Of a stretch of 64,000 nucleotides of DNA, positions 1-64,000 are shown piece by piece; positions within the stretch are counted from its first letter, which is position 1, and every line of letters starts with the position of its first letter. The translations under genes were made by a program, and so were the position numbers. Below the pieces are notes generated by a model, which was given only the letters and a program-made list of their open reading frames with translations, was not told where the DNA came from and did no database searches. The stretch is taken from the IMG/VR virus record IMGVR_UViG_3300028025_004617, positions 1 through 64,000 of that record, one strand, 5' to 3'. The stretch is from a virus.

Positions 1-14
1 GTATATATTTTAGT

Positions 15-167
15 ATGGCATGTAAAAATTGTAAGAATAAGGACGACTTTAAGAAAGAAATGTACGATTCCACCAAATTGGTTGATAACTGGGTTATTTG
101 GTTTGCAATTATTTGGTCCGGATTGGCAATTTATGGTTTTTATTCGTTAATCACCAAATTTTTATGA
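15..167 (+). CDS. Small membrane protein, 50 aa, unknown function
   Basis: An ATG at 15 opens a 50-codon frame ending in TGA at 165-167. The N-terminus is hydrophilic with a Cys-x-x-Cys pair (MACKNCKNK). A single hydrophobic helix follows at about residues 25-46 (WVIWFAIIWSGLAIYGFY), so this looks like a small single-pass membrane protein. The stop overlaps a possible ATG of the next gene (ATGA at 164-167), which suggests translational coupling. An AT-rich stretch (TATATTTTAG) lies just before the start. No family was recognised. The gene sits at the window edge, so the upstream context is missing. Confidence 0.5.
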   Translation: MACKNCKNKDDFKKEMYDSTKLVDNWVIWFAIIWSGLAIYGFYSLITKFL

Positions 168-232
168 AAAATGGGAAATATTTTATAGTACTTTTTTCAA
201 ACAAAAAGAAAATTAAAATACTCTATAAGTGT

Positions 233-802
233 ATGCAAAAAACCACAGTATATGAGTATTGGAGGGAATTTAAAACCCAAAGAAAACCACCATTCGTTAA
301 GGTTCAAGGGGGTAAGAGAAATCAGGATGTTATATTTGAATTGGCTTTAATATTTCCAAATAATAGATGGGTAACTCAAGTATGGGTCAAAGATAGTTTA
401 GGTAGGAATGAACCAGCAATTATTGAGGATAATAAATTTCGTATTAAAGAAATTGTCCCATATTGGCAAGAAGAGTTGATTTATGATTTTCAGACCAAGA
501 AAAGAATAAGGTATCACGAAATGATGGAATACATCACATCGGTTAAAGACATTGCACAAATTTTTACGTTAAATAAGAACTTGTTCGTACAAATTGAGAA
601 TGATGTGAGAATGTTTGGTAATAAAAATAAATTTGATTCCGAAAGATTGTTTGATATCGTAAGAGAAGACTTACTAAAAAGAAAACGTGGAAATTTTATT
701 TTTGTTAAGGATATTAATACTCATCAAAGAACTCTATTATATAATTTACTTGAGAGTAAGGGGTTTAAAAGAACTGAACTTTTTAGACATTATTCGTATT
801 AA
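233..802 (+). CDS. Hypothetical protein, about 189 aa
   Basis: The open frame begins upstream with a TTG at 98, which overlaps the 50-aa gene and is unlikely. The credible starts are ATG 164, overlapping the previous stop as ATGA, and ATG 233, giving MQKTTVYEYWREF. I chose 233 because the residues between the two starts are low-complexity Lys/Ile. The protein is soluble-looking, mixed alpha/beta, rich in aromatic and basic residues, with no signal peptide or membrane segment. No known motif was recognised. It converges with the minus-strand gene ending at 783, the two sharing about 20 bp. It is one of only three + strand genes in the window. Confidence 0.65.
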   Translation: MQKTTVYEYWREFKTQRKPPFVKVQGGKRNQDVIFELALIFPNNRWVTQVWVKDSLGRNEPAIIEDNKFRIKEIVPYWQEELIYDFQTKKRIRYHEMMEYITSVKDIAQIFTLNKNLFVQIENDVRMFGNKNKFDSERLFDIVREDLLKRKRGNFIFVKDINTHQRTLLYNLLESKGFKRTELFRHYSY

Positions 803-1016
803 AAATAATATCTACCAAACCGATTGTTATATTAAATGAGTCTTTTGGTTTTTCCATTTTCATTCCATATTTTTTCTGTATTGTATCGAACGCCTTTAGA
901 AATTCTTGATTTGATAGTTCTAATACGATTGTTGTTGACTTTGTATCGGCATTAATTTTTTCTAATAAGTCACTTATTATTGCCAATTGATTTAATATGT
1001 CACCTTTTCTTTCCAT
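783..1016 (-). CDS. Small hypothetical protein, 77 aa
   Basis: ATG start (CAT at 1014-1016). The predicted protein is mainly helical at its N-terminus (about residues 1-30) with a short beta-like C-terminus. No membrane segment or known motif is seen. Its start overlaps the end of the upstream 65-aa frame by 17 nt, in the pattern of a tightly packed phage operon. Its 3' end overlaps the convergent + strand gene. Function unknown. Confidence 0.55.
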   Translation of the reverse strand: MERKGDILNQLAIISDLLEKINADTKSTTIVLELSNQEFLKAFDTIQKKYGMKMEKPKDSFNITIGLVDIIFNTNNV

Positions 1017-1197
1017 AACCTAATATCTTTAATATTTTATCTATTATAGATACTTTCTTTTCCGGTTTAAATAAGTCCGTTTTATTTAATTTTTTAATTT
1101 CTTCAATCATCTGAATCTTCTGTATCTCTATCTCCTTCTTGTCCTTCTCTATCTCCTTCTTCAACCAATCCGATGCCTGTTGTAATCTCTTGTCCAT
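1000..1197 (-). CDS. Small charged coiled-coil protein, 65 aa (start uncertain)
   Basis: Lys/Glu-rich helical protein. The longest ATG start at 1197 makes it overlap the upstream 151-aa gene by 95 nt in another frame. An internal ATG at 1108-1110 (MIEEIKKLNK) would give 36 aa and an 8-nt overlap with the upstream stop. The first 29 residues are encoded by a short repetitive purine-rich stretch that also encodes the acidic tail of the upstream protein, so their charged pattern may be incidental. The C-terminal half (LFKPEKKVSIIDKILKILGYG) looks more like a real protein segment. Function unknown. Confidence 0.45.
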   Translation of the reverse strand: MDKRLQQASDWLKKEIEKDKKEIEIQKIQMIEEIKKLNKTDLFKPEKKVSIIDKILKILGYGKKR

Positions 1198-1558
1198 AGT
1201 CGTTTAATAGATTTATGTCTTTAAGTTTGTCTAACGATTCTTTCTTAAATAATTCTTGTAGTTCTTTTACTTTCTGTTGGAATAACTTTTGTTTTTCCTC
1301 TTCGTCTCTATTGATTTGCAAAATCTCCAATGCACATGCAAATACAACATCGTAACCATCTTGCGTTCCGTTTGATATCAAAGATAATAATGTAAACTTT
1401 TCATTCTTATCTTGTATTTTAATTTTAATGGACCGATATGGTTTTACAATATCTTCATATCTCCAAGTCAATGGTAATTTTATATCCAAACTCACATTCC
1501 CTTCGATCTCTCTTAAAGAATGAAAATGAGGTCTTAATGATTTTATATTTTCAAACAC
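1103..1558 (-). CDS. Hypothetical protein, 151 aa, GTG start
   Basis: Begins at a GTG (CAC at 1556-1558). The N-terminal two thirds look like a compact alpha/beta domain (LPLTWRYEDIVKPYRSIKIK). A Lys/Glu/Gln helix follows at about residues 84-118, then a very acidic, probably disordered tail ending EDSDD. The acidic tail is encoded by a GAAGGAGATAGAGA-type direct repeat that overlaps the next gene. No family was recognised. It is probably cotranscribed with the small genes on either side. Confidence 0.6.
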   Translation of the reverse strand: MFENIKSLRPHFHSLREIEGNVSLDIKLPLTWRYEDIVKPYRSIKIKIQDKNEKFTLLSLISNGTQDGYDVVFACALEILQINRDEEEKQKLFQQKVKELQELFKKESLDKLKDINLLNDYGQEITTGIGLVEEGDREGQEGDRDTEDSDD

Positions 1559-1562
1559 GTTG

Positions 1563-1739
1563 TTAAATTAATATATAGGTTATGATATATGATATCGATA
1601 GTAATAGTGAAATATTTTCCACCTTACCTAACGTCATAGGTTGCGGATTGTCTTGAGTAAGTTTCATCACAAACTCTAAAATTACTCTTAACGAGTAAAG
1701 TATACTCAACACAAATAAAAATAATTTAATTTGCTCCAT
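1563..1739 (-). CDS. Small two-helix membrane protein, 58 aa
   Basis: ATG (CAT at 1737-1739), stop TAA at 1563-1565. The frame fills an otherwise empty stretch exactly, overlapping the end of the H1-like gene upstream by 14 nt. Two hydrophobic segments are visible, at about residues 4-24 (IKLFLFVLSILYSLRVILEF) and 44-58 (ISLLLSISYIITYILI). A short polar loop containing NPQP lies between them. It is below the usual annotation cut-off length but its position in the operon supports it. A role in the membrane is inferred from hydrophobicity only. Confidence 0.55.
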   Translation of the reverse strand: MEQIKLFLFVLSILYSLRVILEFVMKLTQDNPQPMTLGKVENISLLLSISYIITYILI

Positions 1740-1914
1740 CATGTTTTTTCATTTCATCTAGTATGTCCTTACGATACACCGCAATAAGGAGTTTTATTTC
1801 TTGTGCATATTTTCTCGCTCTAATTGATGCACTTCGATTTCCTTTATCGTATACTTTTTGAGTATCGACTGACATTTTCTCAACTAGATCTTTAATTTTA
1901 GTTAAAGTCTGCAT
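1726..1914 (-). CDS. Histone H1-like (Hc1-type) DNA-binding protein, 62 aa
   Basis: The frame extends upstream to a TTG, but the first ATG (CAT at 1912-1914) gives MQTLTKIKDLVEK, which matches where this family normally begins. The core VYDKGNRSASIRARKYAQEI closely resembles the KGN-x-AA-x-R-x-RK-x-x-QEIK signature of the small histone-H1-like proteins common in Bacteroidota (Hc1 family). Known family members are short, basic and bind DNA non-specifically. Here the protein could compact phage DNA or act on host chromatin; that is inference. It lies among small early-type genes. Confidence 0.72.
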   Translation of the reverse strand: MQTLTKIKDLVEKMSVDTQKVYDKGNRSASIRARKYAQEIKLLIAVYRKDILDEMKKHDGAN

Positions 1915-1953
1915 AATAATTTCAGTTTTTAATATCAATATACGGGAAAAAAT

Positions 1954-2409
1954 CTACTTTTTCAAGTTTTGTTCAAATAATTTATAAATTTCGGTTAACA
2001 TATCTAATTCAGATCTGGTCTTCCTATATTTGAAGTTGAATAACTTATCAAAATACTCGTAAATTCTAATGGGGTGGTCATCTAATTTATTAAAATAATA
2101 TGCTTCGAGGAAGAAATTCCAGAAATATTCATAATAATTACCCCTCTCTTTGAAGTATATTTTCTCCTTATTGAAGTTATCTATTGTTCTATCCCAACAC
2201 CAAGTAAAGTGGTTTCTTTGGTCTTCTTCTAATTCGGTAACGTCAGCTCCCATGAATGTTTGGTCAACTAACACATATAAAGATACAAGAAAGTCGTGAA
2301 AAAGTTCTGTTTTCTCACGACTTATATTGTAGGCTCGATGCCAAATATCTATTTGATGTTTATAACTCTCGGATGAGACAAACTCTAAATAACCCTCTCT
2401 ATTCTCCAT
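1954..2409 (-). CDS. Hypothetical protein, 151 aa
   Basis: ATG start at 2409. A helical protein unusually rich in Trp, Tyr and Phe (for example YYEYFWNFFLEAYYF near residue 92) with many acidic residues. No signal peptide or transmembrane helix of full length is seen. No motif was recognised. It stands between the H1-like gene and the virion-associated zinc-ribbon protein. Confidence 0.6.
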   Translation of the reverse strand: MENREGYLEFVSSESYKHQIDIWHRAYNISREKTELFHDFLVSLYVLVDQTFMGADVTELEEDQRNHFTWCWDRTIDNFNKEKIYFKERGNYYEYFWNFFLEAYYFNKLDDHPIRIYEYFDKLFNFKYRKTRSELDMLTEIYKLFEQNLKK

Positions 2410-2458
2410 AATCCTAACTTATTAAAATATAAGGATAAAAGAAAATAAAACGAAGATA

Positions 2459-3607
2459 TTATTGAGTTTTTTCGTTATAATTTGTAAGTTTTTTAATTTT
2501 TTCCATTTCTTCTAAAAGAACTGAATTGGTACTTACTTTAGACTCATTAACCGATTTAATTGGTAATGGTTCTTTTTTATACAACGGCTCTGATTTTTTA
2601 TCTTCAGATTTTCTTTTAACTTCCTTTTCTAATTTTTTTGGTAAATCTGTTTTAACGACATTTGCAACATCATCACTACCATTACCCATTAATCTATCAC
2701 CATCAATCGCCATTTTCAATCTTTTCTTAAATTGTTCAGATGGTTCATTGTCATATTCTAAATTCTCTAATCCACGTCCTCTTTGGTCTGCAACAAATTC
2801 GTCTTCTTCTTCTGTGTTGTTTACCTTAACACTATCACCTTCTTTGTTTTGTTCAGGGAATTTGTTGTTATTATTACCTGGAATTGATAAGTAATCTTTC
2901 ATTTTCTTATCGACACCTGATAAATATGAGTTATTTTCTACTCCACTTTCTTTATGTGATTTTTTAGCTGCATCTAAACCTGGAACCGATTCGTTAACCA
3001 TCTTAGTGATTAAGTTGATTAATTCAGATTCAGTTAAACGTAATGTTTTCTTTTTAGATTCATACATTCCACCACCACATTCACATATCTCTTTACCACA
3101 TTCTTCGCATGTTCCTTCGTTAACATCTTCCATAGTTGGTCCACCACATTCATCACATTGTTCTTCTTCTCTTAATTCTTCTTCTTCCATTTGATTCCAA
3201 CATTCCTCAACGTCATGTTCTTTTCCGTCAACAGTGAATGATTTTTCACCTTTTTCTTTGGCGTCCAACATTGCTTTAACGAATGCGTTACCTTCCATTG
3301 GTTCTTGATTTTCCATATTTGTATTTTCTTTTTCTTCTAATTCTTGTCCCATTTGGTCTAATTTTTCAATCATGTCCGCATGAGATTCGTATACTTTTTT
3401 ATCGATTAATAATTCTTTTTTTGAATGCTTATTATCTTGTATATATCTTTCAGCCTCTTCCTGTGTATTAAAAGTATCAACAGGTTCTCCTTCGTGTGTT
3501 ACGTGATAAACCTCTTTTTTACCTCCTAATGATTCCTTAATGATGGTTTTTCTTACCTCTTGGGAAACCACACTTTCAATAATTTGTGTTAGTTCGCTTA
3601 TTCTCAT
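2459..3607 (-). CDS. Acidic zinc-ribbon protein with repeated helical motif, 382 aa
   Basis: A largely hydrophilic, acidic protein. Two copies of a short amphipathic helix motif occur, at residues 1-26 (MRISELTQIIESVVSQEV) and 188-207 (TLRLTESELINLITKMVNES). A Cys cluster at residues 151-177 (CDECGG, CEECG, CECGGG) looks like a zinc ribbon. The rest is Glu/Lys/Asn-rich and probably disordered. LTESEL-type helices recur in proteins of large T4-like phages, so a structural or internal-head role is possible but unproven. A GATATTTATT motif lies 4 nt before the start, inside the end of the neighbouring gene region. Confidence 0.6.
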   Translation of the reverse strand: MRISELTQIIESVVSQEVRKTIIKESLGGKKEVYHVTHEGEPVDTFNTQEEAERYIQDNKHSKKELLIDKKVYESHADMIEKLDQMGQELEEKENTNMENQEPMEGNAFVKAMLDAKEKGEKSFTVDGKEHDVEECWNQMEEEELREEEQCDECGGPTMEDVNEGTCEECGKEICECGGGMYESKKKTLRLTESELINLITKMVNESVPGLDAAKKSHKESGVENNSYLSGVDKKMKDYLSIPGNNNNKFPEQNKEGDSVKVNNTEEEDEFVADQRGRGLENLEYDNEPSEQFKKRLKMAIDGDRLMGNGSDDVANVVKTDLPKKLEKEVKRKSEDKKSEPLYKKEPLPIKSVNESKVSTNSVLLEEMEKIKKLTNYNEKTQ

Positions 3608-3608
3608 A

Positions 3609-4958
3609 CTAAATAAATATCTTAGTTATCTCATTTAATACAATTTTTTCCATTTCCTTATATGGAATACCGAATTTTTTTGATGTTTCGGTAATTGCAT
3701 CCTTTATTTCTTGGTCTTCTTTGATGAAATCCAATGCTCCGGTGTTCCCTTGATTACAATATGGGAACTTTTTACACTTATCTTTAACCTTTACAAATAC
3801 ACTATCGGGACCTCCCCACTTAGGGAAATTTTTATCTTTTACCGCTCTACCCTTGTAGATACTATCGGGACCATCAATTTTTAATGGGTTTTTACGTCCA
3901 CCCTTGGTTGTTTTACCAAAAGCCGGTACATCATATGATCCAGATGAACTTGCGTCGGTAGCCTCTTTAAATTCAATCTCCTGTTCTTCAGTTAATTTAG
4001 CATTATTAATTTTATGTATTTCTCTCTTAATCATTGGACCGAAAGCATTTCCTTCATATGAACCAGATGACGATGCGTCCGTTTGCTCTTTCGTTTCCTT
4101 TTTCGGTTCAATACCTTTTTTCTTCATATTGATTGCTATAGCCGCTTGTTGAGCGGGACTTGAAGCTTCGTTTGTTTTTGTCTTCTTCACACAATTTGGA
4201 TATCTTTTACCAAACATTGTTTTCATTCCCTTTTGTGTGTAACCCTTCCAACACTTTTCATTAAGGTCGGTTTTTATATTATTAATAACTTCTTCCTCAA
4301 TATTGGATTTTTTCAATTTTGTATAATAACTTGGGTTTTCCCATAAATGGTCCATAGCTATCTCTTTTGCTTTATCTTTATCGTCAGTATGTTCCATTTC
4401 AATTTTAATACCCATTTCCAACTCTTTCTTTAAGGATTGGACCATATTATCTATATGATAATAGTTCTTTGCGTCGTGTTTCTTTGCTATTTGAATCAAA
4501 GATTTATTATCGGCATTACCTCCCTTTAATAATTCAGATTCGTTCATATCCTCACCAATCTCACCTATAAAAACTTTGGGGTTAACACCCATCGCCGCTG
4601 CGGTACATAATCTTGTGTTTCCCGCAATAAGAATATATCTATCGCCCATTTTTAAAATTAGGGGTCTTTCATATTCATTATTTTCAATATCTTTTTTTAA
4701 TTCTTTAGGGTTTCTTTTTTTATATTTTTTCGCAATCTTCATTACTGAAACCCAATCATCCTTTTCAATTGTATTAGACTCTGTGTTTTCCAATTTAAGC
4801 CAAACATCTTCTATAAGTGTTTGTTCCTTCAATCCATCAAAAGAGCGCACGAGTTCCTCCACGGAAATGTCTATTTTCTCCTTTCTTCTTAAATCTTGCG
4901 ATGTTCTTTGAAACTCCTCTATTTCACCCTCAATATCCGGCTTAAAAATTTTTTCCAT
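3609..4958 (-). CDS. ParB/sulfiredoxin-like domain protein with phage repeat motifs, 449 aa
   Basis: Residues 95-135 (RPLILKMGDRYILIAGNTRL) match the core of ParB/sulfiredoxin-like nuclease domains, where the G-N-T/H-R motif binds nucleotide. Residues 185-216 (EMEHTDDKDKAKEIAMDHL) resemble the DUF5661 segment. Residues 236-258 (CWKGYTQKGMKTMFGKRYP) match a short motif found in many T4-like phage proteins. Two near-copies of TDASSSGSY occur at about 293 and 334. The gene forms a TAATG overlap with the 79-aa gene upstream. A modular, possibly virion-associated protein; the biochemical role is unknown. Confidence 0.6.
   Translation of the reverse strand: MEKIFKPDIEGEIEEFQRTSQDLRRKEKIDISVEELVRSFDGLKEQTLIEDVWLKLENTESNTIEKDDWVSVMKIAKKYKKRNPKELKKDIENNEYERPLILKMGDRYILIAGNTRLCTAAAMGVNPKVFIGEIGEDMNESELLKGGNADNKSLIQIAKKHDAKNYYHIDNMVQSLKKELEMGIKIEMEHTDDKDKAKEIAMDHLWENPSYYTKLKKSNIEEEVINNIKTDLNEKCWKGYTQKGMKTMFGKRYPNCVKKTKTNEASSPAQQAAIAINMKKKGIEPKKETKEQTDASSSGSYEGNAFGPMIKREIHKINNAKLTEEQEIEFKEATDASSSGSYDVPAFGKTTKGGRKNPLKIDGPDSIYKGRAVKDKNFPKWGGPDSVFVKVKDKCKKFPYCNQGNTGALDFIKEDQEIKDAITETSKKFGIPYKEMEKIVLNEITKIFI
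3612..3621 (-). promoter_or_regulatory. GATATTTATT motif, 4 nt before ATG 3607
   Basis: Coding-strand copy of the start-proximal motif, overlapping the end of the upstream ParB-like gene. Confidence 0.4.
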
Positions 4959-5197
4959 TATCTAACGTTCTTTAATGATGTTTCCCAAAATGACTTTCTT
5001 TGCCACAATGTTTTAAATAATTCAACAACAACTTTAGTAGAAAGGTCAATTATTTTATCATCAATCTTTTTTGTACCTAACTCATCTTGAATAGTTTTTA
5101 CTACCATTTTGTGAACTTGAGTACTATTCATGAAATCTCTAATCTCCTTTTGGGTGATTTTTTCTATCTGTTTCTTATCTTGTTCACTAAGTGCCAT
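4958..5197 (-). CDS. Small helical protein, 79 aa
   Basis: ATG start at 5197. All-helical, charged sequence (ITQKEIRDFMNSTQVHKMVV) with no Cys motif or membrane segment. Start and stop both form TAATG overlaps with neighbours, so three genes (3609-5703) look translationally coupled. Function unknown; the constant neighbourhood suggests a partner of the ParB-like or 168-aa proteins. Confidence 0.62.
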   Translation of the reverse strand: MALSEQDKKQIEKITQKEIRDFMNSTQVHKMVVKTIQDELGTKKIDDKIIDLSTKVVVELFKTLWQRKSFWETSLKNVR

Positions 5198-5703
5198 TAT
5201 ATATTATTATCTCTTTGTGTTATCATTGGTTCCATGGTAGTTTTGTAAGTTTCTTCAAACTTTACTAATTTTTCCATAACGACCAAAGTCTCAGCTTCGA
5301 TTTTTAACATTTCGGCGTTTACATAAACACCACTCTCTTCACCCGCAATAAACACAAAACTCACATCTTCGTCAGTTAGTTTACCATCCAATCTAATTTG
5401 TCTTTCACTTATTGTCATCCCCGGCTCGAATTCAACGATTTGAGAAACTTGTTGTCTAAAATTATCAATTAAACCGGATATTGCAGTCTTTTGTTCATCC
5501 TGTAATCCCATATCAGACTCGTCAGTTGATAACATTTTAACGTCAACATCGTTGATTACGATAACGTCATTATTAATTTCACGTTCTTGTTCGGGTGTTT
5601 GTGGTTCTGCCTGCTCTCTTAGAGTTCTACTTGATGTCTTAGCTTCACTAATATTTCTAAGAGTGTTTAACATCTTCTTGGTAAAATCGTAATCATTTCT
5701 CAT
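5197..5703 (-). CDS. Hypothetical protein, 168 aa
   Basis: Hydrophilic N-terminus (residues 1-45, Arg/Glu/Gln-rich) followed by a beta-rich domain (VIVINDVDVKMLSTDESD onwards) and a helical C-terminus. No recognised family. It overlaps the amidase-like gene start region by 11 nt and the 79-aa gene by 1 nt. The context of likely structural or assembly genes suggests a virion or assembly role, as inference only. Confidence 0.6.
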   Translation of the reverse strand: MRNDYDFTKKMLNTLRNISEAKTSSRTLREQAEPQTPEQEREINNDVIVINDVDVKMLSTDESDMGLQDEQKTAISGLIDNFRQQVSQIVEFEPGMTISERQIRLDGKLTDEDVSFVFIAGEESGVYVNAEMLKIEAETLVVMEKLVKFEETYKTTMEPMITQRDNNI

Positions 5704-6307
5704 TTTCGTGTGTATTGTTAAAAAAGACCCTAAAATTAAATGAAGGGTTTATATCTGTATAAATACTTGAAAAGTTGGATTTACATATAATTCCCTTGAA
5801 ATTTGATATATTTTCCAAGTATCCTTGTGATGGTACTGTTTGTTTGAATATTCCATGTTCGTCACATAATTTTTCACATAATTTTGCAACAGATTTCATC
5901 TGGTCTTCTCCGTATCTATCCCAAAAATAGTAGTTTCTCCAATTACGAATATATGGTTCGGACCTATATGGGTCACCAATCCAATTATTAAGGATACCAG
6001 TGATGGTATTTTTAGAAAGCCAACCCAAGTTCTCGATTGCTATTTTAATCATCTTATTGTCAATCTTTGGGTTCCCAAAAGTTTTGGATGATTGGTTGGT
6101 GTCGAATAGTTGATAAACATCTCCTAGCTTAGAAACAACAAAATGGGGTATATCTTCATACATCCCATTTTTACGATATTTTATCATGTTAATAAAATCG
6201 TCAACTCTTCTTTGTGTATCGTATAGTAATATCTGTGTTTTCTTAGATTTTCTTCGACTGACATTTAAATTTTTATTATCAATAGTTTCAATTTCATATA
6301 TTGACAT
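5693..6307 (-). CDS. Amidase_2/PGRP-fold-like protein with missing zinc ligands, 204 aa
   Basis: The order of elements resembles N-acetylmuramoyl-L-alanine amidases (Amidase_2/PGRP): a beta strand at 26-30, PHFVVSKLGDVYQLFD at 54-69, IAIENLGWL at 88-96, a helix ending KLCDEHGI, then FKGIICKSNFSSIYTDINPS near 168-187. In active enzymes the corresponding sites read HHT, GHSD and DPGP. Here they read YDT, CKSN and DINPS, so at least two zinc-binding histidines are absent. It is probably not a working amidase and may be a structural or binding version. The start lies 10 bp after the stop of the frameshift extension of the upstream gene. Confidence 0.5.
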   Translation of the reverse strand: MSIYEIETIDNKNLNVSRRKSKKTQILLYDTQRRVDDFINMIKYRKNGMYEDIPHFVVSKLGDVYQLFDTNQSSKTFGNPKIDNKMIKIAIENLGWLSKNTITGILNNWIGDPYRSEPYIRNWRNYYFWDRYGEDQMKSVAKLCEKLCDEHGIFKQTVPSQGYLENISNFKGIICKSNFSSIYTDINPSFNFRVFFNNTHENEK

Positions 6308-6317
6308 TGTTCCACAT

Positions 6318-6572
6318 TTAATTAGTGTTATTGTTTACCTCATCATCTGAATTTGGTATAATAACTTTATTATTTTCCAAATCATAAATTACTTGATTTG
6401 GGTTTATCTCATCCTTTTCCAAATATAACTCTTCGTCGTATTGTTTAGATTTTTTTCCTTTATTTGGTCCGTGTCCATAATAATAAGGAATATGTGTACC
6501 TATATTTGAAAACCTGAGGTTACTCGATAATTGGGTTGAATTTAATTCCTGTGTTTGGGGTTCTGTTTCTAC
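6318..6572 (-). CDS. 84-codon extension of the membrane/coiled-coil protein, reached by -1 frameshift
   Basis: After the A10 run the -1 frame stays open for 84 codons, from GTA at 6572-6570 to TAA at 6318-6320. It encodes a hydrophilic tail (VETEPQTQELNSTQ ... NSDDEVNNNTN). The segment contains no in-frame ATG, so independent translation is unlikely. It fills the otherwise empty 260 bp exactly up to 10 bp before the next gene. The composition (Glu, Asn, Gln, Tyr) matches the preceding protein's C-terminus. The full frameshift product would be 568 aa. An A10-versus-A11 base-calling error would give the same picture. Confidence 0.55.
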   Translation of the reverse strand, partial: VETEPQTQELNSTQLSSNLRFSNIGTHIPYYYGHGPNKGKKSKQYDEELYLEKDEINPNQVIYDLENNKVIIPNSDDEVNNNTN

Positions 6573-8023
6573 TTTTTTTTTTCATCATCATTTGATGAAT
6601 TTTGGTCAATCGCTTCGTTAACTACTTTTAACATTTCGTCAATCTCTTTAATTTCTGATTGATAAACAGGTTCGTCAGTTAACTCTTCGGGTGTCGCAAA
6701 TGGTTTAGGTACTTGTTCTTCCCAATATCGTTTTTCCATTTCCTCATCCCAACCATCGTCTTCCATTGATTGTTGATTAAATTCCAAAATGGCTTCCGTT
6801 AAATAATTCTCATCTTGGAGAATTTTTTCCGTTTCAGGGGTTATAGTGGAAAAATTTTCATTTTCTTCTTCAATTGTTGGTTCTTCTTGGAAAATTTTCT
6901 GCATCTCCTCCTCAGTAAAGAATGGTGGTTCGTCTTCTAATCCATCCATTAATGTTCCATCCCAATCGGAGACCTCATCATCTAAATCGTATCTCTCACC
7001 GAATGGTGCAACTGATTCCATTTCTTTCTTAAATGCATCTTCAGCCTCTTTAATTAATTCGTTATCGAATGGTTCATCATATAGTCCTAACTCTTGGTCA
7101 TTCTTCATAATTTCGGCTAACAACTCTCCTCGTTTTTTATATTCTTCTGCTGCAGATTTTAATTTTTCGTTTGGTTCGGTTTGTTTTAATAACGCTTCTT
7201 CTAATATTTTTAAATCATTTTCCGATAAATGTACTCTTGTAGTTTCATCAACAAAGTTTTTTAAATCTTCGGGTGTTGATTCATCATCTTTACCTTTCAT
7301 TACTAATTGGTTGAAGGCGATAATCAAAGCGATAGCCAATGGGTCAAATACAATTACAATTAGAATGATAAAAAATTTAACGACAGTGTTTAATTCAACA
7401 CCAAACGCCTCTGCTACAAATCTAAAACCCCCAACTTCCTTTTCAAGTCCCAAGTTATCGGTCTTAATTTTATTTATCTCGTCATTTTCTTTTGCGTTTT
7501 CTTCTTGTAATAAAGATATCTTGTCGTTAAGTTTTGCAATTTGCTTATCTCTATTATCTATAGAACGAAGTAAACGTGAGTTAACTTTACCACCATCGAT
7601 AATTTTACCTTGGTTAGAATTGAACTCGGTAATTTGTGTCGATAATTGTTTTATTTGAGCTTCGTTCTGTTGAATCTTTGTTGTGTGAATCAATACTTCT
7701 CTATCGACTTGTTGTAATGCAAGATTTTGTTGTTGAAACGCATTTGATAGGTATCCAAAAATGCCTGCTGATGTGATTAACATTAAAATTCCCACAGCAA
7801 ATGATAGATACCATTTATTGAATCCTTTTATCTCATTCCATCTTTGTTTCAAATAAGTCGCAGAAACAAGTTTAGCCAATTCTAAAGAACTTGCCATGAC
7901 CATAACCGCAACCGCAGCACCACTAAATAGTACTCCCAATCCAGTTACTGAAAAATATGCAGCACTACCCGCAATTAAAATTGCCGATAATGCCACTAAG
8001 TATTTTAACCAATTTTTTTCCAT
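6569..8023 (-). CDS. Four-helix membrane protein with coiled coil and acidic tail, 484 aa
   Basis: Hydrophobic segments lie at about residues 7-26, 29-50, 71-93 and 214-238 (FFIILIVIVFDPLAIALIIA). A long coiled coil occupies 98-200, between the third and fourth helices. The remaining 240 residues are soluble, Glu-rich and probably disordered. The 0-frame ends DDEKKK then TAG, within a canonical A-AAA-AAG slippery site (see the extension). An ATTATTTATA motif ends 5 nt before the ATG. Similar membrane proteins occur in marine and T4-like phages. The role is unknown; an envelope function during infection or lysis is a guess. Confidence 0.7.
   Translation of the reverse strand: MEKNWLKYLVALSAILIAGSAAYFSVTGLGVLFSGAAVAVMVMASSLELAKLVSATYLKQRWNEIKGFNKWYLSFAVGILMLITSAGIFGYLSNAFQQQNLALQQVDREVLIHTTKIQQNEAQIKQLSTQITEFNSNQGKIIDGGKVNSRLLRSIDNRDKQIAKLNDKISLLQEENAKENDEINKIKTDNLGLEKEVGGFRFVAEAFGVELNTVVKFFIILIVIVFDPLAIALIIAFNQLVMKGKDDESTPEDLKNFVDETTRVHLSENDLKILEEALLKQTEPNEKLKSAAEEYKKRGELLAEIMKNDQELGLYDEPFDNELIKEAEDAFKKEMESVAPFGERYDLDDEVSDWDGTLMDGLEDEPPFFTEEEMQKIFQEEPTIEEENENFSTITPETEKILQDENYLTEAILEFNQQSMEDDGWDEEMEKRYWEEQVPKPFATPEELTDEPVYQSEIKEIDEMLKVVNEAIDQNSSNDDEKKK
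6572..6582 (-). promoter_or_regulatory. Slippery site A-AAA-AAG for -1 frameshifting
   Basis: On the coding strand ten consecutive A residues (6582-6573) are followed by G and then the stop: GAA AAA AAA AAG TAG in the 0 frame. This contains the heptamer A AAA AAG in the correct phase for -1 slippage, with the stop codon next. After slippage reading continues GTA GAA ACA for 84 codons. No strong downstream stem-loop was seen. Slippage by RNA polymerase on the A10 tract is an alternative. Confidence 0.5.
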
Positions 8024-8027
8024 AATA

Positions 8028-8837
8028 TTATAAATAATTTAAGAGACTAAAGCTCTCATTTCTTAATTTTTTAATTGCCTTGTCACGTAGTTGTCTAATA
8101 CGTTCTTTAGTACAACCAAACTCTTCACCCAAATCTTCCAAATTAGATTCAATTCCTGTTAGCCCATAATATCTTTCAATGATTACTTTCTCTCTATCAT
8201 CTAACACACTTAACATTGCTGCAACCTTTTTCTTAATCTCTTCCGGTGTGTTCATTAATTCTTCCGGATTCAAAGCGTCTTTGTTTGGGATTACATCAAT
8301 TAGTTGGTCACCTTCGTCATTAATTTGTTTATATAAACCAACACAATAAGGTAAGTTAGAAATTGGTTCGTCTCCTGTAGAAATGAAAAACTTATCTTCA
8401 TTTTTAATTCCTTCTTCCTTTCTTGCTTTTTGTGCCTCTTGGATTAAATTAGATGGAATACGAATTGTTCTTGAATTCTCATTAAGAGATGCCATGATGG
8501 ATTGTCTAATCCACCACACCGCATACGATATAAATCTCAACCCACTCGTTGGGTCAAATCGTTCAGCGGCTTTAATTAAACCAATATTACCTTCCGAAAT
8601 TAAATCAAGTAAATCCATACCTTGATTTTGGAACATCTTTGCTGACGAAATAACAAATCTTAAATTACTAACAACAAGTTCGTTATATAATTTTGTTTTC
8701 TCCTCCTTAGTAATTTTTTTATTCTTTAATAACTCAAAGATTTCATCTTGTCTTTCGTGTGTCATAACAGGAATCTTACGGATGTCCTTTATGTAGCTTT
8801 GGATTTCATCGGGATTTAGAATGATAGACTTCTTCAT
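8028..8837 (-). CDS. Sigma-70 family RNA polymerase sigma factor, 269 aa
   Basis: Residues 52-127 are a clear region 2: VVSNLRFVISSAKMFQNQG, DLISEGNIGLIKAAERFD and SYAVWWIRQSI, the last including the promoter-melting and -10 recognition helix. Residues 209-262 are region 4 with the helix-turn-helix LEDLGEEFGCTKERIRQLRD. Region 3 is short and divergent, and there is no region 1.1. The length and sequence resemble Bacteroidota RpoD (about 287 aa) more than T4 gp55. It probably directs host polymerase to a class of phage promoters, a likely late-gene switch. A TTTG-N19-TATCTTTA promoter candidate lies upstream. Confidence 0.93.
   Translation of the reverse strand: MKKSIILNPDEIQSYIKDIRKIPVMTHERQDEIFELLKNKKITKEEKTKLYNELVVSNLRFVISSAKMFQNQGMDLLDLISEGNIGLIKAAERFDPTSGLRFISYAVWWIRQSIMASLNENSRTIRIPSNLIQEAQKARKEEGIKNEDKFFISTGDEPISNLPYCVGLYKQINDEGDQLIDVIPNKDALNPEELMNTPEEIKKKVAAMLSVLDDREKVIIERYYGLTGIESNLEDLGEEFGCTKERIRQLRDKAIKKLRNESFSLLNYL
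8029..8038 (-). promoter_or_regulatory. ATTATTTATA motif, 5 nt before ATG 8023
   Basis: TATTTATA core on the coding strand, overlapping the end of the sigma-factor gene and preceding the membrane/coiled-coil gene. Confidence 0.4.
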
Positions 8838-8868
8838 ACTTATTGGTTTTAAATGGTGATTTGTATGT

Positions 8869-8899
8869 TAAAGATAAGTAAAATATTCTATTTCTCAAA
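8869..8899 (-). promoter_or_regulatory. Candidate Bacteroidota-type promoter for the sigma gene
   Basis: On the minus strand TTTG (8899-8896) is separated by 19 nt from TATCTTTA (8876-8869), 31 nt before the sigma ATG. Bacteroidota housekeeping promoters are TTTG about 19-20 nt before TAnnTTTG, so only the last base deviates. The TTTG lies inside the 3' end of the upstream 150-aa gene. This would let host polymerase transcribe the sigma gene early. Confidence 0.4.
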
Positions 8900-9340
8900 A
8901 TTATCTAAGAAATTTTTTTCTTCGGGGGTTAAACTATCGATTCCCATTTGTTCTATTTTTTCAAGTAAGTCGTCCAGATCCATTGATGGAGTCTCATTTC
9001 TCTTACGATCGTAATTAATTGTCATAATTCCACCCTCTTTGTCCATGGGTTTAAAAATAAATTCTTTCACTTCTTTTGGTAAGTGAGCAGTAACTAAACT
9101 ATCTCTATCAAATATAAAATAAAATTTGACTTGGTCTATGGTTAAAATTGAAAATAACTCGGTTGATATAGTCTTATAGTCACTATCTGAGTCAAATATA
9201 ACAATAATATTTTGTGAATTTTCAATAACGTATCTAACACTATTGATGATTGGATTATCACCCAAAACATCCGCACAAAAATATTCAACATCTTCATGAT
9301 CGTCGAACATACCAAAAACAAAAAGAATGTATGTTTTCAT
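8888..9340 (-). CDS. Hypothetical protein with C-terminal GIDSLTPEEK motif, 150 aa
   Basis: The N-terminal 100 residues form an alpha/beta domain (YILFVFGMFDDHEDVEYF). The C-terminus, residues 118-150 (DLDDLLEKIEQMGIDSLTPE), matches a short helical module found at the end of many Bacteroidota proteins, notably rhomboid-type proteases, with consensus LDKI-x-x-x-GI-x-SLT-x-EE. No catalytic motif is visible. The function is unknown, but the module supports a Bacteroidota origin. Confidence 0.6.
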   Translation of the reverse strand: MKTYILFVFGMFDDHEDVEYFCADVLGDNPIINSVRYVIENSQNIIVIFDSDSDYKTISTELFSILTIDQVKFYFIFDRDSLVTAHLPKEVKEFIFKPMDKEGGIMTINYDRKRNETPSMDLDDLLEKIEQMGIDSLTPEEKNFLDNFEK

Positions 9341-9362
9341 ATTGAATAAACTAATATATTGA

Positions 9363-10004
9363 TTATTTTTTTAATTTAAGTTTCCAATAAACCCCTCCAT
9401 CTACATATGGTGTAAATGTACCACTTGTTCCATCTAACACTCTATTTGCCACACCTACTCCAACATGAAATATCTTATCATCTTTTGTTTTAAAGAGAAT
9501 ACCTGTCCCAATATGTGACACTACGTTCTCTTTATTTAATCCACCATCAAACCCAAAAAATAATTGATTCTTCTTAGGTTCTTTAGTGTATATTGTATCT
9601 TTCACAATCATACGTTTTACATCAGCAATAAATTGTCTATTAACGATACTATTCTTTGATATGGTATCTATAAGTGTAACAGTTCCTTGATTGTTTGGTA
9701 ATGTTAAAACTTCTTTGTGTTGTACCTTAGCAAAATGTACTTTTAGTATTTCCATAGTGTCTATCGTTTGATAAACAGGAACCTCAACTCTTTTTTCAAC
9801 CTCGACTTCGACAGGTACTTCAATTTCCACCTCAACTTCTACTAACGAATCAACCGAAATGGTATCGTGAACAGCGTAAGGTATTGAATCCACCTTTAGT
9901 GTAGTTCTGTTCGGCATAATACCCTTTGGGTTAATAAATTCTACTACCGATATCACTATCAGTAATAGAATTATTGCATTAGGTATATTGATTAGTTTTT
10001 TCAT
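9363..10004 (-). CDS. Membrane-anchored protein with Val/Glu repeat and C-terminal beta domain, 213 aa
   Basis: A hydrophobic helix at residues 9-24 (NAIILLLIVISVVEF) follows a short basic N-terminus, so it is a signal anchor or signal peptide. Residues 55-78 are an alternating Val/Glu stretch (VEVEVEIEVPVEVEVEK). The last 65 residues (LFFGFDGGLNKENVVSHIGT to GGVYWKLKLKK) have alternating beta pattern like a small outer-membrane barrel or periplasmic beta domain. It directly follows the two coiled-coil membrane genes upstream, and a role in envelope disruption is possible but not shown. Confidence 0.55.
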   Translation of the reverse strand: MKKLINIPNAIILLLIVISVVEFINPKGIMPNRTTLKVDSIPYAVHDTISVDSLVEVEVEIEVPVEVEVEKRVEVPVYQTIDTMEILKVHFAKVQHKEVLTLPNNQGTVTLIDTISKNSIVNRQFIADVKRMIVKDTIYTKEPKKNQLFFGFDGGLNKENVVSHIGTGILFKTKDDKIFHVGVGVANRVLDGTSGTFTPYVDGGVYWKLKLKK

Positions 10005-10421
10005 CTATTGTAATAAAAGTATCGATGTTGCTATCACACCAACAAATGAACCAATTTTATATAAAAAAGTTTTTCTTCTTTGTCCTTTTAATTCTTTTAA
10101 AAGGCTTTCAGACTTTTGTCTTTCTAAACCAAATTGTTCGTCTTTTTTGGATATGATTAATTCTAAGTTACCAATTTTTTGGTCTTTCAATGAATCTTTT
10201 TGTTTAAATAAACCGATTTGTTCATCTTTTAATGTGATTACTTTATTTAATTCAGTAATTTCAACTTGTGCACCATCTCCTTTGATTAAATCTTTTATAA
10301 CCAACTTAGCAACAGGTACCTTTAAAGCAACTAATGTATCTACGTTAGTCTTTGTAACGGTCTGAGAAAAACTTTTCAAGGTCACTAAAGTTATAATTGT
10401 TAACAGAATCAATTTTTTCAT
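10005..10421 (-). CDS. Exported coiled-coil protein with C-terminal membrane helix, 138 aa
   Basis: A typical Bacteroidota signal peptide at residues 1-20 (MKKLILLTIITLVTLKSFSQ), a coiled coil at about 55-112 (LNKVITLKDEQIGLFKQKDS), and a C-terminal hydrophobic helix at 121-137 (IGSFVGVIATSILLL). There is no lipobox cysteine. It overlaps the preceding 112-aa gene by 77 nt in another frame, reminiscent of spanin gene pairs. A spanin-like lysis role is inferred from topology and overlap only. Confidence 0.55.
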   Translation of the reverse strand: MKKLILLTIITLVTLKSFSQTVTKTNVDTLVALKVPVAKLVIKDLIKGDGAQVEITELNKVITLKDEQIGLFKQKDSLKDQKIGNLELIISKKDEQFGLERQKSESLLKELKGQRRKTFLYKIGSFVGVIATSILLLQ

Positions 10422-10683
10422 GTGTTTGGTTTTTAATTATAGTTATGTTTTTTGTTACGTTATTGATATTGTGGTCAACTACGTCGATTTCTTTATCAAT
10501 TGTAACGATTTGTTCAGAGATTTTTTCGTTTTCAACCTGAACTGAATCTATCTCTTTTTGAATAGATTCGATTTTTGCATTATACCCAGCAACATCCGTT
10601 TTAATACCTTGATTTTGGAAAATGGTATAACCAGCAAGGATTGCGATGATGACAAGTAAGATAGTTTGTTTATTAATCTTCAT
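10345..10683 (-). CDS. Single-pass membrane coiled-coil protein, 112 aa (possible i-spanin)
   Basis: An N-terminal transmembrane helix (residues 7-22, ILLVIIAILAGYTIFQ) is followed by a predicted periplasmic coiled coil (30-95). This is the topology of inner-membrane spanins (Rz type). It starts a run of three envelope-type genes and its 3' end overlaps the next gene by 77 nt. A CATATTTATA motif lies 12 nt upstream, just after the clpP terminator hairpin, so this is probably the first gene of its own unit. Confidence 0.55.
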   Translation of the reverse strand: MKINKQTILLVIIAILAGYTIFQNQGIKTDVAGYNAKIESIQKEIDSVQVENEKISEQIVTIDKEIDVVDHNINNVTKNITIIKNQTHEKIDSVNNYNFSDLEKFFSDRYKD

Positions 10684-10695
10684 ATTACTTTTTAT

Positions 10696-10705
10696 TATAA
10701 ATATG
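10696..10705 (-). promoter_or_regulatory. ATATTTATA motif upstream of the 112-aa membrane gene
   Basis: Coding-strand CATATTTATA, 12 nt before ATG 10683 and directly downstream of the clpP terminator. One of about a dozen copies of the window-wide start-proximal motif. Confidence 0.45.
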
Positions 10706-10708
10706 AAG

Positions 10709-10730
10709 AAAGGAGACTTTCGTCTCCTTT
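10709..10730 (-). terminator. Hairpin after clpP
   Basis: Perfect 9-bp stem AAAGGAGAC / GTCTCCTTT with a GAAA loop when read on the minus strand, starting 5 bp after the clpP stop. The U-tract is short and interrupted, so it may be a weak terminator or an RNA-stabilising hairpin. Confidence 0.55.
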
Positions 10731-10735
10731 TAGTG

Positions 10736-11410
10736 TTATTTCTTCTTCTTCACGATTTCATCGATAATTCCGTAGGATAGTGCTTCATCCGCCCCTAACC
10801 ATAAGTCTCGGGATGCGTCAGATTTGACCTGTTCTGCGGACTTTCCACAATAACCACCCAATAACTCAAATAAGGTGTCGTTAACCTTTTCCCACTCTTG
10901 GAATGTGATACGAGCATCTTGGATATTTCCACCCGCACCTCCTGAAGATTGGTGTAACATGGTACGTGAGAACCTCAAGGAACCACGTTTACCCTTAGTA
11001 CCCGCCCCAAGTAGGACCGAACCCATAGACGCCGCCATACCCGTATTAATGGTACGAATGTCCGAGTTGATGTAATCCATAACGTCTACCATAGATAATC
11101 CCGACTTAACAGAACCACCTGGACTATCAATGTGCATGGTAATATCCAAGTTATCCAAACTATCCAAGAACATCAATTGAGCTTGTACAATCGTTGACAT
11201 GTGGTCATTAACCTCACCTGCAACCCAAATAATACGTTCCATCATCAAACGTGAGAACACGTCCATAATAGTTACGTTCATTTGTCTTTCTTCCAAAATA
11301 TATGGAGTTAAGCTGTTTTCAACTCGTTGATTGTAACGATGTAAGTCCAATGAACTTACCCCGTGGTCTTTAGCGTAAAGACCGAAACCTTTGTAATCAT
11401 TCGGTGTCAT
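10736..11410 (-). CDS. clpP: ClpP-type serine protease, 224 aa
   Basis: ClpP fold with an intact catalytic triad: Ser128 in GMAASMGS, His153 in MLHQSSGG and Asp202 in SRDLWLGADEA. The oligomerisation and substrate-groove motif HIDSPGGSV is at 93-101. The length is close to bacterial ClpP (about 200 aa) plus a 30-residue N-terminal extension. ClpP normally forms a two-ring 14-mer fed by a ClpX/ClpA unfoldase; no unfoldase gene is in the window, so it may use the host's. In a phage it could act in head maturation or remodel host proteolysis. It has a candidate TATATTTG promoter upstream and a hairpin downstream. Confidence 0.95.
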   Translation of the reverse strand: MTPNDYKGFGLYAKDHGVSSLDLHRYNQRVENSLTPYILEERQMNVTIMDVFSRLMMERIIWVAGEVNDHMSTIVQAQLMFLDSLDNLDITMHIDSPGGSVKSGLSMVDVMDYINSDIRTINTGMAASMGSVLLGAGTKGKRGSLRFSRTMLHQSSGGAGGNIQDARITFQEWEKVNDTLFELLGGYCGKSAEQVKSDASRDLWLGADEALSYGIIDEIVKKKK

Positions 11411-11433
11411 ATGTAATATATTTTGTTATGGTA

Positions 11434-11441
11434 CAAATATA
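11434..11441 (-). promoter_or_regulatory. Candidate -7 element (TATATTTG) for clpP
   Basis: TATATTTG on the minus strand, 23 nt before the clpP ATG, is an exact match to the Bacteroidota TAnnTTTG element. The -33 position is TTTT rather than TTTG at the optimal 19-nt spacing, with a TTTG at 24 nt. Confidence 0.35.
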
Positions 11442-11477
11442 TGTAAAAATGTTTAAAATAAAAAACAAAAGATTAAA

Positions 11478-11487
11478 GATATTTATT
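11478..11487 (+). promoter_or_regulatory. ATATTTATT motif upstream of the + strand exonuclease
   Basis: GATATTTATT on the + strand, 3 nt before ATG 11491. This is the only copy belonging to a + strand gene, and it has the same orientation relative to coding as all the minus-strand copies. It also supports ATG 11491 as the start. Confidence 0.45.
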
Positions 11488-11490
11488 AAC

Positions 11491-12294
11491 ATGATTAAAA
11501 TGACAAGTCTTATCAAAGAGGGTAATTTAGAAATACCTAGCACGAACCTACTTAGATGGTTCTTAAAACGTAAAGATTCTACGTTTGTTATGTTCGATAC
11601 TGAAACCACAGGGTTAAGTAAAAGTAGAACTGACCAAATAACTCAATTAGCTGCAATTGCAGCCAAATTCGATTTAAGACAATTGAAATTTGTTGAAGTT
11701 GATAGATTTCATGAAAAAATTAAACTTAATGATTATATTAAAGATATTGTTGATAAGTCTGGAGATGTTCCTGATGATAAGGATAGTCCTGAGTTTAAAT
11801 CACAACTACATGGTGATAACGTCAAGGCGGTTTTGAAATTTAATCATTATGACCTTGCTAACTCTGATGAGTTTGCGGATGAAAGAGAATCCTTAGAGAG
11901 ATTCGATTCATTTTTAGACAAACATAGTAACGTAGTTTTAATGGCACATAACGCACCATTTGATTTGAGTATGATTCAAGTTCATGAAATTTTTAAAACT
12001 AAAGACAGGGAAGTATTTGATACCATCAGTTTCTTCAATAAAGTATTCTTTCCAGCATTAGAATCACTATCAACCGAAAATGAACATTTTAGATCAATAA
12101 ATGATAAGTTTGCGTCGAGTGCAAGAACAGGGAAAAAATCAAGTGCAATGGGTAGTCTTATTAGTGGATTTTTTTCAGACCCAGCGGAGAAAGCTGCGTT
12201 GTTAGGTAAGTCTCACGATGCATTAGTTGATTGTGAAAACACATTAAATGTAATTGAACGTGGCCTGAAAGTTGTTTCAAGCCACATTCGTTAA
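11491..12294 (+). CDS. DnaQ-like 3'-5' exonuclease (DEDDh), 267 aa
   Basis: Upstream frame codons begin with GTG 11404 inside the clpP start region, so ATG 11491 is preferred. It follows GATATTTATT by 3 nt. Exo I is FVMFDTETTGL (catalytic Asp and Glu). Exo II lies around LMAHNAPFDLSMI. Exo III is SHDALVDCENT with the His and Asp of the DEDDh subgroup. Members proofread DNA or trim RNA or DNA ends; this stand-alone protein could act in host DNA degradation, repair or RNA turnover. It is the only + strand gene in the replication region and has its own terminator inside the opposite gene. Confidence 0.9.
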   Translation: MIKMTSLIKEGNLEIPSTNLLRWFLKRKDSTFVMFDTETTGLSKSRTDQITQLAAIAAKFDLRQLKFVEVDRFHEKIKLNDYIKDIVDKSGDVPDDKDSPEFKSQLHGDNVKAVLKFNHYDLANSDEFADERESLERFDSFLDKHSNVVLMAHNAPFDLSMIQVHEIFKTKDREVFDTISFFNKVFFPALESLSTENEHFRSINDKFASSARTGKKSSAMGSLISGFFSDPAEKAALLGKSHDALVDCENTLNVIERGLKVVSSHIR

Positions 12295-14633
12295 GATATT
12301 TTAGTTGTAATAAAATCTATGGAGGATACATTATCCTCCTTTTTTATCATAACAATATTATCCGACCAGTTACGGATTAAAGAATTATGTGATATTACTA
12401 ATATATGGTCAAAATAGTTTTTAATTTTCTTAAAAAATTCTCCCACCATTTCAAGGTTTTCATCTGCAATTTTACCAAAGACCTCATCCATTACAACGAT
12501 GTTAGGTTTTGGTAACGAGGATATTTTAGTTAATACACTACGTAACGCTAATGAGGATATCGTTCTTTCGTAACCAGAACCCGAATTAAGGGGTTTAACC
12601 ACTCGGGTCTCAGTATCTATCATAATAAATTCAACCTCATTCTTATCGTTTACATTCAACTCTAAAATGAAATGACAACTATCCACAAGTAACCTATACA
12701 ATTCTTGGTTAATCAATGGAATCATATTTTTCATGATTACTTTAGATATACCATTTTTACCATAGATTGTTAAGTAAATTTTAAATACGGCAAGTAAATC
12801 CTGTTCCGATTTAATCTTACTAATCAAATCATTATTAATACCAATCTTTTCTTTCGTGTTAGTGATGTTATTTTTGTGTTTTTCAATGTTTATACCTGTA
12901 ACACGAATATCGGCATTAGCGGTTTCAATTTGAGTTCTTAATCCGGTAACTAAAGAATCGATTTTTTGATTATCTTCTAACTTCTTTTTGTTATCGTCGT
13001 ATCTATCCAAACGTAATTGTTTAGCGTCTATCTCAACTTGTTTTTGTTCAACCTCTAATTCATATCTTTCTTTACGAAGTTTGTTTCTTTCGTATGTTTC
13101 AAACTCAGTCTTTAATTTGTCAAACGCTTCTGATTGTTCTTTTAACTTGTCAAACTCAATTTGATTTAATTCCAAGTCTTTAACAATATCTTCAATTTCT
13201 TTTTTAATCTTTTCGATTTCATCTGTATGATCAACTTCATCTAATGCACGATTACACGTTGGACAAACTGACCCCTCCTCAAATTTTTTGATTAACTTTT
13301 CTTTGTCAGCTTTTTCATATTTACCCGCAACTTCAATCCCTTGTAGGTCCGCCATTTGACCTCTGAGTTCTTTGTGTTCTTCCTCATGATAGTATTTTGA
13401 AGGTTCCACAACATTAATAGTATCGGCATTAGTTTGACTAGCATTTCTTTGGTTGGTTAAATCGTTAATTTCTCTTTGTAATAATGTTGGGTTAGTATTA
13501 ATTAGTTCTCTGTCAACATCATTGTTTCTTGAAGATAGTGCGTCGTCTCTCTCTCCTTCTAAACGTTTAAGTGTTTTTTCAAATCCAACTAAACTTTTTT
13601 CTAACTCTACGATTTGTTCTTCAGAATTTTTAATACTTTCCTGATATGTTTCATTATCAATTTCTAATTGTGTGATATTGTAAGTGTTAGAAACTAATTT
13701 TTTACTCCAATCATTAAAAATCTCTTTGGCAAATTCTTCCTTAAGTTTGAGACTTTCTAATCCCATAAACTTTGTTAAAATTTGTCCACGAGCTGTTGGT
13801 TTGGATTCGATTAACTCCTCGAGGTTATAACCAGTTGTTAGAATCGTAGATAGAAAATCCTCCTCCGTACCAATAGCCGAAGAAATGAATGCTTCAGTTT
13901 CTCTACGTTGTTCGCCAGATAAGTTTTCAATTGTCCCATCTTCTTTTTTCTTATAGAATTCTAATTCGTTTTTAACAGTATACTCTCCCGACTTACTCAT
14001 TTTACGAGAAGTCTTTCTTTCAATCACATAATCATCACCATCAATACTAATTTCACCACGAACAGTGACGTCATTTTTGTCTGTAAACCTATTAAAGATT
14101 TCGGCATTTGTTTTTGTCTTTGTTGTGGCATTGAAGAATAAGAACATTAAGAGGTCAACCGTAGATGTTGACTTACCCCCAAAGTTTTTAGGTGTTGATT
14201 CAATAACAGTAATACCATCAAGATTTGTAAAATCGATTACGTTATTATCACCAAACGATAAGAAGTTGGAGAACTCAACTTTTTTAATATACCATTTATT
14301 GTAACGAACTTTATTCTCATTTAACTTGTCAATTTGTGAATTTACTTTATTGTCAAGTCTATCCACTAATTCCCATTTAACATCAATCTTATTATCCTTA
14401 ATGAAATCTTTCATTAGATTTTTTTGATGTTGGTGGTCAAGTATATTATCACTAACCTCCAAAGATTCTAAACGTGTTTTATTTACGTTAGTTAAATTCT
14501 TAGTGATTACTGAAATATTTTTTGATTTGTATTTCTCCTGAAAATAAGATTTCACCCTTCTGATTTTCTCAGGGGTGAAATTCTCTGGTACGTCTTCCCA
14601 CGTAACCTTTATAAAAGGGTTGTTATAACTCAT
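12291..14633 (-). CDS. 46: SbcC/Rad50-type ATPase, gp46-like recombination nuclease subunit, 780 aa
   Basis: Walker A is at residues 148-156 (PKNFGGKST). A long coiled coil is interrupted by a zinc hook CPTC at 457-460. The ABC signature LNSGSGYERTISSLALRSVL and Walker B NIVVMDEVFGKI are near the C-terminus, followed by the H-loop VISHNS. With gp47 it forms the complex that resects DNA ends for recombination-dependent replication. It is about 200 residues longer than T4 gp46, mostly from an extra 110-residue N-terminal domain (VTWEDVPENFTPEKIRRVKS). The stop converges on the exonuclease stop in a shared TTAA. Confidence 0.93.
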   Translation of the reverse strand: MSYNNPFIKVTWEDVPENFTPEKIRRVKSYFQEKYKSKNISVITKNLTNVNKTRLESLEVSDNILDHQHQKNLMKDFIKDNKIDVKWELVDRLDNKVNSQIDKLNENKVRYNKWYIKKVEFSNFLSFGDNNVIDFTNLDGITVIESTPKNFGGKSTSTVDLLMFLFFNATTKTKTNAEIFNRFTDKNDVTVRGEISIDGDDYVIERKTSRKMSKSGEYTVKNELEFYKKKEDGTIENLSGEQRRETEAFISSAIGTEEDFLSTILTTGYNLEELIESKPTARGQILTKFMGLESLKLKEEFAKEIFNDWSKKLVSNTYNITQLEIDNETYQESIKNSEEQIVELEKSLVGFEKTLKRLEGERDDALSSRNNDVDRELINTNPTLLQREINDLTNQRNASQTNADTINVVEPSKYYHEEEHKELRGQMADLQGIEVAGKYEKADKEKLIKKFEEGSVCPTCNRALDEVDHTDEIEKIKKEIEDIVKDLELNQIEFDKLKEQSEAFDKLKTEFETYERNKLRKERYELEVEQKQVEIDAKQLRLDRYDDNKKKLEDNQKIDSLVTGLRTQIETANADIRVTGINIEKHKNNITNTKEKIGINNDLISKIKSEQDLLAVFKIYLTIYGKNGISKVIMKNMIPLINQELYRLLVDSCHFILELNVNDKNEVEFIMIDTETRVVKPLNSGSGYERTISSLALRSVLTKISSLPKPNIVVMDEVFGKIADENLEMVGEFFKKIKNYFDHILVISHNSLIRNWSDNIVMIKKEDNVSSIDFITTKIS
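12321..12345 (+). terminator. Rho-independent terminator of the + strand exonuclease
   Basis: Stem GGAGGATA / TATCCTCC (8 bp, perfect) with a CAT loop, followed by six T residues. It sits 27 bp past the exonuclease stop, entirely inside the last codons of the oppositely oriented gp46 gene. Confidence 0.8.
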
Positions 14634-14636
14634 TAA

Positions 14637-15293
14637 TTATACTACGTTTGCTCTTAATTTTAATCTCAATTCATCGGTAATTGGGATTAAATTTTGTGGT
14701 TTATAAATGTACAACTCCCATTCTTTTGTTATGGGGTTTAAATTCCAAATCTCGACATATTCTAACGGTATTGCTGCCCATAATTCCACTTCTCCGGTTG
14801 TAATTTTTCTCGACTGCTTGTTTGAGTATAGGACTTTTTTTCTATCATTCATAACTTCAGGATAAGCAATCATTATTTGTGTGACATCTTCATTTGTCCT
14901 AAGAAATATATTTTTATCCGCGTCAGTTTCAGTATACCAAAATTCACCGGCATATTTTCCTCTAAAGTAATAATGGTCACCATTTATCCAATAGTGATGC
15001 TTTCTTGGTGGTCTATTAAGTGTTTTAACTTTAATTTGTGGGTCCCCATCTCTTAAGAAGTTACTGAACCTATAATCTTGTATATAATCTCCCTCACATT
15101 GACCATTTTCAATTTCAATTGCAGCATATTTTGGGTGATTTAAAATTTGTAAATCAATCATAAATTCATATGGATTTGATATTACGTCCCAATCCGGTTT
15201 AATTTTCTTTAACGCCGCAATTACTTTTTTTCTATGTGCTTCATCTTTAGGAGTCACCTTTGACCCATCTTTCATATTTCCGTATAGTGCCAT
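14637..15293 (-). CDS. Hypothetical protein, 218 aa
   Basis: The frame runs up to 15317 but an ATG at 15291-15293 gives MALYGNMKDG and the TAATATG junction seen elsewhere in this genome. The sequence is mixed alpha/beta with many Trp/Tyr. The segment EFMIDLQILNHPKYAAIEIENG vaguely recalls an endonuclease core (D ... E-x-E) but no full motif is present. It lies between gp46 and a small membrane protein. Function not assigned. Confidence 0.6.
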   Translation of the reverse strand: MALYGNMKDGSKVTPKDEAHRKKVIAALKKIKPDWDVISNPYEFMIDLQILNHPKYAAIEIENGQCEGDYIQDYRFSNFLRDGDPQIKVKTLNRPPRKHHYWINGDHYYFRGKYAGEFWYTETDADKNIFLRTNEDVTQIMIAYPEVMNDRKKVLYSNKQSRKITTGEVELWAAIPLEYVEIWNLNPITKEWELYIYKPQNLIPITDELRLKLRANVV

Positions 15294-15294
15294 A

Positions 15295-15606
15295 TTATTT
15301 AATTCTACTTTCTTCAAAAAACTCGATTATGGCATTAATTGCCCAAACTACTCCTGCCGTAAACATCCCATCAAAAAATAGATAAGAAATCCACGGACCT
15401 TCAAAATAATGATTTGTTAAACCACCAAAAACAAGTGACATAAAAAATCCAACCCATGTTGATGTACAAAGTGTACAACTAATTAAGTCACCGAAAAATT
15501 TAGAATGTTTCTTTATCCAATCTCTTTGATTGTCGAAAATTTTACCCCATACAAGAATTGATGTCATTCCGTATGCTGCCAATGCCCAAAAAACTAATAA
15601 TGCCAT
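15295..15606 (-). CDS. DUF1360-like membrane protein, 103 aa
   Basis: Hydrophobic helices at about residues 2-20, 47-63 and 75-94 with a basic loop between. The segment LISCTLCTSTWVGFFMSLVF carries the C-x-x-C-x-x-x-W pattern of DUF1360 proteins, small membrane proteins found in bacteria and phages with no known activity. A candidate TTTG-N19-TATATTTT promoter precedes it. Confidence 0.65.
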   Translation of the reverse strand: MALLVFWALAAYGMTSILVWGKIFDNQRDWIKKHSKFFGDLISCTLCTSTWVGFFMSLVFGGLTNHYFEGPWISYLFFDGMFTAGVVWAINAIIEFFEESRIK

Positions 15607-15624
15607 AATATTTTATTTATAGAA

Positions 15625-15655
15625 AAAATATAACAAAATAAATTGATAAAACAAA
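15625..15655 (-). promoter_or_regulatory. Candidate Bacteroidota-type promoter before the DUF1360-like gene
   Basis: TTTG (15655-15652) then 19 nt then TATATTTT (15632-15625), ending 18 nt before ATG 15606. The spacing equals that seen before the sigma gene. It would also drive the downstream 218-aa and gp46 genes. Confidence 0.4.
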
Positions 15656-15656
15656 A

Positions 15657-16214
15657 TTATTCGTCATATAATGATTTATTTTCGGTATTCTTAATTTGTC
15701 TATTTTGATTTAAACTTTCTAGTGATATTGTTATTCTATTGAGTTCTTCTTTTAGTTTGTTGTTTTCAATAGTCAATCTATCAACTTCTTGTGTATTAAT
15801 GACCTCAACAATTTTTTCAACTTCAATTTCTTTAATGACTTCTTTTATAATCGGTATTTCCTTAATAACTTCATTAACAATAGTCTCACCTTGTAAGTGA
15901 ACTTCTTTAACAATTTCAACAGGAACCTCAACTCTCACCTCTTTAATTACTTCTCGTATAGTTTCGACCGGTACTTCTTTTATTACTTCATAAGGTACTC
16001 TTATTTCCCTATCCACAATCACTTCTCTATCTACCGGAACTTCTTTTATAACCTCCACAATTGTCGAAATACCTAAAGGTGTTTCACCATACTTCAACAA
16101 AGAAAACCCTCTATCGAAGGTTTCCTGAGCAGTTTTAGTAATGTCTTTTATGTTGTTTAATTCACAATAAAGAACAAATTCTTTATCCAAGGTTAAGGTG
16201 TGTCTCTTTTCCAT
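15657..16214 (-). CDS. Protein with Val/Ile-Lys-Glu-Val-Pro repeats and coiled coil, 185 aa
   Basis: The first ATG is at 16214 (MEKRHTLTLDKEFVLY); the longer frame begins with a TTG. Residues 1-45 look like a small folded domain. Residues 52-140 consist of many variants of EVIKEVPV and VDREV, a repetitive alternating pattern. A coiled coil follows at about 145-178. Such repeats build extended or fibrous segments. The start overlaps the end of gp47 by 32 nt. A similar but shorter Val/Glu repeat occurs in the 213-aa protein at 9363. Function unknown. Confidence 0.6.
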   Translation of the reverse strand: MEKRHTLTLDKEFVLYCELNNIKDITKTAQETFDRGFSLLKYGETPLGISTIVEVIKEVPVDREVIVDREIRVPYEVIKEVPVETIREVIKEVRVEVPVEIVKEVHLQGETIVNEVIKEIPIIKEVIKEIEVEKIVEVINTQEVDRLTIENNKLKEELNRITISLESLNQNRQIKNTENKSLYDE

Positions 16215-17007
16215 CTTCAATGTCTTTAATATCGTTTATTGAGAAATGAAGAAATGGTTGTTCATTTGGTAAATCATGAAATGTATATTCATCAGTTTGT
16301 ACATCATAAATTCCGTACCCATGATGTTTAACCGTTTCACCAAAGTTCTGTTGAATTAGACTACCAACCATAATTGCCTTACCTCCATTTGGTAATGTGA
16401 ATTGTTGTCTTTTGTGTATGTCTCCACATAACAATAAATCTAAATCGTTAAAGTTTAATCTATCGTACGCATCTTCAAATTCAAATCCCAAATCAGTTGA
16501 CAATCCCATAATAGGTCCGTGGAATAAACCAACAGTTAATAATCCTTCTTGTTTTGTAAATTCAGGTCTCACATTGTGTTGGTATAATGAATAAACAACC
16601 CATTGGATGTTACCATCGGTATCAAGATAATCTCCACTATCTTTTAGATACGTTATATTTGGGTTGTCTAACAATTCAACAACTGGTGTGATACTATCCA
16701 TACGTTGTGTGTTATTCTCTAAGAAATCGTGATTACCCGGTATGATTACAACCTTACCAAAACGAGTTAACTCTTTTAAAAGCCAACTTGTTAATAATAA
16801 TTGTTCATTTGAGATATTAATTTTTTGATGTGCGATATCGCCCGCAATAACAATTCTAATTTCGTTGTGCGATATATTCTCATCTGCCCATTCTAAAAAT
16901 TTAACACTTAATTCATCTAACAATTTTTGAAATTGTTCTTTATACAAATCATGCATTTGAATTGTACGAATATGTAAGTCAGCAATATGTATAATTTTTT
17001 TTACCAT
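16183..17007 (-). CDS. 47: SbcD/Mre11-type nuclease, gp47-like, 274 aa
   Basis: Calcineurin-like metallophosphoesterase motifs appear in order: HIADLHIR (residues 7-14), VIAGDIAHQ (about 53-61), IPGNHDFLE (about 89-97), GLFHGPI (about 160) and LLCGDIHKRQ (about 192). These provide the two-metal site of the SbcD/Mre11/gp47 nuclease, partner of gp46 in DNA end resection. T4 gp47 is about 339 aa, so this is a compact version lacking part of the C-terminal capping domain. The stop region overlaps the repeat protein gene. Confidence 0.93.
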   Translation of the reverse strand: MVKKIIHIADLHIRTIQMHDLYKEQFQKLLDELSVKFLEWADENISHNEIRIVIAGDIAHQKINISNEQLLLTSWLLKELTRFGKVVIIPGNHDFLENNTQRMDSITPVVELLDNPNITYLKDSGDYLDTDGNIQWVVYSLYQHNVRPEFTKQEGLLTVGLFHGPIMGLSTDLGFEFEDAYDRLNFNDLDLLLCGDIHKRQQFTLPNGGKAIMVGSLIQQNFGETVKHHGYGIYDVQTDEYTFHDLPNEQPFLHFSINDIKDIEDGKETHLNLG

Positions 17008-17861
17008 CTTTTAATATATTTTGATAAGTCCATTGATAAAATTGTATTATTGATTTGTGGTGGAACTTTATATTCGTTAAAAGTACCATCTTCTTTTAAT
17101 AAAACAATAACATTTCCCAATAATTTTGTATCTTCAAACTTAGTTCCCTTTAACATTTTCAATAATAACCTACCATATAATGGAAGTTGTAAGTAATAAT
17201 GACCCAATGCGTTATCGTGGTAATTGTTAAATGGTGGATATAATTTACCCGTATAATGTTGAACTTCGAAGTTCTTTGGTTGGTTAGTTTTCCAATCTGT
17301 TGAAACGAATCCAAAACCATCTTTTTCTTTATTCATCATTAACCACACTTTATCTGGTTGACCAGTATATTGTTCTTCAGGATCACCCAATACAATTTCT
17401 GTATCCAACAAAACCGCACCACGTTCTAACATTAAATCAAGGAATTGTTTTCCCGCCATAATCATGTTATCACTTTTACGTTGTTGTTCATCATTAATTT
17501 CGAATATTGGTTTTCTTACTTCTTTGTAATTGTCAAATCGATTAATTAAATCACTCTCTAATTCAAAGTGTACCCTACTACCCATATTAGTTGATAGGTC
17601 ACCAGCTCGTTTCCATTCCGCAAGCAATTCTGCTTGCCCCTCAGGATCACCCTTAGACATTTTTAATGCCATACCTTCGGCATCAAATGGTTTATGAAAT
17701 TTCTTAATAATCTTAGATACTGACGGGAAATTTTTCTTCACCACTCCATCCACATCTTTCATAAAATAGATGTGTTCTTCCTCAATAAAAGTTAATTCAA
17801 TTTCTTTTCTTCTTTGTTCTAATAAATCCTTAATCTCTAATGAGATATCGTTTAAATTCAT
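17001..17861 (-). CDS. RecB/Cas4-like PD-(D/E)XK nuclease, 286 aa
   Basis: ATG 17861 (MNLNDISLEIKD) is chosen over an upstream TTG and gives a TAATATG junction with the primase stop. The nuclease core shows GSRVHFELE (motif with His), YTGQPDKVW (metal-binding Asp), VSTDWKTNQ (D-x-K) and the YYLQLPLYGRLL Gln/Tyr motif typical of RecB-type exonucleases. It lies between primase and gp47, so a role in recombination or DNA-end processing is likely. It is not part of classical T4 but such nucleases occur in other large phages. Confidence 0.85.
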   Translation of the reverse strand: MNLNDISLEIKDLLEQRRKEIELTFIEEEHIYFMKDVDGVVKKNFPSVSKIIKKFHKPFDAEGMALKMSKGDPEGQAELLAEWKRAGDLSTNMGSRVHFELESDLINRFDNYKEVRKPIFEINDEQQRKSDNMIMAGKQFLDLMLERGAVLLDTEIVLGDPEEQYTGQPDKVWLMMNKEKDGFGFVSTDWKTNQPKNFEVQHYTGKLYPPFNNYHDNALGHYYLQLPLYGRLLLKMLKGTKFEDTKLLGNVIVLLKEDGTFNEYKVPPQINNTILSMDLSKYIKRW

Positions 17862-17862
17862 A

Positions 17863-18801
17863 TTAATCAAGTTGTTTTAATTTATAATTGGTTAGGTCCC
17901 CCTGTAAATCGGCAATGTCTTTATCTCCTTCTAATTTCACAATCCAAACCTTTCCCATTAATTTACCACAATTAAGTTTGTGGTATAACTTTTCAGCATC
18001 CTCCCACGCATCGGGGTCCAACACTATTACTATTTTTTTTGCTTTCTCGTATAAAACGCTAAACAAATATTCACTCATAAACTTACCTAACATAGGTATT
18101 GAGTTTGGTATGAATATACTATCGAATGCACCCTCGACCAAATAAATTGTTTCATCCCAATTAACTAAGTATTCATTAAAGATGAGTATTTCTTTTTGTG
18201 CTTCGGGATTTTTATATTTCATTTTGGGTTTGTACAAGTATGAACGTGCGACAAAATAATTTATGTTATGATTTAAATCATATGATGGTATAACGATTCT
18301 ATTTTCATATTCACCACTATAACAAAATCCAATACTATACATTTGTAACATCACATCAGTAATGTTTCTTTTTTTAATGTATTGAAATGCTTGTTTATAT
18401 TGTGGTGTCATTTTAAGACCATTACTAGCATCTTTAAATGCCACAAATTCTTTAGGTAATTTTACAGGCTTATATACTCTTTTATTATCCTCATCATCTT
18501 CGGGTTTTAATAAAAGATAATTTTTTAATTGTTTCTTATTACCCCATTTTTTAATTAACTTGTATATCGATCCGTGTGTTTCATGTGTTTCCGCACATAC
18601 CCAACACTTATAAACACCATATTTGTAGTTAACTTCTAAATTACCTTTACCATCCCCATGTTCTAATCCTTTAATATCATGAGAACAAGTTGGGCAGTCA
18701 AATGATATTTGACCTTTATAGTCACTATGTGATTTGTAATCCCCTAAAATATCTTCGAGGATTTCAACAACAGCGGAATAATCTACTTCATTTTCGGTCA
18801 T
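17863..18801 (-). CDS. DnaG-type primase (gp61-like), 312 aa
   Basis: ATG 18801 (MTENEVDYSAVV) is used; the longer frame would start at a TTG and run through the terminator. An N-terminal zinc site is formed by CPTC and, about 30 residues on, CWVC. The TOPRIM core has IYLVEGAFDSI (Glu) and IVIVLDPDAWEDA (Asp-x-Asp). It would make RNA primers for lagging-strand synthesis together with the gp41-like helicase at 51.6 kb. The -7-like TATATTTG ends 5 nt before the ATG, suggesting a very short or absent leader. Confidence 0.88.
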   Translation of the reverse strand: MTENEVDYSAVVEILEDILGDYKSHSDYKGQISFDCPTCSHDIKGLEHGDGKGNLEVNYKYGVYKCWVCAETHETHGSIYKLIKKWGNKKQLKNYLLLKPEDDEDNKRVYKPVKLPKEFVAFKDASNGLKMTPQYKQAFQYIKKRNITDVMLQMYSIGFCYSGEYENRIVIPSYDLNHNINYFVARSYLYKPKMKYKNPEAQKEILIFNEYLVNWDETIYLVEGAFDSIFIPNSIPMLGKFMSEYLFSVLYEKAKKIVIVLDPDAWEDAEKLYHKLNCGKLMGKVWIVKLEGDKDIADLQGDLTNYKLKQLD

Positions 18802-18806
18802 ACTCA

Positions 18807-18814
18807 CAAATATA
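18807..18814 (-). promoter_or_regulatory. Candidate -7 element (TATATTTG) just before the primase start
   Basis: Exact TAnnTTTG match on the minus strand, 5 nt before ATG 18801 and just downstream of the resolvase terminator. If used, transcription would begin about at the start codon, giving a leaderless mRNA. Confidence 0.4.
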
Positions 18815-18829
18815 AGTAAAATAACTGAT

Positions 18830-18863
18830 AAAAAAAAATCCCCCGGAACACCACCTCCGAGGG
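18830..18863 (-). terminator. Rho-independent terminator between resolvase and primase genes
   Basis: Minus strand: CCCTCGGA, loop GGTGGTGT, TCCGGGGG (one A-C mismatch), then A and nine T residues. It is one of the strongest terminators in the window and ends the unit containing the RuvC-like gene. Confidence 0.85.
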
Positions 18864-18875
18864 AAACCAACCAAA

Positions 18876-18891
18876 AGTGTATTTCTACACT
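18876..18891 (-). terminator. Second small hairpin before the main terminator
   Basis: 6-bp stem AGTGTA / TACACT with a GAAA loop on the minus strand, followed by TTTT. It lies 12 bp ahead of the main terminator. It may assist termination or protect the 3' end. Confidence 0.4.
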
Positions 18892-18940
18892 CCCCGTCTA
18901 TCTTTATAAATATAACCTAAACTATCCGTAAATAAAAATT

Positions 18941-19558
18941 TTAGTTGCCGGATTTTTCTAATTTGTTCATATTAACATAACCAATCACACAACATGCCGC
19001 ATCGGCCATATCATAATTTTCTTTTTTAAGTGCACCATTTTTACCATACAACCAGTTAATGTCAGGACACACCGTATTAACGTGTTCCCAAATCACATGT
19101 TTCTTATCAATGTCTTTTGGGTATCCACCAAATAAAACATTACGACCTTTATCGTTTGGTCCCACTAAATCAGGGAATGCATATTTTCTTGAATTATATG
19201 TTGAAATAAATGTCGGTAATATTCCCAACACGTCGTAACAATTCTTTAAAATTAAAGTATTGTATCGTAACAAAGTTCCAATTGTGTAAATGTTATTTGA
19301 TTGTAATAATGGTTCCTCAATAATAACACGGGTAATCCCCATATTTTTATACCCTTCCAAATGTTTTTTGAAAGTATCCGCTTTTTTGATTAATTCCTCA
19401 ATCTTATCTTCTGGTTGTGGTTTAATTTTTGGTGAAAAGTGTGTTAACTCCAATAACTTAGAACCCGATATATCGAACAACGCAAACCCAATGGTTTTAG
19501 TTGAAATATCTAAACCAAGAATTTTAGGTTTGTTTTTAAATTTTACATCTATACTCAT
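18941..19558 (-). CDS. RuvC-like Holliday junction resolvase (RNase H fold), 205 aa
   Basis: RNase H-fold catalytic acidic residues are visible: Asp17 in ILGLDISTKTIGFALFD, Glu81/82 in RVIIEEPLL and Asp183/Asp186 in NYDMADAACCVIGY. This is the RuvC arrangement, also used by phage and poxvirus resolvases. It would cut branched DNA before packaging, taking the place of T4 gp49 (endonuclease VII), which is unrelated. The gene is followed by a double hairpin terminator. Confidence 0.82.
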   Translation of the reverse strand: MSIDVKFKNKPKILGLDISTKTIGFALFDISGSKLLELTHFSPKIKPQPEDKIEELIKKADTFKKHLEGYKNMGITRVIIEEPLLQSNNIYTIGTLLRYNTLILKNCYDVLGILPTFISTYNSRKYAFPDLVGPNDKGRNVLFGGYPKDIDKKHVIWEHVNTVCPDINWLYGKNGALKKENYDMADAACCVIGYVNMNKLEKSGN

Positions 19559-19594
19559 ATTAAAAGTTAATTTAAAAACGACAAAATGTAAAGC

Positions 19595-21184
19595 TTAGAA
19601 ATCTATTTTAACCGAAATAACTTGTGTACCCGTTCTTTCTAATGGTGTCACCAATTTACCGAAAACCAACGCTTCTTTATTAGAATTTAATAAAGCAACT
19701 TCAGTAATTCTTGGGTTACCTGTTTTAGTTGGGTTTTGTGATGTGGTAAACTTACCTGTTGGTAAATTGGCGTTGAATACCATTTCAGCTATGTCTGTTG
19801 ATCTTACCACACTTACATTACCAGGGAACGTTCTTTGATTACCAAAATATGGTGTAACACTATTCGATGTGTAATCGGTACCTGTAACATAATCTGATAA
19901 TAAGAATGTACTTGCCGCCGCGTAACTTGATTGGTCTATTGTGAAAGTGTATCCACCTGTTAAATTACTTAACGATGACCCACCCGCAGCAGTAGTAAAG
20001 TCCATTAATTTCCAAGATTCTGGATTTGGTTTACTACCATTATTTACTATTTGTGCTAAAATGTGAAATTTATTTGCAGTATATCCGTTATTTAAATTTG
20101 TAAAATCGTTACTATTAAATTTAACCGCAATACTATGTGGAGTCGTTTGTCCTGTAACTTTCATGAAGTAATTACATGGTAAACCATTTGAACTGTTTCC
20201 AGTTCCATTTGATACCATGTATGTCACCCATATTGTTTTACCCGTTGTCAAATCCGTTAACGGACTGTTAGTGACAATCGCACTTACTTTGGGTGCAGTT
20301 AATGTGTAACTTCTTTTTGAGTTAACGTCTAATGCTGCTACAATTTCTTCGTCATCAAAAACTATTGTTTTTTGGTTAAAGAATATTTTACCAACTCTAT
20401 TTGCAGTTGTTCCTGTACCATCAACTAAATCTCTATAATCAATTGTAAATCTTGAATGGTAATTTGAAACCATCTGTTTAGTTGTTCCACTCATATAGAA
20501 TGTTGCGCCTGCACTTGATGAATGATTTCTATGATACATTAATGTTGGTATTGTTACCTTAAAATAATCTTTGTCTGAAACCAAATTTGGTGAGGTATTT
20601 CCTGTATGTGTACTTATGTAGTCATCATATTTAAAAAATCTATATGGGTCTGAGGTTATACCACTTTGTGTATAGTGTAATAGTGCAATACATTTTTGTT
20701 CTTCAGGAGTGATTGTCACAATTTCGTTCATTGTATTAACAATAGTTGTTCCTGTATTTTGTGTTTGACCTAATGAAGAATTATAACCTAAGAACTCTTT
20801 AGTTCCCGTGTGTACATTACTAACATACCCCGTTAACGCTCTTGAATTTGTTGGTAATCCGATTGGTTTTTGATCCCATACAACATTTACCGTCCACCCA
20901 CTATCTGGATCCATTACATTTCTACATGATTGTAAGAATGACGATTGTACCGGAACACCATATAATGTTGACCCACTATTTGTGTACCATAGTGGATATT
21001 TTACATTAACATCCTTGTCAAATGGTGCAAATACACTTTGAGTTGTTACTCCACTATAATTGTATTCCGAATCACCTACCGCAAAGTAACTTATTACAAA
21101 ATTACCTTTTGAAATTGCGTCTCTACCTTTCTGTGTTAATCTTGCAGCTACTGTTGCCGAATATGTTGTATTTAAGAAGCTCAT
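19595..21184 (-). CDS. Tail/baseplate structural protein, 529 aa
   Basis: The N-terminus LTQKGRDAISKGNFVISYFA resembles the start of baseplate-region proteins in large T4-like phages. The rest is beta-rich and Gly/Thr/Ser/Asn-rich, as in virion proteins. No enzymatic motif is seen. It is the last gene of the 28 kb structural block. AATATTTATA ends exactly 4 nt before the ATG. Confidence 0.65.
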   Translation of the reverse strand: MSFLNTTYSATVAARLTQKGRDAISKGNFVISYFAVGDSEYNYSGVTTQSVFAPFDKDVNVKYPLWYTNSGSTLYGVPVQSSFLQSCRNVMDPDSGWTVNVVWDQKPIGLPTNSRALTGYVSNVHTGTKEFLGYNSSLGQTQNTGTTIVNTMNEIVTITPEEQKCIALLHYTQSGITSDPYRFFKYDDYISTHTGNTSPNLVSDKDYFKVTIPTLMYHRNHSSSAGATFYMSGTTKQMVSNYHSRFTIDYRDLVDGTGTTANRVGKIFFNQKTIVFDDEEIVAALDVNSKRSYTLTAPKVSAIVTNSPLTDLTTGKTIWVTYMVSNGTGNSSNGLPCNYFMKVTGQTTPHSIAVKFNSNDFTNLNNGYTANKFHILAQIVNNGSKPNPESWKLMDFTTAAGGSSLSNLTGGYTFTIDQSSYAAASTFLLSDYVTGTDYTSNSVTPYFGNQRTFPGNVSVVRSTDIAEMVFNANLPTGKFTTSQNPTKTGNPRITEVALLNSNKEALVFGKLVTPLERTGTQVISVKIDF

Positions 21185-21188
21185 ATTT

Positions 21189-21198
21189 TATAAATATT
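21189..21198 (-). promoter_or_regulatory. AATATTTATA motif, 4 nt before ATG 21184
   Basis: Coding-strand AATATTTATA followed by AAAT and ATG. Identical motif and spacing to the 33851 gene. Confidence 0.5.
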
Positions 21199-21211
21199 TT
21201 TTAATTTAATT

Positions 21212-24200
21212 TTAAGTACATGTACCATCTTCAGCACTTATTATTGGTGGTGAGGATTGATTAATAACTACACTAGTAAATGTCATGTTATTAGGTCCTG
21301 TGGTTGTATTTTGACAATATGTGACATTATTACTATCGGTAAATGTTATTTTTTGTCCGGCAATTCCCGCATAGTAATAAATGGTTACATCATATGTACC
21401 TATTTGATTAGTGTCAACTGTTGCACCATTTCCACTTGTGTTAGGGTCAATACCTGAAACATTGGTTACCGCAACATTATTTACAGTAATTGCAGATAAT
21501 GATACGGATATATCTAATGAGTTATTTGTTGCAATTTGAATCGTTACAACGGGAGGACTACAATCACATTGTGGATCTAGACAACCAACACCTTGAGATA
21601 CGAACCCACAATCATCACTTATCACCTCAGTAACACACTCAGTAAAACATAATCCAACATCTTCTGATGGTATATTTGTTGTTATGGTTGTTCCATTTTG
21701 ATTTTTGAATACAAAGGTACACCCACCATAAGGTGCAGATTGTAATATATAACATTCTGATAAAGGATTAGTTGGGGTCGGAGTCGGACTACTTGTAGGG
21801 GGAGGCGTTGCAGTAGGTGGTACTGTTGTTGCTGTTGGTATAGGTGTTGCAGTAGGTGGTACTGTTGTTGCTGTTGGTATAGGTGTTGCAGTAGGTGGTA
21901 CTGTTGTTGCTGTTGGTATAGGTGTTGCAGTAGGCGGTACTGTTGTTGCTGTTGGTGTAGGTGTACTAGTTGGTAAAGGAGTTGAGGTGGCTTCAACCAC
22001 ATCAGTCGATGTTGGTGTAGGTGTTGGCGTACTACTTGGTGTAGGTGTAGGTGTTGGCGTACTACTCTCTGTTGGTGTAGGTGTACTAGTTGGTATAGGA
22101 GTTGAGGTACTACTTGGTGTTGGTGTAGGCGTCGGTGTTGGAGTACTACTTGCCGTTGGTGTAGGAGTTGGCGTACTACTTGGTGTAGGTGTCGGGGTTG
22201 CAGTTGGAGTTGGGGTCGGGGTTGCGGTTGAAGTTGGGGTTGGTTCAATTGGAACACAATTATATAAATCACTACTATATGGTTCCGATATTTTTACACC
22301 ATATCTTGGATTCAAGTAAGCGTATTTCGAACGATTAAAAACATTATTACCTACTAAATTACCCCCTGTCCATAAAGTTGTTGCAGGTATAAATTGTTCA
22401 ATAACTTGTATCCAATATGGACTCATCTTATTGATAAATTCATTAACTGAAGCAAAATTGTATGGTATAAAATTTGTATTTGTTATATAATCATTAAAAA
22501 CTTTTTCTAATGGAAAATAGGATTTACTATATTTTGATATATGCGATTCGGTAATTAATTGATTTAATACGTCATCCAAATATTCCGCAAATGTTAATTC
22601 CGTTTGTGGTTGTAGTTGTCCACCAAAAGTTAATGACAAGTCTCTTGATTGTCTATAAACATCAAATTCAATACCTCGTGATGGAGATAAATAAACATTT
22701 ATATTTTTTCTATTTAATGTTAATTTTGATTCATCCTCATTTGAAACTACACTTCCTTTTAAGTTATCAATTCTATGTTCTAATTCGAAACCATAATCCA
22801 AACCATCTAATGTTCTAAAACTATCAAAATAATCTTCACCATAAGTGTAATCTTTTGGTTTGGTTTTAATTATTTTTGTTCTTCCATTTAAAACGGATAA
22901 TTCAGTATCGATAATATTTGAAGACCTATGGTCTAATGTTAAATCATACCAACCCGCTCCTTTTTGGAAATATATGTCAGAGTCTAAGTTTGTTACTTTT
23001 CTTGGTAGTCCATTTGAATCTATTGGGTATTCTTCTCGACTTAATGTCGTTGTGCCAGTCGTTATTCCCGTAAGATATGCACCACCTGTGTATCCTGTAA
23101 TTACAATATTTGTTTTAGTTCCTCTAATTACCTCATCAATGTCATCTTCAAAATCTTGTTGTGGTAAACCAGTTACGTCATAAACATATTCATCAATTTT
23201 AATTAATGGTTCAGGTGCACCTAAGAATTTCAAAAAGAATTGTATTGCAGAACGTGTTCCTTTTGATTTATATAAATGAGCTAAGTTTGTTAAGATTCTT
23301 CTATAAAATTCATATTCAGCTTCAACCAAAGTTTTACCCAAAGATAAACCAAGGTATTCCGCTTGTTGTCTTGAATATAACGTGTCTTGTAATGATTTCT
23401 CATCAAATAAATTAACCGTTGATAATCCTAGTGTTTGTGATAAATTCTTTAATAATAAATCAGGTACGTTGTTTATACTATCATAACTTACATTTCTCAT
23501 GTAAGCAATGTTATCAATATATTTTTTTACCTTATCAAAATTTTGACCATACAATTGAAATATTGACTCAGCTTTTTTATCTTCACTATCAAATTCAAAT
23601 AATTGTGGTGCAGTTAAAAACCTTACAATTAAATTTGATTTGTACCCATCTATTTCTTCACCTAAACCACTTAACTTTTCAATGTAATCATTAAAGTTTA
23701 CACCAACTATTTGTATGTTCCAATTGTCTTTTGAAACCGGCCAACTAATATCTACATTTACAATATTTGTAGATGTTTGGTCAAAACTATCTCTTGGTAC
23801 TTTAAATGTTGCAGTGTACTTTGGTGTAGTTTCTCTATTAACTAATGTATCCTCTAACTCATCTAAGTTAGTATAGAATTCTTCAGTAATTGCATCGTTT
23901 GGTCTAATTAGAAAACTTGTTGTGGTTCCCGTTGTACCACTAAAAATATTCCCCTCAACTCCAATCCTTACATTACCGTCTGAATTTGTTTCCGTGTAAC
24001 CAACAATATTATATGTGTTACCACTAAAATCAATTACATATTTTCTATAAGATGAATAAAAACTTCTAATAATATTATCCGTTGAAGGTGTGGTATTACT
24101 TTTTGGTTTTTCTATTAATATATCAAATGGATTAAAAAATATAGAAGATGGTGTGTAAAATTGTGTGGTATTTGTAATTGGATTATAAGTTGCTTGATAT

Positions 24201-24613
24201 GCAGTATAATCAGTAATATTATATAATGAATTTTCGTCAGCCAATATTGCTGCAGGGAATTTATTTATAATTTTAGAAACCGATACTGACAATCTATGTT
24301 TTAAAGAACCAAATAGTGATTTACTTGAATCGTCTAGATTCGCTTTAAATTTTATCTTCTCTTTCTTTGAATTACCACTTTGTGTTGTTGGTGCATCCTT
24401 TTCCTCTTTTAATGTATCTAAAGTGATGTATTCAGAAAATGGTGTCGTTTTAAAATCTTTACTATCCTTTTCGGGAATGACTTTATCGACGGCAAAGTTC
24501 GTATTAGTCAGTTGACTACTACCATCGGTAATTTGTCTACCAACTAAACTGTCACTAAACGTTTCCGCACCTGACGCAGCTTGACTCGGAACTTTGTATT
24601 TTGTTACTGCCAT
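21212..24613 (-). CDS. Baseplate/tail protein with long Thr-Pro-rich linker, 1133 aa
   Basis: The N-terminal two thirds (about 800 residues) are a virion domain containing [20 protein letters not shown], reminiscent of the P2 gpI-like tail proteins that anchor fibres to the baseplate. Residues of about 790-960 are almost pure Thr/Pro/Ser with Ala/Val. Within them are four tandem 13-residue units [13 protein letters not shown], encoded by nearly identical 39-bp DNA repeats. The C-terminal 170 residues form a Cys-rich beta domain ([18 protein letters not shown]). It overlaps the 306-aa gene by TAATG. The linker may carry a receptor-binding tip or be glycosylated. Confidence 0.65.
21802..21957 (-). 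repeat. Four tandem 39-bp repeats within the Thr-Pro linker
   Basis: Units begin at 21802, 21841, 21880 and 21919 and differ at only a few bases. Each encodes 13 residues (Thr/Ala/Pro/Val). The near-identity contrasts with the codon-scrambled TP tracts around it and suggests recent duplication. Confidence 0.85.
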
Positions 24614-25533
24614 TATTCTGTAATATTATCTAAATTTAACGTTTCGTCAATACTTTCTCTTTCCTCACGAACCTCATATAATGTTTCATTAAATTCGTCC
24701 TTAACTTCGTATAGGTTGTATTGTTTATAGATATTTTTATTGTTATCGTAGATTGTGTAAATACCCGGAGTAATAGCCTTAGTTTGGTCACCATAAAGTG
24801 CGTGTGCCAATGTGGATGCATCATGTTCTACCATTTCAACCTCAACTGTTGTTGGGTTAAAAAATGTATTTGTTAATATAATTTTTTGTCCTGGGTCACC
24901 GATAAATGGAATAACGTTCGGTCTACTTGATGGTGCCGATGATGGTGTTAATGTTACAAATAAAAATGCAGTGGCTTGGTCCGTATATTGATATCTAACC
25001 GCCTTATCAGATGAATTTGTTAAATTTGATGTTACAGGTGTACAATAAAACGAAGATGTTACCATTCTATAAAAGTTAGGTATTTTTGTTCTATTGTCAG
25101 ATGCATTTATATATTCAACTCTATAACCAACTAATCCTTGTGGTGTAAATTTACCTCTATCTGCAGTAGGAACATTTGAAGTATTAATAACTAATCCTCT
25201 TACAGATGGTAATGAAGCTAACACACCACAATCGGCAATCGTTGTTCTAATTTGTTTTGGTCTAATGTGTAGAGTGTAAATTCCCAATTTTGAGAAGTCA
25301 CTTGCCTCAAGTTTTAAATTATACAAACCACCTAATATTTCGTTATTAGGTGCACTTGAATCATTTGTAGTATTTGCGTTATGAAAAACCGGTGTTAAAA
25401 CCTTTTCAGATACTAATTTTTTTAATTCGACCGGTGCGGTTGCTGTCCTACCCGATGTGAAATGATAGAAAATATCCACATCTGAAGGAGAAACGTCTGC
25501 CGGTCTAACTATACCATAACTTCCAACTGCCAT
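24613..25533 (-). CDS. Structural protein, 306 aa
   Basis: Begins [20 protein letters not shown]. It is beta-rich with an acidic helical C-terminus ([20 protein letters not shown]). No enzymatic motif or membrane segment. It overlaps the next gene as TAATG, so the two products are probably made in proportion and act together in the baseplate. A TATATTTATT motif lies 11 nt upstream. The call rests mainly on context. Confidence 0.6.
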
Positions 25534-25544
25534 ATTATTTTATT

Positions 25545-25554
25545 AATAAATATA
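25545..25554 (-). promoter_or_regulatory. TATATTTATT motif, 11 nt before ATG 25533
   Basis: Coding-strand copy of the start-proximal motif, in the 25-bp gap before the 306-aa gene. Confidence 0.4.
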
Positions 25555-25558
25555 AATC

Positions 25559-26149
25559 TTATTGTTTTTTAACGTTAAAAAATCCATTTCCATAGACACT
25601 TAACTCACCCATGTTATCAATTTCACCTAATCTAAAGTTCATCTCCATTACTCCCTGTTTACCCCTCTCAACAAAAACGTCAGAATACACCCTTGGTTGT
25701 TCAATAAATCCAAGAAAATGTTCGTTTCTTGTTAAAACTTTATTAATCACATACTCCGTTGCAAAATTGGTTGCGTCTCCCGTTGTATATCCCGAAGGTA
25801 TTGTTGAGTAATAGTTTGCAGTTTGACCCGTGATTTGTGTAAATCCATTAGCCATGTCTCTATATGAAAGTCCATCTATCGTGTAACCCGTATATGTTAC
25901 CCCACTAATTGTTCCGTATTGTAAAGTTTGGGTATATCCTGTGGTACCATATTTTTTTAATTCGGATAATCTACTCGAACCTATTGCAATAAATGATAAA
26001 GATGGTGTGGAACCTGATGGTCGTGCTTTAACCCCCGATACGTATTCCAAATCATTCAAATACGATTGTCCTCCACCCGGTAAGGTATCAGACGAAATAT
26101 TCGTATAAGGTAAAGTGAATCCAGTTAAAGTTCCAAAGTAGGTTGCCAT
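25559..26149 (-). CDS. Structural protein, 196 aa
   Basis: Gly/Thr/Tyr-rich beta protein (GTISGVTYTGYTIDGLSYRD) without catalytic motifs, typical of tail or baseplate components. It stands between the 306-aa protein and the SprB-repeat fibre. GATATTTACT ends 5 nt before the ATG. Exact role unknown. Confidence 0.55.
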   Translation of the reverse strand: MATYFGTLTGFTLPYTNISSDTLPGGGQSYLNDLEYVSGVKARPSGSTPSLSFIAIGSSRLSELKKYGTTGYTQTLQYGTISGVTYTGYTIDGLSYRDMANGFTQITGQTANYYSTIPSGYTTGDATNFATEYVINKVLTRNEHFLGFIEQPRVYSDVFVERGKQGVMEMNFRLGEIDNMGELSVYGNGFFNVKKQ

Positions 26150-26154
26150 ACACT

Positions 26155-26164
26155 AGTAAATATC
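26155..26164 (-). promoter_or_regulatory. GATATTTACT motif, 5 nt before ATG 26149
   Basis: A weaker copy of the start-proximal motif (last two bases deviate). Confidence 0.35.
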
Positions 26165-26233
26165 TTTAGATATTTTTTACTAAAATATAACTAATAAAAT
26201 ATCACAAATAAAGGTTAAACAACCCAACTAAAA

Positions 26234-29200
26234 TTAGTTAATTTCTTCCAAATCACTACAGTTCATCATACCTAACGATGCACACGGTGAGTTGACTTCA
26301 CTACAAGGTCCACCTGGAGAATCTTTACACAAATAAGTAGTGGTACCACCACCTCCGCCACCGCCAGCTGGTGCTTCGTAAGGGTCTCCACCTCCACACC
26401 ATTCACTGTTATCACATTTACCACCGATTCCGATTACCATTCCAACATCTTCAACGAATTGGAATCCAGAAACACCATATCTAAACGCTACCGCTATAGT
26501 ACTACAAATATTAATTAATATACCTCCAGATGGACCAATAGATTGTGGGAAATCGCTATAAGGTCGACTAACGTATGCATTGTTAGTTTTTCTATATTCA
26601 ATATATAATTCTTGACCATTGTTTGTTAACATACTTGTTGGAATGAAAATATCGTAACAAGTACCTAAACAAGCTGTAGTGCTAGCCACTCCGCTATTTG
26701 TTACACAACCATTAGCGTCGGTAACTTCAAGACAGTATCCATATTCATCAATATTACTAACAGAAACAGATGGTGATCCTGAAGTTACATTTGTGTATGT
26801 TCCAACTAAAGTTCCTCCACAAGTATTATAAGGTGCTGACGTGTCAGCGTATAATCTATATGTTTTAGGGAATACTCCACCAGATGATGACAATGTAATC
26901 GCTCCGTCCGCACCACCATTACAAGTTGCTAATGTGTTAACCGTAATAGTTGCAGTTTGTTCAGTTGGTTGGGTAATTACTATTGTTGTAACAACATTTA
27001 CACAACCCACACCGTCTTGAACGTATATTGAATATGTTCCGATAGTTAAACTACTGAACGTACCACTTGATTGGTAATTTACCCCGTCTCTTGAATATGT
27101 ATATCCTGAACCACTTCCACCTGATGGATTTGATACGGTAATTGAACCGTTAGATCCACCATAACAACTTACATTATCATATGATACACTTGCAGTAGGT
27201 GCTGATTTAGTAATATTAACGTTTATTGTTGAAGATTCACAACCATTTGTATCTCTTGATTGTAAACTATATGTTGTTGAGGATAAGTCACTAAATGTAC
27301 CACTTGATTGCCAAGTACCTCCATTTATTCTAAATTGGTAATCTCCATTACCACCTCCAGCTGTTACGGTAATACTACCATCACCACCATTCCAACAAGT
27401 TGGTGCCGATGATGAAGATAATGAAATTGTAACTACAGCTGGTTGACTTATTGCGATAGAATATGTTCTTTCACAACCGGCACTATCTTTTACATATAAT
27501 GTATATGTTCCGGCAGTTAAACTTGAATAAGTTCTAGATGTTGTTAAAACTTGGTATGTACCACCTGCATTTATTTTTGTAGAATATGGTCCACCTTGAC
27601 CACCTGAAGGTGAACTAACAACTATATTACCATTATCACCACCATTACATGTAACATTTGTTTGTGTGTATGTTGCACCTACTTGAGTTCTATTTAATCC
27701 TGTAGTGTTTGTTCTAACACAACCACTTGAATCTTTTGTATATGTGGTGTATATTCCACTTGATAAATTACTAAATGTTGTTCCCGCTTGATAGTTTGTA
27801 CCATCAATTGAATATGTATAAGGTGAAACTCCTCCAGTAACACTCGATAATGTTATCGAACCGTCTGACCCACCATAACAAGTTGGGTTTGTTCCTGTTG
27901 CTGTAAATGAAATAATAGTAGGTTCGGTGACAGTTACAGGGGTACTTCCCACTTCGCCGTATGAGTCTTTAGCATATATTGTATATGACCCTGCTGTTAA
28001 ACTACCAAATATGTTACTAACTTGATAGTTTGTTCCATCTTTAGAATATGTGTAATTTGCCGTTCCGCCAACCACACTTGAAACAGTTATTGCTCCGTTA
28101 CTTCCTCCATGACATGTAACATTTGTAGTTGCAGATGCCGTTACTGATATTGTCACGTTGGTAATGCTAATTGTTATAGTTTTGTCAAATGTTAAACTTG
28201 AACCATCAGTTACTCGTACCCTAATTGAATATGATGACTTAGTTTCGTAGTTAAACACAACTGCACTTTTTAATACGCCAGATGTGATTGTGAAATTATT
28301 ATTATCTGTATAAGTTGCACTATCATGTAATGTAAATGTCATTGCACCACCTTCTTGGTCTGTGGCTGAGAATGTACCAATTGTTGTTCCTGTCGGAACA
28401 TTCTCAGATATTGATACTGAACTTAAGGCAATATCTGTTGGTGCTTCGTTTACGTTTGTTACATTTATTGTAAACGTAGTTTCGTAAGTTGAACCTCCAG
28501 CATCTGTTGTTCTAACTCTAATTGAATAAGATGATTTAGCTTCGTAATTGAATACCGACGAACTTCTTAATGATGAACCGCTAATGTTAAATGATGCATT
28601 ATCCGTATCACCAGAACCTGAAACTAATGTGTATGTGAATGTATCACCAGAGTCAACATCGGATGTACTGAACGTACCAATAGTTGTGTTAATTGATGAA
28701 TTTTCAGCAATTGATGTAGAGCTCAATGATAATGCGTATGGTGTTTCATTTACATTATTAACATTGATTGTAAAAATTTTTGTAAATGTTTGACCCGCAC
28801 TATCGGTAGTTCTAACTCTAATTGAATATGAAGTTTTCGACTCATAATTAGGTATTACCGCATTTTTTAATGCACCCCCACTTGTTAAAGTAAAGCTCGC
28901 ATTATCGGTATCACCTGACCCACTTACCAAACTAAATGTGTGTGTATCACTTTCGTCAAGCGTAACTGCACTAAATGTACCTATTGTTGTACCCGTTGCA
29001 GTATTTTCATTTATCGAATTATTACTTAATAAGATATCTGTTGGTGCAAAATTAGTTGTAGGACTCGGAGTAGGAGTTGGTGTAGGGGTTGCGGTTACAA
29101 TACTTAAATCAATATCGAAACTACAATCTCCTGTAGGTGTTGGCGTTGGTGTTGGTGTTGCAGTTACAATATCCAAATCAATATCGAATCTACAATCATT

Positions 29201-30058
29201 AGTAGGTGTAGGGGTTGGGCTCGGAGTAGGACTCGGAGTAGGACTCGGAGTTGGGGTTGGACTTGGTGTAGGGGTAGGACTTGGCGTAGGACTCGGAGTA
29301 GGAGTTGGTGTCGGTGTACTACTTGCTGTTGGGGTTGGTGTTGCTGTTACAATATTAGTATCTATCTCAAAATTACAATCACCAGTAGGTGTTGGTGTAG
29401 GTGTAGGAGTTGCGGTTACAACATCTAAATCCACACCAAAGTTACAATCTGGAGTAGGTGTAGGGGTAGGGGTCGGAGTTGCGGTTACAATATCCAAATC
29501 AATGTCGAATCTACAATCATTTGTAGGGGTTGGTGTCGGTGTAGGGGTTGCAGTTACAATGTCCAAATCAACATCAAAATTACAATCATTTGTAGGAGTT
29601 GGTGTAGGTGTAGGTGTTGCAGTAACCACATTCAAGTCCACATCGAAATTACAATCCGCTGTAGGTGTTGGTGTTGGTGTAGGAGTTGCGGTAATGAAAA
29701 TTAATTCAATATCGAAATCACAATTCGCCGTTGGTGTAGGTGTAGGGGTTGGTGTGCTTGTTGGTGTCGCGGTTGGTTCTGGAACTGCTTCTGATTTAAT
29801 TCTAATGTCATTTTCAATACCCACAGAACAAAACTTACCAGCGGCGTCATATAGATAAATTCTCTCCGCCGTATTTGGTATTTCAACTAAAACTCCATTT
29901 CCTGTTACTAATTGAGTATATGTTAATCCTGTTGCAACTAATGTACTACCTTGTGGATTAAATAATAATGCAAGATTTCCTGCAGGCGGTAACGTATAGT
30001 AGATACTATATATACTATTCGAAAATCCCACATCAATTCTTACATAAAAATATCTCAT
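26234..30058 (-). CDS. Modular fibre/adhesin with Thr-Pro, cadherin-like and SprB-type repeats, 1274 aa
   Basis: Residues 1-92 are an N-terminal domain similar to that of the 201-aa protein ([15 protein letters not shown]). Residues 93-335 hold eight copies of a C-x-F-x-[VI]-D ... VTA(TP)n unit. Residues 338-650 hold three cadherin-like repeats of about 100 aa ([29 protein letters not shown]). About 655-1130 has six SprB-type repeats with C-x-GG-x-[ND]G-x-I ([15 protein letters not shown]). The end is a unique domain with a Gly-rich loop. SprB repeats define gliding adhesins of Flavobacterium. This is the best candidate for a receptor-binding fibre. Confidence 0.75.
29050..29770 (-). repeat. 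69-bp (23-aa) tandem repeat array, copy A
   Basis: Eight units of C-x-F-x-[VI]-[DE]-x-x-x-[VI]-TA followed by (TP)4-5. One spacer is expanded to a run of about 40 residues of TP/SP. Third codon positions vary freely between units. The same unit forms array B in the 717-aa protein. Confidence 0.85.
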
Positions 30059-30070
30059 TTACTATACCTA

Positions 30071-30286
30071 TTAGGAATTTTGTTTTATCCAATCATAACA
30101 CTCGTTTATTGTGTGAAAAACATCACTATTATAACTATTTTCATCATCAAATAAACAAACCATGTAGTCCTCGGATTCTGCCGCTTTAAAAATACTATAC
30201 TCTTTATTATTGATATTTTGTATTTCAATATTATTTGCCACATCAATTGTGTTATATAATATATTAGTCATTTCTTTTATTTCCAT
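30071..30286 (-). CDS. Small hypothetical protein, 71 aa
   Basis: Short acidic alpha/beta protein (YMVCLFDDENSYNSDVFHTI) between two giant virion genes. The start at 30286 makes a TAATATG junction with the upstream stop at 30288; an ATG five codons in (MTNILYN) is an alternative. It could be a chaperone or assembly factor for the neighbouring fibres, as T4 gp38 and gp57A are, but there is no sequence evidence for this. Confidence 0.5.
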   Translation of the reverse strand: MEIKEMTNILYNTIDVANNIEIQNINNKEYSIFKAAESEDYMVCLFDDENSYNSDVFHTINECYDWIKQNS

Positions 30287-30287
30287 A

Positions 30288-33200
30288 TTATATTGAAGGT
30301 GTTGTTGTATCGCTATTATTAAATGTACCCGTATTTGTTGTTAAATTATAGGTTAAAGTTGCAACTCTTTCTGCACTATCATTTCTATTAGTGCTTGTTA
30401 TTACTTTAGATACTGAAGTAATATTGTATTTAGAAGTGAAAGTTGTGTTTGTGAATACAAAGTTAGATGGTCCAGTTATTGTTCCACCCTTATACAATGT
30501 TGCCGCTACATTTACAGGATTAGTTCCAACTGTACCATACCAATACGCCCTTAAATCTATTACAACACTAGTTTCATTTGGATAGTCTTGTCTAAATTTA
30601 ACTAAATTAACTAAAACGGATTCATAACCAGTTCCTTGATTATCACCACCCCATCTGATAATTGGTGTTCCTGACGTTGGCCATTGACTTGATCTACCAA
30701 AACCAACATACGATTGTGTGGTTGTTTGTCCAATATTAGGTAACGCAACTCTAGATTTTGTATCCAAATCTCGACCATTCGTAAATTGATAAGTTAATAC
30801 TATATAATCAGCATCAAATGTAAATGTATTTTGACCTGTTGTAACCGTGCCTGTTTTAGTACAATTATTTGCATCAGTTACCGTTACTGTATAAACAGTA
30901 TTAGCCGATAATCCCGTAATTGTGTTTGTTGGTGATGACACAGCTTGCGTACGAGACACCTCAGGTGTCTGAGTGGTTGACCAAACGTATGTGTATGGTG
31001 CGGTACCATTTGCAACAGTAACCGTTGCGGTTCCATTATTACCACTTGTTGGGTTCGTTGACGTGAACGCCAATGTTAAATTACATGTTTGTGTGACCGT
31101 ACATGTTGAACCTGTTCCGATAGTATATGTTATTTTATTTTTTGGATTTTCAGATGTTATAGAATCTAAAACTAAACTTGTAATTGGTTCATTAAAATTA
31201 ACCTGACTACCAAAAGGTATAAATGTTTTTGTTTCAGATGCGGATGATGTAACATTAAATGTTCCCGTTAATACATTACCTGTGGTATATGCTTTCACAA
31301 CCATACTTACAGGATTATGTAGTGCACTATCATTACCACCAGACTTACCAATAATATAAAAACCTCTTGTAGCACTTGAAGTTTGGTAACCACAAAATTC
31401 ACTAAGATTAATTGATATTGTTTCAGTTTTATGATAGTAAAATGCATCATTGTCTATCCAATCAATTAATGGTCGATACCAACCTGTTGCAGCCTCACTA
31501 TATGATGTTGTAGTGAATCCTGTATATAATTGAAAATCATCAAATGTTGTTGGTGTTTTTATAAATCCTTTTTTAAGTGACGTATTTGTGTATAGACTAT
31601 TTGGGTCAAATCCTTTTTGTGCTTCAATTGAGTTAGTAAATGTAAGTATTGAATTTTTATCAGTTCCTGACATATACCAATTACTTGAATAATCTGTATT
31701 TGTTGTTACAATTGGTTCATTTGTTGTGGTTGTTGTGCTGTTTGAATTAGACATAACATATATTCCATCAATCGTTCCATTTGTTGTGTGGTAAAATGTT
31801 CTATATGGTGTTGACCCTGAAACGGCGTAATAACCATTTAATACTTTTTGACATCCAAAATCATCATAATATAGTTTTTTACCAATAATTGCTCCACTTG
31901 TTCTGGAATCATAAAACACACTAACTCTTGTTGGATTTGTTTCTACTTTTAATTCATGTGTAAAATATGAATCTAAAACACCGATTTGGTATTCACTTAG
32001 TGGTGTACAATATTTTCCAGTATTTTGTGCATACGCAACTAATGAATTAAGTTTCTTTGTGGCCTTTGCGTTGGCGTCATTTTGACTTATACAACTAAAT
32101 TCAGTTCCAGATTGTACAGTTAATGTTGTTGACTGTCCAATTTCTAAATCACAACAACTATTATTAATTGTTTGTGTTAATGTTGTATCGTTATAATAAA
32201 TTGTTCCTGTCCCACAATATGGTATTGGTTTACCACTAGTATATGGTAAAACTGTTAGTTTATTAAAATGTGTAACTAACGTCGGGTCGTCTACTTTAAT
32301 TGAATATTGAAATTCAAATGTTAACGGGTCTTCCTCAACGACAGCGTTTGTAAATGACAACTCTTTTGATGTTATTTTTCCACCAACTTGTTGATAATAG
32401 TAAACCCCATCACAATAATATCCATTATTAATCGTAGTTAATTGTAAATCCCTATATAGAATGGTATCGTTACCTGAAGTACTAATTTCAATATATGGTT
32501 TGTTTGTGAAATGATGTAAAAATAATTTACAAGGTTCTCTAAATACAATTGTTCTGGTTGTGAAAATTAATTTTAAAATGCTATAGAGTAAAAATGCCGC
32601 AAAAATACCTCCAGCAACAAGATTTATACTTGCAATTAATGATTTGGTTAATTCAATTAATAACACCTTTCTAACAAATGGTCCAACAAGATAATCAAAA
32701 ACAAATTGTCCTGCCACTTGGCTAAGAGTTTGATACGTACCAGCGGCTGCACCATATGGAATTAACATACCAAGTCCAAAAATAGTACTTGCGGCTGCCC
32801 ATTCATTGAATTCCCATTCACTTTCATATCCATGAACCACACCCTCCAACATTTTTGACATCGCATGTGTTGACCCAACAATAGGATTTGCACTTTTTGT
32901 TAGAAAACTATAACTAGTAAAAACACTATCATTTGACATGGTTTTATTTGTGGCATCATACCCCATGTAATATCTATATTGTTGTGGTTGGGATAATGCA
33001 GAAGTTTCTAAAATTTGACTTATTTTACCCACCTCATCCATAAATGGGATGGTACACGCATCCGATGTTTGGTCATTTGGATAAAAAAAAGATTTAGGAC
33101 CTATTGTTTCTTTGGTTGTCTTAGCTTTACCAAATAATTTTTTTCTTACCGTTGTTTGTTTTTGTGTGCCATAAGCTCTATCAAATTCACCACCAACTTT

Positions 33201-33851
33201 ATATACTTTAGTTCCATAACCATAATAATATGGTAATGCGGGATTTTCAAAATAAGACCCAGACCATACTTTTGTATTAACTGACCAATTTTCAATTGGT
33301 GTCAACGAATATAATTTTGTTTTTAATTTTGATGTTGACGCAATCGCATCATATGGTGAATAAACATGTAGTCCTGTTTCGTAACTATAAATTTGTGTTG
33401 TACAATTATATGCTAGTGTTACACTTGCAGAACTTGGTGGTGTATTAAATTTACCCACCGCTATATTAATATTTAATACTGAACCTTTATTAGTTTGGTC
33501 ACCATTAACAATAACGTAGAATTTTTTTGTTCCACTTGTTTTATCGTTTAATATAATATTTTCTAATTTTATTTCATTTGTAGATATCTTATATAATGAA
33601 TTTAAATCTAACGATACTGAAATATATGCTTTGTTTGGGTCTTCGAAATTTATTGATATGTAATCTACCGACCCACTATAGCTAACCTCAAATTCTAAAT
33701 AACCATGATTTTTGTTTCCTAATTGTAAAGATTTTGTTTTGTTAGCAAACTTTAAATTTTTTGCATAAGTTCCTGTTTCGGAAAACGATGGTTTGTTCGA
33801 TGTGAAATCTGTCGCAGTAAAGTTTGTTGTTACTGTATTACTATATGGCAT
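30288..33851 (-). CDS. Large virion protein with internal hydrophobic region and adhesin-like C-terminus, 1187 aa
   Basis: The N-terminal 340 residues are beta-rich. Residues of about 350-432 contain several hydrophobic stretches (STIFGLGMLIPYGAAAGTY, INLVAGGIFAAFLLYSILKL), unusual for a virion surface protein. A SprB/PKD-like repeat follows near 925-1000 (ANGTAPYTYVWSTTQ; YTVTVTDANNCTKTG). The end is a beta domain (FTFDADYIVLTYQFTNGRDL). AATATTTATA ends 4 nt before the ATG. It is probably a tail or baseplate component; the hydrophobic part could enter the host membrane. Confidence 0.6.
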   Translation of the reverse strand: MPYSNTVTTNFTATDFTSNKPSFSETGTYAKNLKFANKTKSLQLGNKNHGYLEFEVSYSGSVDYISINFEDPNKAYISVSLDLNSLYKISTNEIKLENIILNDKTSGTKKFYVIVNGDQTNKGSVLNINIAVGKFNTPPSSASVTLAYNCTTQIYSYETGLHVYSPYDAIASTSKLKTKLYSLTPIENWSVNTKVWSGSYFENPALPYYYGYGTKVYKVGGEFDRAYGTQKQTTVRKKLFGKAKTTKETIGPKSFFYPNDQTSDACTIPFMDEVGKISQILETSALSQPQQYRYYMGYDATNKTMSNDSVFTSYSFLTKSANPIVGSTHAMSKMLEGVVHGYESEWEFNEWAAASTIFGLGMLIPYGAAAGTYQTLSQVAGQFVFDYLVGPFVRKVLLIELTKSLIASINLVAGGIFAAFLLYSILKLIFTTRTIVFREPCKLFLHHFTNKPYIEISTSGNDTILYRDLQLTTINNGYYCDGVYYYQQVGGKITSKELSFTNAVVEEDPLTFEFQYSIKVDDPTLVTHFNKLTVLPYTSGKPIPYCGTGTIYYNDTTLTQTINNSCCDLEIGQSTTLTVQSGTEFSCISQNDANAKATKKLNSLVAYAQNTGKYCTPLSEYQIGVLDSYFTHELKVETNPTRVSVFYDSRTSGAIIGKKLYYDDFGCQKVLNGYYAVSGSTPYRTFYHTTNGTIDGIYVMSNSNSTTTTTNEPIVTTNTDYSSNWYMSGTDKNSILTFTNSIEAQKGFDPNSLYTNTSLKKGFIKTPTTFDDFQLYTGFTTTSYSEAATGWYRPLIDWIDNDAFYYHKTETISINLSEFCGYQTSSATRGFYIIGKSGGNDSALHNPVSMVVKAYTTGNVLTGTFNVTSSASETKTFIPFGSQVNFNEPITSLVLDSITSENPKNKITYTIGTGSTCTVTQTCNLTLAFTSTNPTSGNNGTATVTVANGTAPYTYVWSTTQTPEVSRTQAVSSPTNTITGLSANTVYTVTVTDANNCTKTGTVTTGQNTFTFDADYIVLTYQFTNGRDLDTKSRVALPNIGQTTTQSYVGFGRSSQWPTSGTPIIRWGGDNQGTGYESVLVNLVKFRQDYPNETSVVIDLRAYWYGTVGTNPVNVAATLYKGGTITGPSNFVFTNTTFTSKYNITSVSKVITSTNRNDSAERVATLTYNLTTNTGTFNNSDTTTPSI

Positions 33852-33855
33852 CTAT

Positions 33856-33865
33856 TATAAATATT
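33856..33865 (-). promoter_or_regulatory. AATATTTATA motif, 4 nt before ATG 33851
   Basis: Same sequence and spacing as before the 21184 start. Confidence 0.5.
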
Positions 33866-33876
33866 ATTTTCATTTT

Positions 33877-36030
33877 TTATGATTCACAATATATGAATCC
33901 AGCAGGTCCACATAAACCATATTTAGTTGGTGTTCCTGATGTTAATTCGTAAATTATTGGTGTAATTATATTACTATCGGATTCTTTATAGAATCCATTG
34001 TCCACAGGTATTGTTAGATTTTCATCTTGATACCATGTGATTGATTCAAATCCACTATTTTGATAATCTGTTGGGTTAAAGTATACTTTTCTTATTGATG
34101 TACAACTTAAACAAATATCATTTAAATCACTACTTGGTGCGTAATAGCAGAAGTCTTTACTAATTGGTGCCGCCTTTTTAATTATCGCATAGTATGTTGT
34201 TCTACCAATAGGTACATGTGTTAATACTGGGTTGGTTTGAATTAAACTACCCTCACCTTTAACATTACTCCATCCAATAAATGTAGTATCATTTGTTGTT
34301 ACTGCAGATATTGTTGTGGACCCATTAATTAATACTTGTTTAGTTAAGCTTTGAGAGCTTGTTGTTCCATCGGTAACATATCCTGTTGCGGTTGAATTAA
34401 TTTTATGTATTTCATATGTAACAATATTGTTAAATGGATCGTTTACCTCAGTTATTGTGAATGAATTTACACACTCAACTTCGGTAGGTGTTGGGGTTGG
34501 TGTAGGTGTACTAGTAGGTGTAGGGGTTGGTGTTGATGTACTAGTAGGTGTAGGTGTTGGGGTACTTGAAGCTGTTGGTGTTGGTGTTGCGGTTACAACA
34601 TTCGTATCCACCTCAAATTCACAACTACCTGTTTGAGTTGGGGTTGGGGTTGGTGTAGCTGTAACTACATTGAAATCCACCTCAAATCCACAATCAATTG
34701 TTGGTGTAGGAGTAGGTGTAGGAGTTGCGGTAACAACATTCAAGTCGACTTCGAATCTACAATCAATTGTTGGTGTAGGGGTTGGTGTTGGTGTCGCAGT
34801 GACTACATTCAAGTCAACTTCGAATCTACAATCAATTGTTGGTGTAGGGGTTGGTGTAGGGGTGGCGGTAACTACGTTTAAATCTACATCAAATCTACAA
34901 TCAATCGTTGGTGTTGGTGTAGGGGTTGGTGTTGCGGTTACGACATTCAAGTCTATATCAAATCGACAGTCTATTGTTGGAGTAGGAGTTGGTGTCGGTG
35001 TAGCTGTAACTACGTTTAAATCTACATCAAATCTACAATCAATCGTTGGTGTTGGTGTAGGGGTTGGTGTTGCAGTAACCACATTCAAATCTACTCCAAA
35101 ATTACAATCAGGAGTAGGAGTAGGTGTAGGGGTTGGAGTTGCGGTAACTACATTCAAGTCCACATCAAATGCACATTCCGGTGTAGGGGTTGGAGTTGGA
35201 GTTGGCGTCCTTGTTGGTGTAGGGGTAGGTGTACTACTTGGTGTAGGGGTTGGCGTTGCGGTAGGTGTAGGTGTTGGAGTCGAACTTTGAGTTGGACTTG
35301 GTGTTGGGGTTGGGCTAGTTGTAGGTGTAGGTGTGGCGGTAGGTGTAGGCGTTGGCGTACTTGAAGCTGTTGGTGTTGGTGTAGGTGTAGGGGTCCTTGT
35401 TGGAGTTGGTGTTGGTGTTACAAATGCAGGACAATTAACCGTTATAACTTTAGTTATTTGTTCATTTGTCCATGGTGACACTAATTTTACAATTACCGTT
35501 TTATCTCCATTACTTGTATATTGTTTTGTGGCTTGTCCGTTAACCGGTAAATTTGAAGATGTACCATCTCCCCAATAAACCGTAAATACTGCGGTTGCCA
35601 TCGGTTTTAACTTACCAACATTTGTTGTATTATATACAATTAAATCAAATGTACTTGGGTTACAGGTACCGCTATATGAGAAATTAGCACTAAACTTATC
35701 ATCATTGATGTTACCATCAAATTCAACCATTGGTCCATATTCATCAACCTTTGCATTTAAATAAAGTGGTAATTGATAATCACCATAGACTTTAGTTGGG
35801 TCCACAACATTCCATGTATTTGGTGTGGGTGTACCCCATTTATAATACCCAGAAGTAACCGTACTTCCCGTTATATTATAAATCGTTGTGCCTGTAGGTA
35901 TTGTTGTATTTGATAATGTATTCCAATAAATAATATTACCTTCATAGTCATACCATGCTTGGTCCGTTAATGAGACCAATTTTACTTGCAGTATACTCTC
36001 CCTTTGTATGGTATGTTTTATTCTTTTCAC
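33877..36030 (-). CDS. Fibre-like protein with PKD-like domain and Thr-Pro repeats, 717 aa, GTG start
   Basis: The start codon is GTG (CAC at 36028-36030), 4 nt after TATTTATA. Residues of about 145-200 resemble a PKD-type beta-sandwich ([21 protein letters not shown]). Residues of about 205-285 are pure TP/SP linkers. About 285-490 holds nine copies of the 23-residue unit [13 protein letters not shown](TP)n shared with the 1274-aa fibre. The C-terminal 170 residues are a Cys-containing beta domain ending [12 protein letters not shown] surface fibre or spike component is likely. Confidence 0.65.
34560..35190 (-). repeat. 69-bp (23-aa) tandem repeat array, copy B
   Basis: Nine units of C-x-F-x-VD-x-x-VVTA(TP)5-T-[IP]-D, one Cys per unit. 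The protein sequence is highly uniform but synonymous codons differ between units. It is related to array A at 29.0-29.8 kb. Confidence 0.85.
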
Positions 36031-36034
36031 CTAC

Positions 36035-36044
36035 TATAAATAAC
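36035..36044 (-). promoter_or_regulatory. GTTATTTATA motif, 4 nt before GTG 36030
   Basis: TATTTATA core on the coding strand with the same 4-nt spacing as two other structural genes, here before a GTG start. Confidence 0.45.
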
Positions 36045-36111
36045 GTAAATTAACTTTTCATCATTATATATGATTTTAAAATTTTAAAATAGTTAATAAA
36101 CCAAAATAAAC

Positions 36112-36138
36112 AAAAAACCCCTCATAATAAAGGGGTTT
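36112..36138 (-). terminator. Rho-independent terminator after the 201-aa gene
   Basis: 8-bp stem AAACCCCT / AGGGGTTT with an 8-nt loop. On the minus strand it is followed by TTTTTT (part of the stem plus U-tract). It ends the unit 25 bp past the stop at 36164. The rest of the 36031-36163 gap is AT-rich and holds only the upstream motif of the 717-aa gene. Confidence 0.8.
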
Positions 36139-36163
36139 AATTGTATATGTTTTTTATAATTTA

Positions 36164-36769
36164 TTATTGAGCGTATGTCTGACAACCATCATTATAGGTG
36201 ACTGTAACTACGGTTCCTGATGAAGTTGTAAATGTACCACCATTTAATATAGTACCATATGTTAATAATGTAATTTGATTGGCCGGATTAATGTAAGTGA
36301 TACCTCCCCATCCTTGAACTTCTGCGTTGTGATTTACGTTAGTGATACCAGCCTCGATTAAAACCGGACTTTGTATTGTTGCAGTGTCTTCCGCCACCTG
36401 ACCACAACCCACAGTTGTATGACCATCAACATTTGCTATGGTTATTGTTATATCATCAACCAATTCTTCACTTAATGCAAAATAGTAATAACCGGCCTCA
36501 AACATATAACTTAATGTTGCCGTTGTTGGAACTGGTGGTGCTATAGTCCAACTTCTCGTTGTTGTACATGTTCCTGTACTAGCAATTGTACCACCTGTTA
36601 AAGTTTCGTAAGTTGTGTTTATTGAGTGTCCGGTGGATAATTGTGTTTTAGTGACCCCTGTAGCTAACCAATAGGTTGTTCCTGCACTCGTTGTTCCCGA
36701 AATGTTAAACGGGCCAGCAACATATGTTGCTCCTGTATATGCCGATTGTAATGTGAATGTTAATCTCAT
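36164..36769 (-). CDS. Fibre-associated protein related to the fibre N-terminus, 201 aa
   Basis: The first 75 residues (YWLATGVTKTQLSTGHSI) resemble the N-terminal domain of the 1274-aa fibre ([15 protein letters not shown]). This suggests a shared attachment module. The C-terminal half is a beta-rich domain (VLIEAGITNVNHNAEVQGWG). There are no enzymatic motifs. It is followed by a strong terminator and preceded by CATATTTATA at 15 nt. Confidence 0.6.
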   Translation of the reverse strand: MRLTFTLQSAYTGATYVAGPFNISGTTSAGTTYWLATGVTKTQLSTGHSINTTYETLTGGTIASTGTCTTTRSWTIAPPVPTTATLSYMFEAGYYYFALSEELVDDITITIANVDGHTTVGCGQVAEDTATIQSPVLIEAGITNVNHNAEVQGWGGITYINPANQITLLTYGTILNGGTFTTSSGTVVTVTYNDGCQTYAQ

Positions 36770-36784
36770 CGTTTGTTGTTTTTA

Positions 36785-36794
36785 TATAAATATG
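36785..36794 (-). promoter_or_regulatory. CATATTTATA motif, 15 nt before ATG 36769
   Basis: Coding-strand copy of the start-proximal motif, in the 41-bp gap before the 201-aa gene. Confidence 0.45.
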
Positions 36795-36810
36795 TTATTT
36801 TTTTATTTAA

Positions 36811-39336
36811 TTACAAACCAAGTGTATAATTTATTAAAAGAATATTATTCACTTTAATTCTAATATTATCCCTCTCTAGTGTTCCGTCAATACAATCTCT
36901 TCGGTCTCTTTCATACATCGTATAAGTAAATGTACTCGCTCTTGGTGTCCATGTTGTATATGTTGAACCATTAACACTATATTCTACAGTCGTGTCTGGT
37001 GTCACAGGCCCACCCGATCCATTGAATGTAAATGTGACATCAACCGAATATGCATTATATGGAACATCGTTTTGACAATATTCATTTAAAGATGTGGTGT
37101 TTCCCATAGTTGTGGTTGTACCTGTAACATTACCTGTTGAACCAACGTTACCTCCTGAACCACCAGCGGTTGTACACGATTGACAATTTACAGTTGCGGT
37201 TCCACCGCTGAATACACCACTAACATAAACCGGTGCGGATTGGAAAAATCCTTTATATGGTTTAAATTTATGTCCCCATACCTCAGTCACTTTCCTACAA
37301 ACGTTATCGTTTAAACTTGTTGTTACCACGTCACCGACATTTAATTTTTGTTGTGACCATATTGGATAACCAACTAAATCGGTCAAATCGCCATCACATC
37401 TTACTGTCGTCAAGTTATAGTACAATTGACAATCGGTACAACCTGTAATATCCCCACCACCAATTGCGAATGGTCCAACAGGTTTAGTTTCATAAGTTAC
37501 TGGGTATGTTCCAATCATTGGGACTTGAACTGTTTTACCTGAATATGCTCCTGAGTATCCTGTTACTGTTACACAATAACCATCACTTGTTAAATTACCT
37601 AAATTGTCATATTCTATAACAGCATATGTTGTGTTTAATTGTAAACTAAATGTGTTACCCGAAACGTAAGGTGCTATTGAGAATACATATGTTTGTTGTG
37701 CTGGTGAAGTTCCACAAACAACACCAGTAAATGCATAGAATTGACTAAATCCTGTATATGGTGGTTGACAACTACGGCAGGCATTTGATCCAGTTACTTT
37801 TGTACCTAACGCTGACGATTCGATAAATGATGTCGGTACAAATCCTTCCGATAACTGTACAATTGAGTAACATCCATTATTATAATTGTACACATCTCCT
37901 TCCGTTAACTGAACGTTACTTCTCACATATCCAATCGTATATCCAGTAGTAAATCCACATGGGTCATTAAAATCATAATAATATGAAGTTAACGGGTTAA
38001 ATTCTGGTTCACTAAATATATTACAACCCGTTACTTTAATGTAACCGACACCAAATCCAACTGACGTTACACCAGTGTATGCATATTTTATTTGAGTACA
38101 ATCACCTAACGCGTAATAATAATATGTAGGTGTGACCCCTACACAATCATTACAATTTCCGGATTGTGTTGCACTTTGTGATGATGATTCGTGATATATT
38201 TGTCTATATTTTCCGTTATATGATATCCAAAAGGTTCCCGTACCCAATGATGTGAAGTAACTACTATTATATGTTGTGGCAGTACAAAAATCTGTACTGT
38301 TCATTACAATTTGAATATCTGTACCGGTATTACATGCTAAATTATCACTTGGTGCTGTTGTTCCGTGATATTTTCCAGTAATCGTTACTGACACCGGTGC
38401 CGACTGACCCGCAGTAGGGGTCGGTGTAGGGGTTGGTGTACTTGTTGGTGTAGGTGTAGGGGTTGATGTTGATGTCGGTGTAGGGGTTGGGGTTGATGTT
38501 GGGGTTGATGTTGGTAAAGGTATACCCTTTCTTTCATAGAATTTTATTGAATCGATACTCTCGCCGACCCTATCCCCCGTTGTTCCCGTATATCTAAAGT
38601 ATTGGTACGAATAATCAGTTCTATCAATAACAAGTTTATAATACATGTCATTCGCCTCATTTATTTCGACATTACTAAAAATTGGTCTATTAACAAAATC
38701 TATTATTGTACCATCATTTGCATTAAAAAATTTAGCGGTCATCCAAAATGTGTCACCACTTAAAACCGTTTCAGACAAAACACTCTCATCCTGAAACCAA
38801 AATAGGTACATGTTTTCTTTGTTTCTATAGTTTGAACCCATAAAAACAGGGAAGAAAATATCTTCATTTATATTATTACCTGTGTAGAAATATTTTTCAC
38901 CTAAAGGTAAAGATAAATTTTTTGCAAATGATAATTTTCTATTTACCCTTGTTGGTGGTTCATACGTTGTTCCTGAAATATGTGGTGTTTTATAAAACTC
39001 TAACCTAAAGAAACTTTGAGTAGCTTCTTTTAACATTTTAGCATTTTCATGGGTATCTATACCCATAACATTATAGTCTTGTGTATAAGATGTTCCACTA
39101 ACAAAATAAAAATTATACCATATATCTGTTTGACTAAATGTTAATCCACTAACCGTTGTGTTATATGGTTTGTGAATGTATCTAACCGTTTCATAATTCT
39201 CGATAGGATTAATAATTGTACTTAACACTTCATCCTCGAACTGAATCATATTTTCTTGCCAACCTAAATCATTTAGAAAATCCTGTTCCTTATTTATAAT
39301 AAGGTTTTGGTTTTCATCTTTTCTTAATATTTCCAT
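36811..39336 (-). CDS. Baseplate/fibre protein with Thr-Pro linker, 841 aa
   Basis: ATG 39336 (MEILRKDENQ) is chosen because it forms TAATG with the upstream stop; the longer frame starts with TTG. About 275 N-terminal residues form a virion domain (FFRLEFYKTPHISGTTYEPP). A 40-residue TP/TS linker follows ([19 protein letters not shown]). The rest is a long Cys-rich, Gly/Thr/Tyr-rich region (CQPPYTGFSQFYAFTGVVCG), probably beta repeats, and a compact C-terminal domain. Coupling to the 595-aa gene suggests they assemble together. Confidence 0.62.
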   Translation of the reverse strand: MEILRKDENQNLIINKEQDFLNDLGWQENMIQFEDEVLSTIINPIENYETVRYIHKPYNTTVSGLTFSQTDIWYNFYFVSGTSYTQDYNVMGIDTHENAKMLKEATQSFFRLEFYKTPHISGTTYEPPTRVNRKLSFAKNLSLPLGEKYFYTGNNINEDIFFPVFMGSNYRNKENMYLFWFQDESVLSETVLSGDTFWMTAKFFNANDGTIIDFVNRPIFSNVEINEANDMYYKLVIDRTDYSYQYFRYTGTTGDRVGESIDSIKFYERKGIPLPTSTPTSTPTPTPTSTSTPTPTPTSTPTPTPTPTAGQSAPVSVTITGKYHGTTAPSDNLACNTGTDIQIVMNSTDFCTATTYNSSYFTSLGTGTFWISYNGKYRQIYHESSSQSATQSGNCNDCVGVTPTYYYYALGDCTQIKYAYTGVTSVGFGVGYIKVTGCNIFSEPEFNPLTSYYYDFNDPCGFTTGYTIGYVRSNVQLTEGDVYNYNNGCYSIVQLSEGFVPTSFIESSALGTKVTGSNACRSCQPPYTGFSQFYAFTGVVCGTSPAQQTYVFSIAPYVSGNTFSLQLNTTYAVIEYDNLGNLTSDGYCVTVTGYSGAYSGKTVQVPMIGTYPVTYETKPVGPFAIGGGDITGCTDCQLYYNLTTVRCDGDLTDLVGYPIWSQQKLNVGDVVTTSLNDNVCRKVTEVWGHKFKPYKGFFQSAPVYVSGVFSGGTATVNCQSCTTAGGSGGNVGSTGNVTGTTTTMGNTTSLNEYCQNDVPYNAYSVDVTFTFNGSGGPVTPDTTVEYSVNGSTYTTWTPRASTFTYTMYERDRRDCIDGTLERDNIRIKVNNILLINYTLGL

Positions 39337-41123
39337 TAGCAATCAAAATTAGGTGGTGTCAATCCAAGAGGTTTATTGTTATATTGTCTCTCATTTCTTA
39401 AATACAAGTTGATGTCGGTTCTAACATAATGTGTACCATTTGTAAATGGAAACTTAGTTCCATTACCATCCACATCTACGTATCCATGGTCATATAAATC
39501 TCTCCATCTCCAAACTTTTTCATTCGTATCAAACGTAACATTTTCAGGTAAATTATAGATATCGTTTGTTGCCGCACTTTCTAAATAAGGTGACAATTGT
39601 CTTAACTTAACTCTGTGGAATGGCTGATAATACAAACCGATTGGATTGTTTGCCGTTGCCCCTGAGTATAATGGTCCGTTTGGGTTACTATTATCTTGGT
39701 TGTGATTAAATCGTGTTATTGGTGTTGTGAATTTATGATACGACTCACTAATTATTCTTTCTTTAAATTCAACTGAATTATATTCAACAAACGCACCTGT
39801 AAGACCTGTTGTACCGATAGGTATAACATCTCCTGGTGTGAATCCAGAAACTCCGGACCTACTAGTAAATGTTGTTCCTGTTGGTATTTTAGTTTCTACT
39901 GATGTTGTTCCACTAAAATGTTCATCTATCCAACTATCATGGAAATTAAATTTATGACCTACTTTTGGTGGGTAATTAAAATATCCTTGTCCATTTCTAT
40001 AAATTGTGGTTACATAAACTTCTGTTGGTGTGTATCCTAAATTATTTGTTAAACCTGTTAATATAAAAGGTTCTTTGAAATCAAATAAAACGGATTCCAT
40101 CCTATTTCTCTCAACCAAAACATCGTTTTCTCCTGAAAAATTTTCAAAAATTAATTTCTTTTCATCTTCCCATATTGGTGTTTCAAATCCAACCTTATCT
40201 AAAATATATGAATTGGCATCTGTTAGTGTTTTATGTTTATGTACGTAATATGTTGATGTTGAACCATTTATGTTATTTCTGTCTAATACTCTTTTTCCCA
40301 CCATAACATTTGAAAAAGTGGTACCTGATTTTAATTGATTTTTTAAAATATTAATTACATAATTTTGTGAATTATGAAATTCATTTCCTACGGTATTAAT
40401 ATAAAATGTTCTACCTGTCACCGTACCCGTTAAAGTGGTTCCTGATAGTGTAACATATTCACCCGCTTTCATTCCGTGTTCAACAGGACTTGTCAATTCA
40501 TACATTGTGCCCCCACTATATGAAACCCTAAATGGAATTCCATCACCCGCTTTAAAATGAACAATATTTGTTCCTTCTGTTTTTGTTGCGCCCGATAATG
40601 TATATGTCATCGTGTAACCAGAATCACTACCATAAACATAACTTAAATATACATTCCAATTTTGGTATGGTGCGGTAATTGGTGTTATAATTGTATGTCC
40701 CGTTGGTCCTATTAATTTTAAAGGTGCTTGTGTGTACCCACTTAATGTTGTACCTGTTTGTGGTTCATTATATTCTCTAACAACATCTCTTCTTAATAAT
40801 GCAAATTCATCATAAGGTAAAAATCCTGTATAGTCAGTTGTCGTTCCATTACCAACCAAGTATAATCTGTCCTTTAAATAAGGATATTCCGTATTACCAC
40901 TATACATGTTACGGAAAACCATTTTCATTTTACCAAAAATTTTATATTTGTTACTTTCGTTTCTTTCCTTATCGTATAATTTATCAATATCTAAAATTAT
41001 ATCTCTATCACCGATTCTCATTAATGATTCCGTTGTTTCAAGATTTAATCTTAAATCTAATTCTTCTGTATCCGCCTTTTTGAATCTCTTACTTGGTAAG
41101 AGTATTTTTTTATTCTCTTCCAT
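39336..41123 (-). CDS. Baseplate-region structural protein, 595 aa
   Basis: The N-terminus is charged (MEENKKILLPSKRFKKADTE), followed by a long beta-rich Gly/Thr/Tyr/Asn sequence. No enzymatic or membrane motif. It is linked by TAATG overlaps to genes on both sides, forming one translational unit with the 1526-aa and 841-aa proteins. It is assigned to the baseplate on context. Confidence 0.6.
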   Translation of the reverse strand: MEENKKILLPSKRFKKADTEELDLRLNLETTESLMRIGDRDIILDIDKLYDKERNESNKYKIFGKMKMVFRNMYSGNTEYPYLKDRLYLVGNGTTTDYTGFLPYDEFALLRRDVVREYNEPQTGTTLSGYTQAPLKLIGPTGHTIITPITAPYQNWNVYLSYVYGSDSGYTMTYTLSGATKTEGTNIVHFKAGDGIPFRVSYSGGTMYELTSPVEHGMKAGEYVTLSGTTLTGTVTGRTFYINTVGNEFHNSQNYVINILKNQLKSGTTFSNVMVGKRVLDRNNINGSTSTYYVHKHKTLTDANSYILDKVGFETPIWEDEKKLIFENFSGENDVLVERNRMESVLFDFKEPFILTGLTNNLGYTPTEVYVTTIYRNGQGYFNYPPKVGHKFNFHDSWIDEHFSGTTSVETKIPTGTTFTSRSGVSGFTPGDVIPIGTTGLTGAFVEYNSVEFKERIISESYHKFTTPITRFNHNQDNSNPNGPLYSGATANNPIGLYYQPFHRVKLRQLSPYLESAATNDIYNLPENVTFDTNEKVWRWRDLYDHGYVDVDGNGTKFPFTNGTHYVRTDINLYLRNERQYNNKPLGLTPPNFDC

Positions 41124-44100
41124 TATTCAGCTGATGGGAAGGCTCCTTTTGGCCCATAATATTTTATTAATGCATCTAATGATGTCTTATCGGGTCTTAA
41201 TCCAAAGTAAAACAAGAATGGTGTTGATAGTACTTGTTTATTTCCACCATAATTTGTTTGTGTTTGGAATAGAAAACTTTCTCTATAATCTTTAACGTAC
41301 TTATCCGGTTGTTCAACCCACGCCTGATTTACAACAACATATGTTGTACCACTAGCAGGGTCTTTAACCCATAACGATGTGTTACTTGTAAATCCTGATT
41401 GTACATGTAACCAAATATCTCCTTCAACAAATCCAACCGCCGATGTTGTTCCTGTTGGTGGTGCAGATAAACTAATATTTTCAAATCTTTCCAACATATC
41501 TGTTGTGTTACCCGTAAATGAATATTGTGGGTGAGTTATTGTCATTGGTTTTAATAGATACTCTTCTTCACCATCTCCCATCAAATAATTTGTTGCGGTT
41601 GCAGTAGTACCACTTATTGAAAATAATCTCTGTAATTTCATAGATGCGATTGATGACCTATCCCATTGTTGGTCATCTTCAACTCCACCACTATAACCAC
41701 CAAATCCAGTTCCTTTTTTATCCCACAAAAAAAATGGTACTTTTTGTGAATAATCTCCTAATCTAAAATTTAAACATTGTCTAATAAAGGAACCATTAGC
41801 GTCTAATTTTAAGTCAATTGGTGTCGGTCCAAAATTACTTCCACTTTTAAAATAGGTAGAAAAGTAAGGGTCTTCCGGATCCATTAATTCACCATTATAG
41901 ATAAAATAATGTGGACTATCTAAATCAAACCCTTCAATACCTGCCTCACAATTTATCGACATTAATTGTATGATGTCACCATCAAATGCGCCAACATTAT
42001 TACCCAATCCATTTCCACTAAAGAAATCACCAACATCGAATTTACCTCCATTTATATCCAATCTATAGTTTATTGCATATTCCACAATATTTGCCGGATC
42101 TTGATATGAAGTTGTATTAACATCTCTAATTACAGAACACGTCGGATCAATTCTTGGGTCTTGACAAATCTCATATAAAAATTCATCTCTTACTCCAACA
42201 TCATAAAAAGTTGTTGGGTGTAGGATTTCTCTATGTGATGGTTTATTTAAATTTGGTCTTTGTCCAATAAATCCACTTGTTGGGTTGTATGGTGTTGCTC
42301 TATAATAAAATTGTTGGTCGAGTATATTATAAAAAACCAGCTCTCTTGGATATTTTGAACCTCTTTGATTTAAGTCTAAAACATTTACGTCGTCCCATTT
42401 TATTCTCTTATCAAATTTAAAAAAGTATAGTACTCCGTTTAACCAGTTATCAATGAATGAATAGTTTGTTACTCCACCACAAAAGAAAACACCAACTCTT
42501 TTTCTTCGATACCATTCTTTTATTACTGATTGATTTTTAGATGTTCCATCAATAACAGGAACAATAGTAACAACACCATCTCTAATTTCAGTTAAACCTG
42601 ATTTTGTTTTTTTAGAATATGAGTTATCTCCACCTTCCAAATCTGCAATTTTTGGTAACCTTCTTGTGGATGTTGTTCCCGCAATTGTAGCAACTAATGT
42701 ATAATTCGCACCGGGACTTGTTGATGATTCGACATATGCTGTACCCGTATAATATGGTTTACCTAATAAGTGAAATGAGTTAGTTGTTCCACCATAATCA
42801 TATGATGTTCGTTTTGATGCTTGATACCATCTTGGGCCATTTGGATTACCGGCATTTGATACATCTGTTGCGGTACCATAACTTCCAGATGATGACCATA
42901 GATATGTCAACACATTTGTTTCATCATAAAATTTATCATATTTTGCACACCCTTGTTCAATTACTAATTGACCTAATGTTCCGGTTGTTTTTACACTTCC
43001 CTTATCGTAAAGTCTAACAACGGCATATAAGTCCTTTATTCTATCGATACCTCCATTAGAATAATCAACTCCCGCATATGTTGACCAATATGAATATGAC
43101 ATTTTAATTGCTGGAACATTTGTGTATGTTGTTGCACCACCTGTATTATATTCTCTATATGTGCTTGGTGTAAATGACGCAACTCTTTCATATACCTCCA
43201 CTTGAGTAAATCCACCACCACAATCTATTAATTGTAATGTTGCATATCCACTAGTGGTTGAACCACTTGGTATTGTTATCGTTTGTGTTCTAAACGTATA
43301 GTTACATGGATTTCTAATTAAAAGTTCAACATCTATATTTTCAGTTGCATTTATTGGTCCTCCCGCCAAATCAACATATTCAGCATAAACACTTTGATTT
43401 GGTATAACTGTTATTTTTATTGAATTACCAGTATTTGTTGGTGTTGTTACTGTTACTAATTGGAAATATGCATTTAATTGTGTATCAACAAATGAGGAAT
43501 TAAACTCCACACGCATCTCATTAAATATATCTGTTGCCGGGTCCGTACCAACTAATGGATATATACCCCCAATAAATCTTCTTTCCGATGTCGCATTTGG
43601 ATTAGTGTATGTGTGTAATAATGTAATTTGACTTTCAGTTATTCCAGTTGCGGATGTTTCTTTTGCCGATTCTCCACTAAACACATCGGGTAAAAATGTC
43701 GTACCCGTTGTTGTACTTGTATTTAAATAATTCGGTGTTTGTCCAGAAAGATATACTAAATAAATAAAACCATCGTATGGTACAACTTTAGTTTTAATTT
43801 CAGCACTTCTATAATATAAATTAAGATCACTTAAACCGGCGGTTTGTGTTGCACTATCAACATCGGTTGTACATTCTTCACAATCCGGATAAGTTGTTAA
43901 TGGTAAAATTGTTTGACCACCCTCCATTACTCTCATTGCAAACTCCCTTAGTCCGACACCAATATTCATTAAATAATGACCACCTAAAAAATTAAATCTC
44001 ATTGCAGCACCACCCACACTCCACATAACTCTACCTATGGTTTCAAAAACAAATATTTGTACAATTGTAAAAATATATTGTACAAATAGTAAAACTTCAG

Positions 44101-45703
44101 ATAATACTAATCCAAATTTTATTCTATTTCTAAAAGCAAAATTGGTTGGGAAATAATTTGCCTTACTTGTACAATCATCTTCTGTATTTGGTCTAATTTC
44201 TTTTAAACCTAAAAACGCATCTCTTCTTGAAAGTCCTAAAAACGATTCTCCCGCAGATACTTCGTAATGTGAACCTTGGAAGGATGAAACAGTATAAACC
44301 TTACCAAAAATAAATTTATAAAAAACATCTTGTGGTACACCTAAATCACAACCAGTACACGTACCCAACATAAATGATTTTTTGTCATTTTGATATGTTG
44401 TTGACATTTGTGATAATGTAACACCAGATGGTGGAACAATATTTAAATAATCTTCAAATACATCTGAAAATTGATATGTTGTTAATAAATCTTCACGATA
44501 CTCACCCAAATCGGCCTGACCATATATGTTTGAATTATATTCTCTAATTTGTGGTACTAAATAATTTGCGGTTCCTGTTTTTTCATTGTTACCATCAAGT
44601 GAAAATTTAAATCTTGCAATTGTGGTTGTTGGTATACCTTTGTTTGTGTCGTTGGTAATTTCTTGTTCACCAAATTCGTTTGTAAAAACGTATTCCAAAT
44701 TCATTGGTAGTACTACCATCGCAGAACCATCTTCATCAATAGTTTCTGATGGATTAAAATATTCTAATTGGGGGTATAATGTTGTTCCATCTGAACCATA
44801 AACTTTTTTACCTGTGTATCTAACCGCTGAAATTTTACCTTCGGTTGTTTGTAAATTACACTTGTAACCAGTATTTCTTCTGATGACTCCGTTTCTTTTT
44901 ACTGCGTCCCCATTATCATCTGTAATTGTTGACGTTAGAATTAATGATATTGGTTCAATCCTAATACCACTTTGTGATATATCATAATCCGCTCTTGTTA
45001 TACCAATTTCACATAAGTCAAGATTACCCCAAAACGGGAAAACTTCGATAGTCCTATCGTATTTGATAATTTGTGGTAATCCGTCAATATCTGAACTTGA
45101 TTTAAACTCATAATATCTTTCAAACTTCTCAATACCTTCACCTCTTTTAATAAAGTCATATGGTCTTAATGAGAAACAACCAATATCAGATAAATCTAAA
45201 TCGACATGTAATATTTGTTTACCAACCGGTACACCCCAAATCATGAAATCACCCGATTCGTTAGTCTTAACGGTATATCTATAATAATTTTCGTATACTT
45301 CTAATACTTCCTCTCTTGTTAAAATATCTGATTGGTCGGGAAAGGTTCCTGTTGGTTTGTGTCCACCATGTTGTTTTCTTGCAGGTAATAGATTATATCT
45401 ATAATTGTCATCATTTTTATCTGAAACTTCGGTGTAAGGATATAATGCAGAAATTACAGGGTCGGTTGAATCTGTTTCGGTTTGGGGTACGAATATGGAT
45501 ACTCTAACATTAGGTATACCAAATCCGTCATTTGCAGTAATTCTACCACAAACAACCCCATAATCCGCACAAAGTGATGTATAAACATCGGTTTGTGAGA
45601 ATTTTAAGGATAAAATTTCTAGTTGGTCATAGTCTTGTTTTAATTCGACTGTAACCTTCTGTTCTTTACCGATATTTGTTGAAATTCTATGTTTTTGCAT
45701 CAT
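41123..45703 (-). CDS. Very large baseplate/tail protein with carboxypeptidase-regulatory-like domain, 1526 aa
   Basis: Residues of about 45-75 (VVCGRITANDGFGIPNVRVS) match the start of carboxypeptidase-regulatory-like/CNA-B beta-sandwich domains. A segment TNESGDFMIWGVPVGKQIL later repeats that pattern. Near 525-580 are hydrophobic stretches (GLVLSEVLLFVQYIFTIVQI). The remainder is beta-rich with many Tyr/Thr/Gly. Two adjacent ATGs (45703, 45700) can start it. TCTATTTATT lies 6 nt upstream. It lies next to gp6, so a peripheral baseplate role is likely. Confidence 0.6.
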   Translation of the reverse strand: MMQKHRISTNIGKEQKVTVELKQDYDQLEILSLKFSQTDVYTSLCADYGVVCGRITANDGFGIPNVRVSIFVPQTETDSTDPVISALYPYTEVSDKNDDNYRYNLLPARKQHGGHKPTGTFPDQSDILTREEVLEVYENYYRYTVKTNESGDFMIWGVPVGKQILHVDLDLSDIGCFSLRPYDFIKRGEGIEKFERYYEFKSSSDIDGLPQIIKYDRTIEVFPFWGNLDLCEIGITRADYDISQSGIRIEPISLILTSTITDDNGDAVKRNGVIRRNTGYKCNLQTTEGKISAVRYTGKKVYGSDGTTLYPQLEYFNPSETIDEDGSAMVVLPMNLEYVFTNEFGEQEITNDTNKGIPTTTIARFKFSLDGNNEKTGTANYLVPQIREYNSNIYGQADLGEYREDLLTTYQFSDVFEDYLNIVPPSGVTLSQMSTTYQNDKKSFMLGTCTGCDLGVPQDVFYKFIFGKVYTVSSFQGSHYEVSAGESFLGLSRRDAFLGLKEIRPNTEDDCTSKANYFPTNFAFRNRIKFGLVLSEVLLFVQYIFTIVQIFVFETIGRVMWSVGGAAMRFNFLGGHYLMNIGVGLREFAMRVMEGGQTILPLTTYPDCEECTTDVDSATQTAGLSDLNLYYRSAEIKTKVVPYDGFIYLVYLSGQTPNYLNTSTTTGTTFLPDVFSGESAKETSATGITESQITLLHTYTNPNATSERRFIGGIYPLVGTDPATDIFNEMRVEFNSSFVDTQLNAYFQLVTVTTPTNTGNSIKITVIPNQSVYAEYVDLAGGPINATENIDVELLIRNPCNYTFRTQTITIPSGSTTSGYATLQLIDCGGGFTQVEVYERVASFTPSTYREYNTGGATTYTNVPAIKMSYSYWSTYAGVDYSNGGIDRIKDLYAVVRLYDKGSVKTTGTLGQLVIEQGCAKYDKFYDETNVLTYLWSSSGSYGTATDVSNAGNPNGPRWYQASKRTSYDYGGTTNSFHLLGKPYYTGTAYVESSTSPGANYTLVATIAGTTSTRRLPKIADLEGGDNSYSKKTKSGLTEIRDGVVTIVPVIDGTSKNQSVIKEWYRRKRVGVFFCGGVTNYSFIDNWLNGVLYFFKFDKRIKWDDVNVLDLNQRGSKYPRELVFYNILDQQFYYRATPYNPTSGFIGQRPNLNKPSHREILHPTTFYDVGVRDEFLYEICQDPRIDPTCSVIRDVNTTSYQDPANIVEYAINYRLDINGGKFDVGDFFSGNGLGNNVGAFDGDIIQLMSINCEAGIEGFDLDSPHYFIYNGELMDPEDPYFSTYFKSGSNFGPTPIDLKLDANGSFIRQCLNFRLGDYSQKVPFFLWDKKGTGFGGYSGGVEDDQQWDRSSIASMKLQRLFSISGTTATATNYLMGDGEEEYLLKPMTITHPQYSFTGNTTDMLERFENISLSAPPTGTTSAVGFVEGDIWLHVQSGFTSNTSLWVKDPASGTTYVVVNQAWVEQPDKYVKDYRESFLFQTQTNYGGNKQVLSTPFLFYFGLRPDKTSLDALIKYYGPKGAFPSAE

Positions 45704-45709
45704 TCTCTT

Positions 45710-45719
45710 AATAAATAGA
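45710..45719 (-). promoter_or_regulatory. TCTATTTATT motif, 6 nt before ATG 45703
   Basis: Partial copy of the start-proximal motif (TATTTAT core) in the 54-bp gap between gp6-like and the 1526-aa genes. No convincing terminator is seen in this gap. Confidence 0.35.
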
Positions 45720-45757
45720 AAGCATGTGATTTTCTACTATTATAACGAAAAAACATT

Positions 45758-47590
45758 TTAGTATGTAGTCGTTCCTATAGGTTTAGTTCTTACCCTTATA
45801 TCACTATTTGGGAATCTAATTTGGAATATTTGATTTGACTGCATGAATACCGTCATATCAATTTGTTGTATCTCTTTAGTTGTGCTATCTTTATATGATT
45901 GTGATACTTCAGATGATGAATAATTACCCCCTATTTTATTGAATACTTTTATTTCCACGACGTTAACTACACCCGCGATTGCTCCGATTTCTCTCATTAG
46001 GTCACCTATAAACAATGGGTCACCCATTTTACGTTTATCGATTGCGAAAAATAATGTAGATGTTTGGATTACTTGCTTGATTACATCAGTTGGGTTTTCG
46101 TTTTTATCAATCATTAGGTCAACATCCAATCCTAAATCAATAACTTGACCATTTGCAATTTCAATATAGTCGTTAATCATTCTATATTCCGAAAGATAAC
46201 TTAATATGTTGTTTTTTAATGTGTTAGATATTACATCGGTTAGATTACCTTGGTCATCATATGATAATAATTTTACTCTAACCTTATTATCTTCCTCCAT
46301 TACGTTAACTTTAGCTGGTGCTCCGTATGTAGATGGCATTGTCTCAATTAATGACTTATAATCATTTAATGTTACCGCTCTATTTTGTGCCGCGAAATTA
46401 TAAGAAATCATGTTTCTAATTTCTTCGATTGTAGGTTGGTCTGCTCCTCCCACAGCTGCGGTTACGTTGTTAACCCTTAAAGATAATTCAACTTGTGAGT
46501 TAATTGCGTTATTAGGACCATTTATGTTAAATTCAATATTATCTATACTCGTAATGATATTAACCCCTAAATTCGAATCTTTACCCCCACCAATACGATA
46601 TTTCACAAACAATGTCGTGTTTGCTTTAGGTATTGACCCCAATGACATGTTGTTTAAATAACTAGCCAAATTAACTTTCAATTGACCTGTCATGTAATTG
46701 TCTAAATTCTCTAATGGGTCAACCGATCCACTACCAAAGGTTAATGAAAAATAACTTTCAGGGGTATATTCTGTGTAGAATTTATTATTAACTGGTAGGT
46801 AGGTACCCGCCTTAAAATTATCTTTATCAGATACTGCAGTCGGGTCTTCTATGAATACTTTGTCTTGTATTAGTGATTTAACTTCATACCATTTATTTGT
46901 AGACGCATTAAATTCAGAAGATGTTGGATTGGTTCCGAAAGATGTTCCTTCTTTGTGTATAACCCCTACTACACCTAAAACATTTTGTTCAGGTAGGAAA
47001 AGTTTTAAGAAAGGTTTTTGGTCTAACTCACTTATTACTCTTCTATATATTCTTGTTACTCCGTTAACTACGGGTTCTCTCTTTGTAATTGTGTAAGAAA
47101 CTAACGTATTATTACCATCAAAGTTAGGTATCTTTAATCTGTTTGGTTCTCCCTTATCATTAAACGGACTTGAAAAATCAATATCGTTAATTGTTTCAAA
47201 TATTTGTCCTCCACCTGAAACTTGTGCACCGATTCTTAGTATTCCCAAATATCTTTCATCTTCTTTATCACCACGAACAGGTACGTTTATTGAGAAATCA
47301 CACAACGCAACTGATGGTCTTGTTCCAGGAATTTTTATACCATATGTTTTTGCAATGTGAAAAAGAGATTGTCTTTGTTGTGCAAAGTCCAACATTGTTT
47401 CTTGCCAAACCCTATCAATGTGAAAGTGTAAGTTATCTGCAACTGCAGCATTTAAATCTAATAAAACTGAGAATATGGATGCATCATTGGTGTTTTTAAC
47501 CAAATCAGGATAATATTCTCTTGTTAGATTTACTAATTCTTGTCTTAGTCCTGCAAAATCTCTAGTTGCGTATGATATTTTCTTAGCCAT
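45758..47590 (-). CDS. 6: Baseplate wedge protein gp6/J-like, 610 aa
   Basis: The N-terminus ATRDFAGLRQELVNLTREYY with LLDLNAAVADNLHFHIDR, and QRAVTLNDYKSLIETMPSTYG in the second half, match the gp6/baseplate-J family of contractile tails. T4 gp6 is 660 aa, so the size fits. It forms the ring-like scaffold of the baseplate wedge with gp25 and gp53. gp25 is directly upstream, separated by 1 bp, as in many contractile phages. Confidence 0.82.
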   Translation of the reverse strand: MAKKISYATRDFAGLRQELVNLTREYYPDLVKNTNDASIFSVLLDLNAAVADNLHFHIDRVWQETMLDFAQQRQSLFHIAKTYGIKIPGTRPSVALCDFSINVPVRGDKEDERYLGILRIGAQVSGGGQIFETINDIDFSSPFNDKGEPNRLKIPNFDGNNTLVSYTITKREPVVNGVTRIYRRVISELDQKPFLKLFLPEQNVLGVVGVIHKEGTSFGTNPTSSEFNASTNKWYEVKSLIQDKVFIEDPTAVSDKDNFKAGTYLPVNNKFYTEYTPESYFSLTFGSGSVDPLENLDNYMTGQLKVNLASYLNNMSLGSIPKANTTLFVKYRIGGGKDSNLGVNIITSIDNIEFNINGPNNAINSQVELSLRVNNVTAAVGGADQPTIEEIRNMISYNFAAQNRAVTLNDYKSLIETMPSTYGAPAKVNVMEEDNKVRVKLLSYDDQGNLTDVISNTLKNNILSYLSEYRMINDYIEIANGQVIDLGLDVDLMIDKNENPTDVIKQVIQTSTLFFAIDKRKMGDPLFIGDLMREIGAIAGVVNVVEIKVFNKIGGNYSSSEVSQSYKDSTTKEIQQIDMTVFMQSNQIFQIRFPNSDIRVRTKPIGTTTY

Positions 47591-47591
47591 T

Positions 47592-48044
47592 TTAAATGTT
47601 TAGTATTATAAAGTCCGAAGATGAAAATGCTCCGTTATTAACTGTATATTCAATTTTCACTACTGCGGTGTGTGGTTTAGTTGTGTTGTCGGAAACCCTA
47701 AATAATCTCTCATCTTCATCTTGATTAAATGTTCTAACAGTATCAGGGTCATCTTCTGCAGACATAACATCTAAATTTGTTATATCTAAATTTGGAATGT
47801 ATTTTTTAACCGATTCTCTTATTTCATCCTCAATTAAATCAAACGTAACGGTATCGTTTTGGTCAAAGATATATTGGTATAATCTTGAACCAAAATCGGG
47901 TAAAAAGTAACGACTACCTCTTTTTGTCAATAAAAGATGTATAAGATTCGCTCGTACTTCTCTTTCAGGTGTTGTTGTTAATTTAACATAATCACCCTTT
48001 AAACTATCTCTAAATGGGAAATCAATTCCATATGTTGTCGCCAT
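47592..48044 (-). CDS. 25: Baseplate wedge protein gp25-like, 150 aa
   Basis: The segment REVRANLIHLLLTKRGSRYF followed by LPDFGSRLYQYIFDQND is the core of the gp25/GPW lysozyme-related family that attaches the sheath to the baseplate. T4 gp25 is 132 aa. It appears to open the structural unit: a terminator precedes it and TATATTTATA ends 3 nt before its ATG. Confidence 0.88.
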   Translation of the reverse strand: MATTYGIDFPFRDSLKGDYVKLTTTPEREVRANLIHLLLTKRGSRYFLPDFGSRLYQYIFDQNDTVTFDLIEDEIRESVKKYIPNLDITNLDVMSAEDDPDTVRTFNQDEDERLFRVSDNTTKPHTAVVKIEYTVNNGAFSSSDFIILNI

Positions 48045-48047
48045 GAA

Positions 48048-48057
48048 TATAAATATA
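48048..48057 (-). promoter_or_regulatory. TATATTTATA motif, 3 nt before the gp25 start
   Basis: Coding-strand TATATTTATA followed by TTC and ATG. It is positioned after the nrdA terminator, so it could begin the late structural transcript. Confidence 0.5.
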
Positions 48058-48081
48058 AACTAATCCAAAATGGTAATAAAT

Positions 48082-48106
48082 AAAAAATCCAACCTAAGTT
48101 GGATTT
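48082..48106 (-). terminator. Rho-independent terminator after nrdA
   Basis: 9-bp perfect stem AAATCCAAC / GTTGGATTT with a 4-nt loop and TTTTTTA on the minus strand, 29 bp past the nrdA stop. It separates the nucleotide-metabolism unit from the gp25 unit. Confidence 0.85.
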
Positions 48107-48134
48107 AATATTGTTTTGACATTAAAAGGTCATT

Positions 48135-50576
48135 TTATGAACCACATCCTTCACATTCGAATGGTGAGTCTGTTGGTCTTTCAATTGTCATTTGTAATTC
48201 GGGTGTATTCTCACTAATAATTGGATTATTTGTTGGTGTGGTTGGATACACTGCGGGTTGTTGTCCTGTCGATTGTTCTACCGATTTTGGTGTAGATGTA
48301 TCAACTCCTAATCCCTTTAACGCATCAACCGCAGCTCTCGTTCTTAAGTAGTACATACCCGTTTTTAATCCTAACTTCCATCCAAATAAATGTGCCGCTA
48401 ATAACTTAGGTTTAGTTGCGTTATCAATAAATAAATTTAATGATTGTGATTGGTCAATAAATACACTCCTATTCGCCGCCATTTGTAAAATTCTCTTTTG
48501 TGACATTTCCCAAACGGTCTTATAAACCTCTTTTAATTCTGTTGGTAATTCTGGAATATTTTGAACCGAACCATTTTCCATGATTAGTTTGTTTTTAATT
48601 CCTTCATTCCACATTCCAAGATTTAATAAATCTTTTACCAAATGTTTATTAATCATAACAAACTCACCACTTAATGTACGACGAGAATATAGATTAGTTG
48701 TAAATGGTTCAAATGCTTCGTTGTTACCTAAAATCTGTGCGGTAGAAGCTGTTGGCATAGGTGCTACCAATAATGAGTTTCTAACTCCAAATTTGATAAC
48801 ATCTTTTCTTAATGATTTCCAATCCCAACGACCAGATAAATCAGAATCAACTTTATTCCACATTTGATATTGGAAGATTCCTTTTTCAATCGGTGAACCG
48901 ACGATTGTTTCGTAAGCTCCGAATTCTTTAGCCAAATCTTTTGATGACGTCATCGCCGCAAAATATATTGTTTCAAAAATATCGGTTTGTAGTTTATCCG
49001 CATCATCAGATTCAAATGGTAAATGTAACATACATAACACATCTGCCAATCCTTGAACACCCAAACCAACAGGACGATGTCTGAAATTTGAACGTTTTGT
49101 TTCTTCGGTTGGATAAAAATTTAAATCGATTACGTTGTTCAAGTTTTTTACAACTTGGTAGGTATATTCGTATAACATATCGTGATTAAATTCACCATTT
49201 ACGATATACTTAGGCAATGCGATTGAAGCCAAATTACAAACAGCTTGTTCTGTTGGTGATGAGTATTCGATTATTTCGGTACATAAATTTGATGATTTAA
49301 TTGTACCTAAATTCTTTTGATTTGATTTATAGTTAGCAGGATCTTTATATAACATATAAGGTGTTCCCGTTTCGATTTGTGCAGTTAAAATTGCATCCAT
49401 TAATTTTCTCGCCTTAACCACTTTTCTACCTAACCCTTGTTGTTCGTAAGATTCGTACAACATAGTAAATGTCTTTTCTTCAGGTGTATCATATGCGTCA
49501 GATAAACCCGGTGCTTCATCGGGTGAGAACAATGTCCAATCACCATCTTCCTCAACACGTTTCATGAATAAGTCAGGTGTCCACATTGCTAAGAATAAAT
49601 CTCTCGCTCTCATTTCTTCCTTACCATGATTCTTTCTTAAATCAATAAACTCATAAACATCAGCGTGCCATGGTTCAAGATAAATTGCAAATGAACCTTT
49701 ACGTTTACCACCTTGGTTAATCCAACGAGCAACCTCATTATATGTTTTCATCATTGGTAATAGACCATCAGATTCTCCACCTGTTCCTTTAATATATGAA
49801 CCTTTAGCGCGAACATCGTGTACGTGTAATCCGATACCACCAGCCCACTTAGAAATCTTTGCAACGTCAGCAATTGTATCGAACAACCCGTCAATGTCAT
49901 CCCCCTTATTTCCAATTAAGAAACAAGATGACATTTGTGCTCTTTTAGTTCCCGCATTAAATAATGTGGGTGTTGCATGTGTATAAAAATGTTGTGACAA
50001 ATCATCATAGATTCTCAATGCCATTTCGACATCACCTTTACAAATACCAACCGCAACTCTCATATAAAGATATTGTGGTCTCTCAACAATACGACTACCA
50101 ATTTTTAATAGGTAAGAACGTTCTAAAGTTTTAATTCCAAAATAATCAAAATCTAAATCACGATCTTGATCGATAGCTCCATCTAAAATTTCTTTATTTG
50201 CTAAAACAAATTGGTATACATTATCATCAATTAATGAAGATTCTTTACCTGTTTTCGGTTCAATGAAGGAGTGTAATTCTTTCATTGATTGTGAAAACTT
50301 TTTAGGTGTTGTTTTATGTAAATTGGAAACAGCTAATCTACCCGCCAACTTCGCATAATCTGGATGTGTTGTTACCATAGCGGCTGCAGTTTCTGCCGCT
50401 AAGACATCTAATTCAGTTGTTGAAATCCCATCGTAAATCCCCGAAGTTACTTTTAGAGTAACAAACGTTGGGTCGATGTATTCCATATTTAAATCGTGAC
50501 AAAGAACACTAATACGTTTAGTGATTTTGTCATATCTCATCTCTTCTAATTCACCGTTTCTTTTTTTTACTTTCAT
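48135..50576 (-). CDS. nrdA: Ribonucleotide reductase class I large subunit, 813 aa
   Basis: An N-terminal ATP-cone (MKVKKRNGELEEMRYDKITK) is followed by the catalytic barrel. Active-site motifs are SSCFLIGNKGDD and AVCNLASIAL (the redox Cys pair), SSNLCTEI (Asn, radical Cys and Glu) and MYYLRTRAAVDA (the two radical-transfer Tyr). The C-terminus ends CEGCGS, the swinging Cys pair. Together with NrdB it makes deoxynucleotides for phage replication. It is followed by a strong terminator. Confidence 0.97.
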   Translation of the reverse strand: MKVKKRNGELEEMRYDKITKRISVLCHDLNMEYIDPTFVTLKVTSGIYDGISTTELDVLAAETAAAMVTTHPDYAKLAGRLAVSNLHKTTPKKFSQSMKELHSFIEPKTGKESSLIDDNVYQFVLANKEILDGAIDQDRDLDFDYFGIKTLERSYLLKIGSRIVERPQYLYMRVAVGICKGDVEMALRIYDDLSQHFYTHATPTLFNAGTKRAQMSSCFLIGNKGDDIDGLFDTIADVAKISKWAGGIGLHVHDVRAKGSYIKGTGGESDGLLPMMKTYNEVARWINQGGKRKGSFAIYLEPWHADVYEFIDLRKNHGKEEMRARDLFLAMWTPDLFMKRVEEDGDWTLFSPDEAPGLSDAYDTPEEKTFTMLYESYEQQGLGRKVVKARKLMDAILTAQIETGTPYMLYKDPANYKSNQKNLGTIKSSNLCTEIIEYSSPTEQAVCNLASIALPKYIVNGEFNHDMLYEYTYQVVKNLNNVIDLNFYPTEETKRSNFRHRPVGLGVQGLADVLCMLHLPFESDDADKLQTDIFETIYFAAMTSSKDLAKEFGAYETIVGSPIEKGIFQYQMWNKVDSDLSGRWDWKSLRKDVIKFGVRNSLLVAPMPTASTAQILGNNEAFEPFTTNLYSRRTLSGEFVMINKHLVKDLLNLGMWNEGIKNKLIMENGSVQNIPELPTELKEVYKTVWEMSQKRILQMAANRSVFIDQSQSLNLFIDNATKPKLLAAHLFGWKLGLKTGMYYLRTRAAVDALKGLGVDTSTPKSVEQSTGQQPAVYPTTPTNNPIISENTPELQMTIERPTDSPFECEGCGS

Positions 50577-50596
50577 TTTGTTAAGCCTTTTTTAAA

Positions 50597-51568
50597 TTAA
50601 AAATCTACATCACCAAACGCAGAATCTAAATCTTCTGATACATTATTAACTCCCGCCTTTTGATATTCAGCGACTCTTTTTTCAAAGAAATTTGTTTTAC
50701 CTTGTAATGCAATATTCTGCATAAAGTCAAACGGATTTTCTGAATTATAAACCTTAGGTACACCTAACGCGACTAATAGTCTGTCGGTAACAAATTCAAG
50801 GTATTGTGACATCAAATCCGAATTCATACCAATTAAACGTACAGGTAATGCCTCAAGAATAAATTCTTTTTCAATCTCTAAAGCTCCACAAATAATTTCT
50901 TTAATTCTCTCTTGTGGGATTTTATTTTCAATATGATTGTTATATAAATGACAAGCAAAATCACAATGCATACCCTCGTCTCTTGAGATTAATTCATTTG
51001 AAAATGTTAATCCCGGTAATAAACCTCTTTTCTTCAACCAAAAAATTGAACAGAATGAACCTGAAAAGAAAATACCCTCAACTGCGGCAAATGCTAATAA
51101 TCTATCAACAAACGATTCAGAATTAATCCACTTAAGAGCCCACTCCGCCTTTTTCTTAATTGCGGGTACGGTTTCAATTGCGTTAAACAAATGTGCCTGT
51201 TCTTCCTTATCTTTAATCAATGTATCAATCAATAAAGAATATGTTTCACTATGAATATTTTCCATCATAATTTGGAAACCATAGAAAAACTTAGCTTCAG
51301 TATATTGAACTTCGTTTACAAAATTCATTGCTAAATTCTCATTAACAATACCATCTGAAGCCGCGAAAAATGCCAATACGTGTTTAACGAAATGTTGTTC
51401 ATCCGCATTTAATTTATTCTCCCAATCTGATACGTCTTGACCTAAGTCAATTTCTTCTGCGGTCCAGAATGAGGCTTCTGATTGTTTATAGAACTTCCAT
51501 AAGTCATGATGTTCGATAGGGAAAAGGACAAACCTTCCTGGGTTGTCTTGTAATATTTTTTCTGTCAT
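50597..51568 (-). CDS. nrdB: Ribonucleotide reductase class I small subunit, 323 aa
   Basis: Diiron ligands Asp41, Glu103, His106, Glu164, Glu198 and His201 are all present, with the radical Tyr110 in [14 protein letters not shown]. This sequence and [11 protein letters not shown] resemble the eukaryotic/Bacteroidota-type R2 more than the E. coli or T4 version. The C-terminal tail ([13 protein letters not shown]) provides the NrdA-docking peptide. It lies 20 bp upstream of nrdA in the same unit. Confidence 0.96.
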
Positions 51569-51578
51569 TTTTTTTATT

Positions 51579-52952
51579 TTATTTATTTGCTAATTCTTGT
51601 CTTCTTTTAAATGCTTCTGCCGCTCGGTTAGCGTTGATTTGTGTTTTTTGTTCCTCGTGACCTAATAAGGTATTTTGTGATTCGGTATCAATTTCCAAAT
51701 ACTCGTTGTTAAACTTGCAATTTTGGAATACTACACCATCTTTACCAATACGAGATTTAAGTAATGTTAAGGTTGCTAAATTATGTTCTTTTTGTTCTAA
51801 TGTTTTACCAATAGATAAGATAACGTGAGCAATTTGAGCTTTCTTAATTGAACCTCCCATTTGGTCTCCTGTAACTACCTCACTAGCTATCGATTCTCTA
51901 TTACCTTGTGTGGCTGTCCAAATAGCCATATCAAATTCACCAGTCATTGATTCTAAACTTCTCATTACCGAACCTTCTCCTTTCCATTCATCACCATTGG
52001 TTGATTTGTCTGATGAGATACAATCCACGTAATCTAAAACTAACAAATCAATTTTAGTACCTTCTGAATTCATTTTTCTGATTTTATTTTTAATTTCAGA
52101 AACGGTAACATTATCACTTGCCAATTTTAATAATTTAATACTACCTTTTGAACGTTGTTGAGCTTCCTCAATTTTAGCCTTAACTTCCTCAACATTATCT
52201 GGTTGTGAATCAGGTGCAATACCTGTCCAAATCGTATAGTGTTTTCTTTTAATGTTACCCGGATTATCTTCAAAGAAAATCTGAACAACGTTGTAACCTA
52301 AGTTATAAGCTGTATTCGCAAACTTAGTAAGTAAGGTAGTCTTACCAGTACCTGTTGGTGCTAATACAATACCTAATTCTCCGATTCCCAATCCACCTTT
52401 AAGTAAGTTGTCAATTCCAACAATACCTGTCGGTAATGGGTGTCTAAAGTCTTTTTCTAACGCTTCGTCAATACCATGGAATACGTCGGTTGCATCATCA
52501 TTTGAAATACCTACTTGAAGTGCTCTTTGGATGATTTGTTCAATCTTATTATAAGATTCAAAATCTCCATTATCGATAATACTTTGTACTCCTTTTAATT
52601 CCTTTTTTAAGTTTTGTTGTTTACAAAAGTTAAGAGCCGTGTCCTTAACATAGTCAACTTGTTGTTCGTTGTTTTTAATTGCATCTAATGTATCCGCGTG
52701 TGATTTAGATGAGGTGTTATTACCACCTTCCGCCATAATTTTCTGTGCAATTGTATTGTAATCGGGTATTTTATTATAGTTTTTATATAACTCCTTCATA
52801 TTTTCCATAATGAATTTAAATGAGTTATTGTCAAAAAACTTACTCTCTAATACGTCGATGATTGTTTCTCCATATTTTTTATCTTCAATGATTGCCTTCA
52901 ATAAAGATTGTTGAAACGAAAATCCTAAATGCCCAAAATTTCTCTCTTCCAT
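51579..52952 (-). CDS. 41: Replicative DnaB-like helicase (gp41-like), 457 aa
   Basis: An N-terminal helical domain (1-150) is followed by a RecA-like ATPase: [20 protein letters not shown], Walker A PTGTGKTT at 199-206, [11 protein letters not shown], and Walker [12 protein letters not shown]. It would unwind the fork and work with the primase at 17.9 kb. Sizes match T4 gp41 (475 aa). The neighbours (two small proteins, 5' nuclease, UvsX, gp32) make this the core replication cluster of the window. Confidence 0.93.
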
Positions 52953-52979
52953 GTGTTTATTTTATAATGTGTGTTTAAA

Positions 52980-53192
52980 TTACAATTGATAATTCAAGTA
53001 TGTGGTTTCCAATTCTTCCGAAGACAAGATGTCAGTTAAGTCTGACAAAATACGCTTCAATTTTGGACGAATATCAACAGTATACCTAACCTTTGGATGG
53101 TAGTAATATGCTGGAAATATTCTTTGAATAAATACATCTTCATTCAACTTAATTTCCAATAAAAAATGTTCTCTGTCCTTCTCGGGGGGCAT
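52980..53192 (-). CDS. Small protein, about 70 aa, paralogue of its upstream neighbour
   Basis: The longest frame starts at a GTG (53234); internal ATGs at 53201 and 53192 are more likely. The body HFLLEIKLNEDVFIQRIF ... VDIRPKLKRILSDL aligns with FEFLLTLEGNIICQRFF ... MDLHYYVKNICEDI of the upstream 95-aa protein, so the pair probably arose by tandem duplication. With start 53192 the two genes overlap by 44 nt. Function unknown; the position between helicase and 5' nuclease suggests a replication accessory role. Confidence 0.55.
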   Translation of the reverse strand: MPPEKDREHFLLEIKLNEDVFIQRIFPAYYYHPKVRYTVDIRPKLKRILSDLTDILSSEELETTYLNYQL

Positions 53193-53436
53193 CTTCCACA
53201 TAGTCCGAAGATAGGAAATAATTTTGATTTTCACACAAATAATCGGAACTTTTTATTTTTAAATCTTCAGAAATATCCTCACAAATATTTTTTACGTAAT
53301 AATGAAGATCCATAGAACGTCTCGCGTCTTCCACATGATCCTTAACGTTAAAGAATCGTTGACAAATGATGTTTCCCTCTAATGTTAATAGGAATTCAAA
53401 TTTTGTGATGTCTTGTTGTTGTTGGTAGTTACTCAT
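53149..53436 (-). CDS. Small protein, 95 aa, paralogue of its downstream neighbour
   Basis: ATG 53436 (MSNYQQQQDITKFEF). It shares the pattern F-x-LL-x-[IL]-x-L ... QR-x-F ... DL/DI-x-x-x-x-K with the downstream small protein. About 20 C-terminal residues (SSDYVEDAPREGQRTFFIGN) extend past the similarity and are encoded by the stretch that also starts the next gene. Its start overlaps the end of the 5' nuclease gene by 8 nt. No known family. Confidence 0.6.
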   Translation of the reverse strand: MSNYQQQQDITKFEFLLTLEGNIICQRFFNVKDHVEDARRSMDLHYYVKNICEDISEDLKIKSSDYLCENQNYFLSSDYVEDAPREGQRTFFIGN

Positions 53437-54451
53437 AACTTTTGATTTTAATTATTTTTTTTTTATTTTTTTCTTTTGTTGTTAATCGAAGGAATGGGTT
53501 TAAGAAATTAACGAATCCATCGTCTGATTTTGGTAATAGACTAAAAATTCCGTCGTCCCTCATCATTCTCATAGCATTTTTGTAAGACCTACCTTCTTGG
53601 TCCAAATTTTCATTTATTAGTAAATCTATGTTTTCTTTAGCCTCATCGGTTAAAAATGGTTCTTCCAAACTTACGATACGATTGTTTATATCAAAAAACT
53701 CCTCACCTAATACACCATATTTGGTAACACCTGTTAGTAAATTTGCAATAAGTTTGTTGTGTTTGTCTTGTTGAAAGATTTCCTCACATTTGTTCTTAAC
53801 TTGTTCAACAGAAATTTGTTCTGTTTTTAGTTCAGGGAAAACAGATAAGAATCTTTTTACTCCCATTCCTCTTATGCCAGCAATGTTGTCTGAAGAGTCA
53901 CCACACATCATCTTAACCAATTTAACATTTTCGATTAAGATTTCCTCGTGGTTATAAACAATTGTATCGTTTTGTTTGTAAAGTTTTCCGTGTGACGGAT
54001 TGTAAATTTGTGTATTTTTTGAAACGAGTTGTGTAAGGTCTCCGTCTGAAGAATAAACTATTTTGTTTTCTTTAGGGGAATTTTGAGTATAGTAAGCGAT
54101 GTTGTCATCTGTCTCACAATACTCATATTCTCCTTGTCTTACAAATAATTCCTCAAGATATTGTTTCACTCTATCTCTTTGGTAAGAGTAAGAACTAATC
54201 TCTTCTTCAGAACGGAGTCGTGATTTTCTGTTTTCTTTGTAAGGTGCGTAAATTTTTTTACGAGTTTGAGAACCTTCCAATCCATCCCAAAATACTACTA
54301 TCTTGTCTAAATTGTACGTCTCAAATGTTCTTCTAAGAGTATTAAGAAAATGATATATTCCTCCAATATGTTCTCCCTTATGAAAGGCGTTTTTAACGCC
54401 ATAGAAACCAATCGTAAGTAAATTGTCACCATCTACTAATAAAACAGACAT
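53429..54451 (-). CDS. FEN-type 5'-3' exonuclease / RNase H (T4 Rnh-like), 340 aa
   Basis: Acidic metal-binding motifs of the FEN family appear in order: LLVDGDNLL, IVVFWDGLEG, YCETDDNIAYY and VYSSDGDLTQL. The H3TH region GDSSDNIAGIRGMGVKRF follows. T4 Rnh (305 aa) has this arrangement and removes RNA primers. The 35-residue extension at the C-terminus is Lys-rich (KEKNKKKIIKIKS). It sits 12 bp downstream of uvsX. Confidence 0.92.
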   Translation of the reverse strand: MSVLLVDGDNLLTIGFYGVKNAFHKGEHIGGIYHFLNTLRRTFETYNLDKIVVFWDGLEGSQTRKKIYAPYKENRKSRLRSEEEISSYSYQRDRVKQYLEELFVRQGEYEYCETDDNIAYYTQNSPKENKIVYSSDGDLTQLVSKNTQIYNPSHGKLYKQNDTIVYNHEEILIENVKLVKMMCGDSSDNIAGIRGMGVKRFLSVFPELKTEQISVEQVKNKCEEIFQQDKHNKLIANLLTGVTKYGVLGEEFFDINNRIVSLEEPFLTDEAKENIDLLINENLDQEGRSYKNAMRMMRDDGIFSLLPKSDDGFVNFLNPFLRLTTKEKNKKKIIKIKSYE

Positions 54452-54463
54452 TAAATAAATTTA

Positions 54464-55444
54464 TTATAAATCACTTTCCTCTGTTACAACTTGTGTGTCC
54501 AAGATGTCTGTAACATTAACACCTAATTGTTTACCGATGTACTCTCCGTTATCACGTTTGTACTCTTCGATAGAACGTTTTTCTTCAGTATCGTCTTTAC
54601 CATGCATAAATCCTTGTGGAGTTACCAAGATACGACCATCCTCATATCCACCACCATTGATGTGGTTCTTACTGATTGAGATTTTGGTACGTGTTGCGAT
54701 TCTGATTTTTCTCTTATCTTTAGTGATAGAGATTTTGGTAGTTCCCGCACCTTTTTGGTTACCAAATAAGAACACTAATGATGAGTTTAACCAAATGGCT
54801 TCACCACCTTTAGCTTTAATTTTTGGTTGTCCAAAAGGATTGTCAGGTAATTCTACCCAAGGTTGGTTAACGATAACCAAACTGTTTGTGTAAGGTTTAT
54901 CTGTTCTTCTTGAACCTGAAATACGTTGATTGATACCCATTCCAATTTTATCTGCTAAAACAGATGCATTGTGTTGTTTACCACCTTTACCATCGTAAGT
55001 CATCTTACAAGGAACTGAACCAACTGAATCCCAAAGGAATAACATATCGTAAGGAATGTCTCCCTTTTCTTGAGCGTCCATTAATTCGTTAATGTAGTCT
55101 GTGATTTGTTCAATATATTCGAAATCACTATTGAAAAGATATTCACCATCTTTATCAAACCCCATTAATGTTGCGTGGTCCCAACTCCATTTTTGTTCTG
55201 TAATAATGAACACAGGAAGGATTCCTTTCTTTTGTGCGTCTACTGCTGTTTTTACTAAAGCCGTCGTTTTACCTGTATCACTATGTCCTAATAACATATT
55301 AATGTGACCCATTGCAGGACCTGGAATACCTGTGGCTTCCAAGAAGGCGTCTCCTAAATCGAAGAAACGGTCAGCTTTGTATTCGGCTTCTTTTGAGAAT
55401 TTCTTCTTGATTGCCGAAAAATCTGTTTTTTTAATTCCTGCCAT
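54464..55444 (-). CDS. uvsX: RecA-like recombinase UvsX, 326 aa
   Basis: Walker A GHSDTGKT at 53-60, an aromatic-acidic motif FIITEQKWSW, Walker B LFLWDSVGS, and the DNA-binding loop region with NQRISGSRRTDKPYTNSLV. These follow the UvsX/RecA order, and the length matches T4 UvsX (391) minus a C-terminal piece. It drives strand exchange in recombination-dependent replication, using ends made by gp46/47 on gp32-coated DNA. Its gene directly follows gp32, with a terminator hairpin between. Confidence 0.94.
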   Translation of the reverse strand: MAGIKKTDFSAIKKKFSKEAEYKADRFFDLGDAFLEATGIPGPAMGHINMLLGHSDTGKTTALVKTAVDAQKKGILPVFIITEQKWSWDHATLMGFDKDGEYLFNSDFEYIEQITDYINELMDAQEKGDIPYDMLFLWDSVGSVPCKMTYDGKGGKQHNASVLADKIGMGINQRISGSRRTDKPYTNSLVIVNQPWVELPDNPFGQPKIKAKGGEAIWLNSSLVFLFGNQKGAGTTKISITKDKRKIRIATRTKISISKNHINGGGYEDGRILVTPQGFMHGKDDTEEKRSIEEYKRDNGEYIGKQLGVNVTDILDTQVVTEESDL

Positions 55445-55455
55445 TGTTTTGTGTT

Positions 55456-55484
55456 TAAAAATGGGGTGGATGTTTCACCACCCC
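55456..55484 (-). terminator. Hairpin between gp32 and uvsX
   Basis: 7-bp GC-rich stem GGGGTGG / CCACCCC, loop of 8 nt, then ATTTTT on the minus strand, 10 bp after the gp32 stop. It may partly terminate, keeping gp32 mRNA more abundant than uvsX mRNA. Confidence 0.75.
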
Positions 55485-55493
55485 GTGAAATAA

Positions 55494-56339
55494 TTAGAAT
55501 GGTAATTCTGAATCTACGTCGTCATCTTCTTGTGGGTCAACCACAGGTGTAGATGGTGTCTTTGGTGCTGAAATTACTTCTTCAGTTGTTAAATTAGAAA
55601 CCCATTTGCTGCTGTTAGAATCCCAACGTGGAACTTCACCCTTAGCAACCATTTCTAAATAATCCTCAGGTTTTTTAGAATAAACATCTGACCAAGTTAA
55701 TTCATTGTCTACCCATGTTTTTGCGACGTTTGCGTCTGTGTGTAACGGACCTGCGTCTTCAGGAATAACTGAATTAATAGTGGTGTACTCTTTACCTGTA
55801 CCCGCTTTAGTCAAAGCTAAAGACAAGATTAAATCACGACCATTTTCAAGATTGGTGATATCACCTTTGTTACGGAAAATTGGGAAGATTTTATCTAAAA
55901 TACCATCACCTTTGTGATTGTGTTTGAATCTCCAAAATTTAGGTCCGTCTTGTTCGTTATCACGATCAATAACTTTAACAATGTAGAACTTACGAGAACG
56001 ATAATTACGAGCCAATTCCTTATCAGAATCAACACCAGTCATCATCAAACCCTCATAAACTTCGTGTAATGGGGAACGTTTTCCCTCTTGTTTTGGGTCA
56101 TATAATTTAACCCATTTTCCATCGACTTGAACTTCGTGGAAGTAAACTTCAACAAATGGTGATGAACCATCTTTTGTTGGTAGAATACGAATACGTCTTT
56201 CTTCTCCCTTAGAACCCTTAGGTAATACTGTAGTGAAATAACGTTTTAATCTGTCCTCTGAGGACATTTTGTTTGCGGTGCCACTTGTGGCGTTTTTGCT
56301 TTTCTCGTACTGAGCGAGTACTGCATCAAATGTTGACAT
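55494..56339 (-). CDS. 32: Single-stranded DNA-binding protein gp32-like, 281 aa
   Basis: The core (RRIRILPTKDGSSPFVEVYF; KFWRFKHNHKGDGILDKIF) matches gp32-type OB-fold proteins. The N-terminus (MSTFDAVLAQYEK) serves cooperative binding. The C-terminus is Pro/Ser-rich ending DDDVDSELPF, the acidic tip that recruits partner proteins. T4 gp32 is 301 aa. Terminators lie on both sides, so it is probably expressed as its own abundant transcript; the 5' region has an AT-rich TATATTTT element. Confidence 0.9.
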   Translation of the reverse strand: MSTFDAVLAQYEKSKNATSGTANKMSSEDRLKRYFTTVLPKGSKGEERRIRILPTKDGSSPFVEVYFHEVQVDGKWVKLYDPKQEGKRSPLHEVYEGLMMTGVDSDKELARNYRSRKFYIVKVIDRDNEQDGPKFWRFKHNHKGDGILDKIFPIFRNKGDITNLENGRDLILSLALTKAGTGKEYTTINSVIPEDAGPLHTDANVAKTWVDNELTWSDVYSKKPEDYLEMVAKGEVPRWDSNSSKWVSNLTTEEVISAPKTPSTPVVDPQEDDDVDSELPF

Positions 56340-56384
56340 GTTGTTAAAATTTAATTATTTAAATTGTTATACTAAAATATACAT

Positions 56385-56413
56385 AAAAAAACCCAGACTT
56401 GGAAATCTGGGTT
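56385..56413 (-). terminator. Rho-independent terminator after the LamG-fold gene
   Basis: 8-bp perfect stem AACCCAGA / TCTGGGTT with an 8-nt loop, followed on the minus strand by a T-run (TTTTTTT counting stem ends), 27 bp past the stop at 56440. Confidence 0.85.
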
Positions 56414-56439
56414 AAAGTTTTTTAATATTTTTTTATTTG

Positions 56440-57360
56440 TTATACAAAAGGTGTGTCAGCACTCCATTCAGCACCATTGTTTTCTAAGTCATTGTATCCA
56501 GCAGCGTCGTAAACAGGGTTAGCAACTGAACCACCCAACAATAACAATTTAGTTGTTGCTGTTGTGGTTAATGGTTCGGTTGGAACCGTTAATGTTGAAC
56601 CTGTATAAATTGCTGAGTTATCCCAACGGAAGTTAGTTAAATAACCTGACCACCAGTTTGGAGAACCTGCTTCTGGATCATCAACACCCATATTTAAGTC
56701 AAATCCAGCGTTTACTGAATCAGTAATATTTCTATTATCATTTAATTTAGTTTCCGCTAAAGTTCCATCAATAAATAATTTAGTTGTTGTACCACTTCTA
56801 CAAATCGCAATGTGTGTCCAATCGGCTCCACTATTATATCCTGCTGGCATTGAACCATTTAATGCATTACCATATGGCCAAATATAACATGTTCCACCTT
56901 CAATTGAACATCCAATAGTTGCGGTTGTGTTGAATCCTAAAGAGAACACTCTTGGGAAGCTACTTCCACCAACACCTTTCTTCATGAACCATTCAATTGT
57001 GAAGTCACCTGTTCCTGGTAACCAGTTTACCACGTCAGCATTTAACGCTGTTACATATTGTGTACTACCATTAAATGTAATTGTACCTGAACCCTCAGCT
57101 GGTACTGTTGGGACTATAGGGTTAATACTACCCCAACTTATTACGTACTCATTTAAAGTACCCATAAATGGATTTCTAACGTTAACATTGTATCCATATG
57201 TTTCCATTAAATCATTTGCCATCGTGTCATTCATGTGTTGTCCACCAACAACTATTCTATATAAACCTTGTGCCGTAGCCCCAGAAACTAACTCACTAAT
57301 GTAAGAAAGTGAACCTGTTGTTGTATTTGAAGCGCTTAACGCAGCGGAACCTGATATCAT
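56440..57360 (-). CDS. LamG/concanavalin-like domain protein, 306 aa
   Basis: Residues of about 90-290 form a laminin-G/concanavalin-type jelly roll: ITFNGSTQYVTALNAD, GTGDFTIEWFMKKG, DWTHIAICRSGTTTKLFIDG and WWSGYLTNFRWDNSAIYTGS are the standard strands of this fold. The N-terminal 90 residues are a separate domain. There is no signal peptide, so it is more likely a virion-surface sugar-binding or decoration protein than a secreted one. It is an isolated transcription unit with its own terminator, between replication genes and the tail genes. Confidence 0.8.
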   Translation of the reverse strand: MISGSAALSASNTTTGSLSYISELVSGATAQGLYRIVVGGQHMNDTMANDLMETYGYNVNVRNPFMGTLNEYVISWGSINPIVPTVPAEGSGTITFNGSTQYVTALNADVVNWLPGTGDFTIEWFMKKGVGGSSFPRVFSLGFNTTATIGCSIEGGTCYIWPYGNALNGSMPAGYNSGADWTHIAICRSGTTTKLFIDGTLAETKLNDNRNITDSVNAGFDLNMGVDDPEAGSPNWWSGYLTNFRWDNSAIYTGSTLTVPTEPLTTTATTKLLLLGGSVANPVYDAAGYNDLENNGAEWSADTPFV

Positions 57361-57387
57361 CTTATTTTATATTTTTTTTAATTTATG

Positions 57388-57759
57388 TTATTCCATCGTA
57401 AATAGATACGCGTATTTGTTTACCAATCCTAAAAATTCATCTCTTAAGTTTAATAAATCCGTATCTGAAGGGTCAAGTTGTTCTGTAAATTGTACTAACG
57501 CCTCTCTAGTCGTATTAACTAAACCTTTAACATCTAACTCAGATAAATTTGATAATTCTATAGTTTTAGTTTCCTCATCCAAAACAAATCTACCATATTT
57601 ACCCATCGCCTGTTCAATATACTTGTCAATTAATGGAGTCAAATCGTCGTAGAAATTACCAAACGCCTCGTGTCTTGCAATACCTTTTGTTTGCCAATGA
57701 CATATTTTCATTTGATTTTGTAAACCTAAAAAAAAGTTTACATTAGAACTTATATTCAT
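57388..57759 (-). CDS. Ferritin/Dps-like small protein (DUF5856-like), 123 aa
   Basis: The N-terminal half QNQMKICHWQTKGIARHEAF followed by GNFYDDLTPLIDKYIEQAM has the HWQT-x-x-x-x-x-H-x-x-F-x-x-x-Y pattern of Dps/ferritin-like helices, as in the phage DUF5856 family. Whether it binds iron is unclear, since only part of a ferroxidase site is visible. The start overlaps the upstream 219-aa gene by 17 nt. Such genes occur near virion genes in large phages. Confidence 0.65.
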   Translation of the reverse strand: MNISSNVNFFLGLQNQMKICHWQTKGIARHEAFGNFYDDLTPLIDKYIEQAMGKYGRFVLDEETKTIELSNLSELDVKGLVNTTREALVQFTEQLDPSDTDLLNLRDEFLGLVNKYAYLFTME

Positions 57760-58402
57760 CTTCTTCGTTTGAGTTAAATGATGTTTTTATATTTTCAACT
57801 GGATAATTTTCAACCTCATCTTTCGTTAAAACATACTCATTTTTACCACTTGCTCTCATTTCACCTTGTTTGTGTGCAAAGAACTCTTGTGGTTTTTCAT
57901 TAAATGGATATGAATCTAAAGAACGCATTTCAAGTTTTTCAACTTCAGTCTTTGGTTTGTTCGCCTCAACTGTTGCACCTAATTGGTCAATTTTAGACAT
58001 TACTTGGTCCATTTGTGCCAATTTTTGTTCTAAATCTGTTAATTTAGTGAACACATCGTCCATCTTAGTTATTACTTCGTTGTTTGAACCTGCACTATCT
58101 TCTTGGTCTTTTTTAACACTTTTAACCATGTTAACCAAATCAGTTATGTCAACTTCTTCCGTACTATCCATTTCAGGTGCAGGTGCGGCGTCCATTGGTG
58201 CAGCATCCATTGGTGCTCCGCCATCAGCAGTAGGTAATGCATTTGGGTCAGCGGCCGGATCCATAGGAGCGGCGGCAGGATCTAAAGCGGGGTCCAAAGC
58301 TGGATCTGCTGGAGGTGCATCTTGTTCCATTATCATCGTTTTACCATATTTGTTAATGGCTCTGTAACGATTTAATTCTTCTTGTAGTTTTTTCTCTAAC
58401 AT
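57743..58402 (-). CDS. Ala/Pro/Asp-rich protein with coiled coil, 219 aa
   Basis: Residues 28-75 are a low-complexity Ala-Pro-Asp-Met tract (DPALDPALDPAAAPMDPAAD), markedly richer in GC than its surroundings. A coiled coil follows at about 85-150 (VITKMDDVFTKLTDLEQKLA). The C-terminus is charged and hydrophilic. It resembles assembly or core scaffold-like proteins in composition, but no family is recognised. It is coupled to the ferritin-like gene by overlap. Confidence 0.6.
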   Translation of the reverse strand: MLEKKLQEELNRYRAINKYGKTMIMEQDAPPADPALDPALDPAAAPMDPAADPNALPTADGGAPMDAAPMDAAPAPEMDSTEEVDITDLVNMVKSVKKDQEDSAGSNNEVITKMDDVFTKLTDLEQKLAQMDQVMSKIDQLGATVEANKPKTEVEKLEMRSLDSYPFNEKPQEFFAHKQGEMRASGKNEYVLTKDEVENYPVENIKTSFNSNEEDEYKF

Positions 58403-58405
58403 GGC

Positions 58406-58609
58406 TTAATCTTGTAATAATTGTCTACCGTCGTTGGTAATGTATTTTTTATTTATTCTTTCAACAATTCCGTCTTTTTCTCTAATTGTGTAACATTCTC
58501 CTGTTACCATATCACACTCTTCTCTTTCCATACCATCATTAGAAACTTTTCTAACTTGTTTTGGATTTAAAAAGTTATCCATTGTGTTATTTAATTTATT
58601 ATTTTCCAT
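58406..58609 (-). CDS. Small hypothetical protein, 67 aa
   Basis: Hydrophilic protein with two Cys in ECDMVTGECYTIREKDGIVE, a pattern suggesting a small beta hairpin. GATATTTATA lies 16 nt before its ATG, so it probably begins a unit with the 219-aa and ferritin-like genes. Function unknown. Confidence 0.58.
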   Translation of the reverse strand: MENNKLNNTMDNFLNPKQVRKVSNDGMEREECDMVTGECYTIREKDGIVERINKKYITNDGRQLLQD

Positions 58610-58625
58610 AATTTTCTGTTATATG

Positions 58626-58635
58626 TATAAATATC
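58626..58635 (-). promoter_or_regulatory. GATATTTATA motif, 16 nt before ATG 58609
   Basis: Coding-strand copy of the start-proximal motif in the gap after the giant hub-like gene. Confidence 0.45.
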
Positions 58636-58653
58636 CCAAATTTGTTAATATTC

Positions 58654-61600
58654 TTAAATGATTTCAAAATATACAACATCACCATCTTGTACTTTTAAAT
58701 CTTTCATTAATTGTTTAGATAGAGCCAATCCGGATTTAACTCCTGTTGGTCCCGCATTAATTGGTCCTGTTATGTTATTAACGTTAATTTGTCCTGAACC
58801 AACTGGTGGTACGATTATTGGAGTTTTTATATCCTTTGGGTTATAAAACTTAGTCGTTCCTTTAATAATTAAATTTGGTTTAGCAACATCGAAATCAAAT
58901 TTTGTAGAATAGAAGTATCTTGTTGACCCCGATAAATCTTTCCAAGTAATTGGATTGGGTTCAATCGTATGTTCAGTTTGTCTCGAAATGATATTCATGG
59001 ATATTGTTTCTTTTATCTCATAATTTGGTCCACCCATGGTAATAACTTGGGCTCTTAAATAATTTTTTCCGTTGAAACTAACTTTTTGAATATACTTCTC
59101 TTCGTTGTATCCATTATATGGTACCCCATATTCTGTAACTCCTTGTTCTAATAATATTTTTTCACCATTTATGGCCTGTTTACTATCTCCCATATCAGAT
59201 AAGAATGTTTTACCATCACTTGTTGTGTATGTTTGTTCATTCTTTGTTGATCCAGTTGTTGTAGAATTTTCTTGTTCTTTAGTTTTAGCAATCGCAGTTC
59301 TTGTTATCTTGTCGAATAACACTCTATAACTCGATAGGAACGAATCCTTAGGATCAGGTAATGACGCATAAGGAATTCTCGTACCTTTAAATGTGGTTAC
59401 TATGTTATTATTTCTAATACTATGTGAAACTTCGGTTATCCAATATGAACCTCTAAACATAGGTACATTTTTTAAATAGAAATACATTGTTGGTTGAATC
59501 ATAACATTACCCATACATGTTACATCACAGGTATATGACGCTTGTCTGTATATGTCAAATAAACTTATGTCTATTTGATTTGCGGCCGCACCGCTTTCAG
59601 AACGACCCAAATTCTCAATAACATTAAACGATTCTGTAGTGTTTCTTATGGAAGTTTGGTCGAGTTGTACACTCTTAAAAATACCTTGATTTTGGTCACC
59701 AATACTTACCTCAAACGCAACTACCTTATTAGATTTAGCATAATCTCCTTGATTAAACACCTGTGGTGTTGTTATAACTAATGGACTACCTACTCCACTA
59801 AATAAGTTACCACTATCGTTTTTGAATTTATATTTTTCATTAATATCGGCCAACTCTAAATGTTTAGATGTTGGTCCTGTGTATTGAATAAGAATTTTAG
59901 GTGAAGAATCTTGGTAATCAACATCTAAGAATGTTCCAAATAAATTTTCAGCAATTTTCTTAGATGGTGTTATTCTAGATTTGGTCGATTCGTTTGTTCC
60001 GTAGAAATTAACATATGCCGGTAATCCCCTCATATCAAATCCCGTACCTTGTATTAACATTGATATTACACTATATAGATTCGCCTTACTATTTTTTGCG
60101 TCTTCTAATGGTAATAATTTTTCAAGTGAGAGATACGCTTGGTCTCCAATATCTTTATTTGCTTTATCTAAGAATAGAAATTCTTCCATTAAAGTCCTTT
60201 GTCCTAATGAATTACCTGCTACCCATTTATCGTTAAATGATTTAAAGTAATTATATAATTCTAATTTTAATGGAATGTCATTATATCCATTTACTATTGT
60301 AACCTCATTTTTACTATCTTTAACTGATAATGTGGATAATTTAGGTAATAGTTGTGTGAAATATTGTCCTAATCTTAATTCAGGTCCTCTCAGTATTTTT
60401 GTTTTTATGTAATCTTGAAAATCTCTTTTTGTTGGTGTGTATGAACCACCTTTACTTTTAACCCATCCTGCAAATATTAAAATCAATGGTCTAAATGTTA
60501 ATACATTTTCCTCACTTAATTCAATGTTATTAGTTACAAAGAAATTTTTATAACAATCTGTTGATGGTTCCCTACCTACATACAAATCAATATACATTTT
60601 ATTAGAACTATATTGTGATGAGTTGTACTCATTGTATTCAAATCTATTTACGTTATCTATTTCCGCAAAACCATTCCACACATTTGGTACTATTTCTTTT
60701 GGATTACCAATTGTTAGTTTTAATAAATTATCTGTTCCTAATATTTGTTGAGTTACTGATTCTAATTTTTTTAGTTGTTTTTCTTTTAGTGTTGTTACAA
60801 TTGCATTTACATCTGTATTATCGTTATTATCATCTTTATCTATGGTAACTAACGCCTTTAATAAATCTTGGAATTTATCATATTTTACAGAATGACTTTC
60901 AATTGTTTTTGTTTCACCACTAACAATTCCTGTTACGTTATAATCCGGAAATACTTTATATGGTATTTCCTCTTCCAATTTTTCCGTTGCAAAATCTAAA
61001 AAATACTCTTCAAATTTATCTAAAATTTGTGGACTAAATGTTGCAATTAAATCGTATATCTTTCTTTTTTCAGAAGTTACTAATGAATATTTGTCATCCT
61101 CGTCTTTATTTAAGTCGGTAAAGTAACTACCAGAATAATCGACCATATCAAAAAATAACGTTCCAAAATCATATGATTTGTTATATTCATCATAATCAAA
61201 GAATTTTTTACCATCATAATAATCCGTTACTGATTCATTATCATAACACCATAAAACTTTAAAATTTTTCTGTTCATTACCACTAGCAGTAAGTCCGTTA
61301 GTAAAACCATTCTTAGACCCACCTACTGAAGGTAACAATGTAAAATATTTGTCTGAAGATACTATTTTTGAGTTGTCTACAAAACTTGTGAAATATAAAC
61401 CATTATCACCAACAGGTTCTCTAACTACATTTATTGTTTTAGCGGTGTATGCATTATTAAATGACGCAGTACTACCAGTTGAAAATAGGAAATGTGAGTA
61501 CCCATTTACAATTTGATGGAATACGGAATCATATAATGGATGTAGACCGATTACATTTTGTAATGTGTAATTTACGTTCTCTCCAACATTAAATGTTAAA

Positions 61601-64000
61601 TTATTACCATCGTCAAAAAATGTTTTTCCACTAATTGATGTTGTGGTTGTTCCACTTAAAAATCCAGATAGTATATCTTTATTTTCTAATATTTTCTTTT
61701 TATATCTATGATAAATTGACCCCCATTTGATTATTAAATGATAAGGTACATAATGTGATGCACTTACCTCTCTGAATACTGTAGATAATTTTGTTTTACC
61801 ATAGAATTCATCTTGTAAATCTATAAATGGTAATGAGTTTAATAAAAGATACGCCGAACCAGCATACTTTCCGTATGATTGATTACCAAAATCGGATTCT
61901 AATTGTTTGTGAAAATATGGCGTATTTAAAATGCTTGCTGAACTATTCGTTCCAATTTTTATTTTTTCATCAAATAAGTTAGAATACTTACTCGGTGGAA
62001 CCCAATATGTTGGCGATGATGGTGCAGATATTAGTCCTTCTTTTGTATTAACTTCAAATAATTGTTTTAACTCTAAATCGGCTAAATTAAATGATGTTTG
62101 ATTCAAATAGTTCAAATAAGTGTCTGAATTAAATGGATAAATGTTTAACCTATAAGTTTCAGAATCGTATGTGTAATTCTTTAAATTTTCTTTTAGTTTA
62201 TTAAAAACACCATTATTGTCAAAATTCTTATTACCGCTGTAACTTGTTTCAATTGAAAATGATTTATTTTCGATTGTTTTTAGGTATGGTGTTGTTGGTA
62301 ACTTATCTTCAAAATATGGATATCTATCGAATGGTGAAAACGATAATAGATTTTCTGTTAATGTTGTAATGTTTGACATTGTTTTTAACAATCCAACAAC
62401 GTCAGGGTCTTCACTAAACATTTTTTGTATATTATCAAATTCTCTATCAGCCAATTCATTAATTGTATTTAATGAAAAATCCTCGGATAATGTTGCATAT
62501 CTACCTCTCTCATAAATTTCATATATGATTGAGGATATCGATTTATTAATATATGGGGTACCGATTGTTAACTGAAATAATGTGGCTATTTTGTGTAAAT
62601 CACCATCTGTATTTGAATTATCAAATATAAAATCAATTTTACTAGCGGAACCTTCGTTACCTGTTAATGAGTCTTGTCTTTTTGTACCTACCGCTTGATA
62701 GTTTTCTAAGAAGTCAATTTCAGGCCACAGAAACTTATCGTATGACCTTAATTTTTGTTGCAAATCAGGATCACCAGGATAAGCGATTACTTTTTGTTTG
62801 TTTGAGGTTTGTTTCTTTACTTCAGGCCAAGGATAAATTGAATCATTATTTTTTGACTCATCACTAAAACCTTTTAATATTTGTCTCCTTATTGTTGAAA
62901 CCTCAAATGATTTACTATGTACTTCTTTTAGTAATCTAATGTAAACCTCGGCATTTGCTAAAATAACCGCAAATATATTACGTATTGTTGGGTCAAACCC
63001 AATTCCCTTATCTTTATCTTTAACAATTTCATTCATCTTTCTTTCAACAAGGTCTTGTAATTTATTTCTTTGTTGAACGAATAATTGTTGCATATCATAG
63101 ATGTCTTTTAAAACACCTTGAATAGAAACCACATAACCACTTGCAATTAGTTTTACATAAGAATCAATTGGTTTTATTTTGTTTGAATAACTAAATGTTT
63201 CTTTCTTAAAATCATTCGCCGATTGTTTTAAAAACGTTTCGGTGAATATTTTAGTCTCTTTTAAATCTAAAGGATAATTTGTTATAATACTTTCTAATGT
63301 ACCATTAACTTTACTTCCTTTTATTTTAACATCTGTGATAGTTCTGTCCGCCATTCTATTATAAATGGCACCATCAACTTCTACTGTTTCCGCACTTAGG
63401 TTTCTTTTACTCCAATTTTGAACCGCGGATTCAAACTCTGTTAGTTTTTTTTCAAAATCTTTAACACCGACGAATAGTTTCATGTCAACCAATCCACCGA
63501 ATATTTCTTTTTCTAATATCTTATCTAAACTTCGAGCAATAACGATTAATTCTCTTAACGTTTTTGTTGGGAAGTTTTTATCGATTAAACCTTTTTGTTT
63601 ATATTCATCATAAACAGATTTTAACATTACGTAACCTTTTGAAGATTTTTTAATCTGTTTTTCTTTTGTTCCCTTTCTCTCGTTGAATTTTGCGGGTAAA
63701 TCATCTGATTCAACCATATACATATATGGTGCATTTAATATACCATCAAGTGGTATATCATTTAAAAACGCATAAGTTGATCCAACAAATGTTGTGGCAA
63801 TTTCAAAATTACCATTTGATTCATTATATTTTGAACTAAATTTAGTTAAATGTAGTCTGTATCTAATTGCCTTACCATAATATCCTTTTATTGTTAAATA
63901 AAAGATCGGCCAAGGTAAATGAAAGAACGCACCATATGGTGAATTTTGGGGTGATTCAAAGAGAGTCTTACCTCTAACATCAATAAAGTTAATGTTAATT
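58654..64000 (-). CDS. Giant baseplate/hub-like virion protein, 5' end outside the window (at least 1781 aa)
   Basis: The frame stays open past the internal ATG at 63723 to the window edge, adding at least 92 residues that are clearly coding (SPYGAFFHLPWPIFYLTIKG). The start is therefore not in the window. The long middle is helical then beta-rich. Near the C-terminus, YFYLKNVPMFRGSYWITEVS and NNIVTTFKGTRIPYASLPDP resemble tail-hub proteins that close with a Gly-x-Tyr-x-Ile-x-x-V segment. The last 40 residues (SKQLMKDLKVQDGDVVYFEI) look like a double-psi barrel fragment. Probably a central baseplate component; the exact T4 counterpart is unclear. Confidence 0.65.
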   Translation of the reverse strand, partial: ININFIDVRGKTLFESPQNSPYGAFFHLPWPIFYLTIKGYYGKAIRYRLHLTKFSSKYNESNGNFEIATTFVGSTYAFLNDIPLDGILNAPYMYMVESDDLPAKFNERKGTKEKQIKKSSKGYVMLKSVYDEYKQKGLIDKNFPTKTLRELIVIARSLDKILEKEIFGGLVDMKLFVGVKDFEKKLTEFESAVQNWSKRNLSAETVEVDGAIYNRMADRTITDVKIKGSKVNGTLESIITNYPLDLKETKIFTETFLKQSANDFKKETFSYSNKIKPIDSYVKLIASGYVVSIQGVLKDIYDMQQLFVQQRNKLQDLVERKMNEIVKDKDKGIGFDPTIRNIFAVILANAEVYIRLLKEVHSKSFEVSTIRRQILKGFSDESKNNDSIYPWPEVKKQTSNKQKVIAYPGDPDLQQKLRSYDKFLWPEIDFLENYQAVGTKRQDSLTGNEGSASKIDFIFDNSNTDGDLHKIATLFQLTIGTPYINKSISSIIYEIYERGRYATLSEDFSLNTINELADREFDNIQKMFSEDPDVVGLLKTMSNITTLTENLLSFSPFDRYPYFEDKLPTTPYLKTIENKSFSIETSYSGNKNFDNNGVFNKLKENLKNYTYDSETYRLNIYPFNSDTYLNYLNQTSFNLADLELKQLFEVNTKEGLISAPSSPTYWVPPSKYSNLFDEKIKIGTNSSASILNTPYFHKQLESDFGNQSYGKYAGSAYLLLNSLPFIDLQDEFYGKTKLSTVFREVSASHYVPYHLIIKWGSIYHRYKKKILENKDILSGFLSGTTTTSISGKTFFDDGNNLTFNVGENVNYTLQNVIGLHPLYDSVFHQIVNGYSHFLFSTGSTASFNNAYTAKTINVVREPVGDNGLYFTSFVDNSKIVSSDKYFTLLPSVGGSKNGFTNGLTASGNEQKNFKVLWCYDNESVTDYYDGKKFFDYDEYNKSYDFGTLFFDMVDYSGSYFTDLNKDEDDKYSLVTSEKRKIYDLIATFSPQILDKFEEYFLDFATEKLEEEIPYKVFPDYNVTGIVSGETKTIESHSVKYDKFQDLLKALVTIDKDDNNDNTDVNAIVTTLKEKQLKKLESVTQQILGTDNLLKLTIGNPKEIVPNVWNGFAEIDNVNRFEYNEYNSSQYSSNKMYIDLYVGREPSTDCYKNFFVTNNIELSEENVLTFRPLILIFAGWVKSKGGSYTPTKRDFQDYIKTKILRGPELRLGQYFTQLLPKLSTLSVKDSKNEVTIVNGYNDIPLKLELYNYFKSFNDKWVAGNSLGQRTLMEEFLFLDKANKDIGDQAYLSLEKLLPLEDAKNSKANLYSVISMLIQGTGFDMRGLPAYVNFYGTNESTKSRITPSKKIAENLFGTFLDVDYQDSSPKILIQYTGPTSKHLELADINEKYKFKNDSGNLFSGVGSPLVITTPQVFNQGDYAKSNKVVAFEVSIGDQNQGIFKSVQLDQTSIRNTTESFNVIENLGRSESGAAANQIDISLFDIYRQASYTCDVTCMGNVMIQPTMYFYLKNVPMFRGSYWITEVSHSIRNNNIVTTFKGTRIPYASLPDPKDSFLSSYRVLFDKITRTAIAKTKEQENSTTTGSTKNEQTYTTSDGKTFLSDMGDSKQAINGEKILLEQGVTEYGVPYNGYNEEKYIQKVSFNGKNYLRAQVITMGGPNYEIKETISMNIISRQTEHTIEPNPITWKDLSGSTRYFYSTKFDFDVAKPNLIIKGTTKFYNPKDIKTPIIVPPVGSGQINVNNITGPINAGPTGVKSGLALSKQLMKDLKVQDGDVVYFEII

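What the first reader, a model, noticed from the sequence alone, without database searches (positions are those of the whole stretch)
6318..6600. Probable -1 programmed frameshift at an A10 slippery run extends a membrane protein by 84 residues
Seen in sequence: the 0 frame reads GAA AAA AAA AAG TAG, a canonical A-AAA-AAG heptamer in phase with an immediate stop. The -1 frame stays open for 84 codons, has no in-frame ATG, and stops 10 bp before the next gene, filling a gap that is otherwise empty in this gene-dense region. Inference: two products, 484 and 568 aa, differ in their C-terminal tail. No strong downstream stem-loop is visible, so transcriptional slippage is also possible.
Basis: partly seen in the sequence, partly recalled or inferred. 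Interest (0 to 1): 0.75.

Follow-up and report, generated by a model that had tools for sequence, protein, structure and literature searches.

The report
Phage gene with a slipping-polymerase switch
A phage gene appears to make two proteins of different length at a run of ten A's, and the run, the second reading frame and a small RNA hairpin just before the run are kept in about 40 related phage lineages, which points to the RNA polymerase (not the ribosome) slipping on purpose.

Summary
The gene at window 8023-6569 (minus strand) ends GAA AAA AAA AAG TAG, and an 84-codon -1 frame continues to 6318, ten bases before an Amidase_2 gene. It is not chance or a sequencing slip. In 41 sequence clusters (<85% identity) of related uncultured phages the run is A10 (33), A11 (7) or A9 (1). 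The tail lies in -1 in 35, in frame in 6, in +1 in none. Tail codons are under purifying selection in most pairs (dN/dS 0.14 against the nearest relative). In 48 loci (399 kb) every A/T run of 10 or more is at this site. No downstream structure is shared. Instead an RNA hairpin abuts the 5' side of the run (32 of 35 -1 clusters; 10 of 13 in a set fetched after the idea arose); its arms change sequence but keep pairing. That is the geometry of hairpin-stimulated RNA polymerase slippage, and is wrongly placed to stimulate a ribosome. Best reading: programmed transcriptional slippage, probably one extra A, giving 484- and 568-residue membrane proteins and perhaps tuning the downstream amidase. 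Products and direction are not shown experimentally. The body also carries a TacA/DUF1778 antitoxin toxin-binding segment.

The parts
6569..8023 (-). 0-frame membrane protein, 484 aa (short product); stop TAG at 6571-6569 directly after the run
6573..6582 (-). A10 slippage run (heptamer A AAA AAG in phase inside it)
   Evidence: conserved as A9-A11 in 41 clusters
6585..6598 (-). 5-bp hairpin UCAUC-AAAU-GAUGA, 3' end 2 nt before the run (-4.2 kcal/mol); counterpart of 5-10 bp hairpins in relatives, most abutting the run
   Evidence: z -1.96 for this one copy alone, strong only in the family
6318..6572 (-). -1 frame tail, 84 codons plus TAA; motif LY(W/L)E.D..NPNQVIYDLENN.VIIP
   Evidence: dN/dS 0.14 against L007
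7136..7261 (-). TacA/DUF1778 antitoxin C-terminal (toxin-binding) segment, aa ~255-296, without the DNA-binding RHH domain
7304..8002 (-). transmembrane plus coiled-coil module (aa ~8-240), replaced by an unrelated transmembrane module in many relatives
   Evidence: topology inferred from sequence; AlphaFold model too weak to use
5693..6307 (-). Amidase_2-like gene downstream; its ATG lies 10 nt after the tail stop here and inside the tail end in most relatives

Best explanation
A programmed transcriptional slippage site. RNA polymerase transcribing the A10 run holds an all-rA:dT hybrid of 9-10 bp. The hairpin that forms just behind it in the exit channel strains the hybrid, and a share of transcripts gains (most likely) one A. 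Unslipped mRNA gives the 484-residue protein, which stops directly after the run. A11 mRNA is read straight through into the 84-codon tail and gives about 568 residues. Ribosomes on slipped mRNA end at the start of the amidase gene, so the ratio may also set amidase expression by translational coupling. Shown: the run, the tail frame, selection on the tail, the hairpin and its covariation. Inferred: that slippage occurs, its direction, rate and the coupling. The protein is probably a membrane-anchored acidic scaffold that carries an antitoxin-like peptide able to bind GNAT toxins (inferred).
For: Run kept at 10-11 A (one 9) in 41 clusters while neighbouring sequence diverges, with codon phase varying. 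Tail in -1 in 35, in frame in 6, +1 in 0; against equal frames p ~7e-12; extra A's are what T. thermophilus dnaX slippage adds (PMC5009743). 0-frame stop within 12 nt of the run in all 35. Tail dN/dS 0.14-0.36 in most pairs. Hairpin abutting the run: mean 24-nt folding energy -5.6 kcal/mol at that point against -1.1 elsewhere; combined p ~6e-23 in the first set and ~1e-7 in clusters fetched later. Swapping arms between loci destroys it: own -5.97, swapped mean -2.43 kcal/mol, P <= 5e-5. In-frame relatives keep the run and most have a near stop in at least one other frame, comparable to T. thermophilus dnaX and Y. pseudotuberculosis tssM3.
Against: No RNA or protein data. The clusters are related, so the combined p values overstate independence. 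Three -1 clusters (L064, L089, L101) lack a close hairpin, and the window's own hairpin is weak (8 of 200 shuffles fold as well). The one studied hairpin-stimulated case (Roseiflexus IS) deletes a base, whereas here an insertion, or a two-base deletion, is needed. The A AAA AAN heptamer is also present, so some ribosomal shifting could add to it.
Confidence: 0.78

Rival explanations
1. Programmed -1 ribosomal frameshifting: tandem slippage on A AAA AAN makes the long protein from unaltered mRNA.
For: The heptamer is in phase in the -1 clusters, the direction is -1, and a stop follows closely. Some sites have purine-rich sequence upstream that could act like a Shine-Dalgarno element.
Against: No shared downstream structure. 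9-11 A's are kept where 7 nt suffice. The last base of the heptamer is A, C, G or T, though Asn codons re-pair poorly (own knowledge). The hairpin's 3' arm lies about 6-12 nt 5' of the P site, inside the ribosome when the site is decoded, so it could not act as a structure there, yet its pairing is selected.
Confidence: 0.15
2. DNA-level phase variation: the run changes length between phage genomes by replication slippage and switches the tail on or off.
For: L015, about 98-99% identical to L014, has A10 instead of A11, which moves the tail to +1. A few lineages have the tail in frame.
Against: Frames 35/6/0 are far from even; the immediate 0-frame stop and the hairpin are kept, which phase variation does not need.
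Confidence: 0.04
3. Sequencing or assembly error in a homopolymer; the gene is one intact frame.
For: A10 is error-prone, and raw reads could not be inspected here.
Against: The same split with a stop just after the run in 35 clusters from many separate metagenome assemblies; A11 relatives also have the tail in -1.
Confidence: 0.02
4. The tail has no function as protein; recoding only lets ribosomes reach the amidase start (translational coupling).
For: Tail stop lies 10 nt before, or about 30 nt inside, the amidase gene. Shigella spa13/spa32 works this way in part (PMC5009743).
Against: Tail amino acids are conserved well outside the overlap (LYWE..NPNQVIYDLENN motif) and dN/dS is below 1 in most pairs.
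Confidence: 0.12

Closest known systems
Citrobacter rodentium tssM1 and Yersinia pseudotuberculosis tssM3 transcriptional slippage (PMC4256274)
   Same: A-run (11 A's in tssM1) in a membrane-protein gene; slippage gives two length variants, the longer in one species and the shorter in the other, as in the -1 and in-frame types here.
   Different: Cellular secretion gene with few sites known; the authors found no Shine-Dalgarno-like sequence or mRNA structure near the tssM1 run. Here it is a phage gene, conserved over about 40 lineages, with a hairpin.
Shigella spa13/spa32 slippage (described in PMC5009743)
   Same: Slipped mRNA gives a long C-terminal extension whose coding end overlaps the next gene's start, and slippage affects that gene's expression.
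   Different: No hairpin is mentioned there; type III secretion gene; unrelated proteins.
Roseiflexus IS transposase, hairpin-stimulated slippage (Penno 2015, as described in PMC5009743)
   Same: Nascent RNA stem-loop directly 5' of the slippage motif.
   Different: Motif is T5C5, and one base is deleted. Here the motif is A10 and the tail needs one extra A or two fewer.
Thermus thermophilus dnaX (described in PMC5009743)
   Same: 9-nt homopolymer, extra A's in mRNA, near stops in the other frames; like the in-frame relatives L047 and L051.
   Different: Long form is the 0 frame; no hairpin is mentioned.
Lambda-type tail chaperone frameshift (G/GT)
   Same: Phage gene with two C-terminal variants by a -1 change of frame.
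   Different: Ribosomal; different gene; no long homopolymer with upstream hairpin (own knowledge).

Membership tests
Programmed transcriptional slippage | Homopolymer of about 9 or more A/T inside a coding region | tested here: met
   A9-A11 in 41 of 41 clusters with a tail
Programmed transcriptional slippage | Conserved alternative frame under protein-level selection | tested here: met
   dN/dS 0.14-0.36 in most pairs, some pairs weaker
Programmed transcriptional slippage | mRNA population with differing run lengths | not testable with these tools
   no RNA reads available
Hairpin-stimulated slippage (Roseiflexus type) | Nascent RNA stem-loop directly 5' of the motif | tested here: met
   32 of 35 -1 clusters, arms covary; that it forms and acts is not shown
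Hairpin-stimulated slippage (Roseiflexus type) | Single-base deletion as outcome | tested here: not met
   tail is in +1 in none of 41 cluster representatives; one strain variant, L015, is +1
-1 programmed ribosomal frameshifting | X XXY YYZ heptamer in phase | tested here: met
   A AAA AAN in phase in the -1 loci tabulated
-1 programmed ribosomal frameshifting | Downstream stem-loop or pseudoknot stimulator | tested here: not met
   mean z -0.6 and -0.5 over 25 loci; pseudoknots not modelled
TacA/DUF1778 antitoxin | C-terminal toxin-binding segment | tested here: met
   12 of 12 members match PF08681; profile hits solved DUF1778 antitoxins at E down to 6e-8
TacA/DUF1778 antitoxin | N-terminal ribbon-helix-helix DNA-binding domain | tested here: not met
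   only profile positions 38-79 of 80 match; the residues before it are a membrane domain
TacA/DUF1778 antitoxin | Partner GNAT toxin gene next door | tested here: not met
   neighbours are a sigma factor and an amidase

The most novel reading that the evidence does not exclude
A conserved hairpin-plus-A10 cassette is a dedicated, tunable RNA polymerase slippage module of a large family of T4-like phages. It inserts one base, sets a ratio of two forms of a membrane-anchored antitoxin-mimic protein, and couples that ratio to amidase expression; it would be the first such programme known in a double-stranded DNA phage.
Probability: 0.35. Interest if true: 0.85.

Novelty: new variant of a known kind. 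Interest (0 to 1): 0.72.

Why it matters
Phage recoding is usually taken to be ribosomal. A phage family that instead makes its RNA polymerase slip, with a covarying hairpin at a fixed place, offers dozens of natural variants for learning how an exit-channel hairpin drives slippage on a homopolymer. It also means such genes are read as truncated in metagenome annotation. The same protein carries an antitoxin-like peptide, so the two forms may matter in phage counter-defence.

Tried and rejected
Sequencing error: rejected by comparison. Downstream stem-loop: no shared signal. Intrinsic terminator: the hairpin is followed by A's (not T's) in the gene's direction, and T's come before the hairpin on the other strand, so neither strand has the terminator order. 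Even-frame phase variation: rejected on frame counts. PHROGs gave no convincing family for body or tail; PADLOC none; NCBIfam none for the antitoxin segment. AlphaFold model of the body was too weak (mean pLDDT 52, pTM 0.29), so no fold search was made. Cultured phages: no relative of the amidase; of the membrane protein only the transmembrane module matches, at about 30% identity. GTDB genomes: no relative of the amidase. A fixed 7-bp/7-nt hairpin register does not fit all loci (loop and stem length vary), so the arm-swap test was used instead. No paper found on slippage in double-stranded DNA phages; the library lacks most subscription journals and the Penno 2015 paper itself, so this is a weak negative.

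Full report
What is there. The minus-strand gene at window 8023-6569 ends GAT GAT GAA AAA AAA AAG TAG with exactly ten A's (6582-6573). The -1 frame is open for 84 codons to a TAA at 6320-6318, has no Met, and stops 10 nt before the ATG (6307) of an Amidase_2-like gene. The two products would be 484 and 568 residues.

Is it chance or error? Loci fetched through the downstream amidase, and some through the protein itself, come from many separate metagenome assemblies. In the first 48 amidase loci (399,222 bases) all 50 A/T runs of 10 or more are at this site and none elsewhere. Over both sets, 68 sites fall into 41 clusters at 85% identity: A10 in 33, A11 in 7, A9 in 1. The tail lies in -1 in 35, in frame in 6 and in +1 in none. 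In all 35 the 0-frame stop lies within 12 nt of the run, usually at once. L125, which has no tail, has no A run of nine or more there. Lys and Glu codons in the window's genes are AAA and GAA in about 78% each, so an unbroken run in so many lineages is not a by-product of codon usage.

Is the tail coding? Between the window and L007 the tail has dN/dS 0.14, with 15 of 23 changes at third positions; most other pairs give 0.14-0.36, a few are weaker or, over 33 codons, uninformative. The tail has an acidic linker, a motif LYWE.DD.NPNQVIYDLENN.VIIP and, in most lineages, a basic end KVISRNVSSRRR.FR. That basic end overlaps the amidase start (AGAAATG), so part of its conservation comes from the amidase. 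The window belongs to a group whose tail stops just before that overlap.

Ribosome or RNA polymerase? Three features favour the polymerase. First, the run is kept at 9-11, the length of the RNA-DNA hybrid (9-10 bp; PMC5009743), while a ribosome needs seven. The codon phase of the run changes between lineages (GAA AAA AAA AAN; TTA AAA AAA AAA G; GAT AAA AAA AAA). Second, there is no shared structure downstream. Third, a hairpin abuts the run on its 5' side. The mean folding energy of a 24-nt segment is -5.6 kcal/mol there and about -1.1 elsewhere. The hairpins differ in sequence, stem length (5-10 bp) and loop, but nearly all end 0-3 nt before the run. Swapping arms between loci ruins them (own -5.97, swapped -2.43 kcal/mol, P <= 5e-5). 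The idea came from the first set; 10 of 13 later -1 clusters also have it (combined p about 1e-7), and the arm-swap test also holds in those 13 alone (P about 1e-4). These p values treat related lineages as independent and so are too small, but the varied arms show repeated compensation. When a ribosome decodes the run, this hairpin would lie inside it; when RNA polymerase holds the run as hybrid, the hairpin sits at the exit channel, as in an intrinsic terminator. The ribosome geometry rests on general knowledge, not on a test here.

Direction. A tail in -1 needs one extra A or two fewer. Extra A's are what T. thermophilus dnaX makes (PMC5009743), and poly-A runs are described as gaining A's in Citrobacter tssM1 (PMC4256274). 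The studied hairpin case, the Roseiflexus IS, loses a base. I think the hairpin here favours insertion by pulling the hybrid back one step, but that is inference.

In-frame relatives. Six clusters read the tail in the 0 frame. They keep the run, and most have a stop close by in at least one other frame (for L051, 2 and 7 nt; for the first run of L047, 9 and 2 nt), so slippage would there give the short form. The same reversal between species is known for tssM1 and tssM3. Three of these six lack the hairpin (L051, L115, L132) and in L047 it is weak.

What the protein may do. The membrane module is found at about 30% identity in several large phages. In many relatives it is replaced by an unrelated transmembrane module on the same acidic chain. 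That chain holds a segment matching TacA/DUF1778 antitoxins: 12 of 12 members match PF08681, and the profile finds solved DUF1778 antitoxins at E down to 6e-8, but without the DNA-binding half. A tethered antitoxin-like peptide that neutralises GNAT toxins is a reasonable idea and is untested. The genome is T4-like by my reading of its genes (recombination, ribonucleotide reductase, helicase and baseplate-like genes), with a sigma factor next to this gene; the host is not known.

Judgement. Confirmed observation; interpretation moved from ribosomal frameshift to programmed transcriptional slippage with a hairpin. It is a new variant of a known kind, resting on comparison only; the mRNA has not been looked at.

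Noticed in passing
window 53455-53464: A second A10 (minus strand) near the end of an exonuclease/RNase H-like gene (54451-53429), just before the next ATG; its conservation was not tested.
   Followed up: partly
window 7136-7261: TacA/DUF1778 antitoxin toxin-binding segment inside a phage membrane protein, without its DNA-binding domain and without a toxin gene beside it.
   Followed up: partly
L008, L019, L031, L051 and others against the window: Two unrelated transmembrane modules are exchanged on the same acidic C-terminal chain.
   Followed up: partly
L047:3578, L106:2360, L127:2390, L115:2260, L132:2787: Extra A9/A10 runs earlier in the same gene, in frame, with nearby stops in one or both other frames; slippage there would truncate the protein.
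   Followed up: no
L014, L015, L017: Near-identical strains differ in run length (A11 against A10), which moves the tail from -1 to +1; real variation or an assembly slip.
   Followed up: partly
window 21212-39342: Several structural-type proteins carry long Thr-Pro repeats (TPTPTP).
   Followed up: no
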